From assembly GCF_010731775.1 (NCBI RefSeq), contig NZ_AP022590.1, forward strand, positions 2,914,001 through 2,978,000: 64,000 bases of DNA, read 5' to 3'. The stretch is from Mycobacterium mantenii. Its GTDB lineage: Bacteria; Actinomycetota; Actinomycetes; Mycobacteriales; Mycobacteriaceae. Below the pieces are notes generated by a model. The model was not told the origin of the DNA, did not search any database, and worked only from the letters and a program-made list of their open reading frames with translations. This document shows, in pieces, positions 1 through 64,000 of the stretch (positions are counted from its first letter, which is position 1; each line of letters opens with the position of its first letter). Both the position numbers and the translations under genes were made by a program.

Positions 1-540
1 TCTGCGATCGGGCTGGTCCCCCAGCGCGGCTATCTGTTTTCCGGGACCGTCGCCGACAACCTGCGCTACGGCGCCGCCCCACACCAAACGGTCACCGACG
101 AACAGATGTGGGAAGCATTACGGGTGGCCGCCGCCGACGATTTCGTGCGAGCTCACGATGACGGGCTGCACATGCGGGTGGCCCAGGGCGGTATCAACTT
201 CTCCGGCGGGCAGCGGCAACGACTCGCCATCGCCCGGGCGGTCATCCGCCACCCGGCCATCTATTTGTTCGATGACTCGTTCGCCGCGCTTGATGCGCAC
301 ACCGACGCACGCGTGCGCGCCTCGCTCCGGGAGATCTCCGAGGACGCCACCGTCATCGTTGTCACACAACGTATCTCGATCGCGTCCAAAGCCGACCAGG
401 TGATCGTGATCGACAACGGGAATCTGGTGGGCGCGGGCACCCACGAATCGCTGCTGGCCGATTGCACCATTTACGCCGAATTCGCCGACTCGCAGTCCGT
501 CGACGCCGTGCGATCGAGCCAGGTCGGGGGCACGTCGTGA
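1..540 (+). CDS. ABC exporter subunit, degenerate-site half (C-terminal part only)
   Basis: The reading frame is open from base 1, so the gene starts upstream of the window and only about 179 codons of the nucleotide-binding domain are seen. It shows the Q-loop region, a canonical signature (SGGQRQ, 202-219) and Walker B (YLFDDS, from 262). The residue after the Walker B aspartate is Asp (274) instead of the catalytic Glu, and the H-loop residue is Gln (VTQR, Gln at 367) instead of His. In heterodimeric type IV exporters these two changes mark the subunit carrying the non-hydrolytic site. It overlaps the next gene by 4 bp (GTGA), and that partner has the complementary defects. It corresponds in order to Rv1273c, which is called a drug exporter; the substrate is unknown. 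Confidence 0.9.
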
Positions 541-2447
541 CCCCCGCACCCAGCAAGGCAGCCAACCGGCCGACCCCCGCAACCCGTTCTCGCGACTTCT
601 GGGGTTCGGCCACCCGCCTGGTGAAACGTCTTGCGCCGCAACGACGGCCGTGCATCGCGGTGATCATGTTGGGTGTCTCCGGCACGGCGATCGGGGTGAT
701 CGTACCGCGGATCCTGGGACATGCCACCGACTTGCTGTTCAACGGTGTGATCGGGCGCCAGCTCCCCGCCGGGCTCACCAAGGCGCAGGCCGTCGCCGCC
801 GCGCGCAGCCGGGGTGCCAACACGTTCGCCGACCTGCTGTCCGGGATGAATGTGGTGCCGGGTCACGGCGTGGATTTCGGGGCGGTCGCAAAAACGCTGA
901 CGCTGGCGCTGGCACTGTATCTCGTTTCTGCGCTGCTGATTTGGGCACAGGCGCGGCTGCTCAACGTCACCGTGCAGCGCACCATGGTGGCGCTGCGTTC
1001 CGATGTCGAGGACAAGATCCACCGGTTGCCGTTGTCCTACTTCGACGGCCGGCAGCGTGGTGAACTACTGAGCCGGGTCACCAACGACGTCGACAACATT
1101 CAATCCTCGCTGTCGATGACGATCAGCCAGCTGCTGACAGCGGTTCTGACCGTGGTGGCGGTGCTGGCGATGATGCTGTCGATCTCGCCGCTGCTGGTGG
1201 TGATCACCGTGCTGACGGTCCCGTTGTCGCTGTTGGCCACGCGGGCGATCGCACGACGTTCCCGGCGACTGTTCGTCGCCCAGTGGACCAGCATCGGACG
1301 CCTCAACGCGCACATCGAGGAGACCTACAGCGGTTTCACGGTGGTCAAGACGTTCGGCCACCAGGCCGCGTCGCGCGGGCGATTCCGCACCCTCAACGAC
1401 GAGGTCTACCAGGCCAGCTTCGGCGCTCAATTCTTCTCCGGGCTGGTGGCACCCGCGACCACCTTCATCGGCAACCTCGGCTACGTCGCCGTCGCCGTGG
1501 TGGGCGGCCTGCAGGTGGCCACCGGCCGCATCACCCTGGGCAACATCCAGGCGTTCATTCAGTATGTGCGGCAGTTCAATTCACCACTGAGCCAATTGGC
1601 GGGGATGTACAACACCGTGCAATCCGGACTGGCGAGCGCCGAGCGTGTCTTCACGCTGCTCGACGAACCCGAAGAATCGCCGGATCACGCGCCCGCCCAA
1701 CCCGGCCCCGCCGTCGCGACCCCGCAGCCAGGCGGGCGCGTCGAGTTCGCGCACGTGAGCTTCGCCTACCACCCGGGCACACCGGTGATCGAAGACCTGT
1801 CGATGGTGGCCGAACCGGGGAGCACGGTGGCGATTGTCGGGCCGACCGGGGCGGGCAAAACGACGCTGGTGAACCTGCTGATGCGGTTCTATGACGTCGA
1901 CGCGGGCCGGATCCTGCTCGACGGGATCGACATCACCACGATGGACCGGCAGTCGCTGCGGTCGCGGATCGGCATGGTGCTGCAGGACACCTGGCTCTTC
2001 GAAGGGACGATCGCGGAGAACATCGCCTACGGACGTCCCGACGCCGGCGAAGACGAGGTGCTCGAAGCCGCCAGGGCAGCCCACGTCGATCCGTTCGTGC
2101 GGACACTGCCGGCCGGCTACCAGACCCGGATCAGCGGCGACGGCGGCAACATCAGTGCCGGCGAAAAGCAGCTCATCACCATCGCGCGCGCATTTCTTGC
2201 CCGCCCACAGTTGTTGATCCTGGACGAGGCGACCAGCTCGGTCGATACCCGCACCGAGGCTCTTATTCAGCACGCCATGTGCGAACTGCGCCGCGATCGC
2301 ACGAGTTTTATCATCGCGCACCGCCTTTCGACGATCCGCGATGCCGAGCGCATCCTGGTGGTCGAGGCCGGCCGGATCGTCGAACAGGGTAACCACGCCG
2401 AGCTGCTGGCCCGGCGCGGCGCCTACTACGCGATGACCCAGGCCTGA
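537..2447 (+). CDS. ABC exporter subunit, catalytic half (TMD-NBD)
   Basis: A 636-residue full-length half-transporter starting at GTG 537 inside the stop of its partner; the longer upstream reading is out of keeping with this coupling. An N-terminal type-1 membrane domain (about residues 35-350) is followed by an ATPase domain with Walker A ([10 protein letters not shown], about 433), Walker B with Glu ([10 protein letters not shown], about 558) and an H-loop His (IIAHRLS). Its signature motif is unusual (ISAGEKQ instead of LSGGQ), which pairs with the Asp/Gln site of the upstream subunit. The pair should therefore form an asymmetric exporter with one consensus and one degenerate ATP site, as in other bacterial heterodimeric exporters. 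Rv1272c position. Confidence 0.93.
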
Positions 2448-2586
2448 CGGCAACACGTTGCGCAGGGCCCGGCGCCACCGAAATGCCGCCACGTTGTTAC
2501 CAAGAACGCATTGAGAAAGCGTGGAGGAACAAACGAGACGCTGAAATCGTCCTACTCAGACAGATCACTTGAAAGGGGTGGCAGCA

Positions 2587-2931
2587 ATGTTCTCACTCCG
2601 CGTCACGACGATGGCTACCACCGCGATCGGCGCCGCCGCCATCGGGCTTGCCGCCGTTGGCGTGGCCGGCACCGCCGCCGCGAGCGCCGTGCAGACCGCC
2701 GATGAGGCGTTCCTCTCCCAGATGCAAAGCCTCGGCATCGCTTTCCCGTCGACTCAAGCGGCCGTGCGGGCCGGCCACCAGGTGTGCACCGAACTGGCCA
2801 CCGGCGACACCCCGACCGCGGTCACCGTCCAGATCTTCCGTCACACCAACCTGACTCCTCCGCAGGCGGCCAACCTGGTGATAGCGGCGACCAACGCCTA
2901 CTGCCCGCAGTTCTCCGGTCAGCCCGCCTAG
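2587..2931 (+). CDS. small secreted DUF732 protein (Rv1271c-like)
   Basis: 114 residues from ATG 2587, with GAAAGGGG about 8 bp upstream; an in-frame TTG further up has no ribosome site. A signal peptide with a long Ala/Gly/Val core ends at an AxA-type site (TAAASA, about residue 31). The mature part is about 80 residues with two cysteines (HQVCTEL and NAYCPQF) likely joined by a disulfide, the pattern of mycobacterial DUF732 proteins. Exported; function unknown. A strong hairpin follows the stop. Confidence 0.85.
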   Translation: MFSLRVTTMATTAIGAAAIGLAAVGVAGTAAASAVQTADEAFLSQMQSLGIAFPSTQAAVRAGHQVCTELATGDTPTAVTVQIFRHTNLTPPQAANLVIAATNAYCPQFSGQPA

Positions 2932-2949
2932 GCGGCCGACGGCCCACGG

Positions 2950-2978
2950 TGGGGGATTTCGCTGATCGAAATCCCCCA
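2950..2978 (+). terminator. hairpin terminator after the DUF732 gene
   Basis: Perfect 12-bp inverted repeat (TGGGGGATTTCG, loop CTGAT, CGAAATCCCCCA) starting 19 bp after the stop. There is no U-tract, as is common in mycobacteria. It separates the DUF732 gene from the next secreted protein. Confidence 0.75.
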
Positions 2979-3096
2979 TCGGCCGTTGCAGCAGACAGCA
3001 CGCCAGGGGACTCCAAGAATTCGTAGAGAACTCGAAAAGGCGGACGTTCGAAGCTCTTCTCAACGCACAAAACGCGAGACCGAGAAGGGGTTCACC

Positions 3097-3789
3097 GTGA
3101 AGACCGCCAACATCGCCAAGACCCTCACCTTCGCGGTGGCCACCGCCGCAGTCGCGCTCGGCCTGGCAGCCCCGGCCGGCGCTGCGGCTTCCCAACTCAG
3201 CTACGGCGACCCGACTGCCGCCGCCCAGTTTTGGCGCCAGCAGCAATACGACGACTGCGTGCTCATGTCGAGTGCCGACGTCATCGGCGAGCTCACCGGC
3301 GCGCAGCCATCGGAGCACGACATCATCGAAAAGGCGCAAGCGACGCCCAGCGTCGTGCACCCCGGCCCGATCTACACCAGGACCGTCGCCGGCAGCAACC
3401 CCGAGTCGGGCCCGGGAGCAAACACGGCGGACATCCCCGAACTGCTCGCCCAGTACAAGATCGGCGCCGTCGTCAGCGACAAGGATGACGCCGCTCAGAC
3501 CGGCACCCCTTCGGGACTGGTGGCAATCGAGCGCGCACTGGGCGGGGGTCACAAGGTGATCGTCAGCCTCAACGCCGAACTCATCTGGCACCAGCCCGTC
3601 GAACAGACAGACAAAAACGGCCGCCCGGAGTCCAACCACGCCGTGGTGGTGACCGGTGTGGACACCGTGGCCGGCGTGGTTCACCTCAACGACAGCGGCA
3701 CACCGGAGGGTCGCAACGAGCAAATCCCCGTCCGGCACTTCGTCGAGTCCTGGGACACCAGCAACGAATTGATGGTCGTCACCACCTGA
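3097..3789 (+). CDS. secreted C39-like (papain-fold) peptidase-type protein
   Basis: 230 residues from GTG 3097 (GAGAAGGGG 6 bp upstream). A cleavable signal peptide ends near APAGAAA (about residue 29). The mature domain has a Cys in QYDDCVLMSS, a His in SNHAVVVTGVD and an Asp in VHLNDSG, the order expected for a C39-like/papain-fold catalytic triad. It occupies the position of the Rv1268c/Rv1269c secreted proteins next to embR. Substrate unknown; a non-proteolytic role of the fold is possible. Confidence 0.7.
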   Translation: MKTANIAKTLTFAVATAAVALGLAAPAGAAASQLSYGDPTAAAQFWRQQQYDDCVLMSSADVIGELTGAQPSEHDIIEKAQATPSVVHPGPIYTRTVAGSNPESGPGANTADIPELLAQYKIGAVVSDKDDAAQTGTPSGLVAIERALGGGHKVIVSLNAELIWHQPVEQTDKNGRPESNHAVVVTGVDTVAGVVHLNDSGTPEGRNEQIPVRHFVESWDTSNELMVVTT

Positions 3790-4061
3790 ACCGGCGCCCG
3801 CGTGCGGGTATGTCTCGACGTTGCAATTCAATTCGTGGGCGGTGTCCACTATCGCGCTGGGGACGAGCACATTTCAGCCATCCGGCATCGCCGGTAGTGC
3901 CGCAGGGGGCTGATAGTTGCGACGACATGCCGTCGGAGCTCGGCGGTTTGCCGGGATTCTCAACGAATCCGCCCGCTTGCCGTCACAATCACCACTGTGA
4001 CCTCATGGCGCGTGACCTCACGGCACCCGACGCCGCGGATGCGGAAAGGCTGGTAGGCCCG

Positions 4062-5207
4062 ATGGCGGACATACGCCTCGAATTCGGTCTGCTCGGACCG
4101 TTGGAGATGAGCGTTGACGGTGCCCTGGTGCCACTGGGCACGCCCAAACAGCGGGCGGTGCTGGCCATGCTGCTGATGAACCGCAACAGCCCGGTCGGCG
4201 TCGACCGGCTTATCACGGCGCTGTGGGACGAGTCGCCACCGTCCGGGGCGCGGGCCAGCATCCACTCCTACGTCTCCAACCTGCGCAAGCTGCTGACCGG
4301 CAGCGGTGTCGATCCGCGCACGGTGCTGGTCGCGGCGCCACCGGGCTACCGGCTCAACATCTCCGATGACGCTTGCGATCTCGGCCGGTTCATCGCCGAA
4401 AAGACCGCCGGCATGCATGCGGCGGCCGCGGGCCGCTTCGAACAGGCCAGCCAGCACCTGTCGACCGCCTTGGCCGAATGGCGCGGCCCGGTGCTCGAGG
4501 ACCTGGACGGTTTTCGGTTCGTCGACACCTTCAACACCTCCCTCGTCGAAGAGAAGATCCTGGCCCACACGGCGCAGGCGGAGGCCGAAATCGCCTGCGG
4601 ACGTGCGTTTACCGTGATCACCGAACTGGAAGCCCTGACGGCCGAACATCCCTACCGCGAGCAACTGTGGGCTCAGTTGATGACCGCGTACTACCTCAGC
4701 GACCGCCAATCCGACGCGCTCGCGGCCTACCGCCGCGTCCAGAAATCGCTCGCCGATGACCTCGGGATCGACCCGGGCCAAAACCTGCGCGCCCTCAACG
4801 ATCGCATCCTGCGCCAAGAACCGCTGGACGCCAAGAAGAACGCCATGACGACCGCTGCGGTCGCGATCACCGTGCTCGAGCAATACCCCCTGACATCGAA
4901 CACCAAAGCGGTCGCCTATCTGCACGAGGTGAACGGGCGCAGTTTTCCGCTACGCGGGTCGACAACGATTGGGCGGCTTAGCGACAACGACATCGTTCTC
5001 GACTCCCCCAAAGTCAGTCGGCACCATGCCGTCATCGTCGACACCGGAACCAGCTACATCATCGACGACCTTCGGTCCTCCAACGGCGTACACGTGCAGG
5101 ACCAACGAATTCGTTCGGCCGCGACCTTGCACGACGGCGACCGGGTCCGGATCTGCGACCACGAATTCACCTTCCAGATCGCCGGTAACGCCGACGACGA
5201 AGGCTAG
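4062..5207 (+). CDS. embR: SARP-type transcriptional regulator EmbR
   Basis: 381 residues from ATG 4062 (GGAAAGG upstream); longer in-frame starts exist but M. tuberculosis EmbR aligns from here (LEFGLLGPL near the N-terminus). Domain order: OmpR-like winged helix (about 5-100, with TPKQRAVLAML and SYVSNLRKLL), bacterial transcriptional activation domain (about 105-255), and a C-terminal FHA domain (about 290-375) with phosphothreonine-binding residues in IGRLSDNDIVL, SRHHAV and SSNGVHV. In M. tuberculosis EmbR is phosphorylated by the adjacent PknH and activates embCAB arabinosyltransferase genes. The kinase gene follows here, so the same circuit is inferred. Confidence 0.96.
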   Translation: MADIRLEFGLLGPLEMSVDGALVPLGTPKQRAVLAMLLMNRNSPVGVDRLITALWDESPPSGARASIHSYVSNLRKLLTGSGVDPRTVLVAAPPGYRLNISDDACDLGRFIAEKTAGMHAAAAGRFEQASQHLSTALAEWRGPVLEDLDGFRFVDTFNTSLVEEKILAHTAQAEAEIACGRAFTVITELEALTAEHPYREQLWAQLMTAYYLSDRQSDALAAYRRVQKSLADDLGIDPGQNLRALNDRILRQEPLDAKKNAMTTAAVAITVLEQYPLTSNTKAVAYLHEVNGRSFPLRGSTTIGRLSDNDIVLDSPKVSRHHAVIVDTGTSYIIDDLRSSNGVHVQDQRIRSAATLHDGDRVRICDHEFTFQIAGNADDEG

Positions 5208-5381
5208 GACCTCGGCGAGCCGACCCGCGCTGACACCCGCGGCAATTGTTCCCGTTATCGTGCGGTGGGACGCCCGCGCGCTTACCGTCATGATTGCTCA
5301 GTCACGGGTTGCGATCGTGTGTCTGTCCGCAAAGTCTTGACGAGGACCGGCGGGCCAGGGGTTGGGTTGGAAGGATCAGGA

Positions 5382-7250
5382 ATGAGTGACGAGCAGTCCT
5401 CACGGGCGGGGTCGATGTTTGGCCCCTACCACCTAAAGCGGCTGCTGGGCCGCGGTGGGATGGGTGAGGTCTACGAGGCCGAACACACGGTCAAAGAGTG
5501 GACGGTCGCACTCAAACTTCTCTCCGAAAGCTTCAGCAGAGACCCGGTGTTTCGCGAGCGGTTGAAACGCGAAGCCCGCACCGCCGGTCGTTTGCAGGAG
5601 CCCCACGTGGTACCGGTGCACGACTACGGCGAAATCGACGGCCAGATGTTTTTGGAGATGCGCATGGTCGAGGGCACCGACCTCGACAGCGTGCTCAAGC
5701 GTTTCGGCCCGCTGACCCCGCCCCGCGCGGTCGCCATCATCACCCAGATCGCCTCGGCGCTCGATGCCGCGCACGCCGCCGGGGTGATGCACCGCGACAT
5801 CAAACCGCAGAACATTCTGGTGACTCGGGACGACTTCGCCTACCTGGTCGACTTCGGCATCGCCAGCGCCACCACCGATGAGAAGCTCACGCAGCTCGGC
5901 ACCGCGGTCGGCACCTGGAAATACATGGCGCCAGAACGGTTTTCCGACGCCGAAGTGACCTACCGTGCCGACATCTACGCGCTGGCCTGCGTGCTGTTCG
6001 AGTGCTTGACCGGCTCCCCGCCCTATCGGGCCGACAGCGCCGGGGTGCTGGTGTCCGCCCATATGATGGACCCCATTCCCGCGCCCAGCCAGCAGCGCCC
6101 GGGCGTCCCCAAGGCCTTCGATGCGGTGATCGCCCGCGGCATGGCCAAAAAGCCGGAGGACCGCTACGCCAGCGCGGGTGACCTGGCCCTGGCCGCCAAG
6201 GAAGCGCTCAGCAACCCCGACCAGGACCGCGCCGACACCATCTTGCGCCGCAGCCAGGAATCGGCCCTGCCCACTGTCGAACACCCCGGCCTGCACGCCG
6301 CTGCGGCGCCTCCGCAGCCGTATCAGCCCACGTTCAACACGCCGCCGCCGTCGCCGTTCGACCCACCGCCGGCCCCGAGTTCCGGGCCGATACCGTCGCA
6401 GAGCGGTCCGGCGTGGGGCCCCGCCAGTGGCCCGATCCCGGCGGCCGGCCAACCCACGCCGCCCTATTACCAAGGCGGCAACGCCAACTGGGGCGGACCG
6501 CCACAGTTCACCAGCTCGACACCCTGGGGCCAGGCCCCGCCCAAGCCGCACCGCAATGTCTGGCCCATCATCGCGGCCGTCGCCGTGGTGCTCGTTCTCA
6601 TCGCGAGCGGGGTGGGCATCTGGCTTGTCGTTCGCCCCAAGCCGGAACCGCCGCAGGCCGCCCCGCTGGGGCCCGAACGCCTCAGCACCCTGCTGCTCGG
6701 TCCGGCGGACGTCAACACCGTGATGGGCTCGTCGTCGATGCAGCCGGGCAAACCGATCACGTCGACGGACAGCTCCTCGGTGACGGTGTCCGCGCCCGAC
6801 TGCCAGGGCGCGCTCTACACAACCCAGGATCCGGTGTACGCGGGCACCGGCTATTCGGCTGTCAGCGGACTGGTGTCGTCGGAGCCGGGCGACAACTACG
6901 ACCACTGGGTCAACCAGGCCGTGGTGCTGTTTCCGTCCGCCGATAAGGCCAAGAGCTTCCTGCAGAACTCCACGGAGAAGTGGAAAGGCTGCGCCGGCAA
7001 GACGGTGACCGTCACGAACAAGGGCAAGACCTATCGGTGGACGTTCGCCCAGGTGCAGGGCAGCCCGCCGAAGGTCACGCTGATGGACACGCAGGAGGGC
7101 GCCGACGGCTGGGAGTGCCAGCGCGCGCTCAGCGCGGCCAACAACGTGGTCGTCGACATCAACGCCTGCGGGTACCACATCAGCGATCAGGGTGCCCAGA
7201 TCGCCGACAAGATCGTCGGCAAAGTCGACAGCGAGAAGCCCGAGGGCTAA
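5382..7250 (+). CDS. pknH: membrane serine/threonine protein kinase PknH
   Basis: 622 residues from ATG 5382 (AAGGATCAGGA upstream). Kinase domain about 16-275: glycine loop GRGGMG, catalytic Lys45 (VALKLL), HRD Asp139, DFG 157-159, and activation-loop Thr170 and Thr174, the autophosphorylation sites reported for M. tuberculosis PknH. A Pro-rich juxtamembrane linker (about 300-388) leads to one transmembrane helix (about 390-412). The external C-terminal sensor domain has four cysteines (SAPDCQG, KGCAGK, WECQRA, NACGYH), matching the two-disulfide PknH-type fold. Downstream of embR by 174 bp. Expected to phosphorylate EmbR in response to an extracytoplasmic signal. Confidence 0.96.
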   Translation: MSDEQSSRAGSMFGPYHLKRLLGRGGMGEVYEAEHTVKEWTVALKLLSESFSRDPVFRERLKREARTAGRLQEPHVVPVHDYGEIDGQMFLEMRMVEGTDLDSVLKRFGPLTPPRAVAIITQIASALDAAHAAGVMHRDIKPQNILVTRDDFAYLVDFGIASATTDEKLTQLGTAVGTWKYMAPERFSDAEVTYRADIYALACVLFECLTGSPPYRADSAGVLVSAHMMDPIPAPSQQRPGVPKAFDAVIARGMAKKPEDRYASAGDLALAAKEALSNPDQDRADTILRRSQESALPTVEHPGLHAAAAPPQPYQPTFNTPPPSPFDPPPAPSSGPIPSQSGPAWGPASGPIPAAGQPTPPYYQGGNANWGGPPQFTSSTPWGQAPPKPHRNVWPIIAAVAVVLVLIASGVGIWLVVRPKPEPPQAAPLGPERLSTLLLGPADVNTVMGSSSMQPGKPITSTDSSSVTVSAPDCQGALYTTQDPVYAGTGYSAVSGLVSSEPGDNYDHWVNQAVVLFPSADKAKSFLQNSTEKWKGCAGKTVTVTNKGKTYRWTFAQVQGSPPKVTLMDTQEGADGWECQRALSAANNVVVDINACGYHISDQGAQIADKIVGKVDSEKPEG

Positions 7251-7251
7251 C

Positions 7252-7279
7252 GGGCCGCACCGCTATGGCGCGGCGGCCC
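7252..7279. terminator. putative bidirectional terminator between convergent genes
   Basis: GC-rich inverted repeat GGGCCGC / GCGGCCC with a 14-nt loop between pknH (+) and the Rv1265-like gene (-). No T-tract; assigned from position and symmetry. Confidence 0.4.
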
Positions 7280-7295
7280 TGTCACGACTAAAGGG

Positions 7296-7880
7296 TCACG
7301 ACTGAAGGTCGGGGCCCTGCGCGCGTAGGTCATCGACCGCCGACATCGCACCACGCAATTTGTCCAACCACTCCTCGGCGTGTTCACCGACGAGCTTCAC
7401 CGACCAAGCGAGCGCGTCGGCGCGGGAACGGGCGACGCCGGCATCGACCAACGTGTCGAGCACTTGGCGTTCGGGTTGCTTCAGCCGCGTCATGACAGGT
7501 ACTGCGATGTGCGTGAACAGAATTCGCTCGGTGCCCGTCGTGGAGCCGACCTCGACGCCCCAGGACACCTTGCGTCCGTAGCGATCCTGCGCCTCGTCGG
7601 CGATATGCATTCGCTCCGACCGGGTGTCTTCGCGGAATCGTGAAGCTCGCCCGGCCGCGCGGGCCTCGCTCGCTTCGCCTTCCGCACTCGCCGGGTCCGG
7701 GAGCCTTCCGATGACGGTGATCTCTTCGCGGTCGACGACCACCGTGGGGTCGCCGTCGAACCAGTTCTCCGGGAGACGTCCGGCGAACCACTCCGCGGCG
7801 TCGCTGGCGTCGGGTTGCTGGGCTTGCTGCCAGCCTCCGGGGCGGCCGTACCGACGCCCGTGTGTGTGATGAGCCTTCAT
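7296..7880 (-). CDS. Rv1265-like regulatory protein
   Basis: 194 residues from ATG 7880. A basic, Gly/His-rich N-terminus is followed by a domain with a WFAGRLPENWFDG motif and a helical C-terminal half (RQVLDTLVDAGVARSRADALAWSVKLVGEH). The latter matches a small ligand-dependent DNA-binding protein family seen across mycobacteria. In M. tuberculosis the gene lies beside adenylyl cyclase Rv1264 and is reported as cAMP/CRP-responsive; the same neighbour is present here. Molecular role not certain. Confidence 0.75.
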   Translation of the reverse strand: MKAHHTHGRRYGRPGGWQQAQQPDASDAAEWFAGRLPENWFDGDPTVVVDREEITVIGRLPDPASAEGEASEARAAGRASRFREDTRSERMHIADEAQDRYGRKVSWGVEVGSTTGTERILFTHIAVPVMTRLKQPERQVLDTLVDAGVARSRADALAWSVKLVGEHAEEWLDKLRGAMSAVDDLRAQGPDLQS

Positions 7881-8233
7881 GATTACATGATTACACCGTT
7901 ACAGAGGTAAGGGAACCGCCGTTCACCGGCAGCGAAACGACGACCGGCACGGCGCGGTCTTCGGGTACCGCGAACCCCGGGCCAACTAGGCGTCGAGGGC
8001 GCGGGCCGACCGCGAAAACCCGTTGATCTGGGCTGCTCGACGGCGTATTTTGGGTAACGAAGCAGGCCCGGAAGCGACCAATTCGAAGTGCCGGAACACG
8101 GGGTAGGAATCCGGCCGCGTAGGACACGCATAAGACGGAGTCAGACGCCCCCTGGAGTCGCGCCGGGCCTGCCCTTGTGTCGGTACCTCTTCCCTGCTGG
8201 GCGATTTGGCGTCAGTGGCCGTCGCAGTGGACG
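7881..8233. other. intergenic region upstream of the Rv1265-like gene
   Basis: 353 bp between the stop of the cyclase gene and the start of the Rv1265-like gene. It must hold the promoter of the latter. Short overlapping ORFs on both strands look like GC-rich noise. I see no convincing CRP-type palindrome. Confidence 0.4.
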
Positions 8234-9355
8234 TCAGTCGCCGTCGCCCCGCCGGACGCGGAAGAGTTTCACCTCGCTCTTGATGCCCTTGAGGCGGCGG
8301 GCGCCGGCGAATGATCCGGAGAATTGACCGCTGTCACCAATGACGTCCCAGACCGAATCCGCGGCCAGGATGGTGCCCGGGCGCGCCACGCTGGTGACAC
8401 GGCTTGCCACGTTGACCGGACTGCCGAACCAATCGCCGGCCCGGCTCACCGCCATGCCGGAGGCCACTCCCGCTCGCAACCGGGGAAAGTCGTTGTCGGT
8501 ATCGATGGCTTCGACGAGTTTCACGATGACGTCGAGCAACGGCAGTGGATCGGGGCAGACGAACATCACCGCATCACCGATGGTCTTGATGAATCGCACG
8601 GGGGGCACGGTCATGTCCCGGGCGAGGATGGCGAGCCGGTTGGCCAGGTGTCCGAGCTCCTCGGGCGACACCGCCTCGCCGATCTTCGTGAAGCCGACCA
8701 GGTCCGCGAAGGCAACGGCGATTTGGCGCGCACCCGGGAGTGGCTTGCCGGCGGCGCGCTCCGCGGCATTGATCGCCTCGGTCTCCATCATGTGGCGCAG
8801 CTGCATGAACAGCATGTGCTCAATCATCGGGCCGAGCATGGGCGCGATCTTGGTCACCAAAGCCTTGGAGTCCCGGGCGATTTCGAGCTCGCTGGCCCCG
8901 GGGCGCATGATCGCCGAAAGCGCCGAGTACCGCATGACCTCGGCGGCTCGCGACAGCCCCTCGGCGAGCACTTGAACCACGAGAACCACCTGTTCGGGAT
9001 CCAGCCCCGCGTCCACGAACCGCTGGGAGAAGGCGGCGGCTTCGCCGTCGGCGCGCATGTGCACGACCGCGTCGGGGTCGTCCACGCGAACCAGACCGAT
9101 CGCGCGCTGCACGCGCTGCAACAGCCCCAGGTCGATGCCGTGGGTCTCGCTGATCTCGCGGGTGGACACGTAGGTGCCGTCGTCGCCGATGAGGTGGCGG
9201 GTGGCCAGCAGCAGGGGCGGATTGGTGGTGCGGATCTCCTCGGCGGTGACGCCCTGCTCGAGCAGCCACCTCACCAGTTCGGCACGCTCCGCGCGCGCGG
9301 TTCCTTCGAGCCCGTCGAGCAGATCGTCGATGTCGTGGTCGGCCCCGTCGTGCAC
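8234..9355 (-). CDS. class III adenylyl cyclase, pH-sensing type (Rv1264-like)
   Basis: 373 residues from GTG 9355. The N-terminal helical domain (about 1-205) is the autoinhibitory, pH-sensing module described for Rv1264, with the transducer helix around [13 protein letters not shown]. The C-terminal catalytic domain (about 210-370) keeps the metal Asp (AFADLVGFT), the substrate-specifying Lys and second Asp ([10 protein letters not shown]), and transition-state Asn/Arg (SPVNVASRV). Makes cAMP from ATP as a homodimer. It lies upstream, on the same strand, of the Rv1265-like gene. Confidence 0.93.
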
Positions 9356-9392
9356 GTCGCCAACCTACAACGCGGGCCAGCCATGATGTGAG

Positions 9393-9920
9393 GTGATGAG
9401 CACACCGCTGCTGCGGGGATTCCCGCCGGTCGTCGATGAGCGCTCCAGGACGCTGATCCTGGGCTCGTTTCCCAGTGCGCAATCGCTGGTGGCGGGCCAG
9501 TACTACGCCAATCCACGCAACGCCTTCTGGACGATCGCCGGTGAACTGTTCGGCTTCGCTTCATCCGCGCCCTACGACAGCCGGCTGGCGGCATTGCTGT
9601 CCCACGGCGTCGCCCTCTGGGATGTGCTCCACACGTGCCGCCGCGTCGGCAGCTCCGACGCGGCGATTGAGCCAAAGAGTTTGGTGGTCAACGATTTTGA
9701 CGAACTCTTCGCCCGCCACCCCACTATCGCGGCGGTGTACTTCAACGGCGCCAAGGCCGCCGACCTGTTCCGGAGGCTGGCGACCGCGCCCGACCGGATC
9801 CAGTATCGGCGCCTGCCATCGACCAGTCCGGCCCACGCGGTGCGGCCGGGCGCCAAGCTCGCGGCCTGGCGGGTGATCGCGAGCGCGGCGCAGCCGGGCG
9901 AAGCGGGTCACCGCCGATAA
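9393..9920 (+). CDS. Mug-like DNA (deoxyinosine/uracil) glycosylase
   Basis: 175 residues; starts at GTG 9393 or ATG 9396. UDG-superfamily motifs: N-terminal ILGSFPSAQS, NPRNAFW, GVALWDVLHTCRR, and the C-terminal LPSTSPAHA loop, typical of the DNA-deoxyinosine glycosylase branch. Divergent from the cyclase gene with only 37 bp between. The last 16 codons (from VIASAAQPG) are encoded by the first unit of a 57-bp tandem repeat, so the native C-terminus may have been replaced. I do not recall this gene at this locus in M. tuberculosis. Confidence 0.8.
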   Translation: MMSTPLLRGFPPVVDERSRTLILGSFPSAQSLVAGQYYANPRNAFWTIAGELFGFASSAPYDSRLAALLSHGVALWDVLHTCRRVGSSDAAIEPKSLVVNDFDELFARHPTIAAVYFNGAKAADLFRRLATAPDRIQYRRLPSTSPAHAVRPGAKLAAWRVIASAAQPGEAGHRR

Positions 9921-10073
9921 ACCCAGCGGGTGATCGCGAGCGCGGCGCAGCCGGGCGAAGCGGGTCACCGCCGATAAACCTGGCGGGTGATCGCGAGCGC
10001 GGCGCAGCCGGGCGAAGCGGGTCACCGCCGATAAACCCAGCGGGTGATCGCGAGCGCGGCGCAGCCGGGCGAA
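9869..10073. repeat. 57-bp tandem repeat, 3.6 units
   Basis: Units begin at 9869, 9926, 9983 and 10040 with GCGGGTGATCGCGAGCGCGG, nearly identical, the last partial. The period is a multiple of 3. The first unit is inside the glycosylase 3' end. A related short segment (GATCGCGAGCGCGGC) recurs at about 61001, suggesting a dispersed mycobacterial repeat or VNTR. Confidence 0.95.
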
Positions 10074-10082
10074 CGCTAGGAC

Positions 10083-11468
10083 CTACGAAACCGGTGGCCG
10101 CCGCAGGGCCCACGGCCGGGCGGCTTCGATCTGCGCCGACAGCGACAACAGGGTCGCTTCGTCATATGGCCTGCCGACGAGTTGGACCGACATCGGCAGG
10201 CCGCCTCCGTCGAAGTCCCACGGCACCACCGCCGCGGGCTGTCCGGTCAGGTTCCAGATCTGTTGGTAGGGAACGCATCGACCGACCCGCAGCAGGGTCG
10301 ACACGGCGCCGCGGCGTTGATAGGCGCCGATGCGCGGCGGACCCGTCGCGGTGCCTGGGGTGATGACGACGTCCACGTCGTCGAAGATCGCCTGAATCCG
10401 CGAGATCACGGCACCCTCGTTCGCCCGGATGGCCTCCATCCGCCGATCGGAAAAGAACGATCCCAAGCGAGCCATGTTGCGGGTGCGCGTTTCCAGACGC
10501 TCCGGGTGGGCCAGGGAGTCCGCGTCGTCGCAGATACCGCGCAAATAGCGGGGCAAATAGTTGGCGAGTATCGCCGAAACCGGATATTCGGGGTCGGCGG
10601 CGATCACGTCATGGCCGAGGTCGCGAAGCAACGCGCCGGCCTGGTCGACTGCCGCCAATTCCGCCTTGCCGACCCTGACCGGAAGTGGGGTTGGGAGCTT
10701 GGTGCTCAACGCAATTCGCAACCGGCCGGGGCCGCGTCCCGCCGCGGTGACGAACTCCCCCTCGGGACCGGGCACCGTCGACGTCGCATCCAGGAACACC
10801 GCCGCGTCCAGCACCGTCCGCGCGATCGGGCCGTTGACGCTCAGCCCGTACCAGGCGTCGTCGTGCGGCTCCAACGACACTCGGTCGCGCTGCGGCTTCA
10901 GGCCGAACAGGCCACACCACGTCGCCGGGATGCGGATCGAGCCGCCGCCGTCGGATCCCAACGCCAGCGAGGCCAGGCCGGCGGCCACCGCGGCGGTACT
11001 TCCGCCGCTGCTGCCGCCCGGGGTGCGGGTCGGATTCCACGGATTACGGGTCGCTCCGAAGGTCATCGACTCGGTGTAGGGCAGCATCATCAGCTCGGGC
11101 ACATTGGTTTTGCCGATGATCACGGCGCCCGCGGCGCGCAGCCGGCGCACCACCTCCGCGTCGGAGGTGACCGCGGGCCGGTGTCCGCCGCTGCCGAAGG
11201 TCGTCACCTCGCCTGCGACGTCGACATCGTCTTTGATCGCGATCGGCACACCAAGCAGCGGCAGCCGTTCGCCCGCGTCCAGGCGCTCCTGCGCCACAGC
11301 CGCTTGGTAACGAGCCTGATCGGCGAGCACCACGCGGTAGCAACGCAGTTGGCTGTCCAGCCGCGCGATCCGCTCCAGGTAGACCTCGAGCAACTCCGGC
11401 GCGGTCAGTTCACCGTCGGCCAGCATGCGCGCTTGTGCCGCCGCGCCGGCAAAGGCGAGATCGTCCAC
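10083..11468 (-). CDS. amiB2: amidase AmiB2
   Basis: 461 residues from GTG 11468, which gives the length I recall for M. tuberculosis AmiB2 (462). A longer reading to ATG 11555 would overlap the divergent HIT gene and has no matching homologous N-terminus. Amidase-signature catalytic Ser-cisSer-Lys: Lys in IAIKDDVDVAG, Gly/Ser loop TPGGSSGGSTAAVAAG, and GSDGGGSIRIP with the nucleophile Ser. Hydrolyses amides; substrate unknown. Rv1263 position. Confidence 0.9.
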   Translation of the reverse strand: MDDLAFAGAAAQARMLADGELTAPELLEVYLERIARLDSQLRCYRVVLADQARYQAAVAQERLDAGERLPLLGVPIAIKDDVDVAGEVTTFGSGGHRPAVTSDAEVVRRLRAAGAVIIGKTNVPELMMLPYTESMTFGATRNPWNPTRTPGGSSGGSTAAVAAGLASLALGSDGGGSIRIPATWCGLFGLKPQRDRVSLEPHDDAWYGLSVNGPIARTVLDAAVFLDATSTVPGPEGEFVTAAGRGPGRLRIALSTKLPTPLPVRVGKAELAAVDQAGALLRDLGHDVIAADPEYPVSAILANYLPRYLRGICDDADSLAHPERLETRTRNMARLGSFFSDRRMEAIRANEGAVISRIQAIFDDVDVVITPGTATGPPRIGAYQRRGAVSTLLRVGRCVPYQQIWNLTGQPAAVVPWDFDGGGLPMSVQLVGRPYDEATLLSLSAQIEAARPWALRRPPVS

Positions 11469-11508
11469 TGCGGCAGCGTATCCCGAAGCAGCCAGTACCG
11501 TGGGCGAC

Positions 11509-11943
11509 ATGTCCTGCGTGTTCTGTGCGATCGTCGCCGGCGAAGCCCCGGCCATCCGGATCTACGAAGACGACGACTACCTGGCCATCCTCGACATCCG
11601 CCCGTTCACGCGCGGCCACACCTTGGTGCTGCCCAAACGGCACAGCGTCGACCTCACCGACACCGCACCGGAGACGCTGGCCGGGATGATCACCCTGGGC
11701 CAACGCATCGCCCGGGCCGCGCGCTCCACCGAACTGGCCGACGCGACCAACATCGCCGTCAACGACGGCAGCGCGGCTTTCCAGACCGTGTTCCATATCC
11801 ACCTGCACGTTTTGCCCCGGCGCAACGGCGACAAGCTGTCGGTGGCCAAGGGAATGCTGCTGCGCCGCGACCCCGACCGGGACGCCACCGGCCAGATTCT
11901 GCGCACCGCGCTGGCCCGCATCGACGCAAGTCAGCCGGATTGA
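11509..11943 (+). CDS. HIT-family nucleotide hydrolase/transferase (Rv1262c-like)
   Basis: 144 residues from ATG 11509. N-terminal CVFCAIVAGEAPA and catalytic histidine triad HIHLHVLPRR near residue 88-97 identify a HIT protein that acts on nucleoside phosphoramidates or similar. Divergent from amiB2 with 40 bp between the chosen starts. Confidence 0.92.
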   Translation: MSCVFCAIVAGEAPAIRIYEDDDYLAILDIRPFTRGHTLVLPKRHSVDLTDTAPETLAGMITLGQRIARAARSTELADATNIAVNDGSAAFQTVFHIHLHVLPRRNGDKLSVAKGMLLRRDPDRDATGQILRTALARIDASQPD

Positions 11944-12082
11944 GCCCAGCTGCGGTCGCCCAACGTCGCCGCACCCCGGGTCGTCGACCGTTCGTAGCCG
12001 CCCGATCACGGCCGGCGGCCGCACCAACCTGGCAAAAGCCACACTTCGCCACCATAAGCAGCGGTTTAATCCCCTGTAACTC

Positions 12083-12110
12083 GTGGTGAAGTCGTTCGTT
12101 TCTTCACCAC
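12083..12110. promoter_or_regulatory. perfect 9-bp dyad upstream of the GGDEF/EAL gene
   Basis: GTGGTGAAG and CTTCACCAC separated by 10 bp, ending 26 bp before the chosen ATG at 12137. Could be an operator or a 5'-leader hairpin. Its presence argues that translation starts at 12137 and not at the in-frame codon at 12083. Confidence 0.5.
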
Positions 12111-12136
12111 ACAGCAGAGGATCGGCTGGTGCGGTG

Positions 12137-15100
12137 ATGAAACGCTGGGCGGTATATCCGTGGCGTCGGTCCGGGGTGCCCGCGCGCGCGGCCTGGCCGC
12201 TCGCCGCCGCCTACGGCGTTGCCGCGTTGTTGCTGCTGCTGTCGTCGTTCCGGGGATGGCACGGCCCCGATGGGACTCGGCCGGTCAACGAGTTCGTCGT
12301 CGCGGTGTGTTTGCTGATCGCGGCGATATGCGCCGCAGGCGCGGCCCGCCGCACGTCCGGACGACAGCGATGCGGCTGGGTGGCGCTCGTGACGGCACTG
12401 CTCGGCTGGGCGACCGGAGAGGTCATCTGGGCGGTCTACGAGGTGCGCCCGGAATTCGAGCACGCCGCCCACCCGCAGGTGGCCGAGATCGTGCTGCTGT
12501 TGTGGCCGGTCGGCGCCATGACCTCGTTGGTGCTGCTGTCCAAGCTGTCTCGACACAGCCCGCGGCGTCTGCTGCTCGACGGTCTCATCGTGGCGACCTC
12601 ACTGTTCGTCATCGCTTGGGTGTTCGTGGTCGAAACCCAGCTCCGGGAGCACACCTTCGCGCGGCTGACGACGCTGGTCGAGGTGTTCGCCGACATCGTC
12701 CAGCTGACGGCGGCAATCCTGATGTTGTCCCGGGCTCGCCCGGGCGAACGGCCGAGCCGCAGCCTCGTGGCCGCCGGGATCGCGACGATCAGCATTGCCG
12801 ACCTGGTGGTGGTCTTCCATGCCGGTATCGGCAGCTATCACACCGGCGACGTCGCTGACCTGATCCGGGTGGTCGGACTGGCGGCGTTGGCGCTGGCCGC
12901 GCGGGCCGCCGTGCATGAACATCCGGTGCCGGCGTCGCCGGATGAGATCGAGTTCCGGGCGCGGCTGTGGCTGCCCTACCTGCCGCTGGTTGTGGCGTCC
13001 GCGGTGGGCTGGGTGCACGCGGCGGGCAATGCGGCGACACACGAACCGGTGCTCGGCGCACTGGGCATACTCGTGGCGGCCGTATTGGCCCGGCAATTTG
13101 TCGTGCTCGTCGAGAATCAGAATCTGTTGTCGGAAGTCGCCCGGGAGGCGTTCCGCGACCACCTGACCGGCCTGGCCAATCGGGCTCTTTTCCTGCATCG
13201 GCTGGACCAGGCCGTGGCGCGTCGACATCCCGACGGCACGCCGGTCGCGGTGTTGTGTCTGGACCTCGACAACTTCAAGTCGGTCAACGACGCCCTGGGC
13301 CATCCCGCCGGCGACGAACTGCTCGTCCGGGTGGCCGGCCGGCTCACCGCCGCGCTGGGGGAACAGGGCACCATCGCGCGGCTCGGTGGCGACGAATTCG
13401 CGGCGGTCATCGAGGCTTCGGTCGAAGAATCGCAGGCGGCCGCGCATCGCATCCTCGACGCCTTCACCGGAGCCATCGTGATCGACGGCATTCCGATCAC
13501 GGTGCGGCCGAGCATCGGATTCACGGTGGCCACCGGCGCGGCGAACTGCACGGTCGATCAGCTGTTGCGCCACGCCGACCTGGCGATGTACGCCGCCAAA
13601 CGCGAAGGCGGCCAATGCATTCGCAGCTTCATGCCCGACCTGCCGCTGCCGTATGCGTTTCCGCCGGCGCCGGGCTCGAACAGAGCCTCTGTGGCGACCC
13701 ATGCCGTCAGCAGTGGCGATGGCGAAGCGGCGCAGGATCCACCGCCCGTCCCCGACGTCACGACCACAGCACCGGGACCGCCCGAGGAGGCGCCCGACGC
13801 TAGCTGGCCGCCACGGAACGTCCGGGCCGCCATCGCGCTGCTGGCGATCGGAGTGGTCGCCTTCACCGTGTCCAGCGTCGTTCATCCCAACGCGGGGCAC
13901 GGCATCTTGTCGGCCGCCGCCCTGTACACGGCGCTGACGGTGGTCGCGGCCGGGCTGATTGCCCTTCGCGCGTACCGCGTCGCGGTTGACCGGTTGGCGT
14001 GGGCGCTGATCGCCGCGGGCATGGCGTGCGCGGCCGTGGGTGACGTTGTCTATGCCCTATGGGTGCCCAACGGCCGATCCCCGTCGGTGGCCGATCCGGA
14101 GTACCTCGCGTATTACCCCTTCGTCTACGCGGGACTGCTGCTGCTCATGCGGGCACGGCTCAAACGGCTGCCGGTCCCGATTCAACTCGACTCCTTCATC
14201 TGCGTCTTGACGTTGGCGGCGGTGGCAACGGCATTGACGTCGGGCCCGATCCGGGCGGCGGCGGTACGCGCCCCGGCCACCGTCTGGGTGGGCCTGGCGT
14301 ATCCGTGGAGTGATCTGGTGCTGCTGGCCCTGGCCGCCGGCATGTTGCCAATCCTTGGATGGCGCAACGAAATTCGCTGGGCGCTGCTGGTGGCCGGCTT
14401 GGTCCTGTTCGCGGTCGCGGACGCGGCGTATCTCTTCCAGACGTCCGCCGGACTGTACCGGACCGGTTCGGTGCTGGATGCCTGCTGGGCCGCGTCGTCA
14501 TTGCTCATCGCGATGGCGGCCTGGGCCAGGTCGTCGTCGATCACACCAGCCGCCCGGGGGCGGTACGGGCCCTACGTCACCCCGGTGGCGTCCGCCACCG
14601 TGGCGCTGGGTGTGATTGTGCTGGCACATCATTCGCGACTCGCTGCGACGCTGGCGGCGCTGAGCCTCGTCGTGGCGGCCGGGCGGTTCGCGCTGACCTT
14701 CCGGGACGTGAGCCTGCTGGAGACCAACGGCAAACTCGCCATGACCGACGAGTTGACGGCGCTGCCCAACCGGCGCTCACTGGCGACGGCCCTGACCGGG
14801 CTGCCCGCTTCGCCGCCACCGGGAACTCCGTCGATGCCGGGCAGGTCACAACAACGTCGGGCGCTGTTGTTGCTGAGCCTGAGCGATTTTCGCGAAATCA
14901 CCGACTCGATCGGCAGCCAGTTCGGCGACGAGCTGCTGTGCCATATCGCGAATCGCTTGGCCGGCTGCGTTCGTCGTGACGATCTGCTCGCACGGGTGGG
15001 CGACGACCAATTCGCCGTGTTGCTGTCGGACGGGGCCAACCTCACCGCTGCCGGCGCTTCGGCGGGTCGGCTGCTCGAAGCCTTGGCTGAACCAATCGCT

Positions 15101-16066
15101 TTGGACCCCATCACCGTACAGGTGGAGGCGCGCATCGCCATCGCGCTCTATCCCGACCACTGCGACTCTCCGCAAGAACTGTTGGAGCGCGCCGAAACCG
15201 CCATGGCGCACGCCAAATCCGCGCGCAGCAGGATCGCGGTCTACGACTCCTCGTTCGAGGTTTACCGCGACAACGACCCCAGCCTCATCGAGGAATTGCG
15301 CACCGCGCTGTTCGATACCGACGAGCTGAGATTGCACTATCAGCCCAAGATCGACGGCCGCGACGGCAGCGTCCACAGTGTCGAGGCGGTGCTGCGCTGG
15401 CAGCACCCCAGCCGCGGAACCCTGCTGCCCGAGGAGTTTCTGTCCGTCGCCGAACGCGCCGGCCTGATGCGCAAAATCTCCAACCGCACCCTCAGCATGG
15501 CTCTCGCACAGGTCCGGTCCTGGCGTGAGCAAGGCATGCCGCTGACCGTCGCGGTCAACCTGTCGACGACCAACCTGCTGGATATCGAACTCGTCGGCAC
15601 CGTCGAGCGGCTGCTCGCCGATTACGGTCTGCCCGCCGAGGCGCTCATACTCGAGATCACCGAGAGCGCACTGGTGGATTCCGTGCGATCCCGCAACACC
15701 GTTGCCGCGCTGCAGGACCTGGGCATCCGCATCTCGCTCGACGACTACGGCACCGGATGGTCGTCATTGGCTCGTCTGCAAGAGGTTTCGGTCGACGAGC
15801 TGAAGCTCGACCGAATCTTCGTGGCGCGCCTGGCCCACGACGCGCGGTCGGTCGCAATCGTGCGGTCGACGGTGGCGCTGGCGTCCAACCTGGGCGCCGA
15901 TCTGGTCGCCGAGGGAGTCGAAAACGAGGCCACCCTGGACGCCCTGCGACGGTATGGCTGCAACATCACCCAGGGTTTCGTACACAGCCCGCCACTGCCG
16001 CCCGACGACCTGCGGGACTGGATCGCCAGCCACACACCGAATCCCCAGCCCAACGGGCTGTCGTGA
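12137..16066 (+). CDS. giant membrane c-di-GMP protein: (10 TM-GGDEF) x2-EAL
   Basis: 1309 residues. Two successive modules, each about 9-10 transmembrane helices plus GGDEF, then one EAL domain. GGDEF1 (about 335-480) is canonical: DLDNFKSVNDALGH and RLGGDEFAAV (about 414). GGDEF2 (about 860-1030) is degenerate: ARVGDDQFAVL. The EAL domain (about 1055-1300) has EAV for the EAL motif but keeps the other metal/catalytic residues: VAVNLST, LEITESALV, LDDYGTGWSSL, ELKLDRIF, VAEGVENEA and TQGF. It probably makes and/or degrades c-di-GMP at the membrane, with GGDEF2 as a likely regulatory site. I do not recall it at this place in M. tuberculosis. Confidence 0.9.
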   Translation: MKRWAVYPWRRSGVPARAAWPLAAAYGVAALLLLLSSFRGWHGPDGTRPVNEFVVAVCLLIAAICAAGAARRTSGRQRCGWVALVTALLGWATGEVIWAVYEVRPEFEHAAHPQVAEIVLLLWPVGAMTSLVLLSKLSRHSPRRLLLDGLIVATSLFVIAWVFVVETQLREHTFARLTTLVEVFADIVQLTAAILMLSRARPGERPSRSLVAAGIATISIADLVVVFHAGIGSYHTGDVADLIRVVGLAALALAARAAVHEHPVPASPDEIEFRARLWLPYLPLVVASAVGWVHAAGNAATHEPVLGALGILVAAVLARQFVVLVENQNLLSEVAREAFRDHLTGLANRALFLHRLDQAVARRHPDGTPVAVLCLDLDNFKSVNDALGHPAGDELLVRVAGRLTAALGEQGTIARLGGDEFAAVIEASVEESQAAAHRILDAFTGAIVIDGIPITVRPSIGFTVATGAANCTVDQLLRHADLAMYAAKREGGQCIRSFMPDLPLPYAFPPAPGSNRASVATHAVSSGDGEAAQDPPPVPDVTTTAPGPPEEAPDASWPPRNVRAAIALLAIGVVAFTVSSVVHPNAGHGILSAAALYTALTVVAAGLIALRAYRVAVDRLAWALIAAGMACAAVGDVVYALWVPNGRSPSVADPEYLAYYPFVYAGLLLLMRARLKRLPVPIQLDSFICVLTLAAVATALTSGPIRAAAVRAPATVWVGLAYPWSDLVLLALAAGMLPILGWRNEIRWALLVAGLVLFAVADAAYLFQTSAGLYRTGSVLDACWAASSLLIAMAAWARSSSITPAARGRYGPYVTPVASATVALGVIVLAHHSRLAATLAALSLVVAAGRFALTFRDVSLLETNGKLAMTDELTALPNRRSLATALTGLPASPPPGTPSMPGRSQQRRALLLLSLSDFREITDSIGSQFGDELLCHIANRLAGCVRRDDLLARVGDDQFAVLLSDGANLTAAGASAGRLLEALAEPIALDPITVQVEARIAIALYPDHCDSPQELLERAETAMAHAKSARSRIAVYDSSFEVYRDNDPSLIEELRTALFDTDELRLHYQPKIDGRDGSVHSVEAVLRWQHPSRGTLLPEEFLSVAERAGLMRKISNRTLSMALAQVRSWREQGMPLTVAVNLSTTNLLDIELVGTVERLLADYGLPAEALILEITESALVDSVRSRNTVAALQDLGIRISLDDYGTGWSSLARLQEVSVDELKLDRIFVARLAHDARSVAIVRSTVALASNLGADLVAEGVENEATLDALRRYGCNITQGFVHSPPLPPDDLRDWIASHTPNPQPNGLS

Positions 16067-16076
16067 GCGCCGGGGG

Positions 16077-17108
16077 TTAGAACAGCTCCTTGGCCAGTAG
16101 TTCCAGCGTCGCGACCCGTCCCGGTGCGGTGTGCGCGTCGGTGCCGCGGCGGGCCGAGGCCACCGGGTTCACCATCACTTCGTCCACCCCTAACCGGTCG
16201 GCCAGCGTGCGGATCTGGTCGGCGGCCTCCGCGGGCGTCCCCAGCACGGCACGGCGCAGCCCGCTCTCCACGATCCGCTGTTGCTGTCCGGTCAACTCGG
16301 CGACCGCGGCCTCCTCGACCAGCGGCACCGGCCCGAGCGGCTGCCCGGTCCGGAGCCGGGCCATCATCTGCAGGTTGGGCAACATCAATGCCGTTGCCTC
16401 TTCCCGGGTTTCGGCCACCGCGGCGTTCACCGTCAAGAATGTCAGCGGCTCGGCGGTCAGCGCGCTGGGCCGGAATCGCGAACGGTAGACCTGCAGCGCC
16501 TCTTCGGTTCCGTTGCCGGAGAAGTGATGTGCGAACACGTATGGCAGCCCCTTGGCGGCGGCCAGCTGCGCCGAGTACATCGACGAGCCCAGCAACCACA
16601 GGCGCGGTTCGCCCGCCGCGGCCGGGGTGGCCTTGAGCGTGTAATCACCCGAGCGCAACGGAACCCTAACACCGCGAGCGCTCATCAGCGCCGCCACGTC
16701 GTCGAGGTATTCGGGGAAATTCTCGATGTCACGATCGTCCCGGCCGCCGCGTAGCGCATATGAGGTCACCGGATCCGAGCCGGGCGCCCGGCCGATGCCG
16801 AGGTCGATCCGGCCCGGGGCGGCGGCTTCCAGCAGCGCGAACTGCTCGGCCACCGCCAGCGGGGCATGATTGGGCAGCATCACACCGCCCGAGCCGAGTC
16901 GTAGCTGCGAGGTCTGTGCGGCCAGGTAGGCGATCACCACCGGAGGGCTGGTGGCACCCACCGACGGCATGTTGTGGTGCTCGGCGACCCAGTAGCGGGT
17001 GAACCCGAGCCGATCCGCGGCCTGCGCCAGTTGCACGGTGGCCGCCAGCGCATCAGCCGTCGTCTGGTCGGTGCGCACCGGGATGAGATCAAGGACGGAA
17101 AGACGCAC
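16077..17108 (-). CDS. luciferase-like flavin monooxygenase (group 1 LLM)
   Basis: 343 residues from GTG 17108, giving the typical N-terminus RLSVLDLIPVRTDQT. The longer reading frame upstream runs through the 15-bp repeat array and is not homologous. Motifs YWVAEHHNMPSVG, GSGGVMLPNHAPL and GRIDLGIGRAPG identify an F420/FMN-dependent TIM-barrel oxidoreductase of the bacterial luciferase superfamily. Convergent with the GGDEF/EAL gene, 10 bp apart. Substrate unknown. Confidence 0.85.
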   Translation of the reverse strand: MRLSVLDLIPVRTDQTTADALAATVQLAQAADRLGFTRYWVAEHHNMPSVGATSPPVVIAYLAAQTSQLRLGSGGVMLPNHAPLAVAEQFALLEAAAPGRIDLGIGRAPGSDPVTSYALRGGRDDRDIENFPEYLDDVAALMSARGVRVPLRSGDYTLKATPAAAGEPRLWLLGSSMYSAQLAAAKGLPYVFAHHFSGNGTEEALQVYRSRFRPSALTAEPLTFLTVNAAVAETREEATALMLPNLQMMARLRTGQPLGPVPLVEEAAVAELTGQQQRIVESGLRRAVLGTPAEAADQIRTLADRLGVDEVMVNPVASARRGTDAHTAPGRVATLELLAKELF

Positions 17109-17160
17109 GATGGCGTCAACGCGCGCGGGCCGGCAAACGTTCCCGCTCCCGGTGACCGTA

Positions 17161-17220
17161 CTCAGTAGTCCTTGGCTCAGTAGTCCTTGGCTCAGTAGTC
17201 CTTGGCTCAGTAGTCCTTGA
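17161..17220. repeat. 15-bp tandem repeat x4 carrying a stop codon
   Basis: Four head-to-tail copies of CTCAGTAGTCCTTGG; the last ends TTGA. Read on the minus strand each unit is AAG GAC TAC TGA GCC, the last codons plus stop of the FAD monooxygenase gene. Three extra copies of the gene end lie downstream of the used stop. Confidence 0.95.
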
Positions 17221-18337
17221 GGGTGATCGAGGTGACGATACGGTCGAACACCTCTTGCGGTATCGGCGCACCGCCGGGGATGTTGTCCACGACCAACCAT
17301 TGGTTGCGCTTGACGTAGTCGCTGAACTCGCGGTGATAGTTGGCGAAGCCGAGCTCGTGATCGACCACACCGTCCTTCGTGGCCTCCTTCAGCTCCCCGG
17401 CCAGCACGTAGGTGCCCAGCAGCGCGACGCTGGTCCCCTGGCCGGACAGGGGCGAGCAGCAGTACCCGGCGTCACCGACCAGCGCCACCCGGCCCCGCGA
17501 CCAGCGGTCCATCTTGATCTGCGACATCTCGTCGAAGTAGAAGTCCGGCGCGGTCCGCATGTACCCCAGCAGTTGCGGGCGGACCCAGCCGTCGCCGGCC
17601 ATCCGCCGTTCCAGTTCGGCCAATTGCGCCTGGGTGTCGCGGTAGTCGATCCGCAGATCGGCATCCATGAAACCCACCATGGCCCGGGCCTCGGAGTTGT
17701 TGCGCGCGCTGTAGACACCGACCATGGTGGCGTCGCCGTAGTGCCACCGCTGCCAGTAGTCCAGGTCGAGGAAGTTGGGCACGGTGAAGATCGCCGCGTG
17801 CGTGCCCAGCCGCTCGATGAAATTCTCTTCCGGCCCGAAAACCAAGCGCCGCACATTGGAGTGCAGCCCATCGGCGCCGATCACGAGGTCGAAACTGCGC
17901 GGCGCAGCACGCTCAAAGGTGACGCGGACTGCAGCGCCATCGTCCTGTATGGCGGTGATGGTGTCGCCGAAGAGGTACTCGGTGGTCCATTGGCTTGCGC
18001 CGTAAAGCAATTCGAGCAAGTCGTCGCGCAGCAGTTCGATGTCGGGACTCTCGATGCGCCCACCGGTTGGCGTCGATTCGGTGTCCCGGGATAATTCGTT
18101 GCCGTCACGGTCGACGACGGAGGAGCCCTGGATTTGCGTCTTGCGCTTCTGAGCGGCGGCCAACAGCCCCATGCGTTCGAGCACCGTCAGCGCCGGTCCC
18201 CGCACGTCGATCGCCTGACCACCCGGTCGCGGCCCCTGATGGCGCTCGACCACGGTCACCGAAAAGCCATGCCGCCCAAGCCAAAACGCAGCTGTCGCAC
18301 CCGCCACGCTGGCGCCGGACACCAAAACGTCGGTCAC
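17207..18337 (-). CDS. FAD-dependent aromatic-type monooxygenase (Rv1260-like)
   Basis: 376 residues. N-terminal FAD dinucleotide fold ([14 protein letters not shown]), the middle DG motif ([12 protein letters not shown], about 160) and the GD motif ([18 protein letters not shown], about 285) define a PHBH-class NAD(P)H-dependent hydroxylase. It ends in KDY with the tandem repeat. It lies directly downstream of udgB with a 4-bp ATGA overlap, so the two are co-transcribed. Confidence 0.9.
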
Positions 18338-19161
18338 TTGATTCCCGCCAGTTCCTTTGCGTCACGAAAGACGTCGTCGAGCATTGCTGGTGTCAACCTA
18401 CCCGTGAACATGTTTTGCTGGCTCGGGTGGTAACAGCCGAGCAATCGCACCCCGGGCGCCAGGTCAGCAACCACGCCGTGGCCGAATCGGGGCTTGCGCC
18501 CCGTGGAGGCGCCCGGCAGCCGCAGCGCGATCTGCCAGCCGAAGCCGCCCAGTGCCACCACCACCCGGACATTCTCCGACACCAACCGCCATTCGGCCTG
18601 CAGCCAGGGCCAGCAGGTGTCCCGCTCCTGCGGGGTCGGGGCGTTGGCGGGCGGCGCGCACCGCACCGGCGCGACGATGCGAATCTCTTTGGTCTGCAAC
18701 CCATCCGCGGCGTCCACACTGGTCGGTTGGTTCACCAGGCCGGCCCGGTACAGCGCCGCGTACAACTGGTCGCCCGAGCGGTCACCGGTGAACATCCGTC
18801 CGGTGCGGTTGGCACCGTGCGCGGCGGGCGCCAATCCGACGATCAGCAGCCGGGGACGCGCCGAGCCCCAGCTGGGTACCGGCCGCCCCCAATACGGTTG
18901 GTCGGCGAAGGCTCGGCGTTTGACGACTGCGACGTCCTCGCGCCAGCTGACCAACCGGGGGCAGGCGCGGCAGACGCTGACCAGAGCGTCGACTTCGGGA
19001 ATCGAGCCGGCGGCTTCGGCGAGGCCGACGACCGCCGCGGCGTCGGCCGCCACCGGGGTCTGCGGTGTGGCCGGATCGCCGGGCCATCCGGTGCCGGCAC
19101 CGACCGGAGAGCCGAACGCCTGGCCGGTACGTGGGTGGGCGAGCACATGAACATCCTGCAT
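18334..19161 (-). CDS. udgB: family 5 uracil-DNA glycosylase UdgB
   Basis: 275 residues from ATG 19161 ([13 protein letters not shown]); the longer frame to 19329 would run into the tap gene. Motif [20 protein letters not shown] and motif [15 protein letters not shown] are diagnostic. Four cysteines (CRACPRL, RCAPP and TCWPW) fit the family [4Fe-4S] cluster. Removes uracil and some other deaminated bases from DNA. Rv1259 position; overlaps the downstream monooxygenase gene by 4 bp and is divergent from tap. Confidence 0.95.
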
Positions 19162-19221
19162 GAGTCGCAAAATTCGGTCGCCGCGATCACTGCTTTGGCA
19201 TAAATTCGGCGGCGATATTCC

Positions 19222-20463
19222 ATGAAGAGCGGCGGCCCAGCGTTTCTGATCCTGTTCGCCACGCTGATGGCGACGGCGGGTAGCGGCATCTCGATCGTCG
19301 CATTCCCGTGGTTGGCGTTGCAGCACCACAACAGCGCTCGGGACGCCTCGGCCGTCGCCGCTGCCATGACGCTGCCCCTGGTGCTGTCCACACTCGTCGC
19401 GGGCACCGCAGTCGACTTGTTCGGCCGCCGCCGGGTGTCGCTCATCTCCGACTCGCTATCGGGCACCGCGGTGGCGACCGTCCCGCTGATCGCCTGGTTG
19501 TTCGGTGCGGACGCGATCAACGTAGCCGAACTGGCCGGGCTGGCATTCTTCTCCGCCGCCTTCGATCCGGCCGGGACCACCGCCCGCCAGTCCATGCTGC
19601 CCGAGGCCGCCACCCGGGCCGGCTGGTCGCTGGACCGCACCAACAGCGTCTATGAAGCGATCCTGAACCTGGCCTACATCGTGGGTCCGGGTATCGGCGG
19701 TTTGATGATCGCCACGGTTGGCGGCATCAACACGATGTGGGTCACGTCCGGTTGTTTCGGGTTGTCCTTCCTTGCTATCGGGGCGCTGCGGCTCGAAGGC
19801 GCCGGCAAGCCGCACCACGCGATGCGACCCGGCGGGTTGGTGTCCGGCGTCGTCGAAGGAATGCGATTTGTCTGGAACCTGCGGGTGCTACGAACCCTGG
19901 GGCTCATCGACCTGGTCGTCACAGCGCTCTACCTGCCGATGGAAAGCGTGCTGTTCCCGAAATACTTCAGCGACCATCACCAACCCGCGCAGTTGGGTTG
20001 GGCGTTGATGGCACTCGGGGTGGGCGGCGTGGTGGGAGCGCTTGGCTACGCCGTGCTGTCGAGATACACGCGGCGGCGCACGGCCGTGTTGACCGCGACG
20101 CTGACCTTCGGCGCCGCGACTGCCGGCCTCGCGTTCCTTCCGCCGTTACCGGTGATCCTGACGTTGTGCGCGGTGACCGGGTTGGTCTACGGACCGATTC
20201 AGCCGATCTACAACTACGTGATGCAGACCCGGGCCCCGCATCACCTGCGCGGTCGAGTGGTCGGAGTGATGACGGGGCTGATGTACGCCGCGGGCCCATT
20301 GGGCTTGCTGGTGGCCGGCCCGTTGGCGGACGCGGCCGGGCTGAAGGTCGCGTTCCTGGCGCTGGCGGTGCCGATTTTCCTAATCGGGCTCGTCGCCTGC
20401 CGACTCCCGTCGCTGCGCGAACTGGACCGCGCGCCGGAGTTCGCGCAAGACCCGGGCCCGTGA
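19222..20463 (+). CDS. tap: MFS multidrug efflux pump Tap
   Basis: 413 residues, about 12 transmembrane helices. Close to M. tuberculosis Rv1258c/Tap through the whole length ([58 protein letters not shown]). Exports tetracyclines and aminoglycosides in homologues, and there it belongs to the WhiB7 regulon; I could not pick out a WhiB7 site in the 60-bp divergent gap with udgB. Confidence 0.93.
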
Positions 20464-20483
20464 CGCGGGCTTAGTATCGGGCC

Positions 20484-21851
20484 GTGAGCTCTGACGCCCT
20501 GGCCAGCCTGATCGCCGACCTGCCCGCCGGGATGGTCGTCACCGATCCGACCGTGACCGAGGGCTACCGTCAGGACCGCGCTTTCGACCCGTCGGCCGGC
20601 AAGCCGCTGGCCGTGGTGCGGCCGCGGCGCACCGAGGACGTGCAGACCGTGCTGCGCTGGGCCGCCGCGCACCGGTTGCCCGTGGTGACGCGCGGCGCCG
20701 GCAGCGGCCTGTCCGGCGGGGCGACCGCACTGGACAACGGCATCGTGATTTCCACCGAGAAGATGCGCGACATCGCCATCGACCCGGTGACCCGCACCGC
20801 GGTTTGTCAGCCCGGGCTGTTCAACGCCGAGGTGAAGAAGGCGGCCGCCGAACACGGCCTGTGGTATCCGCCGGATCCGTCGTCGTTCGAGATCTGCAGC
20901 ATCGGCGGCAATATCGCCACCAACGCCGGCGGCCTGTGCTGCGTGAAGTACGGCGTCACCACCGACTACGTGCTGGGGATGCAGGTGGTACTGGCCGACG
21001 GCACCGCGGTCAAACTCGGCGGCCCACGGTTGAAGGACGTCGCGGGCCTTTCGCTGACGAAGCTGTTCGTCGGTAGCGAGGGCACGCTCGGCGTGGTCAC
21101 GGAGGTGACGCTGCGCCTAGTGCCCAAGCAGAACGCGTCCAGCATCGTGGTGGCCAGCTTCGCGACCGTCGAGGACGCGGTAGAGGCGGTGCTCGGCGTC
21201 ACCGCGCGGCTGCGCCCCTCGATGCTGGAATTCATGGATTCGGTGGCGATCAACGCCGTCGAGGACACCCTGCGCATGGATTTGGACCGCGGGGCGGCCG
21301 CCATGCTGGTGGCCGGGTCCGACGAGCGCGGCCGCGCCGGCAGCGAGGACGCCGAAATCATGGCCGAGGTGTTCGCGGAAAACGCTGCGACGGAAGTGTT
21401 TTCGACAGACGATCCCGATGAGGGCGAGGCGTTCGTCGTCGCACGGCGAATGTGCATCCCGGCCGTCGAAGCCAAGGGCTCGTTGCTGCTCGAAGACGTC
21501 GGGGTGCCGCTTCCGGCGCTGGGCAAGCTGGTCACCGGGATCGCGCGCATCGCGGCGGAACGCGACCTGATGATCTCGGTGATCGCCCACGCCGGCGACG
21601 GCAACACCCACCCGTTGATCGTCTACGACCCCGCCGATACCGACATGACCGAACGCGCCCACCTGGCGTTCGGCGAGATCATGGACCTGGCCGTCGGGCT
21701 GGGCGGCACCATCACCGGTGAGCACGGCGTCGGCCGGTTGAAGCGGCCCTGGCTGGCCGGCTATCTGGGCCCCGACGTGATGGACCTCAACCAGCGCATC
21801 AAGCGGGCGCTGGATCCGCAGGGCATCCTCAACCCCGGCGCTGGCATCTAG
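20484..21851 (+). CDS. FAD-binding oxidase, glycolate oxidase GlcD-like (Rv1257c)
   Basis: 455 residues from GTG 20484, 20 bp after tap. FAD-binding PCMH domain with VVTRGAGSGLSGGA and SIGGNIATNAGG, then the FAD-linked oxidase C-terminal domain with IAHAGDGNTHPLIVYD and TGEHGVGRLKRPWL. Oxidises a 2-hydroxyacid such as glycolate or D-lactate. It is the last backbone gene before the 37-kb insertion; in M. tuberculosis the next gene is cyp130. Confidence 0.92.
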   Translation: MSSDALASLIADLPAGMVVTDPTVTEGYRQDRAFDPSAGKPLAVVRPRRTEDVQTVLRWAAAHRLPVVTRGAGSGLSGGATALDNGIVISTEKMRDIAIDPVTRTAVCQPGLFNAEVKKAAAEHGLWYPPDPSSFEICSIGGNIATNAGGLCCVKYGVTTDYVLGMQVVLADGTAVKLGGPRLKDVAGLSLTKLFVGSEGTLGVVTEVTLRLVPKQNASSIVVASFATVEDAVEAVLGVTARLRPSMLEFMDSVAINAVEDTLRMDLDRGAAAMLVAGSDERGRAGSEDAEIMAEVFAENAATEVFSTDDPDEGEAFVVARRMCIPAVEAKGSLLLEDVGVPLPALGKLVTGIARIAAERDLMISVIAHAGDGNTHPLIVYDPADTDMTERAHLAFGEIMDLAVGLGGTITGEHGVGRLKRPWLAGYLGPDVMDLNQRIKRALDPQGILNPGAGI

Positions 21852-22050
21852 GTCGCGCGTTGGAGCGCCCGGCCGGGGGGGCGCGGCGTCCAGGGTAATC
21901 CCCATTTGATATGGCCGGATCGGGACCGCTCTGCGTGCTGGTTTGCAGAATCCCCATCAAAATGCCGGTGCTCGGCCAGTCGTAACGTCGGAGCGTCCGC
22001 AAAACCAAGGTTCGGTATGGAACCGAGACATCTCGAGTCAGAGTGGAATC

Positions 22051-22320
22051 ATGACGGTGGCGCCGGAAAAGTCCAAGCCAGGCTGGCCCGAGTTTTCCGA
22101 TGACGTGCTGGAAATCGGTCGAGTCCGGCAGTAAGCACGCTATCGAGGCGGTGCGCAGGTTCGTCAATCAGATCAGTCCCGTGCTGCCCAAGCAGTCTCG
22201 CACAAGACCATTGTCGACGCTGCCCTGGATTTGGGTGAGGAGCTGGTCTCCGCGCGGACGGAGTTCTTCCGCGACGTAGTGCCAAGCGCCGACGGAGCGG
22301 TAAGCAAGCGCAGCGAGTAA
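22051..22320 (+). pseudogene. frameshifted small protein relic
   Basis: Coding character moves through three frames: a start at ATG 22051 (TVAPEKSKPGWPEF), then KHAIEAVRRFVNQISPVLP one frame over, then TIVDAALDLGEELVSART ending at TAA 22318. Together these would be one helical protein of about 90 residues with two indels. Family not recognised. First feature of the inserted block. Confidence 0.45.
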
Positions 22321-22396
22321 TCCGGCGTTCCAATGGGTATCTAACGATCCGACGGTCAAGCGGTTGCCAGCGGGGCCGCGCGACCATCGGCATTCA

Positions 22397-25180
22397 TCAT
22401 TCGAGGTCCGGCTCCCCCGAAAGGCCCAAGACGGCCTTCCGCACTGCGTGCTGCAGTTCGACCGCCGCGGCCCAGTCGGCGCCCGACGTCCGGATCGGTT
22501 CACCAACCGTGATGTCGACCGCCCCCCGTCGCGGAAAATGATGCTCGGGCCGAAGTATCGTCCGCGTCCCGCGGATGGCCACCGGGACGACGGGCACGCC
22601 ACTTCTGGCGGCGACCGCGAATGCGCCCATGCGGAAGGGCCGCAAACCGGGGGCACGCGCCAGCCGGCCTTCTGGGAAGATGACGAGCGACTGCCCGGCC
22701 CGCACCAGAGTGGTCAGTCGGCCAGTGTCGGCCACGCCGTGTTCACGTTCGTGGCGCTCGACGAAATGCTGGCCCAGCCGCTTGAGCACGAATCCGTTTA
22801 GCCCCTGATGCTCGAGCACTTCGGCGGCGACGAAGCGAAACGATTGGGGCATCACCGAAGCCAGCACCAGCGGGTCGATCCAGCTGGGGTGGTTGGCCAC
22901 CACTATGGACGTTCCGCGTGGCAGGTGGTCAAGTCCGCGCACGGTGATCGCCGTCCCGGTAAAACGAGCCAGCAGCCGCGCCGCCCCCTGGGCCACCCAC
23001 CAGCGCCACCGCGGTCGCGGTAGCAGCAGCAACAATACGACGACCGACAACCCCAAGACCGCGTAGACCACCCACGCCCAGACGGCGAACGCCACAGCGG
23101 CGCCCACGCGCCGGGCGCGACGGATCGACGGTATTGCGCCACGCAGGCGCAGGCGGGCCAATTCCCACCACACCGCCCGCGGTCGTGCGCCGATCTTTCC
23201 CGCCTGGTAGATAGCCTGGGTAGCGGCACGGCGGATCTTGCCGCTCGAGGTCTTCAGTACCGTGCGCGGGGGCGCCAAGACCACGTCGTCGGGAGCCACG
23301 CCAAGCAGATCGACTGTGGTAGCCCCGATTTCGGAGTGCAACGCGGCGCGGGCGTCGTCTCCGGTTGCGCGGGTCTCGGCCAGGATGACGAGTCGTTCGG
23401 CACCCCCCGACGGGTCGGGAGAGGCGAAGACGGCCACGCAGCCCTTGCGAACGCCTTTGAGATTGCCAACCGCCTCTTCGAGCTCGGCCGGGTGCAAATT
23501 GCGGCCGGCACGGATGATGACGTCCTTGACCCGACCGGTGACGTATAGGTCGGCGTCGGCCAGGTATCCCAGGTCCCCCGTGTCGAGCCAGTCGTCATGA
23601 AACAGCGAACGCGTCGCCGGCGCGTTGTTGAAGTATCCGGCGGTTGCCGACGGACCGCGGAACTCGACGCGGCCTTCACAGCGATCACCCAGCTCGGTGC
23701 CGGCGGCGTCGACAATCCGGATTTCGTGGCCCGGCAAGGGTCGGCCACAAGCGACGAAACGAAGGTCCGCCTCGCCGGGCCTTGCCGCCTCGGCCCGTCC
23801 GGACCGCACGAATGTGTCTCGACGGATTCGATCGACGAGCGGGCCCCGCCCAAGCGGCGGGAACGCCAGGCCCACCGAGGACTCGGCCAGCCCATACACC
23901 GGCGTCATCGCCTCACGCCGAAACCCGTAGGGGGCGAAGCGATCACCGAAGCGCTCGATCGTCGCAGCACTGACCGGCTCGGCGCCGTTGTAAGCCAATC
24001 GCCACGAGCTCAGGTCGAGCCCTTCGATCTCGTCGTCGCGGATCTTGGAAAGGCAGAGTTCATAGGCGAAGTTCGGCCCGGCCGACATGGTGGCGCGGTT
24101 GGCATGGATGGCCCAGAGCCATCGTGACGGACGAATCAGGAACGACTGCGGGCTCATCACCACCAGAGGGACACCGAAATACATGCACCCCAGCCATGCG
24201 CCGATCAGACCCATGTCGTGATACAGCGGCAGCCAGCTGACGAACGTGTCCGACCCGGACGCCGCCGCGGCCTGCCCCATCACGCGGATGTTGGCGAGCA
24301 GGTTGGAGTGTGTGAGAGCGACCCCCTTGGGCTGCCCGGTGCTGCCCGAGGTGTACTGCACCAGCGCGAGGTCGTCGGCGCATGGTCGCGGCAGCACGTC
24401 TTCGCTCGCGCCCGTGAGGGATTCGGGGACGACCACGTGACGCAGGCTTTCGACGTTGGCGCGTAGCAGGTGCCCGAGAGTAACAGCCTCGGGCACGGTG
24501 ACCAGCAGCGTGGCCCGGGCGTTCGCGAGGATGCCGGCCGTGCGACGCAGGTGATCCGCCAGCTGGGACGGCCGGGCCGGCGGGTAGACCGGAACGGGCA
24601 CCGCGCCGGCGACGACTACACCGGCGAAGGTCACAAAATACGCCCGGCAGGTGGGCAACATGATGGCCACCGTCTCGCCCGGCACGACGTCATGCGCGAT
24701 CAACCCGGCCGCCAGGGCCGCCGCTTCCTGGCGCAACGCCGCGTAGGTCAGGTCCACGGGACCGCCATCATCATCGAGGACGCGGATGTGCGTCCGGTCG
24801 GGGTTAGCGGCGACGTGGTAGTTGAGCACATCGTTTAAGGTCGACGCCGTTTCTGGCAGCAGGGCGCCCGGCGCGGCAGCCGGAAGTGAAACCATGCCGC
24901 GACCATCCAGCCGGACGCTTCGCGAGGCGGGATGTGCATGGGCGACCGCCGCTGCGAGGTCGCGCGGCGTCTCCGCGTTGGCGAGAGTGTCAGGCGGCAG
25001 TGCCACTCCCAACTTGTCCTGGACGCGCAACAGCAGCTCCGCCAACTCAAGGCTGCCGATGCCCAGGTTGTCGAACGTGCTGTCAAGCGTTACTGAAGGC
25101 GGCGTGGCGTGCGGGTGAACCTCGGCGACGAGGCCGCGCACCAGCGCCAGGACCGGAGCTGCCCGCTCTTCGGGTGCCAT
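22397..25180 (-). CDS. ACP-adenylate ligase-PlsC acyltransferase fusion
   Basis: 927 residues. Domain order: acyl carrier domain (1-90, phosphopantetheine Ser43 in LGIGSLELAEL); ANL acyl-AMP ligase (about 105-650) with YTSGSTGQPKGVALTHS, YNGAEPV, YGLAESSVGL, DTGDLGYL, GRVKDVIIRAGRNLHP and the catalytic Lys in KTSSGKIRR; two membrane helices (about 685-725); PlsC acyltransferase (about 735-915) with NHPSWID (about 763) and FPEGRLARAPG (about 835). The protein can in principle activate a fatty acid, load it on its own carrier and pass it to a lysophospholipid or other alcohol. E. coli Aas has the two enzymes in reverse order and no ACP. It starts 3 bp after the flavodoxin stop, forming an operon. 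Confidence 0.88.
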   Translation of the reverse strand: MAPEERAAPVLALVRGLVAEVHPHATPPSVTLDSTFDNLGIGSLELAELLLRVQDKLGVALPPDTLANAETPRDLAAAVAHAHPASRSVRLDGRGMVSLPAAAPGALLPETASTLNDVLNYHVAANPDRTHIRVLDDDGGPVDLTYAALRQEAAALAAGLIAHDVVPGETVAIMLPTCRAYFVTFAGVVVAGAVPVPVYPPARPSQLADHLRRTAGILANARATLLVTVPEAVTLGHLLRANVESLRHVVVPESLTGASEDVLPRPCADDLALVQYTSGSTGQPKGVALTHSNLLANIRVMGQAAAASGSDTFVSWLPLYHDMGLIGAWLGCMYFGVPLVVMSPQSFLIRPSRWLWAIHANRATMSAGPNFAYELCLSKIRDDEIEGLDLSSWRLAYNGAEPVSAATIERFGDRFAPYGFRREAMTPVYGLAESSVGLAFPPLGRGPLVDRIRRDTFVRSGRAEAARPGEADLRFVACGRPLPGHEIRIVDAAGTELGDRCEGRVEFRGPSATAGYFNNAPATRSLFHDDWLDTGDLGYLADADLYVTGRVKDVIIRAGRNLHPAELEEAVGNLKGVRKGCVAVFASPDPSGGAERLVILAETRATGDDARAALHSEIGATTVDLLGVAPDDVVLAPPRTVLKTSSGKIRRAATQAIYQAGKIGARPRAVWWELARLRLRGAIPSIRRARRVGAAVAFAVWAWVVYAVLGLSVVVLLLLLPRPRWRWWVAQGAARLLARFTGTAITVRGLDHLPRGTSIVVANHPSWIDPLVLASVMPQSFRFVAAEVLEHQGLNGFVLKRLGQHFVERHEREHGVADTGRLTTLVRAGQSLVIFPEGRLARAPGLRPFRMGAFAVAARSGVPVVPVAIRGTRTILRPEHHFPRRGAVDITVGEPIRTSGADWAAAVELQHAVRKAVLGLSGEPDLE

Positions 25181-25183
25181 TGC

Positions 25184-25666
25184 TCAGGAAGCAGCCGGAG
25201 AGCCCGCGACTCGTATACGAACGCGTGCCGCGAATGCCGCGGCATGCTCGAGGTCGTGGTCATTGGGCCGTCCCCTGTTGATCCCGCCGATGAACCCGAA
25301 TGGTCCAACCGTGTCGAAGCCGCGGCAGGTGAACGAACCGAGTACCTTAAAGCCCTTCGACGCGAGCTGGTTTCGCACTGGCTTGCTGTAGTCCAACAGT
25401 GGAATCTGCCCGGCGCCGCTGGTCAAGAAAGTGAACGCGCGGATGCCGTCAACGTGGGGTAGGCGCCGTATCAACTTGCGTAGCCGCGTGTCCACGCTCA
25501 TGTAATAGATGCCGGACCCAAAACCGACGAGGTCGTATTGGCAAAGGTTCTCGGGGTCCACTGATTCGGGTTCGACGACTTCGGCATCAAGGACCTCAGC
25601 CATCCGATCGGCCACCCTACGGGTGTTGCCGTGTGAGGTTGAAACGCAGATGATGAGCGACTTCAT
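25184..25666 (-). CDS. flavodoxin-family protein
   Basis: 160 residues from ATG 25666 with an excellent ribosome site (AAAGGAG, 8 bp). FMN phosphate loop STSHGNTRRVAD near the N-terminus and GSGIYYMSVD plus TSGAG in the second flavin loop fit a flavodoxin or flavodoxin-like oxidoreductase. First gene of an operon with the ligase-acyltransferase; it may supply electrons to a lipid-modifying step, but that is a guess from position. A DosR-like box lies about 75 bp upstream. Confidence 0.8.
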   Translation of the reverse strand: MKSLIICVSTSHGNTRRVADRMAEVLDAEVVEPESVDPENLCQYDLVGFGSGIYYMSVDTRLRKLIRRLPHVDGIRAFTFLTSGAGQIPLLDYSKPVRNQLASKGFKVLGSFTCRGFDTVGPFGFIGGINRGRPNDHDLEHAAAFAARVRIRVAGSPAAS

Positions 25667-25740
25667 TGACCAACTCCTTTGAAAGCCGGGCCCGGACGGG
25701 TCCATGCTGGGTGACAGTAGGCCGTTCGATAAGGGCGCAA

Positions 25741-25757
25741 AGGCACGAAAGCCCGGG
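25741..25757 (-). promoter_or_regulatory. DosR-like box upstream of the flavodoxin operon
   Basis: On the minus strand CGGGCTTTCGTGCCT, about 11 of 15 matches to the GGGACTTTCGGCCCT pattern, 75-91 bp before the start at 25666. Weaker than the boxes near nrdZ and hsp20. Confidence 0.45.
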
Positions 25758-26150
25758 GAATAAGTCACTTCAGGGCTCACATTTGGCCGCGTTAATTGAA
25801 CACACGTGTTGGATCTGCAGGCGGCTGTTGTAATCATCGGCGGAGGGTCATCGAGGGGCCGGGATATGGCCCGTCGTAGTGACTGCCCAGAAGTTCCTCC
25901 TTGAGGTTGGTGGCCTGCGCCGCAAGGTCCTCGGGGCTAACGTGCTCACGCGGGCGGGTGGCCGCTTGGACGCAAGCTCGTAGTCCGCATCGATCCAGCA
26001 GCAGACGCGGGCGAGCGAGGTGACGAAAGACCTCATCGGGCACGGACTTCAGCCGGTCCGAGGAACGACCGAGCATGACTTTTGTTTCTATGCCTTCCTA
26101 CCGGACCGCAGCAGGATCAAAGAAATTCCGACGCAACAGAAGTGGGTTGA
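25758..26150. other. degenerate region left of the pncB relic
   Basis: Short ORFs on both strands (such as 25834-26076 minus and 26020-26259 plus) lack ribosome sites and recognisable domains. They look like decayed coding sequence. Confidence 0.4.
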
Positions 26151-26522
26151 TGTGATGAAACCATCGCTTGCCGCCAGCGAGAAGCCCGACTTCTTCACAT
26201 TCGGGAATCGCGCGCCATTGGTGGCAAGGTCGCACGGACCAGCTACCTCGCCGGCATAGCGGGCACGTCGAATCTGCTTGCGGCCCGCGAGTACGGAATC
26301 CCTGCGTTCGGCACGATGGCTCACGGCCTCATTCAAACCTTCGATAACGAACTGGACGCATTTGATGCATTCGCCCGCTTCTATCCCGGCACAACGTTGC
26401 TCGTCGATACTTACGACACACTGCACGGTGTCGATCACATAATCGACCTTGCCAAACATCGGGAGCCTCTTGACGTGGCAGCGCCGTACAAGACACCCGA
26501 GTGGCCGTGCCTTCTCCGGTAA
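26151..26522 (+). pseudogene. relic of nicotinate phosphoribosyltransferase (pncB1-like)
   Basis: Open frame 26151-26522 reading ARTSYLAGIAGTSNLLAA, YGIPAFGTMAHGLIQTF and TLLVDTYDTLHG, characteristic of bacterial NAPRTase cores. Only about 100 of the usual 440 or so residues remain; the N-terminal half and the phosphate-binding C-terminal half are missing. In M. tuberculosis pncB1 (Rv0573c) is DosR-induced and converges on the nrdZ side as here, so this is a remnant of the ancestral Rv0569-Rv0574 block. Confidence 0.8.
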
Positions 26523-26638
26523 ACAGGCGAAAGTCGTAGTCCCAAAGGTAACGGAGGGCCTGCGCGAGCAGATGCGGCAGCGAACGAAACGTGGCTCGCG
26601 AGTGCGAGTCTGCGTGTGCTCGCCGCTAGGAAATGTCA

Positions 26639-28729
26639 TCAGAATTCGCAGGATCGTCCAGCGCAGCCGCCGCTGAACTCGGTGTCGGCCTGGGCCAGTG
26701 CCGGTTGCGGCGCGGCGTAGCTCAATACCTGGCCCCCGCGGCTACCGTACCGATACACCGTGATGCCCTTGACCTTAGCCTTCCAGGCGGCCAGGTAGAT
26801 CGAGCGGATGTCATCAATGGTTGCGGTCGCGGGCAAGTTGATCGTCTTGGAAACGGCGGCATCGACGTGACGCTGCGCGGCGGCTTGTATACGCAGATGC
26901 CACGCCGGCGCGATCTCGGCTGCGGTCGGAAACGCCGACCGCACCTCGTCTGGCAGCTGCGGATAGCCTCGCACTCCCCCGCGCTGTGCGATCTCGGCAA
27001 TCAGTTCGTCGCTGTATAACCCCCGGTCGCGGGCCAGCCGGTCAAAGCACGGGTTGACCTCCAGCAGGTGCCTGCCGACGATGGCGCGCGTGAAGGCGAT
27101 GGCGAACATCGGCTCGATCCCGGCGGTGGTGCCGGCGATCAGCGAGACGGTGCCTGTCGGAGCAACGGAGGTGACCTGTGCGTTTCGCCGCGGCCCTGAA
27201 CGCGCCAACCTGCTGTCGGCGAATGCGGGGAACGAGCCCCGGTCTTCTGCCAGCTGCCTCGACGCCGTGTGTGCCTCCTGCTGAATGCGACGCATGACCT
27301 GGCCGGTCAACCGCACGGCATCCTCGCTGTCGTACGGGATGCCCAGCGTGGCAAGTAGTTCGGCCAAACCCATCACACCCAGCCCGATCTTGCGGGTCGC
27401 CCGGGTGGCCTCGCCCAGCTCGGGGAATGGGTAGCGGCTGACATCGATGACGTCGTCGAGGAACCGCACCCCTAGCCTTGCCACCGCGGCCAGCCGATCC
27501 CAGTCGATGCGACCATCGGCGACCATCCGGGCTAGGTTGATCGAGCCGAGGTTGCATGACTCGTAGGGCAGCAGCGGAACCTCTCCGCACGGATTAGTTG
27601 CCTCAATTCGGCCATGTCCCGGAACTGGGTTGGCCCGGTTGATCGTGTCGAGAAACAACACCCCGGGATCGCCGCATGCGTGCGCAGCTTCGCAGATGGC
27701 GTCGAACAGCTCGGCGGCAGGTATCCGCGCGATGGTCTTACCGTTTCGGGGATTGACTAGGCGGTGTGTGCGGCCGCGTTCGACGGCGCGCAGGAACGCG
27801 TCGGTGACGCCGACCGACAGGTTGAAATGCGAAAGCTCGCTGCGTCTTTCGGCTTTGGCAGTGACGAAGTCATAGATATCCGGGTGCGACGCGTCGAGAA
27901 CCGCCATGCACGCGCCGCGGCGGCGACCACCGATCGAGACCACATCCGCCGCAGTGTCAAACAGTCGAAGAAACGAATTCGGTCCGCTCGCGGTGCCGGC
28001 CGTAATGGGCACTCGATCCCCGGCGGGTCGCAGGTGGCTGAAGCTGTAACCGACACCCCCGCCAGTGCGTTGGATCTCGGCAGCATGTCCAAGCGTCGTG
28101 AAGATCGAGCGCAGCGAATCTTCAACGGGTAGAACGAAGCATCCGGCGAGCAGTCCGATGTCGGTGCCTGCGTTCATCAGCGTGGGCGAGTTCGGCAGGA
28201 ATTCAAGGTTGCGCAGCAGCGCCGAGAAGCGCTCGGCCCACCGTGCCGACGTGCCGCGCCGGTATCCGTCCTCGGCGCCGGCGACGAAGTGCGCCGCTCG
28301 GTCCATCATCTCACCGGTCGACTCCGTCGGCCGGCCCTGCTCGTCGCACAGGAGATAGCGTTTCCGCAGCACCGCCACTGCGGACAGGCCCAGCTTCAGC
28401 TCGTCGCGAACCCCGAGCAGAGCTTTAGCCATGCGCAACTCGCTGCGCCGCTGCCGATAAATGATATAGGCGCGGGCGACGTCGTCTAGGCCGGATTCGC
28501 CGAGCCGCGCCTCAACAAAATCCTGAATCCGTTCGATGGGTACAACTCTGGGCCCTAGCGCATCGGCAACAGCCTTGGCCAGCACGGCCGGCATGTCCGG
28601 GTCGTCATAACCGACTTCGCGGCTGGCGCGCGCTATCGCTGCCTCAATCCGTCTGATGTCGAAGGGAGCGAGCGTCCCATCACGGCGCCGGATCTGCACC
28701 GGCCACCTAGCCATGGAAGCCGATTTCAT
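26639..28729 (-). CDS. nrdZ: class II (B12-dependent) ribonucleotide reductase NrdZ
   Basis: 696 residues. N-terminal ATP-cone (about 10-100, RRDGTLAPFDIRRIE), then the ten-stranded barrel: first catalytic Cys in LLAGCFVLPVED, radical-site motif NPCGEVPLLPYESCNLGSIN, VAPTGTVSLIAGTTAGIEP, and a C-terminal redox pair CAGRSC. Makes deoxynucleotides without oxygen using adenosylcobalamin. ATG 28714 (MARWPV) is an alternative start. Downstream of the DUF1918 gene on the same strand with 15 bp between, as in M. tuberculosis Rv0569-Rv0570, which is DosR-induced. Confidence 0.95.
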   Translation of the reverse strand: MKSASMARWPVQIRRRDGTLAPFDIRRIEAAIARASREVGYDDPDMPAVLAKAVADALGPRVVPIERIQDFVEARLGESGLDDVARAYIIYRQRRSELRMAKALLGVRDELKLGLSAVAVLRKRYLLCDEQGRPTESTGEMMDRAAHFVAGAEDGYRRGTSARWAERFSALLRNLEFLPNSPTLMNAGTDIGLLAGCFVLPVEDSLRSIFTTLGHAAEIQRTGGGVGYSFSHLRPAGDRVPITAGTASGPNSFLRLFDTAADVVSIGGRRRGACMAVLDASHPDIYDFVTAKAERRSELSHFNLSVGVTDAFLRAVERGRTHRLVNPRNGKTIARIPAAELFDAICEAAHACGDPGVLFLDTINRANPVPGHGRIEATNPCGEVPLLPYESCNLGSINLARMVADGRIDWDRLAAVARLGVRFLDDVIDVSRYPFPELGEATRATRKIGLGVMGLAELLATLGIPYDSEDAVRLTGQVMRRIQQEAHTASRQLAEDRGSFPAFADSRLARSGPRRNAQVTSVAPTGTVSLIAGTTAGIEPMFAIAFTRAIVGRHLLEVNPCFDRLARDRGLYSDELIAEIAQRGGVRGYPQLPDEVRSAFPTAAEIAPAWHLRIQAAAQRHVDAAVSKTINLPATATIDDIRSIYLAAWKAKVKGITVYRYGSRGGQVLSYAAPQPALAQADTEFSGGCAGRSCEF

Positions 28730-28744
28730 CGTGTTCGAAAGCGC

Positions 28745-29011
28745 CTACTTGCTCTTATCGTGGGCGATGGTTGACTGCACGGCACCGAACCGGTGTTGGG
28801 CACACTCGTCGGCGTCCGCCTGCTCCACGGCCGTGACGACAACCGCGTCGACGCCCGGAGATACGGGCGCTACATGACCGGGGCGAGCCACCGCACCACA
28901 TATGGTGAGTGCGCCATCTGGTGAGTGAACCCCGGAGATCAGTCCCCGTTGGTCTGGCTGGTCGATCGTGGTGCCCTTGATTACCAGCCAGTCACCGACC
29001 TTTGCCTTCAT
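28745..29011 (-). CDS. DUF1918 protein (Rv0569-like) with an internal frameshifted tract
   Basis: 88 residues (MKAKVGDWLVIKGTTIDQPD at the N-terminus). N- and C-terminal parts match Rv0569 closely as I recall it (GVDAVVVTAVEQADADE, QHRFGAVQS). The middle, where DUF1918 proteins have the conserved SPPYVVRW, reads ALTICGAVARPG. The +1 frame there encodes SPYVVRWLAP. So two compensating single-base indels have shifted 12 codons, leaving an ORF with its most conserved segment destroyed. First gene of the nrdZ operon; a strong DosR box lies 80 bp upstream. Confidence 0.85.
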   Translation of the reverse strand: MKAKVGDWLVIKGTTIDQPDQRGLISGVHSPDGALTICGAVARPGHVAPVSPGVDAVVVTAVEQADADECAQHRFGAVQSTIAHDKSK

Positions 29012-29088
29012 GCGCTTCTCCGTTCATTCGGAGTTCAATCGTGCACACGTTCGGCCAGTCGGCGGGAGGGGTATCACGTCACCAACTC

Positions 29089-29108
29089 GGATGGCCAAAG
29101 GTCCCTCG
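29089..29108 (-). promoter_or_regulatory. DosR box of the DUF1918-nrdZ operon
   Basis: Minus strand GAGGGACCTTTGGCCAT, a near-consensus GGGAC...GGCC palindrome, 78-97 bp upstream of the DUF1918 start. The M. tuberculosis homologues are DosR targets. Confidence 0.75.
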
Positions 29109-29821
29109 GCTCCTCGTCAGGACCGCAGTATCGGCATCAGCCGCTCGACGAGCTTCCGCATCCCCCGCGCAGCATCCTCGCCGGTGAACTCTTGGTGGCT
29201 ACCCCAAGCGCTCACGCGAAGCGTCCATCTATTTCGCCGTACAGAAGCTGTTCGATCTTAATTGAATTGAGAACTCCGAGCATCGTCGCCAATCCATTCC
29301 GCAACCGCCACCACGCTTGGACCCCAGGAGGGCCAGCACACTCGCTGTGCGAAGTGCTTGACGCAGTGGGTATCCCAATGCACGACGTCGATCTTGTGAT
29401 CACTCAGCAGATTTCTGCCCGGGCGATCCGCGAAGGTACGGACAGGATTTACGAGGCTTTCTGAGACGGTCTCGGGCACGAGGCTGTCAAACACCGCCGA
29501 CCGGGCGCTCGCATACCTCGACCCCCAACTAAACACCTGCGACTTCGGTCCCTAGCACGGGGCTGATTCGATGGCCGCGACGGTCGCCTCCCTTCGATCG
29601 TGACAGTGGGCAGCGACGGCTCGGTTATGCGCAGTCGGTGCAGATCCGCTGACTGCCCTCCGAGCTCGCCAGACGGCTCATGTGGTGGATGAGAAAGCAG
29701 CTCGAGCATGAATTCGTCTGCTCGCTTCGGAGCGATCGGCACTAAGACGTCTTCGCCCGCGTAATCGCTGCGGCCCAAGAATCGTTGCAGCCGCACTAAA
29801 TTGCGCTGGGCGACGCCAACC
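29109..29821. other. relic-rich region between the nrdZ operon and IS copy 1
   Basis: No intact gene. On the plus strand about 29300-29464 the reading frame ends with LCEVLDAVGIPMHDVDLV and QISARAIREGTDRIYEAF, which resembles the C-terminus of a ketoacyl-ACP synthase III. On the minus strand 29449-29821 contains a protein-like stretch (VLVPIAPKRADEFMLELL) that I cannot assign. Both look like fragments cut by IS insertion and deletion. Confidence 0.4.
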
Positions 29822-29837
29822 TGAAGCATCCCGGGTT

Positions 29838-30820
29838 TCATGCACCCTCGGGGTTCTGTGAGCCGGCCGGTTGGTCGGTCACGTGTTGGGAATAGTACCG
29901 GGCTTCGGCTTCGGCGGGTGGGACTCGGCCGAGGCGGTGCATGAGGCGCTGCTGGTTGTACCAGGCGACGTAGTCGGCGGTGATGTACTCGACGTCACCG
30001 ACCGTGGTGAGCGGCCCGCGACGGAACGGGGAATCAGGCCGGATGCACTCAGTCTTGTAGAGTCCGATCGTGGTCTCGGCCAGAGCATTGTCATAGGCAT
30101 CGCCGACACTGCCGACCGAGGGTCGGATGCCCGAAAGGGCAAGTGTTTCACCGAATCTCACGCTGGTGTACTGCGATCCTGCGTCGCTGTGGTGGATGGC
30201 GTCCTCGATCGGGTGACCCTGACGCGACCGCAATGCGACGGCCTGACGGATCGCCGATTCGACGAACTGGGTCTGCTTGGAGGCGCAGGCCTCCCATCCC
30301 ACGATCGCCCCGGCGTAGGCGTCGATGACGAATGCGACGTAGACGAACACCCCCGTGACGAGCTTGACGTAGGTGAAGTCCGCAACGAGCAGCTGGTTGG
30401 GTGCGCCCACCCCGAACTGGCGATCCACCAGATCCGGTGGCCTCACCGCCGCCGGGTCGGCGATCGTGGTGCGCACGGCCTTCTGGCGGCGTACGCCCTG
30501 CCACCCGTTTCGGCGCATCAGGCGTTCCACCGTGGACTTCGCCACCGGGATGCCTTTGCGCTGCAGATGTGCCCACATCTTCACCGACCCGTACAGCGAC
30601 TCAGCTTGCGCCGGCCGTGCTCATCGGGTTCGTAGTAGCCGGCCAAGACCTCGCTGATGGTGGCGTCCCACAGGGCTCGCTTCGACGGTGCCCGCTTGAC
30701 CCAGGCGTAGAAGGTGCGTGGGGCGATCGGCACACCGTGCTCGGTGAGCACGCGGCAGATCGGAGCGACCCCGAAGCGGTGCCTGTGTTTGGCGATGAAC
30801 TCGCAGACCGAACTGGTCAG
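29838..30820 (-). pseudogene. IS copy 1 transposase orfB, frameshifted
   Basis: Same DDE integrase (HTH_21 plus rve) as copy 2, but near 30607 the sequence GCAAGCTGAG replaces GCAAGCCCGAG of copy 2: one base is lost and one changed. This breaks the frame after KRAL-type N-terminal sequence; only 248 codons downstream stay open from ATG 30584. Not expected to make a functional transposase. Confidence 0.88.
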
Positions 30821-31131
30821 CGGCGGTTGCGCGGGTCGCTCTCCCGCACGAAGAAAGACGTTGCCGCCTTGAGGATTTCGATCGTCTGCTCGAGCTCGGC
30901 GTTGCGCCGCTTGAGGGCGCGGATCTCAGCGGCCGCCGCCGAGGAGACACCGTCACGATCACCGTCGTCGACCTGCTGCTGACGGATCCAACTACGCAGC
31001 GTCTCGGCCGTCATCCCCAACCGCTTGGACACCGCCGTGATCGCCGCCCACTCACTTGGGTAGTCAGCACGGTGCTCCAACACCAGACGGACCGCCTTGG
31101 CCCGCGTCTGCGGGTCGTACTTGCTCGGCAT
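30817..31131 (-). CDS. IS copy 1 transposase orfA (helix-turn-helix)
   Basis: 104 residues from ATG 31131 with GGGAAGG 9 bp upstream. HTH_Tnp_1 domain (SKYDPQTRAKAVRLVLEH, AISKRLG-type helix) and a C-terminal leucine-rich coiled coil (LKRRNAELEQTIEILKAA). Identical in sequence to orfA of copy 2. In IS3 elements it is normally joined to orfB by a -1 frameshift. Confidence 0.9.
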   Translation of the reverse strand: MPSKYDPQTRAKAVRLVLEHRADYPSEWAAITAVSKRLGMTAETLRSWIRQQQVDDGDRDGVSSAAAAEIRALKRRNAELEQTIEILKAATSFFVRESDPRNRR

Positions 31132-31182
31132 GACATGCACCTTCCCAAGGAAGGAGGTGCGCATCAAACGCGGGATGGTTCA

Positions 31183-31429
31183 CCGCAGCGCCCAGCGCAA
31201 TCTCGGCGCTGCCGAGGGCATACTGGTTGCCTTACGTCATTGCAGGCTCGATGAGGCGTTCATCGACATCGTGCAAACAGCCAAACGCCATAGTGTGGCC
31301 CCGTTGGAGTTGGCCGATGCGCTCGTGACGATCGCTGAAAACGATGTGCCTCGCGACTTCGATAACGCGGTCGTTACGGCCGTTGACCAAGCCTGGGGTG
31401 CCTTATTGGGCGGAGGCCGGGGGCGGTGA
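31183..31429 (+). pseudogene. ANTAR-domain protein, N-terminus removed by IS copy 1
   Basis: The frame enters from the IS and continues NLGAAEGILVALRHCRLDEA, AKRHSVAPLELADALV, ending at TGA 31427. This is the helical ANTAR fold that binds two-hairpin RNA antiterminators. The first part of the protein is absent on the other side of the IS, so the insertion came with a deletion. Translation, if any, would need a start inside the IS. Confidence 0.65.
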
Positions 31430-31946
31430 CTGCGAACGAGCCAAACAGCCGCCGATGACGGTTCGCACATCCGCTCGCTGCCCAAACTGATGGGACTCCA
31501 ACCGTGATCCCTATTCCGCACGCCGATAAGACCGACGTCGCCGAGCTAGCTCGGCCGGTCGATGATGATGAGCAATGCGACGTGTTACCCGTCCTGCTCG
31601 GCGACGATCGGGATGACGACGTCGCTGACCTGTTCGACCAGAAGTTGTCGGTCTTGGCTCACGATGGCGGTCATCCACCGGCCGTCATCCATGCTGCGGC
31701 AGCGCCGGTCACCGACCGTGTCTTCTGGCCTACCTGGGAATCCAATGCGCTTTCAACACAACGGTCATTCATCGACGACTTGGCGTCGCGGAACCAGCCG
31801 TACCGACTAAACTGGTGATGACCAATGACTGGGTCGAGCAACATCGCAGTGATTCGACACGCAGCTCGAGCGGATCGGTCGTGTAGCCGGGCACAACTCG
31901 CCTCCGTGCGACCGTCGCGGCTTCGTCACGATCGACAGCCGAGCCC
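31430..31946. other. no intact gene between the ANTAR relic and capA
   Basis: A 104-codon plus-strand ORF (31504-31818) has no ribosome site. The opposite strand of 31588-31740 reads protein-like (SQDRQLLVEQVSDVVIPIV then stop), perhaps a relic of an unidentified gene. The capA promoter must lie here; no good DosR box was seen. Confidence 0.35.
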
Positions 31947-33068
31947 ATGATCGCCCAGTCTGGCCGTGGCCGAACGATTTTCCTGTGCGGTGACGTCATG
32001 ACAGGACGTGGCGTCGACCAGATACTGCCCCACCCGGGAGATCCGACATTGCGGGAGCCCATGGCTGACGACGCCCGCAGCTATGTGAGGTACGCCGAGG
32101 AGACCAGCGGCCCGATTCCCCGGCCGGTCGATTTCGCATGGCCATGGGGGGAAGCGCTGGCCCTCGTCGACCACTTCGCGCCCGACTTGAGGTTGATCAA
32201 CCTCGAGACCACCATCACCGCCGACGGCGAACTCGCGCACGGCAAGTCTGTGCACTACCGCATGCACCCCGACAACATGACGTGCCTGACCGCGATGCGA
32301 CCAGACGTTTGCGTACTGGCCAACAACCACATCCTCGACTTCGGGCAGCGCGGTCTTATCGATACATTGGAGGCGCTGAACCGGGCCGAAATCGCGCATG
32401 TGGGTGCTGGGCTCGACTCCGACCACGCCGAACGCCCCGCGATAGTGACCCTGTCCGACGGACATCACGTCGTGATTGCCTCGGGCGCAACGGAATCTAG
32501 TGGCATTCCCCGCGGTTGGGCCGCGACCGCGGCCCGGGCGGGCGTCGCCTTCATTCCGAACCTGTTGAATCGCACCGCCACCGAGATGACCGACCGGGTA
32601 CTTGCGCTAAAACAGCCCGGCGACATCACAATCGTATCCCTGCACTGGGGGTCCAACTGGGATTACGACGTTGCGCGCAGCCAAGTTCGCTTCGCGCGCC
32701 GACTGATCGACGCCGGGGTCGACGTCGTGCACGGGCACTCGTCACACCACCCACGACCGATCGAGGTTTACCGCGGCAAGCTCATCCTGTACGGCTGCGG
32801 GGACGCCATCAACGACTACGAAGGCATCAAGGGCTTCGAGGCCTACCGCAATGAACTGCGGCTTTTGTACTTTGCCTCGATCGAGCCCGACACCGGCAAC
32901 CTCACCACTTTGCACATGACGCCGATGCGGGCCCGCAGAATGCGGCTCGACCACGCCTCACACCAGGACAGCGAATGGTTGCGCTCTACCCTCGAGCGCA
33001 TCAGCCGGCGCTTCGGAACGTACGTCACCCTCGACCACGATGCCAACCTCATCGTCCACGGGTCGTAA
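31947..33068 (+). CDS. CapA-family metallophosphatase-like protein (Rv0574c-like)
   Basis: 373 residues from ATG 31947. CapA/PgsA fold with FLCGDVMTGRGVDQ at the N-terminus, INLETTITADGE, VCVLANNHILDFG, VSLHWGSNWDYD and VVHGHSSHHPRP, all metal-site type motifs of the PGA_cap family. No signal peptide. Homologues take part in poly-gamma-glutamate capsule synthesis; in M. tuberculosis Rv0574c is a DosR-regulon member of unproven function. Bracketed by two inverted IS copies. Confidence 0.9.
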   Translation: MIAQSGRGRTIFLCGDVMTGRGVDQILPHPGDPTLREPMADDARSYVRYAEETSGPIPRPVDFAWPWGEALALVDHFAPDLRLINLETTITADGELAHGKSVHYRMHPDNMTCLTAMRPDVCVLANNHILDFGQRGLIDTLEALNRAEIAHVGAGLDSDHAERPAIVTLSDGHHVVIASGATESSGIPRGWAATAARAGVAFIPNLLNRTATEMTDRVLALKQPGDITIVSLHWGSNWDYDVARSQVRFARRLIDAGVDVVHGHSSHHPRPIEVYRGKLILYGCGDAINDYEGIKGFEAYRNELRLLYFASIEPDTGNLTTLHMTPMRARRMRLDHASHQDSEWLRSTLERISRRFGTYVTLDHDANLIVHGS

Positions 33069-33356
33069 TCTGTGGTGGTCGTTCCCTTGCCGAAGTCCCA
33101 GTCCTGCAGGACCTTCCGTCGCCGCACTGCACTCTTTAACGTCCACACAAATAGATGACATGAACGGCCCCAACGACAGCTCAGATGTACAGATTCTCTA
33201 GGGAGACAGGCGGTCCCGGAACCTTGCTGAGCGCCGAGACCACCGGCGCAGCTTTACGGCCACACAGTGTACTTCACCACCGGTCTTCCTTCACCCACCA
33301 AACATTGAACCATCCCGCGTTTGATGCGCACCTCCTTCCTTGGGAAGGTGCATGTC

Positions 33357-33671
33357 ATGCCGAGCAAGTACGACCCGCAGACGCGGGCCAAGGCGGTCCG
33401 TCTGGTGTTGGAGCACCGTGCTGACTACCCAAGTGAGTGGGCGGCGATCACGGCGGTGTCCAAGCGGTTGGGGATGACGGCCGAGACGCTGCGTAGTTGG
33501 ATCCGTCAGCAGCAGGTCGACGACGGTGATCGTGACGGTGTCTCCTCGGCGGCGGCCGCTGAGATCCGCGCCCTCAAGCGGCGCAACGCCGAGCTCGAGC
33601 AGACGATCGAAATCCTCAAGGCGGCAACGTCTTTCTTCGTGCGGGAGAGCGACCCGCGCAACCGCCGCTGA
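33357..33671 (+). CDS. IS copy 2 transposase orfA
   Basis: 104 residues from ATG 33357 with GGGAAGG upstream (an earlier ATG at 33321 lies close to the IR). HTH DNA-binding domain plus leucine zipper. Overlaps the orfB frame by 4 bp; the last codons CGC CGC TGA are followed in the -1 frame by orfB. Confidence 0.92.
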   Translation: MPSKYDPQTRAKAVRLVLEHRADYPSEWAAITAVSKRLGMTAETLRSWIRQQQVDDGDRDGVSSAAAAEIRALKRRNAELEQTIEILKAATSFFVRESDPRNRR

Positions 33672-34651
33672 CCAGTTCGGTCTGCGAGTTCATCGCCAAA
33701 CACAGGCACCGCTTCGGGGTCGCTCCGATCTGCCGCGTGCTCACCGAGCACGGTGTGCCGATCGCCCCACGCACCTTCTACGCCTGGGTCAAGCGGGCAC
33801 CGTCGAAGCGAGCCCTGTGGGACGCCACCATCAGCGAGGTCTTGGCCGGCTACTACGAACCCGATGAGCACGGCCGGCGCAAGCCCGAGTCGCTGTACGG
33901 GTCGGTGAAGATGTGGGCACATCTGCAGCGCAAAGGCATCCCGGTGGCGAAGTCCACGGTGGAACGCCTGATGCGCCGAAACGGGTGGCAGGGCGTACGC
34001 CGCCAGAAGGCCGTGCGCACCACGATCGCCGACCCGGCGGCGGTGAGGCCACCGGATCTGGTGGATCGCCAGTTCGGGGTGGGCGCACCCAACCAGCTGC
34101 TCGTTGCGGACTTCACCTACGTCAAGCTCGTCACGGGGGTGTTCGTCTACGTCGCATTCGTCATCGACGCCTACGCCGGGGCGATCGTGGGATGGGAGGC
34201 CTGCGCCTCCAAGCAGACCCAGTTCGTCGAATCGGCGATCCGTCAGGCCGTCGCATTGCGGTCGCGTCAGGGTCACCCGATCGAGGACGCCATCCACCAC
34301 AGCGACGCAGGATCGCAGTACACCAGCGTGAGATTCGGTGAAACACTTGCCCTTTCGGGCATCCGACCCTCGGTCGGCAGTGTCGGCGATGCCTATGACA
34401 ATGCTCTGGCCGAGACCACGATCGGACTCTACAAGACTGAGTGCATCCGGCCTGATTCCCCGTTCCGTCGCGGGCCGCTCACCACGGTCGGTGACGTCGA
34501 GTACATCACCGCCGACTACGTCGCCTGGTACAACCAGCAGCGCCTCATGCACCGCCTCGGCCGAGTCCCACCCGCCGAAGCCGAAGCCCAGTACTATTCC
34601 CAACACGTGACCGACCAACCGGCCGGCTCACAGAACCCCGAGGGTGCATGA
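33668..34651 (+). CDS. IS copy 2 transposase orfB (DDE integrase)
   Basis: About 327 residues when read from the -1 frameshift; an independent GTG at 33737 would give 304. HTH_21 region (KMWAHLQRKGIPVAKSTVER) then rve catalytic core with the DDE triad: Asp in VADFTYVKL, Asp in HHSDAGSQYTS and Glu in NALAETTIGLYKTE. Closely related in layout to the IS6110 transposase. Confidence 0.92.
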   Translation: MTSSVCEFIAKHRHRFGVAPICRVLTEHGVPIAPRTFYAWVKRAPSKRALWDATISEVLAGYYEPDEHGRRKPESLYGSVKMWAHLQRKGIPVAKSTVERLMRRNGWQGVRRQKAVRTTIADPAAVRPPDLVDRQFGVGAPNQLLVADFTYVKLVTGVFVYVAFVIDAYAGAIVGWEACASKQTQFVESAIRQAVALRSRQGHPIEDAIHHSDAGSQYTSVRFGETLALSGIRPSVGSVGDAYDNALAETTIGLYKTECIRPDSPFRRGPLTTVGDVEYITADYVAWYNQQRLMHRLGRVPPAEAEAQYYSQHVTDQPAGSQNPEGA

Positions 34652-34969
34652 AACCCGGGATGCTTCACATCCCGCCGTCGTGGGCAATTGAGCGTGCGAT
34701 TCCAACACGACGCTATCCCGCAGACCGAGCCTAAGTCCCCATGATCGGTTTCGCGCCCGCCGCGCGCTTTCTGTGTGGTCATTTTGGCTTTTCCTCAGCG
34801 GCCGGACGTTGCGGTTCACGTTCTTTTGCCTCCCTGCGCAGACGCAAGTACATCTCTGCACCGAGCAGACGTTTAATGACTTCAAGGTAACGGTTATTAG
34901 CCATGTCAGCTCCTCATTTCTGGCTAGCCGCGGCCCTGGCTTCCTGGTATCTGGGTCGAGGTTGCGTCG

Positions 34970-35222
34970 TCGCAGGTGCCGCGGTGCATCGAGGACGAGA
35001 TCGGCATGTTCTTTGACCGAAGGAACGGCATCGGCGACCGCTGCGCCGATTCGGCGAATGCCGAATAGGGACAAGTCGTTCTCGGCGTCTCCGACCGCGA
35101 TGGTGTTGTGAGGCAGAAACTCCAAAAGGCAACCCGTTGAAAGGGCCACTTTGCCATCGCAAACCCCGTGTATACCCTCGAGGCGCCGCAGCGCGAGCGG
35201 GGCATCAACACGGACATTCTGG
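34970..35222 (-). pseudogene. C-terminal relic of a Cof-type HAD phosphatase
   Basis: The frame shows NTIAVGDAENDLSLFGI and AVADAVPSVKEHADLVLDAP, the acidic motif IV and following strands of Cof/SPP HAD phosphatases. Upstream sequence (APLALRRLEGIHGVCDGKVA) is in a different frame. The N-terminal nucleophile domain is missing. Loss was probably linked to IS copy 2 nearby. Confidence 0.6.
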
Positions 35223-35228
35223 CGTGAG

Positions 35229-35663
35229 TTAGTGGCTGGTGATAGCCGTCTGCGAGCAAATGGCCTTCACGAACTGGGCGATCGCGTGCTCGGGAAGATG
35301 GCGTGCGATATCGGCTTCGCTGACGATTCCCACCAACCGGTGATTGTCGATTACCGGTAGCCGGCGAATCTGATGCTCCTCCATCAGGTTGAGCATCTCT
35401 TCAACTGTGGCGTCGGCGTCGACACGATAGGTGTTGCCCTGGGCCAGTTCACCCGCGGTAACGGTATTGGGGTCACGGCGGGACGCGATGCACTTGATGA
35501 CGATGTCGCGGTCGGTGATCATTCCGTGCAGATGGTCATCATCGCCGCAGATCGGCAGGGCACCTACACCCAGATCGCGCATGTGCTCGGCTGCGGCGGT
35601 CAGTGTTTCGTGCTCGGCGACACAGTTGGCTCCGGCGTGCATGATTTCACGTGCAGTGGTCAT
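35229..35663 (-). CDS. hrp1: CBS-domain protein Hrp1 (Rv2626c-like)
   Basis: 144 residues made of two CBS repeats (REIMHAGANCVAEHETLTAA and GMITDRDIVIKCIA; then NTYRVDADATVEEMLN and RLVGIVSEADIARHL). Nearly the same length and sequence as hypoxic response protein 1 of M. tuberculosis, a strongly DosR-induced protein whose CBS pair does not bind AMP-type ligands in the classical way. A DosR box lies 68-87 bp upstream. Confidence 0.95.
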   Translation of the reverse strand: MTTAREIMHAGANCVAEHETLTAAAEHMRDLGVGALPICGDDDHLHGMITDRDIVIKCIASRRDPNTVTAGELAQGNTYRVDADATVEEMLNLMEEHQIRRLPVIDNHRLVGIVSEADIARHLPEHAIAQFVKAICSQTAITSH

Positions 35664-35730
35664 AGCTTTCTCCTTAACATCCGGATCTATTGGCTGATAG
35701 TCGGAACCTAGGGCGATAGGCCGGGAACCT

Positions 35731-35750
35731 GTAGGGCCATTGGGCCCCTT
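35731..35750 (-). promoter_or_regulatory. DosR box of hrp1
   Basis: Minus strand AAGGGGCCCAATGGCCCTAC: near-palindromic GGG-C...GGCCCT, 68-87 bp upstream of hrp1. A weaker similar stretch (TAGGGCGATAGGCCG) lies at 35709-35723, closer to the gene, as a possible second site. Confidence 0.7.
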
Positions 35751-36092
35751 ATCAGAACAACTAGAACGGTCGCTGGTTGATTCGCATACGGCCTGATGCG
35801 CCGTACTCCGGCGAGGCGTCGTCGGTGCACATTTGCGGATACGGCCGGTATCGCGAAAGCGGTTGTGCAGCAGTCACCCTCGATGAGGAGGAGGCCGGCA
35901 CCGCCGACGGTAGTTGATGTAGGTTCGCTGACCACAGGTACTGCGTGTCCAGGCGCGATGATCATCGACGCCCGTGAAAATTCTGGCGCCTCCCCCTGTT
36001 TCGCGCTTGTATTAGGCAGAGTCGGCCCGGCAGCCGTACCCGTCTGTCTTTGCGGTCGGCCAAGAAGAGTCGTCGAGCGATTCCAAGAGCAC
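35751..36092. other. no supported gene between hrp1 promoter and the GNAT gene
   Basis: Overlapping ORFs on both strands (35708-36142 minus, 35796-36110 plus) have no recognised domain or ribosome site. Likely non-coding or decayed. Confidence 0.4.
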
Positions 36093-36665
36093 TCATGGGG
36101 TGTCGGGTAGGTCGATCCGGAAGCGCAGAACCAGTCCACCATCGGAAAGCCGCTTATGCGGCCAGTTGGCGTCGGAGAGCACCTGCAGCATCAGATGGTT
36201 TGTCGCTAACACGTCGGCGGTGAATCGGCGAATTCCCCGCGAGATCGCGACCTCGCCGAGGTGTTCGAGCAGAGCGGTTCCTACACCGACCGAGTGCTCG
36301 TCGTGCGCGACTGCGATCGCCACTTCGGCGGTCTGGGGATCGTCATCACTCACCACGTAGTGGGCCACACCGATCAATCGATCGCCATCGAAGGCGCCCA
36401 CAGCGCAGCACATCCCGTTGAGTCGGGTGAGTTGCTGCGCGAGCCGTTCCAGATGCGCGGGCCGCATTGTGAAAAAGCGTAGATACAGGTCCTGGTCGGG
36501 TAAATCCTTGTGAAGCGCCAATACGGCCTCGGTGTCTTGGCCAGCCAGCCAGCGTAGGGACACGACCCTGCCGTCGAGAAGCTCGACGGCAGTGATGCTC
36601 GCTAGTGACTTCCTCGGAGCGCTATTAGGCGGTGGTCCCGGAACCTGATTCGACTCCGGGACCAT
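36093..36665 (-). CDS. GNAT-family N-acetyltransferase
   Basis: 190 residues from ATG 36665; the first 25 or so residues are low-complexity and cross a hairpin, so a later start is possible. GNAT core: LDGRVVSLRWLAGQD, VLALHKDLPDQDLYLRFF, IAVAHDEHSVGVGTALLEHL with an acetyl-CoA-binding Gly motif, and GIRRFTADVLATNHLMLQVL. Resembles the catalytic domain of mycobacterial protein lysine acetyltransferases (Pat type) but lacks the cyclic-nucleotide domain. Same strand as and 13 bp after hsp20-1, so probably co-transcribed. Confidence 0.82.
   Translation of the reverse strand: MVPESNQVPGPPPNSAPRKSLASITAVELLDGRVVSLRWLAGQDTEAVLALHKDLPDQDLYLRFFTMRPAHLERLAQQLTRLNGMCCAVGAFDGDRLIGVAHYVVSDDDPQTAEVAIAVAHDEHSVGVGTALLEHLGEVAISRGIRRFTADVLATNHLMLQVLSDANWPHKRLSDGGLVLRFRIDLPDTP
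36634..36663 (-). terminator. 9-bp perfect hairpin after hsp20-1
   Basis: GGTCCCGGA and TCCGGGACC with a 12-nt loop, 15 bp past the hsp20-1 stop and overlapping the proposed GNAT N-terminus. Could terminate or attenuate read-through, or process the hsp20 message. Confidence 0.5.
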
Positions 36666-36678
36666 CGGGGATGTCGGG

Positions 36679-37131
36679 TTAGCTGGCGGCTTGTACCGCG
36701 ACGTGCTTCTCCGCGGCTGCCATGGCTGCCTGTTCGGGCACGGTCACGTCGACGGTCAGGATGCCCTTGTCGTAGCTGGCTTTGATGTCGTCTTCGTTGG
36801 CGCCAGCCGGCAAAGTGACCGCGCGGGTGAATGAGCCGTAGGAGAACTCTGAGCGGCCCTTGGATTCTTTTCTCTCGCTGCGTTCGGCCTTGATCGTCAA
36901 CTGGCCGTCGCACACGGTGATGTCGACGTCCTTGACTGGATCGATGCCGGGTAGTTCGGCACGCAATAGGTAGTGCCCATCTTGCATTTCGTCCTCGAGT
37001 CGGATCAGGTGGGCGTCGATCATCGGACGCAGCCCTGTCCGCGATGGGAAACCGGTCCATACATCCGACCAGAAATCGGACCAGTCCGGCAGCCACGAGC
37101 GAGGTTGACGACGTGCAGGGAGATCAGCCAT
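36679..37131 (-). CDS. alpha-crystallin small heat-shock protein (HspX/Acr-like), copy 1
   Basis: 150 residues from ATG 37131 with GAAGGAG 6 bp upstream. Variable N-terminus rich in Arg/Trp, then alpha-crystallin domain: HLIRLEDEMQDGHYLLRAEL, LPGIDPVKDVDITV, and the DKGILTVDVTVPE motif. Very close to M. tuberculosis Acr (Rv2031c), an ATP-independent holdase dominant in dormancy. Follows a glycogen debranching gene; strong DosR box 73-86 bp upstream. Paralogue at 40835-41311. Confidence 0.95.
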   Translation of the reverse strand: MADLPARRQPRSWLPDWSDFWSDVWTGFPSRTGLRPMIDAHLIRLEDEMQDGHYLLRAELPGIDPVKDVDITVCDGQLTIKAERSERKESKGRSEFSYGSFTRAVTLPAGANEDDIKASYDKGILTVDVTVPEQAAMAAAEKHVAVQAAS

Positions 37132-37203
37132 GATGCTCCTTCGTGGTTGGTTGTTGTAGGACTTACCATTTCGATCTTTCAACTTATGCGTTGCCATACG
37201 GTA

Positions 37204-37217
37204 GGGGCCGAAGTCCC
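37204..37217 (-). promoter_or_regulatory. DosR box of hsp20-1
   Basis: Minus strand GATGGGACTTCGGCCCCTAC: the best DosR match in the window. Just upstream a second element GACAAACGACCCCC (37223-37236 region) is conserved at the same place before hsp20-2, suggesting paired DosR sites as in M. tuberculosis hspX. Confidence 0.8.
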
Positions 37218-37257
37218 ATCCGCGGGGGTCGTTTGTCGGCGTAACGCGTCGAGCGTA

Positions 37258-39396
37258 TTAGTCCGTGCAGTCATCGGCTGGTTTTGACGTGACCAGTTGC
37301 CAGTCGTGGGGCACTCCTTGGGCAGTCACCGTTTGGCCCTCGGCTTGCAGTTGGACGGTGGCCGGGCCAAGCCGCAAATCGGTGAGGGTCAGTCGGCCCC
37401 ATCGACGCGGCAGGTGCGGAACCACGGTCAAGGTGCGCTGAGGTACGTGGGGAGCCAGGCCGAGAAGCGATCGCACCAGCAGCAGCGGTGCGGCACTGGC
37501 CCATGCTTGCGGTGCGCACGCGGTCGGGTAGGGCACCGGCCGGTAGAACCGTGATCGGGCGAATCCACAGAACAATTCGGGTAGGCGCCCGTCGAACGCG
37601 TCGGCCGCGTCGAGCAGACCGTCGGCAAGGCGCTCGGCCAGTGTGATCGCTCCGGGAAGGTGCCGGTAGCGCAGCAGGCCGGCCACCGCGATGGCGGTGT
37701 CGTGCGGCCACACCGAACCGTTGTGGTAGCTCATCGGGCTATAGGCGCCCATCGTCGAGGCCAGGGTGCGTAACCCGAACCCACAGTCCATTTCCTCGCT
37801 CGCGAGCCGCTCTATCATTTCGGCGGCGTGCTCATCGGTGGCGATTCCGGTCCACAGGCAGTGCGCGATGTTGCTGGTGAGTGCGTCGACGTGACGTTTG
37901 CTGCCGTCCAGAGCAATTGCATACCAGCCCTTTTCGGGGAGCCAGAATGCTTCGAGGAATTTCCCGCGCAGGGTGTCGGCGTGGTCACGCAGCTCGGCGG
38001 CTTGGGCCGGGTCGCCGAACGCCTCGGCCAGCTCGGCGCGCGCCAGCAGCGCCGCATATTGATAGCCCTGCACTTCACACAGCGCGATCGGCGGCTCGGC
38101 GGTGCGGCCCTCGGTGTCGTTAATCGCGTCGAAGCTGTCCTTCCAGCCCTGATTGATCAGCCCGCGGTCGGTCGCACGTCGGTATTCGATGAAGCAGTCG
38201 CCGTCGCGGTCACCGTATTTCTGGGCCCAGGCCAGGGCGGCGTCGGCGGCCGGAAGCAGCGAGCGCACCGCGGTTTCGTCGGCCCCCCACCGCCAGCACT
38301 CTCCCAAGAGCATGACAAACAGTGGGGTCGCGTCAACCGAGCCGTAATAGGCGACACCGTCGAGCGCGCCGCCGCTGCCGGGCCCGCGGCGCAGCTCGTG
38401 CAGGATCCGGCCCGGTTGCTCCTCGGTCATGGGATCGAGGCGCCGGCCCTGCAGCCCGGCGAGCCGCTGCAGCGTGCCCAGTGCAACGCCGACATCTAGT
38501 GGTAAGACCATCCATGCGGTCAGCAGGCTGTCGCGGCCGAACAGTGTCATGAACCACGGCACCCCCGCCGCGACGAACGGCTTGGTGTCTTTTTTTTCGT
38601 CGCAGATCAGCAACGCCCCCAGGTCGCTTTCTGTGCGGCGCAATACCTGGGTGAGCAGCTCGTCCTCGGCGGTTAGGTCGGTCGTGCGGTCACGCCATGC
38701 TTTGACGGTGCGGTCGGGTTTCAGGGTTTTGAGGTGGTCGCGGCGGGTGGGCACCTGGCGGTGTGCCGGTGTTGGTTGCGCGACGATCTCGGCCTGCCAA
38801 CGTCGCCGGGCTGGCAGGACGATCTGCCAGGACAGCACGCCGGGTATCACGGTGGGATCCGCGGAGGCGACCACAGACAGTCCGCGTGCGGGATCGGTGA
38901 GGTCGGCCAGCACCAGTTCGGTGCCGAGCACCGTCGGTTCGGCGCCGTGCAGCGGTGCGCGGCCCTGCTTGACCGCGAAGAGATCGGCGAAATCGGCGTC
39001 GGCATGAATTTCTAGGCAGACCACGGTGCTTTCGTGGCCGAGGTTTTCCAGCGTGATCGTTTCGCGCAGGCCCCCGGCGATGAATCGTTCACGCACCAGC
39101 AACAGGTTGCTGTCACAAAATCCTGCGCGCGGGGCTTTGCGCAAGATGAATTGTGCGGTAAAGGGTTCGGGGGTCTGCACGGACAGCATGTCGGGCGTGT
39201 GTCCGTCAACGAGTAGCTCCCACCGCGACAGCACCCGCGTGTTACGAAGAAACAATCCCTGCGACGTTCCCGGGACGATGTCACCGTAGGCGTTGGACAG
39301 GCAGAACGTCGGGCCCTCGACCAGGGTGACCATAGCTGCAGCATCTTTGGTGCAAACCGGTTCATGGGTGTCGTGTGTGGGCGTGGGTGCGGTCAT
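37258..39396 (-). CDS. glycogen debranching enzyme (amylo-alpha-1,6-glucosidase family), copy 1
   Basis: 712 residues from ATG 39396 (GGAGG 7 bp upstream), overlapping the glycosyltransferase stop by 4 bp. N-terminal GDE_N_bis beta-domain (about 20-240; VTLVEGPTFCLSNAYGD, LFLRNTRVLSRWEL), then an (alpha/alpha)6 catalytic barrel (about 290-640) with PWFMTLFGRDSLLTAWM, DRGLINQGWKDSFD, ALCEVQGYQYAALL and SYHNGSVWPHDTAIA, the glucoamylase-like residues. Cytosolic; expected to cleave alpha-1,6 branch points of glycogen or related alpha-glucan. Paralogue at 41528-43654. Confidence 0.88.
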   Translation of the reverse strand: MTAPTPTHDTHEPVCTKDAAAMVTLVEGPTFCLSNAYGDIVPGTSQGLFLRNTRVLSRWELLVDGHTPDMLSVQTPEPFTAQFILRKAPRAGFCDSNLLLVRERFIAGGLRETITLENLGHESTVVCLEIHADADFADLFAVKQGRAPLHGAEPTVLGTELVLADLTDPARGLSVVASADPTVIPGVLSWQIVLPARRRWQAEIVAQPTPAHRQVPTRRDHLKTLKPDRTVKAWRDRTTDLTAEDELLTQVLRRTESDLGALLICDEKKDTKPFVAAGVPWFMTLFGRDSLLTAWMVLPLDVGVALGTLQRLAGLQGRRLDPMTEEQPGRILHELRRGPGSGGALDGVAYYGSVDATPLFVMLLGECWRWGADETAVRSLLPAADAALAWAQKYGDRDGDCFIEYRRATDRGLINQGWKDSFDAINDTEGRTAEPPIALCEVQGYQYAALLARAELAEAFGDPAQAAELRDHADTLRGKFLEAFWLPEKGWYAIALDGSKRHVDALTSNIAHCLWTGIATDEHAAEMIERLASEEMDCGFGLRTLASTMGAYSPMSYHNGSVWPHDTAIAVAGLLRYRHLPGAITLAERLADGLLDAADAFDGRLPELFCGFARSRFYRPVPYPTACAPQAWASAAPLLLVRSLLGLAPHVPQRTLTVVPHLPRRWGRLTLTDLRLGPATVQLQAEGQTVTAQGVPHDWQLVTSKPADDCTD

Positions 39397-40613
39397 GCGC
39401 TTACCTCCAGGATTTGGCAGGCAGGCCGAGGCCGGGCCGGCGTGGGGGCCAGCCCGTCCGCCTGCGGCATCGCGGCAAGCGCTCGCCGGTAGATGCGTTC
39501 GTAGCCCAACCCGAGCTGCTCGACGCCGAAGTTGGCCTCGACGTGGCGACGGCATGCTGCCGGGTCGATCGTTGCGGTGCGGCCGATCAGCTCGGCAAGA
39601 TCGCTTGGGTCGTCGCAGGTGAACCCCGTCACCCCGTCGACGACAACCTCCGGGACGGCACCCCGACGCAGCGCCACCACCGGCGTCCCGCAGGCCATCG
39701 CCTCGATCATCACCATTCCGAACGGTTCTTCCCACTGCACGGGAAATAGCAGACAGCGAGCCCGGGCGAGCAGACTGCGTTTGGCCAGCGCATCAGCTTG
39801 GCCGTATAGGGAGTCGCGGTCACCCAGCAGGGGCTGGACCGTCTCACGGAAGTAGGCCTTCTCGGCAGGTTCGATGCACTTGCCGGCGAGGACCAGCGGA
39901 ACACCGGCCTGGTGTGCGGCTCGCAGCGCCAGATCGGGCCCTTTATCGGGTGTGAACCGGCCTAAGAACAAAGCGTAATCCTCTTTCTCGGCCTGAAACG
40001 GCCAATCCTCGACTCGCAGCGCGTTGTGGACTCGGCCCACCCAGTTCAAGCCGGGGGCCAGTGTGCGTTGGCGGTCGCTGATCGCGACCAGGTCCACGTC
40101 AGCACCGATGTCGCGGTAGTAATCGTGCATGTCGGTGTGCACCGGGCCATGCGCGGTGACCACGGTCGCTATCCCGCGGTCTTGGTAGGCGACCGCGTTC
40201 AGGGGCCCGGCCAAGGTGTGGTCATGGACGACATCGACGCCGTCGGTAGCGGCGAGTTGCTCGACCGCGTGGCCGACCTTGAGCGCATGGACAACTTCGG
40301 GTAACGGCGTGCCGAGCAGCTCTGGCACCGCGCGGTCCCAGAGCGGCACAAAGCGAGCCGCGGTACCTGGCTGACCGGCACCCAACAGAGTCACGTCGTG
40401 CCCGCGTGCCACCAACTCGTCGGCCAGATCGGCCACCACCGCTTCAATACCCCCGTACGCGCGGGGCGGAACATCGAAGTAGGGCGGCGCGACCAGGGCG
40501 ATGCGCAGGCGCTGTCTCGGGTCAGCATCCAGTTCAGCTGATCCCGGGAACAGCCCGTGCCTGCGTCTGGCTGCTGAATCGCTTGCCGCATAACCGGTGT
40601 GATCGATCTTCAT
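39393..40613 (-). CDS. GT4-family glycosyltransferase
   Basis: 406 residues from ATG 40613 (GAGG 9 bp upstream; ATG 40622 lacks spacing). GT-B fold: N-terminal IALVAPPYFDVPPRAYGG with VVHDHTLAG, and nucleotide-sugar domain ALFLGRFTPDKGPDLA, LLFPVQWEEPFGMVMIEAMA (E-x7-E motif). Likely UDP- or ADP-glucose-type donor. Translationally coupled to the debranching enzyme, which points to alpha-glucan metabolism; product unknown. Confidence 0.88.
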   Translation of the reverse strand: MKIDHTGYAASDSAARRRHGLFPGSAELDADPRQRLRIALVAPPYFDVPPRAYGGIEAVVADLADELVARGHDVTLLGAGQPGTAARFVPLWDRAVPELLGTPLPEVVHALKVGHAVEQLAATDGVDVVHDHTLAGPLNAVAYQDRGIATVVTAHGPVHTDMHDYYRDIGADVDLVAISDRQRTLAPGLNWVGRVHNALRVEDWPFQAEKEDYALFLGRFTPDKGPDLALRAAHQAGVPLVLAGKCIEPAEKAYFRETVQPLLGDRDSLYGQADALAKRSLLARARCLLFPVQWEEPFGMVMIEAMACGTPVVALRRGAVPEVVVDGVTGFTCDDPSDLAELIGRTATIDPAACRRHVEANFGVEQLGLGYERIYRRALAAMPQADGLAPTPARPRPACQILEVSA

Positions 40614-40834
40614 TGCCAACATCCTCGGAGATGGTGATTAGTGTCTGCTGGAGCGCGACATCCGGAGGCCGATTGACCTCAACGCTGACGACATAAGTTC
40701 AACCTCTCCAGAAATCAGCCCGGGGCTGCACCGATGTTGCGGCCCAATGAAATTCGTCTGATGAAACCGCAGCTATTGTTTACCTGAGGAACGCCTTAAT
40801 GGAATACCTTGGGTGACAACAGGATTCTGCGCAT

Positions 40835-41311
40835 TTAACGGGAATGCCGCGAATGCCAGCGGCGGCGCTTCGACCCGGCTTGGATTACTGCCCGCACGGC
40901 GATGTGCTTCTCGGCCGGCGCAGCCCGTTCGGGGACGGCCACCGAAACGGTCAGGATGCCTTTGTCGTAGGTAGCTTTGATGTCGTCTTCGTTGGCGCCA
41001 GCCGGCAAGGTCGCGCAGCGCACAAACGAGCCGTAGCGAAACTCCGAGCGGCCGTCGGCTTGCGTCTTCTCGCTGCGTTCGGCCCTGATCGTCAACCGGC
41101 CGTCGCGCACGGTGATGTCGACGTCTTTGGCCGGATCGATGCCGGGGATTTCGGCGCGCACCACATAGTGGCCGTCAGTCACCTCGTCTTCGAGCCGCAT
41201 CAGCTGGGTGTCGACGAGCAACGGAAGATCGGCCCACGTGGAGAAATCGGGGAACGATTCGGTGGGTTCGAACAGCCGTCGCGGCTGACGCTGCGCAAGA
41301 AGGTCACTCAT
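40835..41311 (-). CDS. alpha-crystallin small heat-shock protein, copy 2
   Basis: 158 residues from ATG 41311 (AGGAGCATG; an adjacent ATG at 41314 is also possible). Alpha-crystallin domain with QLMRLEDEVTDGHYVVRAEI and DKGILTVSVAVPE, very similar to copy 1 but with an extra basic tail (SKRRRWHSRHSR). Follows debranching-enzyme copy 2; gap of 216 bp with conserved promoter elements. Confidence 0.93.
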   Translation of the reverse strand: MSDLLAQRQPRRLFEPTESFPDFSTWADLPLLVDTQLMRLEDEVTDGHYVVRAEIPGIDPAKDVDITVRDGRLTIRAERSEKTQADGRSEFRYGSFVRCATLPAGANEDDIKATYDKGILTVSVAVPERAAPAEKHIAVRAVIQAGSKRRRWHSRHSR

Positions 41312-41375
41312 CATGCTCCTAAAGGCTTAGGCGGTCGGCGTACCTGTTGATCCGACCACCCTCCGCGGGGCGTCG

Positions 41376-41393
41376 ATAGGGACCGATGTCACC
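41376..41393 (-). promoter_or_regulatory. DosR-like box of hsp20-2 (proximal)
   Basis: Minus strand GTGACATCGGTCCCTAT, 65-82 bp upstream of hsp20-2, the same distance as the hsp20-1 box. The neighbouring GGGGGTCGTTTGTC (plus strand, 41401-41413) is shared with the hsp20-1 upstream region. Confidence 0.6.
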
Positions 41394-41450
41394 CCCCAGG
41401 GGGTCGTTTGTCCACGTGGGGCAGCGGAACACCGGTGGGCAGCGGCTCTC

Positions 41451-41467
41451 TTGGGCTGAAGGTCCGT
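41451..41467 (-). promoter_or_regulatory. possible distal DosR-like box of hsp20-2
   Basis: Minus strand CGGACCTTCAGCCCAA, about 10 of 15 matches to the consensus, 140 bp upstream of hsp20-2. Confidence 0.35.
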
Positions 41468-41527
41468 GCCACGCGATCCGTGGTCTGTGCCCTGCATGCG
41501 CGGGGGCCCAAGCCCGACGGCGCAGGA

Positions 41528-43654
41528 TCATCGGGACGGTGTCACCAACCGCCAGTCGTCGGGTAGGCCGCGAGTCGTGACAGTCTCGCCCTCAGCTTCC
41601 AGGTGCACCGTGATGCCGCCGAGCCGCAGGTCGCTGAGCTTGACGCGACCCCACGCCTCGGGCAACTGTGGTGCCACCGCGAGTCGCCGCTGGGGCACGT
41701 GCGGCTCCAGGCCGAGGAACGATCGGACCAGCAGTAGCGGTGCCGCGCTGGCCCACGCTTGCGGCGAGCACGATGTTGGATACGGCACTGGAGCGTGGAA
41801 CTGCGAGCGGGGAAATCCACAATACAGCTCGGGCAGCCGCCCACCGAACGTCGCGGCCGCGTCCAGCACGCCGGTGGCCAGCCGCTCGGCCAGTGCCAGC
41901 GCGCCCGGCACCTGGCGATAGCGCAGGAGACCGGCAACCGCGATCGCGGTGTCATGCGGCCACACCGAGCCGTTGTGATAGCTCATCGGGTTGTAGGCGC
42001 CCATCGTCGCCGCGAGTGTGCGCAATCCGAAGCCGGAGTCCATCTCCTCGGTTGAGAGACGCTCGATGATCACGCGGGTGTGCTCATCGTCCGCGATACC
42101 CGTCCACAGGCAGTGTCCGACATTGCTCGTCAACGCGTCGACTGGGTGTTTGGCGGCGTCCAGCGCGACCGCGTACCAACCCTTTTCGGGGAGCCAGAAC
42201 GCGTCCAGGAACCTGGCTCGCAGCGCCGCAGCGCGCTCACGCAACCGCGCGGCCGTCGACGCGTCGCCGAACGCCTCGGCAAGCTCGGCGCGCGTCAGCA
42301 GCGCCGCATACAGGTAGCCCTGCACCTCGCAGAGCGCGATCGGCGGCTCAGCCACGCGACCGGCGGCGTCATTGACGCCGTCGAAGCTGTCCTTCCAGCC
42401 CTGGTTGATCAAGCCCCGATCGGTCGCGCGCCGGTACTCGACAAAGCCGTCGCCGTCGTGGTCGCCGTAGTTCTCGGCCCACGCCAGTGCCGCGTCGGCG
42501 GCCGGCAGCAGCGAGCGCACCGTCGCCTCGTCGACGCCCCACCGCCAGCACTCGCCCAGCAGCATCACAAACAGCGGTGTCGCGTCCACCGAGCCGTAAT
42601 AGACACTGCCGCCCAGTACTTCGGTGCTGGCCGGGCCGCGGCGGATCTCGTGCATGATCCGGCCAGGCTGCTCCTCGGTGATCGGCTCTACCTGGGTGCC
42701 CTGCGCAGCGGCCAGCTGCTCCAGGGTGCCGATGGACAGTCCGACATCTAAAGGCAGTGCCATCCAGGCGGTGAGCAGACTGTCACGGCCGAACAGGGTC
42801 ATGAACCACGGCGCCCCGGCGGCGACGAACGATCGGCCGCGACCGCTGTCGTCATGAATGAGTAACGCGCCCAGGTCGCCTTCGGTTTGCCGCAGCACCG
42901 CGTTGAGCACCTGATGACCGGTGTCGACGTTGGTTGCGGTGTCGCGCCACGCCTCGATCTTGCGGGCCGGGGCGCTGGCGCCTACGTGCTCGCCGCGGCG
43001 CAGTCGCGTTGTGATTTTCTGGTTGTCCCAGGTGGGTTGGGCGACGATCTCGGTCTGCCAGCGCTGCCCGGGTGCCACCACGACCCGCCAGCGCAGCGAC
43101 CCGGGCAACACGGTGGGATCAGCTGATGCCGTGACGGACAGGCCGTGCACCCGCTCGGTGCGTTCGGCCAGCATGAGCTCCCCGTCGATGACCGTCATCT
43201 CCGCGCCCCCTAGCGGCGCACGGCCCTCCTTGACCGAGAACAGGTCGGCGAAGTCGGCGTCGGCGTGCAGTTCGAGAGAGACAACAGTGGGTTCGCGGTC
43301 GAGATTGCACAGCGTGATGGTCTCGCGCAGGCCATCAGCCACCAGCCGCTCGCGCACCACCAGCAGCGTGCTATCGGCCGACCCCGCGCGCGGCGTGCGA
43401 CGCAGGATGAATTGCACCGCAAAGGCTTGCGAGAACTCCACTGACAGCGATTCGGCGGGCTGGCCATCGACGCGTAGCTCCCATCGCGATAGCACCCGCG
43501 CGTCCCGGAAGAACAATCCGTGTGAGCCGCCCGCTGCGATGTCGCCATGCCGGTCGGACAGGCAAAACGTCGCGCCTTCGACCAGCGTCACGGTGTCGCC
43601 GCCGGCCCCGATGCGGGACGGTTCGCCGCTGTTAAGCGCGGCCGGAATCGTCAT
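41528..43654 (-). CDS. glycogen debranching enzyme, copy 2
   Basis: 708 residues from ATG 43654. Same domain order and key motifs as copy 1 (VTLVEGATFCLSDRHGD; PWFMTLFGRDSLLTAWM; DRGLINQGWKDSFDG; SYHNGSVWPHDTAIAVAG), clearly a paralogue. Its start overlaps the stop of a decayed glycosyltransferase by 4 bp, exactly as copy 1 overlaps its intact glycosyltransferase, so the whole module was duplicated. Confidence 0.88.
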   Translation of the reverse strand: MTIPAALNSGEPSRIGAGGDTVTLVEGATFCLSDRHGDIAAGGSHGLFFRDARVLSRWELRVDGQPAESLSVEFSQAFAVQFILRRTPRAGSADSTLLVVRERLVADGLRETITLCNLDREPTVVSLELHADADFADLFSVKEGRAPLGGAEMTVIDGELMLAERTERVHGLSVTASADPTVLPGSLRWRVVVAPGQRWQTEIVAQPTWDNQKITTRLRRGEHVGASAPARKIEAWRDTATNVDTGHQVLNAVLRQTEGDLGALLIHDDSGRGRSFVAAGAPWFMTLFGRDSLLTAWMALPLDVGLSIGTLEQLAAAQGTQVEPITEEQPGRIMHEIRRGPASTEVLGGSVYYGSVDATPLFVMLLGECWRWGVDEATVRSLLPAADAALAWAENYGDHDGDGFVEYRRATDRGLINQGWKDSFDGVNDAAGRVAEPPIALCEVQGYLYAALLTRAELAEAFGDASTAARLRERAAALRARFLDAFWLPEKGWYAVALDAAKHPVDALTSNVGHCLWTGIADDEHTRVIIERLSTEEMDSGFGLRTLAATMGAYNPMSYHNGSVWPHDTAIAVAGLLRYRQVPGALALAERLATGVLDAAATFGGRLPELYCGFPRSQFHAPVPYPTSCSPQAWASAAPLLLVRSFLGLEPHVPQRRLAVAPQLPEAWGRVKLSDLRLGGITVHLEAEGETVTTRGLPDDWRLVTPSR

Positions 43655-43870
43655 GTCGTGGCTGGCCGATCGAGCTTACCGAAGTGATTGCGTTGCAGTT
43701 CAATGGATTTGACCACCCTCATGGCACTGTTGGGCCCGCCCGCCATCGGTACACGGCGTGCCATCGCTTCGACGATCACGAGCCGCCCTCCTCTTCCCAC
43801 ACCATCGGGAACAGCACACACTGTGCATCCGCTTCCAGTCTGCGCTCGTTGACCAGCGGCGCGCCCGAAC
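43651..43870 (-). pseudogene. glycosyltransferase relic upstream of debranching copy 2
   Basis: Two frames together read DAQCVLFPMVWEEEGG, then RLVIVEAMARRVPMAGG and a new C-terminus ending at TGA 43651. The aligned part of the intact enzyme is RCLLFPVQWEEPFG followed by MVMIEAMACGTPV. One frameshift and loss of the N-terminal 250 or so residues and the C-terminal helix. Confidence 0.75.
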
Positions 43871-44169
43871 GACATGATCAACGCTGAGGCTTTGGCCCTC
43901 AGCATCAGTGACTTCTGACTCCTTCGGGAAGAGACCTACGACGACGGCGCCCAGGCCATCTGGCACTCGTCCGCATTGTTTGCGATGGGCGATTCTGAGC
44001 GCTATGACAAGCGCAGGCGTTTACCGTCAGGATAACTGGCTGCCGCGCGGAGTCCACGGCGCGGCTGACGCCAACTTCGCGTGCGATCCGGGGTTTCGCC
44101 AGCTTGTTTCCGGCCCGCTAACTCGGCGGCGGCGCGCTAACAGTATGCCTGGACGGCACAGCCGGTTGT

Positions 44170-44368
44170 CGACGTGTAGACCGGGTGGGCCGATCGCCGT
44201 GGCAGCGTGCCGTGGTCGGTCAATACTGGTGCGATGGTGTGTTCTGCGACAAAGGGCTTGGCTTCCACGGTCATCCATCGGCTTGTCGACCGGGGGTTGC
44301 TTGCCTACGATGTGCCGGTCGCCGAATACTGGCCCGCGTTCGGCGCGATAGGTCGCGGGACTGGGTGA
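44170..44368 (+). pseudogene. relic of a beta-lactamase-type esterase
   Basis: The frame from 44231 reads CSATKGLASTVIHRLVDRG and LLAYDVPVAEYWPAFGA before a stop at 44366. SxxK in SATKG is the nucleophile motif of class C-like serine esterases (LipD/LipE/EstB type). Only this core segment remains. Confidence 0.6.
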
Positions 44369-44483
44369 CCCGGACCGCCACTGGACGCGGCGACGGCGAT
44401 CTTTGGTCAATAGCGGCTCACCGACGCGTGGAAGACGCGGAGAATGAGGGCCGAGATTAGTGAGGCCGAGGAAGGAGGCAGCA

Positions 44484-44651
44484 ATGGTCGCCGACCCACA
44501 ATGCGCCCGCTGCAAACAGCCCATCGGACCGGGATGGCTCTACCTGGTTGCGCATCGCCGCGGCCAAGCCGAAACCGCCGACGACGATGCGGTGATTATT
44601 CATGTGCCTGACGAATGCCCACGGCCTGGAGAGCACGTTCCACGCTCCTAG
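44484..44651 (+). CDS. small CxxC zinc-ribbon-like protein
   Basis: 55 residues from ATG 44484 with a strong ribosome site (GAAGGAGG, 6 bp). N-terminal CARCKQPIG and a later cysteine in VPDECPRPG suggest a metal or redox knuckle. Family not recognised. Stands alone, convergent with rtcB. Confidence 0.6.
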   Translation: MVADPQCARCKQPIGPGWLYLVAHRRGQAETADDDAVIIHVPDECPRPGEHVPRS

Positions 44652-44801
44652 CCGAGTAGCGGACTATCGCCTTGCACCCTTCAGCTGGTGATGCCACAGG
44701 TTTGATCGACCTGCCTGCGGGCAGGATGGCCAATGAATGATGATGTGGTGCTGCACGTGATCGACGCGCACAGATGTGTTGTGTGGTGGTCGGTCTCGTG
44801 T

Positions 44802-46232
44802 TCAGCCCTTCACTACGCCAAGGGGGATGAGGCGGGCGACCTTGCGGGCTAGCCCGGCGAGGTGGCTGGTTTGGATGACAGCGTCGATGTCCTTATAGGC
44901 CTCGGGTTTTTCCTCGGCGAGCCCCTTTCGGGATTTGCCGCGCACCAGGATGCCGGCATCCTCAAGGCTTCTGCTCAATGCCTCGGCGTTGGTGTGGCGG
45001 GCGGCTTGGTGGCGGCTTTGCACTCTGCCGGCGCCGTGTGCGGTGGAATAGAAGGCGGGGTTATCCGGCACACCGGCCAGCACGTAGGAGGCGGTGCCCA
45101 TGGTGCCGGGGATGAGCACCGGCTGGCCGACGGCGGCCAGGTCGGCCGGCACGTCGGGATGGTGCGGCGGTAGCGAGCGGGTTGCGCCCTTGCGGTGCAC
45201 GCACAGAGTACGTGTCTGGCCGTCGACGGGGTGCTCCTCGATCTTGGCGAGGTTGTGCGACACGTCGTAGAGCAGGTCCAGCGATGTCGTGGTTTCCTGC
45301 TCGAACACCCGGCGGGTTGCTTCGGTGAGCAGTTGACGGTTGGCGCGTCCGTAGTTGGCCGCCGCGGCCATCGCGGCCAGGTAGGCCTGGCCCTCGGGCG
45401 AGCGGGCGGGCACGCACGCCAACTGGCGATCTGGCACTTGAATACCGTAGCGGCCCATGGCGTTTCCCATCTGGTGGACGTGATCGGTACAGATCTGATG
45501 CCCGAGGCCGCGCGAGCCGGTGTGGATCATCACGCAGACGGTGCCTTCGGAGAGGCCCATCTGTGTGGCGGCGGCGGCGTCGTAGACGCGTTCCACGGCC
45601 TGCACTTCCAGGAAATGGTTGCCCGAGCCCAGGCTGCCGATCTGCCCGAGCCCGCGTTCGATCGCCCGCTCGCTGACCGCCGCCGCGTCGGCCCCCTGCA
45701 GCATGCCGCCGTCTTCGCAGCGCTGCAGGTCGCGCGCGACGCCGTGTCCCTGCTGCACCGCGAACCGGGCGCCGCCGGTCAACACGTCTTCCAGCGCACC
45801 GCGGTTGGGCAGCCGCCATACGCCTTTGGTGCCCACGCCGCGGGGTATCGCGACGTCGAGGCGGTCCATCACCGCGCGGATCTTTGGTTGCAGCCGCTGG
45901 CGGTCCAGGTCGCTGACCAAAAGCCGTACCCCGCAGGAGATGTCGAAGCCGACCCCGCCAGGCGAGACGACCCCACCGGCCTCGACGTCGGTTGCGGCCA
46001 CGCCGCCGATCGGAAATCCGTAGCCCCAGTGCACATCCGGCATCGCATACGACGCCCGCACGATCCCGGGCAGCGTCGCGACATTGGCCACCTGAGCCAG
46101 CGCCATATCCCCGTATTCGTCGGGCAACAGCGACCTGGACGCGAAGACGATCCCAGGCACGCGCATGGCGCCCTCTTGCTCGATCCGGAACCGGTATGGG
46201 GTCTCCTCGACGATCTTCATGCGTCCGCTCAC
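44802..46232 (-). CDS. rtcB: RNA-splicing ligase RtcB
   Basis: 476 residues from GTG 46232 directly after the archease stop (ATG 46220 is possible). RtcB motifs: [32 protein letters not shown] with metal Asp/Cys, [21 protein letters not shown], and the guanylylated His in [12 protein letters not shown]. Joins RNA 2',3'-cyclic phosphate to 5'-OH ends with GTP and Mn2+. Operon partner archease makes it multiple-turnover. Rv2631 homologue, in the DosR set of M. tuberculosis. Confidence 0.95.
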
Positions 46233-46655
46233 TCACACGTCAAGTGTCACCGCACACCGCCAGCCATGCCGGCCATGCGAGAAGCGAAGATCGTTGAGCG
46301 ACACCGCCTTCGGCACGGCACCCACCTGAGGCAGCGTCGTTGCATCGACCATCACAAAGGTGGCGTCGACGCCACCGTCTGCACCGTTCAGATCGACATC
46401 AACCGGCACAGTACCCTCGGTATCCAACAAATAGATGACCTCATCGAGCACCGCGACCAGGAGATCGTCGTCACGGTCGGCCGTCACCCGGGTCAGGCGG
46501 ATGCGGCGCGGCTGAGCCGACGTGGAATCCAGGAAACTTTCTACCGTGCCGAGCACCGCTTCCCTGATGCAGCCGTCACGAGTCGGCGCCCACGCCTCGA
46601 TCCGCAGATCCGCAGTGTGCGGCACACTCCGATGCCCTGATGTCTGCGCTGCCAT
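46233..46655 (-). CDS. archease (RtcB cofactor, Rv2630-like)
   Basis: 140 residues. Archease fold: N-terminal SVPHTADLRIEAWAP with the metal-binding Asp, DDDLLVAVLDEVIYLLDTEG, and KAVSLNDLRFSHGRHGW. Promotes RtcB guanylylation. Lies 16 bp after the phosphoribosyltransferase-hydrolase gene and directly before rtcB, so all three form one operon. Confidence 0.92.
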   Translation of the reverse strand: MAAQTSGHRSVPHTADLRIEAWAPTRDGCIREAVLGTVESFLDSTSAQPRRIRLTRVTADRDDDLLVAVLDEVIYLLDTEGTVPVDVDLNGADGGVDATFVMVDATTLPQVGAVPKAVSLNDLRFSHGRHGWRCAVTLDV

Positions 46656-46671
46656 GGCTTTTCGTACTGCA

Positions 46672-48003
46672 CTACGGGTTCGTGGTCACACCCACCCGGC
46701 TCAGGTGGTCGAGGAACCAGTCCCGGGCCAGCACCGCCACCTGCTCGAGCGTTCCCGGTTCTTCGAAGAGGTGGGTGGCCCGGGGAACCACCACGATTTC
46801 GCACGTGCCCGGTATCACCGACCTCGCCCGGCGATTCAGGTCGAGGACGACTTCGTCATATCCGCCCACAATCAGCAGCGTGGGCGCGCGCACCTTCGTC
46901 AGCGCCTCGCCCGCCAGATCGGGTCGCCCGCCGCGCGACACGACCGCCGCCACGTTCACCCGGGGATCAGCGGCCGCGACCAGGGCCGCGCCCGCCCCGG
47001 TGCTGGCGCCGAAGAACCCGACCGGCAGCGCCACGGTGTCGGGCTGGCCCGCCAACCAGTGCGTGACCTCAACTAAGCGCCGCGCCAGTAGCTGGATATT
47101 GAAGACGTTGTCGCGGTTCCGTTCCTCGTGAGGAGTAAGCAAGTCGAACAACAAGGTGGCCAGCCCGGCCCGGTTCAAGACCTCAGCCACGTAGCGGTTT
47201 CGGGGGCTGTGGCGGCTGCTGCCGCTGCCATGGGCGAACACGACGATCCCGGTTGGGTGCTCCGGGATCGTAAGGTGCCCGGCGACCGACACCGGGCCGG
47301 CGGTCACGCCGACCTCCTCGTCGCGCAACGGCGGATCCACGGCGCTGACCACAAACTGCCGGTAACCCTTGTAGGCGCGATCCAGCAGCGCGACGACCTC
47401 ATCGTCGGAGGTCTGTGTGAAGTTGCGATATCCCTGCCCTACGGCATAGAAGAACGCCGGCGTTTGCAAACACACGACCTCATCGGCGTAGCCGGCAAAC
47501 CTCTCGACGGTGTCGTCTGCGCCGATCGGCGCCGCCAACACCACCCGGCTCGCGCCGCGGGCGCGGGCGACCTGGCAGGCCACCTTGGCCGTCGCCCCGG
47601 TCGCGACGCCATCGTCGACGATCACAGCGGTGCGTCCCGCCAACGGAAACGGTTCGCGCCCACCGCGGAAGCGTTCCGAGCGGCGTCGCAGCTCAACCTG
47701 CTGCTCAGCTTCGACCCGGGTCACCTCGTCCTCGGACAGGTCCGCCTCACGCACCACCGAGTCGTTGATCACCCGCAGGCCGCCCTCGCCGATGGCGCCG
47801 AAGGCCAGTTCGGGCTGAAACGGCACCCCCAGCTTGCGCACCACAAGAACATCCAGCGGCGCCCGCAGGGCCTTGGCGACCTCGAAGGCCACCGGCACCC
47901 CGCCCCTCGGCAGCCCCAACACCACAATGTCTTGGCCGCGCAAAGATTCCAGCCGCTCGGCCAGCTGGCGCCCGGCATCGACGCGATCGTCGAACGGTCT
48001 CAT
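46672..48003 (-). CDS. phosphoribosyltransferase-dienelactone hydrolase fusion (Rv0571c-like)
   Basis: 443 residues from ATG 48003, matching the Rv0571c length I recall; ATG 48075 would add 24 residues. N-terminal type I PRTase (about 1-210) with LGLPRGGVPVAFEVA and the PRPP loop VIVDDGVATGATAK. C-terminal alpha/beta hydrolase (about 235-440) with VVFAHGSGSSRHSPRN, nucleophile FFGASTGAGAAL, LLIVGGYDEVV and ATHLFEEPGTLEQV. In M. tuberculosis this gene sits beside nrdZ; here it heads the archease-rtcB operon. Reaction unknown. Confidence 0.9.
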   Translation of the reverse strand: MRPFDDRVDAGRQLAERLESLRGQDIVVLGLPRGGVPVAFEVAKALRAPLDVLVVRKLGVPFQPELAFGAIGEGGLRVINDSVVREADLSEDEVTRVEAEQQVELRRRSERFRGGREPFPLAGRTAVIVDDGVATGATAKVACQVARARGASRVVLAAPIGADDTVERFAGYADEVVCLQTPAFFYAVGQGYRNFTQTSDDEVVALLDRAYKGYRQFVVSAVDPPLRDEEVGVTAGPVSVAGHLTIPEHPTGIVVFAHGSGSSRHSPRNRYVAEVLNRAGLATLLFDLLTPHEERNRDNVFNIQLLARRLVEVTHWLAGQPDTVALPVGFFGASTGAGAALVAAADPRVNVAAVVSRGGRPDLAGEALTKVRAPTLLIVGGYDEVVLDLNRRARSVIPGTCEIVVVPRATHLFEEPGTLEQVAVLARDWFLDHLSRVGVTTNP

Positions 48004-48108
48004 AGTGCCGCGCAACGAACCCAGCCATCGGCCTATTGGCTGCCCACGATCACCGCTATCGTCGGATTTTTTCATCCCTCGAGTGTGTTCCGATGTGGCG
48101 GCGCGTCG

Positions 48109-48148
48109 AAGGGCCCTAAGGCCACTCCCGGTGGGGACCAACGCCTCC
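48109..48148. promoter_or_regulatory. two DosR-like boxes in the divergent Rv0571c/Usp promoter
   Basis: AAGGGCCCTAAGGCCACTC (48109-48127) and GGGGACCAACGCCTCC (48133-48148) lie 60-100 bp before the Usp start (48208) and 105-145 bp before the chosen start at 48003. Paired boxes between divergent dormancy genes would control both. Confidence 0.55.
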
Positions 48149-48207
48149 TGACCAGCGATCGCCGACCCTCTAACGTCGGCGACATTCACGCAAGGAAGGC
48201 CGGCGCC

Positions 48208-49086
48208 ATGTCTGGACGCAGCACACATCCGGGTGTCGTGGTCGCCGTCGACGGATCCCCGTCATCGACCATGGCCGTGCGGTGGGCCGCACGCGAGGCA
48301 TCCATGCGCAACATCGGCCTGACCGTCGTGCACGTCTGTGAACCGCCCACCCTCTGGCCGGCCGCACCCATCCCGGCCGTGATCTACCAACGGCACCAAG
48401 AGAGGGCCCGCCGGCTCGTCGCCGATGCGATTAAGATCGCCGAAGACAGTGTGCAGCAGGGCAATCGACCCGAGATCGACAGCGAACTGTTTTGCGCAGC
48501 GCCCACACCGACCTTCATCGACGTGTCCAAAGAGGCGCACATGATCGTGGTCGGCTGTCGCGGGCAAGAGGCGCTGCAGCGGACCCTGCTCGGCTCCGTC
48601 AGCACCGGATTGATCCATCATACCCACTGCCCGGTCGCGGTGATCCACGACGAGGCCCCAATCCTACCGGGACCCTCGCACTTACCGGTGCTGGCGGGCA
48701 TTGACGGTTCGCCGGCCTCGGAACTGGCCACCGCGATCGCCTTCGACGAGGCCTCCTTCCGCGGCGTGGACCTGCTGGCCGTGCACGCCTGGACCGACTT
48801 AGGCACCTCGGGTGAGCTGATCAAGCACTGGTCGGCCCTTCAGTCTCGGGCCGCCGAGATCCTCGCCGAACGCCTGGCCGGCTGGCAGGAACGCTATCCC
48901 GACGTCACCGTTCACCGCCGGCTGGTGTTGGACCGCCCGGCCCGCCATCTGCTCGAGGAGTCCGAGTCCGCCCAACTCGTCGTGGTCGGCAGCCACGGCC
49001 GAGGCGGATTCGCCGGAATGCTGCTCGGATCGGTCAGCAGCGCCGTCGCACACGCCGCCCGCATCCCGGTGATCGTCGCGCGCTAA
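48208..49086 (+). CDS. tandem universal stress protein (Rv2623-like)
   Basis: 292 residues from ATG 48208 (AAGGAAGG upstream; the frame is open far upstream but without homology). Two Usp domains, each with the ATP-binding G2xG9GS/T motif: [19 protein letters not shown] (about 110-130) and [19 protein letters not shown] (about 260-280), and Asp in VAVDGSPSS and AGIDGSPAS. The M. tuberculosis homologue binds ATP, slows growth and is a DosR target. Followed by the site-2 protease gene 43 bp downstream. Confidence 0.94.
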
Positions 49087-49129
49087 CACTAACAACGTTG
49101 TCTACCATCATATTTGGAGGCTATTCGAA

Positions 49130-50275
49130 ATGGGCGGCATCCCGATAGGACGGATCGCCGGATTCCCGGTCAGCGTCAACTGGAGCGTACTGGTCATCCT
49201 CTGGTTGTTCACCTGGAGCCTGGCCTCCACGTTGCCCACCGCCGTGCCCGGCTACTCGAAGGGGGCCTACTGGTTGGCTGGAGCGTGCGGTGCGCTGATC
49301 TTGCTCGGGTCGCTGCTGGCCCACGAACTCACCCACGCGATCCTCGCGCGCCGCGCCGGCGTCACGGTGTACGACGTGACGCTGTGGCTGTTCGGCGGCG
49401 TCACACGCCTCGGCGGTGAAGCGAAGACACCGAAAGAGGCGTTGCGGATCGCGGTGTCGGGCCCGTTGATGAGCCTGGCGCTCGCGGCGGTCTTCGCCGG
49501 CGGGGCTTATGGACTCGCGGTGCTCGGGGTCGCACACATCGTCGTCGGCGTCGCATGGTGGCTTGCGGGCATCAACCTGCTGCTGGGCCTGTTCAACCTT
49601 TTACCCGGCGCCCCACTCGACGGCGGGCGGGTCCTGAAGGCTTACCTGTGGCGCCGCCACGGCGATCCCGTGCGCGCCGGCGTCGGCGCCGCGCGCGCCG
49701 GGCGGATCCTGGGGTTCATTCTGATCGCGCTCGGGCTGCTGGAGTTTTTGGCGAAGGCGTTCGTCGGTGGCGTGTGGTTGGCATTTATCGGATGGTTCAT
49801 CTACGCCGCTTCCCGCGAGGAGGAGGCACAGGTGATCACCCGACAAGCCATCGCCGGTGTGCGCGTCGCCGACGTCATGACCGCCAATCCCCACACCGCT
49901 CCTGCCGACATCACCATTGAGGATTTCATCCAGCGCTACCTGCTGGGTGACCGCCACTCCGCGTATCCAGTCGCCGACCGGGACCAATCGATCATCGGGC
50001 TGATCACCCTGGCGCAACTGCGCGCCATCGCACCCAGCCAGCGGGCTGCCACCTTGGTGCGCGAGGCCGCGATACCCCTACCCCGGGTGCCCACGGCGGC
50101 ACCGCACGAACCGCTCACCGCGCTACTGTCCCGTCTGGGATCAGCCGCCGGCAACCGCGCTCTTGTCACCGACGCGGGCCGTGTGGTCGGCATTGTCACC
50201 ACCAGCGACCTAAGCCGACTGATCGATGTGTACCAGCTCGCATCAGCACCAGTGGGTGCCGCTCACAGGCACTGA
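49130..50275 (+). CDS. site-2 protease with CBS pair (Rv2625c-like)
   Basis: 381 residues from ATG 49130 (TTGGAGG upstream). About six transmembrane helices in the first 235 residues, zinc protease motif AHELTHA (about 64) and third ligand in [12 protein letters not shown] (about 165), so a S2P/rhomboid-like intramembrane metalloprotease of the SpoIVFB type. C-terminal cytosolic CBS pair (about 245-365; [33 protein letters not shown]). Probably co-transcribed with the Usp. Homologue is in the DosR regulon; substrate unknown. Confidence 0.93.
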
Positions 50276-50570
50276 TCGTCTACCTTGCTCGAGTAACCCA
50301 CCGGATGTAGCGGGACAAGGTCTTTCGGGTCACGAGCGCCGCTTAGGCAACTGCACCACCACCCCACTTCGTGGACTGGCATGCATGGGCCGAAGCCTCA
50401 GCGGGCAGTGTCCTTGGGCGCAGCCTCTGAAGACGTTTGGCCCCTCGCACCCGGTTGGCTGGGTGCAATGGCGGCAGTGCCGGGAAGACCGGGGTCCGTC
50501 CTGAAATCCCGTGTCTCATCGACTAAGGCCAAACCGTCTCGATCTAAATTTCCGCGCGCCAAACATGCTC

Positions 50571-51803
50571 TCAGCCCGTCTCGTACACCGCTTGGGCGCC
50601 GTCGGCGGCGCCGCGGCGCAGTATCGGCGCGAACCGGACCCAGATGACCAGGGAGCCAACAGACAATGCGCCGAGCAGCATGAACGCCGCGGGGAATCCG
50701 AACGCTTGGGCAATGACCCCACCCAGCACCGGGCTGAGCGCTCCCCCCAGGCCCTGGGCACTCATGATCAGGCCCTGACCGACGTTGATGTGGCCGGTGC
50801 CGTCAAGTAATCGGGCCACCAGCCCGGGCACCGCAACGGACAGGATGCCTCCCCCGATGCCGTCGAGCACCTCCACCGGGATCACCCCCCAGGTGGTGAT
50901 CACCCCCGCGGCTAGGAATCCCCGGATAGGCAGGGCGATCAATGCGATCAGGATCGCTAGCCAGTAGCCGCGGATTTGGGCGATGCGCGTGGCCACCAGC
51001 GCCGCGGGGATCATCACGGCCTGCGCGATCACCACGGTGGCCGCAACGGTGGTGAACGGGTTTGCATGGGTGGCGACCACGGCCAGCCCGTAGAGCGGCA
51101 GCATGGCCGCGTTGCCCAACCAAAACAGCACCATCGCGGCCGCGACTGCCAGCAGAGGCCGGGACTGCAGCAACACCCGCATCGCCTTGACCGGGGCTTG
51201 ACCCGGGCCGTGGGCGGCCCCGCGCGCGACCTGATGGTCGATGTGGCCAGCGGGGATTGCCACCACGACGACGATGGTGATCACCGCAAACGCCGCGGCC
51301 AGCCAGAACACCGCGGGGTATCCGAACTGCCAGCCCAGCAGGCCAGATAACGCGGCGCCGACCATATTGCCGGCGTGGTTGTAGGCCTGGTTGCGGCCGT
51401 TTTGGCGGGTAAACCCCGCCTGGCCCACCACACCCAGGCTGATGCCGATTACGGCCGGGGCAATCGTTGCCCCCGCAATGCACATGGCCGCCTGTGCGGC
51501 GGCGATGACCCAAAACTGCCGCGACGCCAATATCAGCGCAGAAGCCGCCACGCTGCACAGTCCGACGGCGATCACGCAGGAGCGCTTGCGCGTGGTGGCA
51601 TCGACCACCGCTCCCGCCAGTGGAACCGCGACCATGCCGACGATCGCACCGAGCGTGATGACGGTGCCGATGGCGCCAGTCCTCCAGCCACGACTGGCCA
51701 ACAACACACCCAAAAACGGGCCCATCCCGGCCGACATGTCAGCCATGAAGAAATTCACCGCATACAGCGTCGCCCGATCACGCTGCCGCACAATCGGCCT
51801 CAC
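50571..51803 (-). CDS. MFS transporter
   Basis: 410 residues from GTG 51803 (GGAGG 10 bp upstream; the longer frame to 51989 is not membrane-like). Twelve predicted helices with MFS motifs (DATTRKR loop, GRNQAYNHAGNMVGAALSG). Similar to efflux pumps of the DHA1 type in general form; substrate unknown. Convergent with the site-2 protease gene. Confidence 0.85.
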   Translation of the reverse strand: MRPIVRQRDRATLYAVNFFMADMSAGMGPFLGVLLASRGWRTGAIGTVITLGAIVGMVAVPLAGAVVDATTRKRSCVIAVGLCSVAASALILASRQFWVIAAAQAAMCIAGATIAPAVIGISLGVVGQAGFTRQNGRNQAYNHAGNMVGAALSGLLGWQFGYPAVFWLAAAFAVITIVVVVAIPAGHIDHQVARGAAHGPGQAPVKAMRVLLQSRPLLAVAAAMVLFWLGNAAMLPLYGLAVVATHANPFTTVAATVVIAQAVMIPAALVATRIAQIRGYWLAILIALIALPIRGFLAAGVITTWGVIPVEVLDGIGGGILSVAVPGLVARLLDGTGHINVGQGLIMSAQGLGGALSPVLGGVIAQAFGFPAAFMLLGALSVGSLVIWVRFAPILRRGAADGAQAVYETG

Positions 51804-52193
51804 TGCGCTCTGGCCTCCACCGGCTCGATTCTTCCCCGAACCAGGCGCGGCCTCACCGCGAACCCTCGAAGGTCGGGCGCAACGGCACGCTGGCCGGCTA
51901 CAAAGCGCAGGTTGCGTCCGGCCGGACAAGCAATTCGCGTTGGATACCGACACCGCGGTGCTGCTGACCCAAGCACGGCGCCGCGGCACTCACAGTCATG
52001 ACGCGAACCCATCGAGGCCGTCAGCGCGTAAATCCCGGACCGCCTACCGCCGCTGATTGATTATCCGCCGAATGCCTGGCGGCCAAGCCGTTCGACAACG
52101 CAGCCGGCGTGCGTTGGGCGATTTCCTCGGTCGTCGAGCGACGCCCGTGTTTGATCGGACCGGCGTTGCATCTCGCGGCCACGGTGTGGGCGG
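51804..52193. other. spacer between the MFS and flavin-binding protein genes
   Basis: 390 bp holding the MFS promoter. Long ORFs through it on the plus strand are antisense shadows. No motif or RNA recognised. Confidence 0.35.
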
Positions 52194-52628
52194 TCAGGCG
52201 AAGGTGTCGTCGCGATCGGGTTCGGGGCCGAAACGGAATCGTTGGCCGGTAATGCTTGCGGCGTGTACGCGAACGTAGCGAAGTTTCAGCGTTGCAACCC
52301 AGGGCCGCAGTCCCGCACGATCCGCCTCAGTGATCTCCGCGCTGGTCGACAACACTTCGGCGGTGCCGTGGATAACGACGCTCCAGCCTTCGTCGAGTGA
52401 ATGACTGTCGGCTTCGAACGCCACGTGTTTGTCGATGACCACACTCAACAGCTTGGTGCCTTCGGCGGTCCGAAACAGCACGGTAGGGCGCTCGACGACG
52501 AAGTTGACCGGAAAGATTTCGGGGCGCGAGCCCGCGCATGTCACCAAACGGCCCAGCGCCACGCTGGCCAGCAGTTCCCAGCTCTCATCTTCACCGAGGA
52601 TGGTCACCGGCTCCTCGCGGGCAGTCAT
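52194..52628 (-). CDS. pyridoxamine 5'-phosphate oxidase-like flavin/F420-binding protein
   Basis: 144 residues from ATG 52628. Split-barrel: WELLASVALGRLVTCAG, PEIFPVNFVVERPTVLFRTA, FEADSHSLDEGWSVVIHGTA, and RYVRVHAASITGQRFRF. Similar to M. tuberculosis Rv3129, a DosR-regulon protein. Binds a flavin or F420 cofactor; activity unknown. Weak DosR-like box 80-97 bp upstream. Confidence 0.85.
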   Translation of the reverse strand: MTAREEPVTILGEDESWELLASVALGRLVTCAGSRPEIFPVNFVVERPTVLFRTAEGTKLLSVVIDKHVAFEADSHSLDEGWSVVIHGTAEVLSTSAEITEADRAGLRPWVATLKLRYVRVHAASITGQRFRFGPEPDRDDTFA

Positions 52629-52708
52629 GGCCAACCCTAACCCGGCACGCGCCCGCATCGGCAGCGCTGGCGTGACGGTCCTCGCGCACATCTAAAGAGG
52701 CCCGATTC

Positions 52709-52725
52709 GAGGTCCTCTGGCCTGG
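52709..52725 (-). promoter_or_regulatory. weak DosR-like box upstream of the PPOX-like gene
   Basis: Plus strand GAGGTCCTCTGGCCTGG, about 9-10 of 15 matches, 80-97 bp upstream of 52628. Confidence 0.35.
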
Positions 52726-52739
52726 GTTGGCCGCAACCG

Positions 52740-52919
52740 GTGCTGTTGGCCACTGAGATCGTCGAACGTGATAGTGAAACCATGGCCAGCACACTGGGCG
52801 GTAATTTCGATCGCGAATACCTCCGGGCGTGCATCGATTTAGGCCAGCAAGACGCCAACGCAGTGCTCACCGGGCTCCCCGCCCACGAAGTCCCCTGGCG
52901 CGCCGATGGACCATGTAAG
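52740..52919 (+). pseudogene. possible small-protein relic fused to the Rv1733c tail region
   Basis: The plus frame reads ATEIVERDSETMASTLGGN, DREYLRACIDLGQQDANA and TGLPAHEVPWRADGP and looks protein-coding, with no start or ribosome site. Beyond about 52950 it becomes antisense to the Rv1733c-like gene. Family not recognised. Confidence 0.3.
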
Positions 52920-53535
52920 CGACCCTTGGTCGCCAAGGTTGGATGTTCGTCTGACCGCCACGGCAGAGCAGGTTGTCGATGTCATGCTGCCATCCGGTGT
53001 TACGGACACAGTTCAGTATCACCCGACCGCTGGCCAATAGCCCGGCTGCCGCAACGACGACGATCACCCACGTCACAAGTGCGGCCGCGACGGCCTCATT
53101 CGCGGCACGCGAGAGCGCCGCGGGCTCATCGACCTGCTGAACATCGTCATCGACCCAGATGCCGACGCGGTCGCCAATTTGAACCGTCGGCGCGGTGTCG
53201 ACCGCGCCCCCATGTGCGGTTCTGCCGAGCACCGGCCGGGCAGGCGTGTTGATCACTCCATGTGGCGGCGCTGATTCCGCGCCGGCGGCGTGCAGGTCGG
53301 TCAGCGTCGCGAGGACAGCGTGACGAGTCTGCGCCTGTTCAGCGTAGAGGTGGCCGCGGACATCGTGCACTGCGGTACCAACAGCAGCGGCGCCGAAGGG
53401 TGCGGCCAGAAGCGCCACCACGACAGCTCCCAGCATAAGCACCGCCTCGACCCGATCGACCTTGCGCACCAGTGGATTACGGCTAAACAACCGCAACATC
53501 GGCCCCCACGGCAGGCGCAGCGTAAACGGTTCCAT
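52867..53535 (-). CDS. two-helix membrane protein (Rv1733c-like)
   Basis: 222 residues. N-terminal LRLPWGPMLRLFSRNPLVRK, membrane helix about 32-55, external loop (about 56-140) with QAQTRHAVLATLTD, GDRVGIWVDDDVQQVDEPA, second helix about 148-172 and VRNTGWQHDIDNLLC. Matches Rv1733c, a DosR-regulon T-cell antigen, throughout. M. tuberculosis Rv1733c ends soon after WQHDIDSLFC; here 30 unrelated residues follow (RGGQTNIQPW...), a sign of a 3' junction. DosR box 66-80 bp upstream. Confidence 0.9.
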   Translation of the reverse strand: MEPFTLRLPWGPMLRLFSRNPLVRKVDRVEAVLMLGAVVVALLAAPFGAAAVGTAVHDVRGHLYAEQAQTRHAVLATLTDLHAAGAESAPPHGVINTPARPVLGRTAHGGAVDTAPTVQIGDRVGIWVDDDVQQVDEPAALSRAANEAVAAALVTWVIVVVAAAGLLASGRVILNCVRNTGWQHDIDNLLCRGGQTNIQPWRPRVAYMVHRRARGLRGRGAR

Positions 53536-53600
53536 TGCAGCTCCTTGACCAACGTTGAGTCGATTCGATGATCATCGCCGTGCTGGGCGCGCGGCTCCTA

Positions 53601-53615
53601 GGGCCCTTCGGCCTT
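53601..53615 (-). promoter_or_regulatory. DosR box of the Rv1733c-like gene
   Basis: GGGCCCTTCGGCCTT, 66-80 bp before the start at 53535; good GGGxC...GGCC symmetry. Confidence 0.65.
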
Positions 53616-53616
53616 G

Positions 53617-53958
53617 ACGCACAGAGGCGACGGTCACCAAAGTGGTTGGGCGAGGACGGGTTCGGGACCTATGGCCCGCACCCGGTGGCTAACGATCCTG
53701 TGAGCAGCGTGACACCGCTGCATACCCTCGGCCTCATCGCTGCCGGGTCGCGTCCACCCCGACCACGTCTCAACTCGCAGGTCAGATCAGTTGGCGCGCT
53801 CGATCCGCAGGGGCGGTGGGCATCGGCGTCGGCGAGCAGCTGCCAGATTCCGCGAAACGCGCGGCTAGGTCCTTTTAGCTTGCAGGACAATCACATCGAC
53901 AACTTCGCGAAGGTCGTCGCGAAGCTGCGGTGGTCGGAGTCCCTGCCGGTGGTCTGCG
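53617..53958. other. degenerate region left of the hydrolase relic
   Basis: No intact gene; ORFs lack starts and domains. Probably remains of the 5' part of the same hydrolase gene and flanking sequence. Confidence 0.35.
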
Positions 53959-54207
53959 GTGGTCGCGGCCGCCGATCCCCGCGTGCGGGTGGCAGCGGTA
54001 GTCTCCCGCGGCGGACGGCCAGATCTGGCAGGCCTGGCCCTGACCAAAGTCGTAGCACCGACATTGCTGATCGTGGGTGGGCGCGATCACATGGTGCTGG
54101 AACTGAATCGGCAGGCCCAGGCCATGATGCACGGTCTCTGCGAGCTCACCGTTGTTCCCGACGCTACCCATCTCTTCGAGCAGCCGGGAACACTCGAGCA
54201 GGTTTGA
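53959..54207 (+). pseudogene. C-terminal relic of a second Rv0571c-type dienelactone hydrolase
   Basis: Reads VAAADPRVRVAAVVSRGG, DLAGLALTKVVAPTLLIVGG and DATHLFEQPGTLEQV then stop. Nearly the same as residues about 350-430 of the intact fusion at 46672-48003. The PRTase domain and catalytic Ser segment are missing, and the end lacks the last helix. A decayed paralogue in opposite orientation. Confidence 0.8.
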
Positions 54208-54306
54208 GCAGCAACGTAACTTGAGCACACCCGCCGCCGACGCGGCTGACGAGATGGAGCAGCTCGGCTGAGCCCCCTCAGGCCCACCGCACCCTTGGCG
54301 GTCCGC

Positions 54307-55245
54307 TCATCGCGCGCGGACGGCAGGTTCCTTCAGTGGCTTGTCGGCGTGCAGGCAGGCGATCGCCTCGGTTACCATCGGCGCAATCGAGCACACCCGG
54401 ACCAAGGTGCCTGCGGTCTTGACCGCGACGCTGTCGGTGACGAGCACACGGCGCAACTCAAGCTCGTGCAGGCGGCGGACCGCAGCGTGGACCAAAAGCC
54501 CATGCGTCGCGGCCACGACAATGTCCTGTGCGGCGCCGCGCATACGTAGCAGTCCAACCGCGGCTTCAATGGTGGCTGCGGTGGTGATCATGTCATCGAT
54601 GATCGCGATCGGGCGGCCGCGGACCTCGCCAGCGATGTCCAATGCTGCGACGGCTGAGCCGCTTTCGCGTTGTTTGCGAACCACCGCCACCGGGCCGTGC
54701 AGCACCGCCGCATACCGTTCGGCCAACTTGACCGCACCGAGGTCGGGGGCGACGATTATCGCTCCCTCCGGCAGCTCGGTGGCGAGCTCACCGGACATTG
54801 CGGGGACGGCGGACAGCGTTTCCACCGGGATGCGGCACACGGCTTCCAGAGCGGGCGTGTGCGGGTCTACAACGACGAGCCGGTCGGCGCCCGCGGCGGC
54901 GATCGCATCCGCGACAACTGCCGATCCGAGGGCCTGACCTGCTGTGGTACGTCGATCCTGGCGGGCGTAGCCGAAGTACGGCACCACCGCGGTCACGCGG
55001 GCTGCGCGGGCCCGGCGGCACGCGTCGAGCAGCAGGAGTAGTTCGACGAGGTGGTCGTTGACCGGTGGTGATGTCGGTTGGATGACGTAAACATCGGAAC
55101 CACAGATGTTTTCGACAACGGGACGAAGCTCCCCGTCCGGGAATCGCTGCAGGGGGCAGCCTTCGGACTCGACCCCTAAATAGTTGGCGACGGCACTGGC
55201 CAAATTCGGGTTGGCGCTGCCGGAGACGATTCGCAGAACGGTCAT
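54307..55245 (-). CDS. ribose-phosphate pyrophosphokinase-like protein (stress paralogue)
   Basis: 312 residues from ATG 55245 (GGAAAGG upstream). Prs fold: VSGSANPNLASAVANYLG, QRFPDGELRPVVENICG, VIQPTSPPVNDHLVELL, VVPYFGYARQDRRTTAG, VVVDPHTPALEAV, and PRPP loop IAIIDDMITTAATIEAAV. The flexible catalytic region near VVRKQRESG is present. Makes PRPP from ribose 5-phosphate and ATP. The housekeeping prsA is expected elsewhere, so this is an extra copy; its DosR box suggests use in dormancy. Confidence 0.88.
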   Translation of the reverse strand: MTVLRIVSGSANPNLASAVANYLGVESEGCPLQRFPDGELRPVVENICGSDVYVIQPTSPPVNDHLVELLLLLDACRRARAARVTAVVPYFGYARQDRRTTAGQALGSAVVADAIAAAGADRLVVVDPHTPALEAVCRIPVETLSAVPAMSGELATELPEGAIIVAPDLGAVKLAERYAAVLHGPVAVVRKQRESGSAVAALDIAGEVRGRPIAIIDDMITTAATIEAAVGLLRMRGAAQDIVVAATHGLLVHAAVRRLHELELRRVLVTDSVAVKTAGTLVRVCSIAPMVTEAIACLHADKPLKEPAVRAR

Positions 55246-55344
55246 CGGGCATCCTTTCCGTCGCCGCACAGAGTCCATGCTGGTGCCGCGACACCGATTC
55301 GGGTCATCACCCTCGACCCTCGCACCGACTCGACGTCGGGCCGA

Positions 55345-55360
55345 GGGGCCGAAAGTCCTC
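55345..55360 (-). promoter_or_regulatory. DosR box of the prs paralogue
   Basis: Minus strand GAGGACTTTCGGCCCC, a strong match, 100-115 bp before the start at 55245. Confidence 0.7.
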
Positions 55361-55503
55361 TGTCGGCCGCGGGAGGTCGTTCCGAGGCGAAGCCGAATGT
55401 TTCCAGCCTTGCTTGGCCAATTCAGTTCAGGGCGGAAGTGAGGATCGCAGAACGGATTGAGTAGGACGGGGCTGAGGTCGCCGGTCCACCGTCGTCGGCG
55501 CGA

Positions 55504-55519
55504 AGGGACAAATGGCACT
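55504..55519 (+). promoter_or_regulatory. DosR-like box upstream of the DUF5709 gene
   Basis: AGGGACAAATGGCACT, 104-119 bp before ATG 55623. It keeps both GGGAC and GGC-CT halves. Confidence 0.5.
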
Positions 55520-55542
55520 AGGCGAAGAACATCGCCTTCTTT

Positions 55543-55582
55543 ATGGTTGGACTACCCACGCGATGGTTGGACTACCCACGCG
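55543..55582 (+). repeat. 20-bp tandem duplication in the DUF5709 promoter
   Basis: ATGGTTGGACTACCCACGCG occurs twice head to tail. It moves the upstream box 20 bp further from the gene and could duplicate a promoter element or binding site. Confidence 0.95.
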
Positions 55583-55622
55583 GCAAATACGGGTACCGTC
55601 ACGATTCAGGAGTTACACAATC

Positions 55623-56096
55623 ATGAGCACTCACTATGAGGCCGGTCCTGCCGCAGGCGAATACAGCGTCGAGAACGAAAATCAGCTTCAACCAGAGGAC
55701 ACCCTCATCGACCGCGGTGTGGGCGATATGCTCGACGAGGGCTATTCGCCGCCCGAGCGACTATATGGGCATGGCGCGTTTGGCCCATCTGAAACCATGG
55801 ACCAGATGCTTGTTGAGGAAGAACCGGATCCGGCCGCGCGCATCGATGTCCTGTTCGATGAAGCCGAGCAGCAACGCTCCGACGAAGCCGAGCGCGAGAC
55901 CGAATTTCCAAAGCACCGCGAGCTTGGCCGGGCGCGAGCCGGCCGGCTTGTCGCGCCGGACCAGGGATTTGGCGAAGACGCCGAGGCAGAGTTGGTCGCC
56001 GAGGACGTCGGTATCTGCGGAGGCGCAGCCTCTGCCGAGGAAGCCGCGGTTCACATCATCGACGACGAGGTTTACGTCATCGAAGACGAAGATTAG
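55623..56096 (+). CDS. DUF5709 acidic protein
   Basis: 157 residues from ATG 55623 (AGGAG, 10 bp). Strongly acidic. DUF5709 signatures: EDTLIDRGVGDMLDEGYSPP, ETMDQMLVEEEPD, RAGRLVAPDQG and the C-terminal AEDVGICGGAASAEEAAVHI. Cytosolic actinobacterial protein of unknown function, often stress-linked. Confidence 0.85.
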   Translation: MSTHYEAGPAAGEYSVENENQLQPEDTLIDRGVGDMLDEGYSPPERLYGHGAFGPSETMDQMLVEEEPDPAARIDVLFDEAEQQRSDEAERETEFPKHRELGRARAGRLVAPDQGFGEDAEAELVAEDVGICGGAASAEEAAVHIIDDEVYVIEDED

Positions 56097-56156
56097 CGAA
56101 CTCGTAACTCCAATTCCCCACGCGCTGCCCCCGGCGACAATGGGGGGGAACGCACT

Positions 56157-56275
56157 AATGTTGGCGGGCAACGATCACCGGGATACGGGCCGCATGGCCG
56201 ATGGCGGTGCTGACCGACCCGAGCAGCGGTCCGGCGTATCTGCCGCGGTCGTGGCTATTTGACCACGATGAGTGG
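56157..56275 (-). pseudogene. C-terminal relic of a universal stress protein
   Basis: Minus-strand reading SHDRGRYAGPLLGSVSTAIG and [13 protein letters not shown] then stop. This is the ATP-loop and last strand of a Usp domain, like the end of the intact Usp at 48208-49086. Everything upstream is lost. Confidence 0.75.
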
Positions 56276-56461
56276 GCGGATTCGGGGGAATGCAGGGCGT
56301 CCACTTACTCAAGGACTTGAACGCGCATCATCGAGGCCGCAATGACGAAGAGCAACCAGCACGCCCTCGGCAGCGCCCAGACTGCATTGGCCGCTGCGGC
56401 CAGCAGCCTGGTGATGATGGGTCCCAGCGGTTATGGGTTCGGGCGAACACTTTTGGCTTGC

Positions 56462-58234
56462 TCAATCAGGGCGGGTATGGGCACGGTGGTGTGCGGCTGA
56501 TGGGTTGTCGGCGAGTCGGCGTCCCTTTGCGAGGAACCCGCGTAGCCGGTTCAGCGGCCAGGTGTTGATTACTTCGCTGGCTGAAACCCAGCCGCGCTGG
56601 GCGCTAGCGACACCGTAACGGATGTAGTCCAGATGCGGCACGGCGTGGGCATCTGTGTCGATCGCGAAGACAACGTCGTGTTCGCGAGCGCGGCTCACGA
56701 GTTCATCGCTGAGGTCCAACCGGTCGGGAAAGGCGTTGATTTCCATGGCGGTATGGGTGCGGGCTGCAGCCGCGAATACCACATCAGCGTCGAAATCAAC
56801 TGGCCGACGACGACCGAGAAGGCGGGTGGTCGGATGGCCGATGATGTTGACGTAGGGGTGCTCAATTGCGGTGAGCAGGCGCCGGGTCATCTGCTCGCAG
56901 GTCTGGTCGAGGTCCGAGTGAACGGAAGCAACCAGGACGTCAAAGCCGGCAAGGAAGTCGTCATCCCAGTCCAGCGAGCCGTCGGCGGCGATGTTGAGTT
57001 CGGAGCCGTGCAGCAACTCGATACCGTGGCGGCGAGACAGCTCGGGCAGCTTGCGGCGCTGTTGGAGGGCCTTATCGCGCGTCATCCGTTGCATCGCTAG
57101 CTGCGACGCGTGATCGGTGATCGCGCAATAACGATAACCGTGGCGGGACGCGGCGGCGACCATCTCATCCAGGCCGGCGAGGCCGTCGGTGAGATTGGTA
57201 TGCACGTGGAGGTCACCGGCGATGTCGGCCGTCGCCACCAAATCTGGGAGATGGCCCTCCAGCGCGGCTTCGACTTCTCCGCGGTCTTCGCGCAACACGG
57301 GCGGGATCCACGGCAGCCCAAGTCCGGCGTAGACGTCCGCTTCGTCTGTCGATGCCAATAGCTGGCCGTTGTCGACGCGGAACAGCCCATACTCGGACAG
57401 CTTCAGCCCAGCCCGCACCGCCAATTCGCGGATGCGGATGTTGTGGGCTTTCGAACCGGTGAAGTACTGCAGTGCCGCACCCCAGACGTTTGCAGGCACA
57501 ACCCGCAGGTCCACCTGGATACCTTTGGTTGTCACCACCGACGATTTGGTGGGCCCGTGGGCCAGCACGCGATCCACCAACGACATGGTGCAGAAGTAGT
57601 CCATCACGGTTGCCGGGTCCTTGTCTGCGGCGACCAACAGATCGATGTCGCCGACAGTGTCGCGCATCCGTCGCAACGATCCTGCGAAGTCGACTCGGCT
57701 CACCTGCGGCAGTGCGGCCAGCCGCGCAACCAGATCCTCGGCAATATCCAGAGCGATCGCCAGCGGCATGCGCCCCCCGACCTCCTGCATCTGGCGGATC
57801 GCGCGGGCCAGGTTCCGTTCGCTGATCTCGCCCCAGCCTTTCAGGTTGCGCAGCTGCTCGTCGTGCAATGCGTTTAGGAGCTCGGGCATCGACGATATGC
57901 CCAGCTCCACATAGACCTGATGGGCCCGCTTCGGTCCGAGTCCAGGGATTCCCAGCAGAGCGCGCAGACCTGCGGGCAGCTGGGCGTGCAGCTCCTCAAG
58001 CGCAGCGATGCGACCACTCTGCCGCAACTCGAGCAGCTTGTCAGCGGTGTGTGCGCCGATCGCCGGGATCGCTATCAAACCTTTCCGGTCGAGAGCGTCT
58101 AGATCGAGGGGATAACCGGCAACCGAACGGGCGGCCTTCTCGTAAGCACGCACCCGGTACGGATCGCCACCAGAGATGGCAATCAGATCGGCCAACTCCT
58201 GCAGTGCCTCGGCCGCAACGTCATTCGAACGCAT
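56462..58234 (-). CDS. polX: DNA polymerase/3'-5' exonuclease PolX
   Basis: 590 residues from ATG 58234 (TTGGAG 8 bp upstream). Domains: 8-kDa/HhH region (about 1-160; GDPYRVRAYEKAARSVAGYP and IPGLGPKRAHQVY), polymerase beta palm (about 165-310) with catalytic Asp residues in GSLRRMRDTVGDIDLLVA and VDLRVV, and C-terminal PHP domain (about 335-570) with DLHVHTNLTDG, YCAITDHAS, GSELNIAADG, IGHPTTRLLG and AIDTDAH. Fills short gaps and trims 3' ends in repair. The palm and PHP motifs look complete. Confidence 0.93.
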   Translation of the reverse strand: MRSNDVAAEALQELADLIAISGGDPYRVRAYEKAARSVAGYPLDLDALDRKGLIAIPAIGAHTADKLLELRQSGRIAALEELHAQLPAGLRALLGIPGLGPKRAHQVYVELGISSMPELLNALHDEQLRNLKGWGEISERNLARAIRQMQEVGGRMPLAIALDIAEDLVARLAALPQVSRVDFAGSLRRMRDTVGDIDLLVAADKDPATVMDYFCTMSLVDRVLAHGPTKSSVVTTKGIQVDLRVVPANVWGAALQYFTGSKAHNIRIRELAVRAGLKLSEYGLFRVDNGQLLASTDEADVYAGLGLPWIPPVLREDRGEVEAALEGHLPDLVATADIAGDLHVHTNLTDGLAGLDEMVAAASRHGYRYCAITDHASQLAMQRMTRDKALQQRRKLPELSRRHGIELLHGSELNIAADGSLDWDDDFLAGFDVLVASVHSDLDQTCEQMTRRLLTAIEHPYVNIIGHPTTRLLGRRRPVDFDADVVFAAAARTHTAMEINAFPDRLDLSDELVSRAREHDVVFAIDTDAHAVPHLDYIRYGVASAQRGWVSASEVINTWPLNRLRGFLAKGRRLADNPSAAHHRAHTRPD

Positions 58235-58486
58235 GAAGGGCTCCAACATAACCCCCGGCCGCGCGCCTGTTCCCCATAAGTTTCCCGCACACCAGCGCAC
58301 CACCGCCTTTGCGGTCGTCGAACCAGATACAGAATGGATGCCGCCGTGTGCGCTCACCAGCGGGCGAAAGACCTCGTTGTTGGGACTTCTGACACCGATG
58401 CGTGTGACTTCTGAACTCACGCATCTCCGCGTCGCGGCGGTAACCTCAAGGATCCCGATCGGCCGATGCGAGAGATTACTTTCATT

Positions 58487-58708
58487 ATGAAAATGTGGAT
58501 CCAAATTGAAGGCCACGATGAGGGCGACGAGTGTCCGGATGACGCCACCTATGAGGTGCTCACGGGCGGTGTGCTAAAGGTCAGCAGCGGCAACGATATT
58601 CACCTCTACAGTCCGGCGTACTGGCAAGAGGTCACGATCGATACCCGCTCCGCGGCTCAGCGCAACGAACAAGCCCAACAACTCGACGAAGATTTCAAAT
58701 GGCAATAA
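58487..58708 (+). CDS. small acidic conserved-looking protein
   Basis: 73 residues from ATG 58487 (an ATG at 58466 would add 7). Beta-rich: MWIQIEGHDEGDECPDDATY, GGVLKVSSGNDIHLYSP, WQEVTIDTR. No domain recognised. Weak ribosome site. Last gene of the inserted block, divergent from polX. Confidence 0.5.
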   Translation: MKMWIQIEGHDEGDECPDDATYEVLTGGVLKVSSGNDIHLYSPAYWQEVTIDTRSAAQRNEQAQQLDEDFKWQ

Positions 58709-59174
58709 ATATCGCAGCGGCGCAACGGGTAAGCGCGGATCCGATTCGCCTTTGGACCGCAACGCAATCGCTGCTTACCTGCGTCGGGTGGACACCAGCC
58801 CGACGTGCATGGCTGGCCGCCGCCAGCGAAGCCGAAATGGCCAACACTGGAAGGCCCTCGCGATCTATCGATCTAATGTGACCCGCCTACCAGCTGTGGA
58901 CGCGTGCGATTCTCTAGTGCCAGACGCCAATGTCCTTGGTGTAGAACGAATTGGCGAGTCCAACCGACTAGGTCCAAGCGAGTGGATGCGGCCCAATTGA
59001 CCAACAAAAGCTTAGACTCACTCACCGGATTCTCATCTTGTGGCGGATCCGCCATTTTGACGTCACACAGATGAGAATTCCGCCATCTTGGATGAGACCC
59101 AACACGCCCGGCCGGCGGGGCGCTCGCGGATCGCAACTGTTGACATAGCGTCGTTACTGTCGTACGAATAAGAC
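58709..59174. other. spacer with putative cyp130 promoter
   Basis: 466 bp at the right edge of the island. TTGACA at 59141-59146 and a partial dyad GACA-N12-TGTC (59142-59161) just before cyp130 could be the promoter and a TetR operator. The rest shows no gene; no tRNA or att-like repeat was seen. Confidence 0.35.
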
Positions 59175-60416
59175 ATGGCTGCCGTTATGTCTCACGAAGC
59201 GCCGGTCGCTTTTCAGCTGGCCACCGCCGACACCTGGCCCAATCCGTGGCCGATGTACCGCGCGTTGCGCGATCACGACCCGGTGCACCACGTCGAGCCG
59301 GCCAACCACCCCGAGCATGACTACTACGTGCTCTCCCGGCACGCCGACGTGTGGGCCGCGGCCCGCGACCACGAGACCTACTCCTCCGCCAAGGGTCTGA
59401 CCGTCAACTATGACGACCTGGAACTGATTGGACTGCAGGACAATCCGCCGTTCGTCATGCAGGATCCACCGGTGCACACGCAGTTCCGCAAGCTGGTGTC
59501 GCGCGGCTTCACCCCCCGGCAGGTCGAGGCGGTGGAGCCCAAGGTCCGGGAGTTCATCGCCGAGCGCATCGAGGGGTTGCGCGCGGCCGGCGGCGGCGAC
59601 ATCGTCACCGAGCTGTTCAAACCACTGCCGTCGATGGTGGTCGCCCACTATCTCGGTGTGCCCGAACAGGATTGGGCCCAATTCGACGGCTGGACCCAGG
59701 CGATCGTCGCAGCCAACACCGCCGAGGGCGGCGTCGCGGGCGCACTGGAAACCGTCGGCGACGCGGTCGGGTCGATGATGGCCTACTTCACCGGGCTGAT
59801 CGAGCGGCGCCGGACCGAACCCGAGGACGACACCATCTCGCACCTGGTGGCCGCCGGGGTCGGCGCCGACGGCGATATCGCCGGCACGCTGTCGATCCTG
59901 GCGTTTACCTTCACGATGGTCACCGGCGGCAACGACACCGTCACCGGAATGCTCGGCGGCTCGATGCCGCTGTTGCACCAACGACCCGACCAACGCCGGC
60001 TGCTGGTGGACGACCCGGACCGCATTCCCGATGCGGTCGAGGAGTTGCTGCGGATGACCTCGCCGGTGCAGGGATTGGCCCGCACCGTCACCCGCGACGT
60101 GACCGTCGGCGAGACCACCATCCCGGCCGGGCGACGGGTGCTGCTGCTGTACGGCTCGGCCAACCGCGATGAACGCCAATACGGTTCGGACGCCGACGAA
60201 CTCGACGTGACCCGCCGCCCACGCAACATCCTGACGTTCAGCCACGGCGCACACCACTGCCTGGGCGCCGCCGCGGCGCGGATGCAATCCCGCGTCGCGC
60301 TGACCGAACTGCTGGCCCGCTGCCCGGACTTCGACGTGGACGAATCCGGCATCGTCTGGGCCGGCGGCAGTTATGTGCGCCGTCCGCTGTCGGTGCCGAT
60401 TCGAGTGAAGTCCTGA
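59175..60416 (+). CDS. cyp130: cytochrome P450 Cyp130
   Basis: 413 residues. P450 motifs: I-helix FTMVTGGNDTVTG (about 245), ExxR in VEELLRMTSP, and heme loop FSHGAHHCLGAAAARMQ with the thiolate Cys (about 357). Nearly the same as M. tuberculosis Cyp130 except for an 8-residue insert near TVGDAVGSMM. Needs ferredoxin/reductase partners not present here. Co-transcribed with the TetR gene (stop and start share one base). Confidence 0.95.
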   Translation: MAAVMSHEAPVAFQLATADTWPNPWPMYRALRDHDPVHHVEPANHPEHDYYVLSRHADVWAAARDHETYSSAKGLTVNYDDLELIGLQDNPPFVMQDPPVHTQFRKLVSRGFTPRQVEAVEPKVREFIAERIEGLRAAGGGDIVTELFKPLPSMVVAHYLGVPEQDWAQFDGWTQAIVAANTAEGGVAGALETVGDAVGSMMAYFTGLIERRRTEPEDDTISHLVAAGVGADGDIAGTLSILAFTFTMVTGGNDTVTGMLGGSMPLLHQRPDQRRLLVDDPDRIPDAVEELLRMTSPVQGLARTVTRDVTVGETTIPAGRRVLLLYGSANRDERQYGSDADELDVTRRPRNILTFSHGAHHCLGAAAARMQSRVALTELLARCPDFDVDESGIVWAGGSYVRRPLSVPIRVKS

Positions 60417-60997
60417 TGCCGGGGAACGACTGGCTGGGTGCGCACCGGACCGAAGCGGCCGCCGACCGGATACTCGATGCGGCCGAGCTGCTCTACACGC
60501 AGCGCGACTCGGATTCCATCGGGATGAACGAAATCGCCAGGGCGGCGGGCTGTTCCCGTGCGACGCTGTACCGCTACTTCGAGAATCGCGAGGCGCTGCG
60601 CACCGCCTACATCCACCGCGAAACCCGTCGGCTGGGCCGCGAGATCATCGCGCGCACCGGCGACATCGAGGACCCGCGCGACCGGCTGGTGGCGAGCATC
60701 CTCGTCACGTTGGGGATGGTCCGCGACAGCCCGGCACTGGCATCCTGGTTTGCCACCACCCGCCCGCCGGTGGGTGGCGAATTGGCCGGGCGCTCCGACG
60801 TGATCGCGGCTTTGGCGGTTGCGTTCCTGCACTCGCTGGGGCCCGAGGATCCCGCCGTCGTCGAACGCCGGGCCCGCTGGACGGTGCGGGTGATCGTCTC
60901 GCTGCTGACGTATCCGGGCCGCGACGAAGACGAGGAACGGGCGATGATCGAGGAATTCGTCGTGCCGATTGTGACGCCGGTTTCCGCCCGCCGCTAG
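60416..60997 (+). CDS. TetR-family regulator (Rv1255c-like)
   Basis: 193 residues from ATG 60416, which overlaps the cyp130 stop. N-terminal helix-turn-helix (about 15-60; AADRILDAAELLY, IARAAGCSRATLYRYFENR) and a helical ligand domain. Likely controls the cyp130 operon. Confidence 0.93.
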   Translation: MPGNDWLGAHRTEAAADRILDAAELLYTQRDSDSIGMNEIARAAGCSRATLYRYFENREALRTAYIHRETRRLGREIIARTGDIEDPRDRLVASILVTLGMVRDSPALASWFATTRPPVGGELAGRSDVIAALAVAFLHSLGPEDPAVVERRARWTVRVIVSLLTYPGRDEDEERAMIEEFVVPIVTPVSARR

Positions 60998-61016
60998 TGT
61001 CGATCGCGAGCGCGGC

Positions 61017-62168
61017 TCAGTCCCGGACGCGGGTGAAACGGTGCAGCAGCCACGCCAACGGGATCGTCACGACCAGCGTCGCAACGTACAGGTACAGCAT
61101 CGAGCCGGTGTAGACACGCGCGCGGACCACGTAGTCCATTGCGAATTCCATGGTAATCAGGTGAATCAGGAAGATCTCGTAGGAGATCTCCCCCAGCCAC
61201 ACCATCGGGCGGCTGGCCAGGATTTGCGAATACCAGCCTTGGGTACCAGGAGCGCCACCCAGGGCCAGCGGCGCCACCGCGAGCGCGGCGATGACGGCAT
61301 AGAAACACGTCTTGAACAACGCCTCGCTCAGCGTCGCCGGGGAGGTCGTGGGCGCGCCGGCGATGGGCGTAGCCACGATGAAATAGCTGATCACCGCCAG
61401 CGGGATGGCCACGAATCCGTAGCCGCGCACCCCCATCTCCTGCAGCACGGTCAGGATCATGCCGGCGAGGAACCACGCCAAATAGGTGGGCAACCACAGC
61501 CGCGCGCCGTCGGGAAACCAGTGATCGGTATGCACCAGGACCAGCCAGGCCGGGCTGATCAACACCATTCCCGCCAGGGCGCCCAGCACCAATTTCGGCT
61601 GCCACTGCCGCCGGCAGATGACCACCAGCAGCAGGTATGCCAGCAGCGGCAGCAACACGTAGAACGCGGCCTCCACCGCCAGGCTCCACATTTGGGTCAG
61701 CCCCTGATGCAGATACTTGCCCAGGTAGCCGTTGCAGTAGATCTGGGTCAGCGTCAGGTTGCGCGCCAGCCCCAGCCAGCTGTGCCCGGGGTTCGGCCCG
61801 GCATCGCGGAAGTGATACAGGACGTAGGCGAACAACACGGTGATGACGTAGGCGGGCATGATGCGCCGAACCCGGTGCCACGCATAGCGACTCAGCGACG
61901 GCGGAGCGCCGCTTCGTGCCGCCGACTTCACCCACGGGCGGAACAACAGGTAGCCGGAGAGGACGAAGAAGATCGGCACCCCGATCTCCATCCGCGAACC
62001 GACCAGGCCCCAATACCCGTGCGTGTACTTGCCGGTGGTGTAGGCCGCGTGGGTGCCGACGACGAGGAGCGCGGCGACCGCGCGGACCCCGGTCAGCGAC
62101 GCGATCCGGTCGACGCGAGAGGTCTGCTCGAGCCCGCCCTGGGCGTCTTGTTCTTCGGACAGCGTCAT
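61017..62168 (-). CDS. membrane acyltransferase 3 family protein (Rv1254-like)
   Basis: 383 residues, about ten membrane helices. Acyltransferase_3 motifs: SLTGVRAVAALLVVGTHAAY with the catalytic His, FFVLSGYLLFRPW, RYAWHRVRRIMPAYV and GEISYEIFLIHL. Transfers acyl groups to cell-envelope glycans or lipids in relatives. Overlaps deaD by 4 bp and lies downstream of it. Confidence 0.9.
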   Translation of the reverse strand: MTLSEEQDAQGGLEQTSRVDRIASLTGVRAVAALLVVGTHAAYTTGKYTHGYWGLVGSRMEIGVPIFFVLSGYLLFRPWVKSAARSGAPPSLSRYAWHRVRRIMPAYVITVLFAYVLYHFRDAGPNPGHSWLGLARNLTLTQIYCNGYLGKYLHQGLTQMWSLAVEAAFYVLLPLLAYLLLVVICRRQWQPKLVLGALAGMVLISPAWLVLVHTDHWFPDGARLWLPTYLAWFLAGMILTVLQEMGVRGYGFVAIPLAVISYFIVATPIAGAPTTSPATLSEALFKTCFYAVIAALAVAPLALGGAPGTQGWYSQILASRPMVWLGEISYEIFLIHLITMEFAMDYVVRARVYTGSMLYLYVATLVVTIPLAWLLHRFTRVRD

Positions 62169-63868
62169 CCGCCGGGTTTCCTGCGCGGTTTCCCACCGTC
62201 GCGGCCGGGGGGCTTGTTGGCGGATGCGCGCTCCGGTTGCAGGTTGATGAGCACCCCCGAAATACGGGTGTTTTCAAGCCTTTTCACCGTCGACTTGGGC
62301 AACTTGGCCGGCAGTTCCACCAACGAGAAATCCGGCCCGATCGCGATATGGCCGAAATCGCTGCGATGCAGCCCGCCCTCATTGGCGATGGCGCCAACGA
62401 TCGCGCCCGGACCGATCTTGTGCCGCTTGCCGACCGCGATGCGATAGGTGGCGAAGGGCTTTGTATTCCTTGGCCGTTCGGGGCGGTCACGACGTTCGGT
62501 GCGACGCTCGCGTCGCTCCGGCGGCGGTTCGGGCGCCATCAGGAATTCCTCGCCGTCGCGGGATTGCAGTGCCAGCGCGGCGGCGATGTCGGCCATCGGG
62601 GTGTCGTGCTCGCGTTCGTAGTCCTGGACCAGCTTGCGGAACAGATCGATTCCGGGGGCACCGAGCGCGGTGGTGATCGAATCGGCGAACTTGGCCACCC
62701 GCTGGGCGTTTACGTCCTCGACGGTGGGCAATTCGATTTCGGTGAGCGTTTGCCGCGTGGCCTTTTCGATCGCCTTGAGCAGGTGCCGCTCGCGCGGGGA
62801 GACGAACAACAGCGCGGTTCCCGAACGCCCGGCGCGGCCGGTGCGCCCGATCCGGTGCACGTAAGACTCGGTGTCATGCGGGATGTCGTAGTTGAGCACG
62901 TGCGATATCCGCTCGACGTCGAGCCCGCGTGCGGCCACGTCGGTGGCGACCAGGATGTCGATGCTGCCGTCCTTCAGGGCGGCGATGGTCCGCTCGCGCT
63001 GGCCCTGCGGGATGTCCCCGTTGATGGCCGCCGCGGCAAAGCCTCGGGCCCTGAGCCTTTCGGCGACCTCCTCGGTGGCTTGTTTGGTCCTGACGAAGAC
63101 GATCATCGCCTCGAACGGCTCGACTTCGAGAACCCGTGTCAGCGCGTCCATCTTGCGCGGACCGGCGACCTGGATGTAGCGCTGCGAAATATTCTCGGCG
63201 GTAGCGGTTTTCGCCTTGGTGCTGACCTCGAGCGGATCGTGCAGATACTTGGTGGTGATCTTGCGGATGGCGGGCGGCATGGTCGCGGAAAACAACGCCA
63301 CCTGTTTGTATTCCGGGGTTTCGGACAGTATGCGATCGACTTCTTCGGCGAAGCCCATGGTGAGCATCTCGTCGGCCTCGTCGAGCACCAGGTAGTCGAC
63401 GTGGGACAGGTCCAGCGTCCCGCGTTCGAGGTGGTCGATGACCCGGCCCGGAGTGCCCACCACCACATGGGCGCCGCGGCGCAGCCCGGCCAGCTGCACG
63501 CTGTAGGACGAGCCGCCGTAGATGGGCAGCACGTTGATCTTGGGCAGGTGGGCCCCGTACCGGCTGAAGGCCTCGGCCACCTGCAGGGCCAGCTCCCGGG
63601 TGGGGGCGAGCACCAGCGCCTGGGTGGCGGTGCTGGTGACGTCGATCTTGGACAGGATCGGGATCGCGAAGGCGGCGGTCTTGCCGGTGCCGGTCTGGGC
63701 CAGCCCGACGACGTCGGAGCCCGCCATTAGCGCCGGGATGGTCGCGGCCTGAATGCCGGTGGGCGATTCGTAGCCGACGTCGGCGATCGCCCGCAAGACC
63801 GAGGGGTTGATCTGCAGGTCGGCAAACGTCGTTGAGGCAGCTTCAGTCGAGCTGTCCGAGAGGGTCAT
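62165..63868 (-). CDS. deaD: ATP-dependent RNA helicase DeaD
   Basis: 567 residues. DEAD-box motifs in order: Q motif (GIQAATIPAL), AQTGTGKTAAFA, PTRELALQ, GTPGRV, VLDEADEM, SATMPP, IVFVRTKQATEE, ATDVAARGLD and HRIGRTGRAG. After a basic linker the C-terminus (about 470-545; VGKRHKIGPGAIVGAIA, FSLVELPAKLP) is a DbpA/CsdA-type RNA-binding fold. Ribosome assembly and cold-stress RNA unwinding. Confidence 0.95.
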   Translation of the reverse strand: MTLSDSSTEAASTTFADLQINPSVLRAIADVGYESPTGIQAATIPALMAGSDVVGLAQTGTGKTAAFAIPILSKIDVTSTATQALVLAPTRELALQVAEAFSRYGAHLPKINVLPIYGGSSYSVQLAGLRRGAHVVVGTPGRVIDHLERGTLDLSHVDYLVLDEADEMLTMGFAEEVDRILSETPEYKQVALFSATMPPAIRKITTKYLHDPLEVSTKAKTATAENISQRYIQVAGPRKMDALTRVLEVEPFEAMIVFVRTKQATEEVAERLRARGFAAAAINGDIPQGQRERTIAALKDGSIDILVATDVAARGLDVERISHVLNYDIPHDTESYVHRIGRTGRAGRSGTALLFVSPRERHLLKAIEKATRQTLTEIELPTVEDVNAQRVAKFADSITTALGAPGIDLFRKLVQDYEREHDTPMADIAAALALQSRDGEEFLMAPEPPPERRERRTERRDRPERPRNTKPFATYRIAVGKRHKIGPGAIVGAIANEGGLHRSDFGHIAIGPDFSLVELPAKLPKSTVKRLENTRISGVLINLQPERASANKPPGRDGGKPRRKPGG

Positions 63869-64000
63869 CGTCCAAGGAGTCTAGTGGTGACCGCGAGATC
63901 AGCGGAGCTGAGCGCTGCGGGTCACGGCCAGCCGTCCGATCCGGTGATCATCAGCACACCCGGCCATGCCTGCCACAGCCCCGGACCCGATGACGGTACG

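Follow-up and report, generated by a model that had tools for sequence, protein, structure and literature searches.

A conserved glycosyltransferase–GDE gene pair beside hsp20 chaperone genes in Mycobacterium mantenii and on a mycobacterial AICE

Introduction

The hspX (acr) gene of the mycobacterial DosR regulon encodes an HSP20 domain protein and carries two promoter elements spaced by 20 nt. The locus described here has the same type of protein and both elements at the identical spacing but differs in having two such paralogues, each behind a GDE gene and with DosR control predicted from sequence. The neighboring enzymes also have described relatives. Glucosylsucrose synthase (TeGSS, alr1000), an alpha-1,2-glucosyltransferase, resembles the intact glycosyltransferase (GT) of this locus, GT1, in sequence and in retained active-site residues, whereas GT1 has Tyr in place of Trp10, overlaps a GDE gene, and comes from a genome in which no sucrose-synthase/SPS domain was detected. 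The archaeal-type amylo-alpha-1,6-glucosidase of structure 7vma and GH63 enzymes are related to the GDE proteins by fold, but the GDEs here are actinobacterial and tied to a GT4 glycosyltransferase. GDE-family domains and fold likewise recall glycogen debranching systems, from which this locus differs in that the GT1 partner does not reach glycogen synthase cut-offs.

Among stress-related islands, the proteobacterial transmissible locus of stress tolerance contains a small heat-shock gene. Its published accounts present it as a transferable island (PMC8407380, PMC8290217), a nature shared with the integrative element reported below, although the bacteria and the element type are different. Mycobacterial AICEs with a serine recombinase in tRNA-Leu have also been described (Ghinet et al. 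2011, PMC3218068), and our element shares with them the serine recombinase, RepSA, an FtsK-type transfer protein, and the tRNA-Leu site; it differs in its hsp20, GDE, GT, and MFS cargo, which the accessible part of that paper leaves unmentioned. Literature searches returned no paper joining DosR, amylo-alpha-1, and mycobacteria, three matches joining DosR, mycobacteria, and glycogen debranching, nothing relevant to structure 7vma among the matches listed, and, for AICE, heat shock, and RepSA, nothing on an hsp20–GDE–GT cargo among the matches listed.

Results and Discussion

The window, that is, the whole stretch of 64,000 nt analyzed here, comes from Mycobacterium mantenii (GCF_010731775.1, contig NZ_AP022590.1, 2,914,001-2,978,000), and all feature coordinates are positions within it. 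Open reading frames and Pfam matches place two gene sets here, both wholly on the minus strand. The first, set 1, is a GT4–GDE–hsp20 series with all genes intact, in agreement with an earlier note on this DNA: GT1 (39393-40622), a GT4 glycosyltransferase; GDE1 (37258-39396), with GDE_N_bis and (alpha/alpha)6 glycoside hydrolase domains; and hsp1 (36679-37131), encoding an hspX (Acr)-like HSP20/alpha-crystallin protein (PF00011, E 6e-21), for which an in-frame upstream ATG at 37197 is a possible alternative start. Set 2 comprises GDE2 (41528-43654), which belongs to the family of GDE1 by Pfam but to a different lineage by tree, and hsp2 (40835-41314), also encoding an hspX-like HSP20/alpha-crystallin protein (PF00011, E 1e-21), preceded by a barely recognizable GT remnant (43651-43883). 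An NCBIfam search gave no above-cut-off name for the GDE or hsp20 proteins. IS copies are found in the vicinity of the locus.

The GT1 stop and the GDE1 start overlap by 4 bp (ATGA), and ATGA is likewise present at the GDE2 start. The earlier note read the latter as the stop of a GT relic still overlapping GDE2. A relic is indeed detectable, weakly, as one 34-residue piece (about 43782-43883; 44% identity, E 2e-4), the remaining candidate pieces having E >1. By its coordinates, however, this piece is out of frame with the ATGA stop, whose reading frame is open back to 43938 and no further. That the stop was inherited from the lost GT is nevertheless plausible because the GT/GDE overlap is conserved elsewhere. 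Mapping the neighbors of 80 GDE loci, we found that the conserved unit is GT–GDE: a GT lies directly upstream of the GDE in 65 loci, 59 of which have the 4-bp stop/start overlap, and a GT neighbor was not detectable at 14 of the 80. Mycolicibacterium agri, a fast-growing soil species, is among the carriers of the pair (locus L053). Crude clustering of the neighbors at these loci put a GT in 50, with every other cluster in 23 or fewer. The S. meliloti and Jiella plasmid GT matches have no annotated GDE alongside in a gene table that is incomplete.

The regions upstream of hsp1 and hsp2 share, as first noticed from the sequence, a common box (77% identity over 44 nt) and the exact element GACAAACGACCCCC. 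The proximal DosR-type box of hsp1, GGGACTTCGGCCCCTA (37202-37217, minus strand), resembles the published DosR-bound hspX probe and lies 86 nt before the ATG at 37131; that of hsp2, GTGACATCGGTCCCTA (41377-41392, minus strand), lies 78 nt before the ATG at 41314. In both cases the distal GACAAACGACCCCC stands 20 nt upstream of the box on the same strand (37224-37237 and 41399-41412). Both promoters match the two-site hspX promoter of the probe, which is from another species than M. mantenii: the spacing of 20 nt is the same, and 27/36 and 25/36 positions, respectively, are identical. The hypoxia-type promoter proposed earlier is thus of the hspX/DosR type by sequence. None of 200 shuffles gave a box as good as that of hsp1, and the hsp2 box has p 0.005, whereas the best boxes upstream of GT1 (p 0.865) and GDE2 (p 0.35) are no better than shuffles; upstream of the GT on contig 6 of Mycobacterium sp. 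SM1 the value is 0.065. The promoters are located between GDE and hsp20 and oriented toward hsp20. These patterns indicate that the box serves hsp20 rather than GT or GDE, and hsp1 and hsp2 are likely DosR controlled through their own promoters. Glycogen mobilization under a hypoxia promoter, as the note had it, does not follow, since the promoter faces hsp20 and no box better than those of shuffles precedes GT1 or GDE2.

The promoter elements are not a hallmark of the GT–GDE–hsp20 module but belong to hspX-like genes more widely, with the box present upstream of 23 of the 30 hspX-like genes compared. Genome-wide, the box search gave 12 matches, and the four traced to a downstream gene precede hsp1, another hsp20, a baeRF-family gene, and an open reading frame without a Pfam match. 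Even with up to 3 mismatches allowed, the palindromic DosR consensus is matched nowhere in the window.

Linkage of hsp20 to GDE is rare but recurrent. A neighborhood search of 24 GDE loci from 21 genomes found hsp20 within 2 kb of the GDE at 7 loci (0.108 expected), at distances of 224-543 bp, and none within 2 kb at the other 17. By our own grouping, the linked loci represent about four lineages, namely set 1 together with SM1, set 2, the copy on the AICE, and genome G142 (Poisson P 5e-6 for four), a count prompted by the two cases in the window, without whose lineages two events remain (AICE and G142). Among the 80 loci, with flanks of up to 8 kb, hsp20 occurs only at three loci of one convergent module (L007, L010, and L011) and at L071. 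Of the three-gene system envisaged in the earlier note, then, the association of hsp20 with GDE recurs in other genomes above chance, but most loci have no nearby hsp20 and the AICE hsp20 is convergent.

The AICE copy is a third GT–GDE pair with a convergent hsp20, carried on a 25.9-kb element at tRNA-Leu; M. bohemicum and M. vulneris have this element at 99.9–100% identity. The element encodes a serine recombinase as integrase (Recombinase, PF07508, E 2e-21), a RepSA-type replication protein (PF20199, E 9e-129), and an FtsK/SpoIIIE transfer protein (PF01580, E 2e-16). The 3' end of tRNA-Leu is repeated exactly over 29 bp at the left border of the element and over 15 bp at the right one. Near-identity across species suggests excision and transfer, and the element is likely mobile between mycobacterial species. 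Its hsp20 is 35-38% identical to hsp1 and hsp2. One MFS gene family is common to the window and this element (79% DNA identity).

An alternative that we rate only somewhat below even odds is that hsp20 and GT–GDE are both cargo of stress and mobile islands, their adjacency having no functional meaning. Carriage of the third pair and its hsp20 on an AICE, the MFS family and IS copies of the window, and the patchiness of the linkage all agree with it, but the linkage is more frequent than chance predicts and the genes lie close together in separate lineages, which speaks against it. Alternatively, selection may keep the genes adjacent because the GT–GDE sugar and the small heat-shock protein jointly protect proteins in dormancy. 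The recurrence of linkage in four lineages and the involvement of different hsp20 types are in line with such a partnership, which is possible but unlikely, as the window cases were the reason for looking, the AICE genes converge, and hsp20 is absent near 17 of the 24 loci and present at only 4 of 80.

The nearest solved relative of GT1 is the glucosylsucrose synthase 7fg9 (E 2.5e-65, residues 38-383), of whose active site GT1 retains Tyr18, Arg179, Lys184, and Glu256; Trp10, which stacks on fructose in that enzyme, is the residue replaced by Tyr. Sucrose as the GT1 acceptor is doubtful because a domain search, with a control detected in Synechococcus, found no sucrose-synthase/SPS domain in the M. 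mantenii genome. A search of the genome for the sucrose-phosphatase family gave three partial matches (best E 1.7e-7, over the family cut-off), and sucrose may therefore still be an acceptor. A true cyanobacterial-style glucosylsucrose system, with the GT making alpha-1,2 glucosylsucroses and the GDE hydrolyzing them, draws on the similarity and kept residues of GT1 and on the GH63-type fold of the GDE, since the GH63 member 3w7w was solved with an alpha-1,2-glucosyl sugar, but the missing sucrose-synthase/SPS domain leaves it improbable.

The GDE has the archaeal debranching-enzyme type of fold in a structure model whose overall confidence is middling and is low for a loop beside Asp422. Foldseek gives as closest solved relative 7vma of T. 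gammatolerans (32% identity over 593 residues), followed at ranks 2-13 by GH94-type phosphorylases, not GH63. The GDE may thus act on a branched alpha-glucan, because 7vma is annotated as an amylo-alpha-1,6-glucosidase. Two ordinary GlgX genes are present elsewhere in the genome, over the curated cut-off, and GT1 scores 69.9 for glgA_Coryne (cut-off 302.4) and 34.3 for GlgA (cut-off 649), far too low for a predicted glycogen synthase. The GDEs are probably something other than ordinary glycogen breakers. Most likely, the GT–GDE pair builds a small glucoside rather than glycogen and trims it again. The earlier note proposed a role of glycogen debranching in dormancy, perhaps with the chaperone on glycogen particles. 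This idea has the GDE_N_bis/GDE_C domains and the archaeal structure in its favor; the GlgX genes, the GT1 scores and its glucosylsucrose synthase kinship, and the promoter oriented to hsp20 alone make it very improbable.

Pairwise, the GDE1 and GDE2 proteins differ by 32% and hsp1 and hsp2 by 40% (60% identity). GDE1 and GDE2 each have a separate orthologue in another species; that of GDE1, on SM1 contig 6 (78% identity), forms a 100% clade with it, with GDE2 outside. The hsp1 protein is 77% identical to the SM1 contig-6 hsp20 and also to an hsp20 at position 5591439 of its own genome, and hsp1 and hsp2 are not sisters in the hsp20 tree. In a quick GT tree, the SM1 contig-6 GT and GT1 are not sisters either. 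Thus, since each GDE has its own orthologue and hsp1 is nearer to another hsp20 than to hsp2, the two sets, although they contain the genes described for two head-to-tail copies, are not a recent tandem duplication. Duplication of one GT–GDE–hsp20 module followed by GT decay, for all the likeness of gene order, strand, and promoter elements, can hardly stand against these trees and identities and the occurrence of the elements across hspX-like genes at large. A dN/dS comparison gave about 0.14-0.19 for GDE2 against three orthologues, and GDE2 is thus under purifying constraint despite the loss of its GT.

Conclusions

We favor, at a probability of roughly 0.55, a reading in which two neighboring, separately descended sets each contain an overlapping GT–GDE pair (the GT decayed in set 2), whose predicted role is the building and trimming of a small alpha-glucoside, and in each the GDE is followed by a chaperone gene of the hspX type, likely DosR responsive via its own promoter. 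The pair would build the glucoside and then trim the same product, the (alpha/alpha)6-barrel GDE taking glucosyl residues back off, and therefore one coupled unit could control how much of a protective or reserve oligosaccharide is present. Transcription of the hsp20 genes would be separate, with low oxygen or NO as the likely inducer acting via the two-site hspX promoter. The repeated company of chaperone and sugar enzymes, once on a likely mobile element, may most simply mean that both aid dormancy survival. A wider proposal, speculative and quite unlikely, is that Actinobacteria have a dormancy-sugar unit, uncharacterized according to our searches, in which a translationally coupled alpha-glucosyltransferase and alpha-glucosidase produce a protective glucoside and take it back; the unit would, in mycobacteria, be repeatedly paired with a small heat-shock chaperone and now be spreading between species on an AICE, as a counterpart of the proteobacterial stress-tolerance island.

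Across the genus, chaperone genes of the DosR type could be catalogued with the help of the hspX two-site layout. The mobile copy would be a case of very recent movement of stress-survival genes from one mycobacterial species to another. If the GT–GDE pair makes a stress glucoside, mycobacterial and nocardial dormancy would have an extra sugar pathway, hidden by the label “glycogen debranching”.

Gene content and conservation of the GT-GDE pair

All genes of the two sets lie on the minus strand and are therefore transcribed towards lower coordinates. Set 1 consists of the glycosyltransferase GT1 (39393-40622; Pfam GT4), GDE1 (37258-39396; GDE_N_bis with MGH1-like/GDE_C) and hsp1 (36679-37131; HSP20), and set 2 of a GT remnant, GDE2 (41528-43654; the same GDE domains) and hsp2 (40835-41314; HSP20). 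The GT1 stop overlaps the GDE1 start as ATGA, and ATGA also stands at the GDE2 start. The earlier note had read the latter as the surviving stop of a relic GT; the ATGA and a GT remnant are indeed present, but the single recognisable piece (34 residues, 44%, E 2e-4) is out of frame with that stop, judged by coordinates.

GT-GDE is a conserved unit. Among the GDE loci sampled (the best 80 of 519 relatives in named genomes), 65 have a GT immediately upstream on the same strand, and at 59 of these 65 the GT stop shares 4 bp with a start codon. No GT was detectable at 14 of the 80, mostly from Nocardia (L039, L047, L049, L052, L056-L059, L067, L070, L073, L074, L078 and L081), and one more is cut by a contig end. 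Another genome of the genus carries a broken GDE, in two fragments with a stop (L105/L112; G064:C1:5124617-5125208). Glycogen mobilisation, the role first proposed for these genes, is unlikely.

Elsewhere in the window, an inverted IS pair (29822-31182 and 33306-34667; 99.8% identity across 1362 bp, the second with an rve transposase) brackets a CapA-like gene (31947-33068) in a composite-transposon layout. An RtcB RNA ligase gene adjoins an archease gene of the same orientation (44802-46655), and 56462-58516 encodes a PolX-type protein that combines DNA polymerase beta-thumb and PHP domains.

Descent of the two sets

The two sets had been described as a duplicated module, and they do not descend as one. 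GDE1 and GDE2 are 68% identical and hsp1 and hsp2 60%. In the GDE tree (47 rows, 56 minus identical rows; 14 Nocardia and Pseudonocardiaceae loci were retained), GDE1 and the contig-6 GDE of Mycobacterium sp. SM1 form one group (100) outside the 26 remaining mycobacterial GDEs of the lineage. GDE2 belongs to a clade of 13 rows (95) that also holds SM1's other GDE, M. kyorinense, M. intermedium and others. In the hsp20 tree (30 rows), hsp1 clusters with SM1's hsp20 and the M. mantenii hsp20 at 5591439 (95/82), and hsp2 lies outside this group. Both trees were built by a quick method with SH-aLRT support only. SM1 contig 6 has GT, GDE and hsp20 in set-1 order and strand with an ATGA junction; its other locus is GT-GDE, with no hsp20 within 8 kb on either side. 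GT1 and the contig-6 GT are not sisters in the GT tree, a placement that we do not take as settled. Sets 1 and 2 represent two lineages, not a simple duplication. GDE2 dN/dS (Nei-Gojobori; dS 0.77-0.91) is about 0.14 against SM1 contig 1, 0.19 against M. kyorinense and 0.17 against M. intermedium, values that show constraint, so GDE2 is kept despite the loss of its GT.

Linkage of hsp20 to GDE

Linkage of hsp20 to the pair recurs, but at a minority of the loci. Among the best 80 of 519 relatives, hsp20 was seen at only four loci: three (L007, L010 and L011) have the same convergent module, and the fourth (L071) has hsp20 about 2.3 kb before its GT. Of 148 genomes surveyed across the genus, 26 gave some GDE match, which was full-length or nearly so in 21. 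Searching these 21 with PF00011 placed hsp20 within 2 kb of GDE at 7 of 24 loci, compared to 0.108 expected. By descent, the linked loci make up about four lineages (Poisson P 5e-6); the set-1 and set-2 lineages prompted this test, and two lineages are left without them.

The hsp20 promoters

As the earlier note held, both hsp20 upstream regions share two elements. The box, the proximal DosR-type element, is GGGACTTCGGCCCCTA 86 nt ahead of the hsp1 ATG and a form with 2-3 mismatches 78 nt ahead of the hsp2 ATG; the distal element, GACAAACGACCCCC, lies exactly 20 nt farther upstream at both. A published M. tuberculosis probe for hspX, employed with DosR (PMC12919924), has both elements at the identical 20-nt spacing, and a 36-nt stretch of that probe has its two top matches in the 64-kb window at these promoters (27/36 and 25/36; next best 23/36). 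Among 30 hspX-like genes (2 from the window, 3 from elsewhere in M. mantenii, 1 from SM1 and 24 from loci L147-L170), the box occurs at ≤3 mismatches within 200 nt upstream of 23 and is absent from 7, and the distal element (≤3 mismatches, 20-21 nt farther up) accompanies it at 9. By sequence, the hsp1 and hsp2 promoters are of the ordinary hspX type.

The claim that the sugar enzymes share this hypoxia-type control was not supported. The best box match upstream of GT1 (p 0.865) or GDE2 (p 0.35) is no better than shuffles, so the oxygen-type promoter faces hsp20 and not the sugar enzymes. The same holds for SM1 contig-1 GT (p 0.955), three other window genes (p 0.345-0.915), and the GT (p 0.345) and hsp20 (p 0.955) of a third, likely mobile copy; the SM1 contig-6 GT gave p 0.065.

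Genome-wide, GGGACTTNNGNCCC has 12 occurrences, against 3 for its reversed pattern; one of the 12 precedes another hsp20 and one a baeRF-family gene. Four box matches fall inside 40 kb at C1:1.51-1.55 Mb (L136-L139), preceding an hsp20 and a baeRF-family gene and lying near a gene that is universal-stress-like by eye; this is perhaps a second dormancy-type region. An extra DosR-like box (29539-29554, plus strand, 2 mismatches) lies beside an IS copy and is followed by no clear gene.

A likely mobile copy

The third GT-GDE of M. mantenii lies on a 25.9-kb block (C1:1802504-1828376; L127, L116 and L128) with hsp20, GDE, GT and MFS genes as cargo. Its GDE (1815712-1817841) shares 4 bp with its GT (1817838-1819046), and the hsp20 (1815048-1815560) is convergent with the GDE. 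The block encodes a serine recombinase, RepSA, an FtsK/SpoIIIE protein and a NUDIX gene; the tRNA-Leu 3' end is copied at its borders (29 bp at one, 15 bp at the other), with 9.4 kb more between the element and the tRNA-Leu gene. By gene set and tRNA-Leu repeats it fits the mycobacterial AICEs at tRNA-Leu described in PMC3218068. Compared piece by piece with M. bohemicum and M. vulneris, the block shows 99.9-100% identity (18.1 kb at 99.97% and 99.91%; 5.8 and 5.6 kb at 99.98%; 3.1 and 2.6 kb at 100%), against 79-93% for flanking matches. M. europaeum has 9 kb in common at 97%. By position, two genomes of the genus sample (G097 and G038) correspond to M. bohemicum and M. europaeum, and they were left out of the species count. 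The window itself contains an MFS transporter gene (50571-51989) with 79% DNA identity to the AICE MFS gene (L116 4268-5683); shorter related stretches occur at L116 10623-10792 and 12269-12621.

The gene families at this locus are known ones, unusually arranged. What is worth pursuing is the widely conserved GT-GDE pair and its apparent recent spread, next to a chaperone gene, on an AICE.
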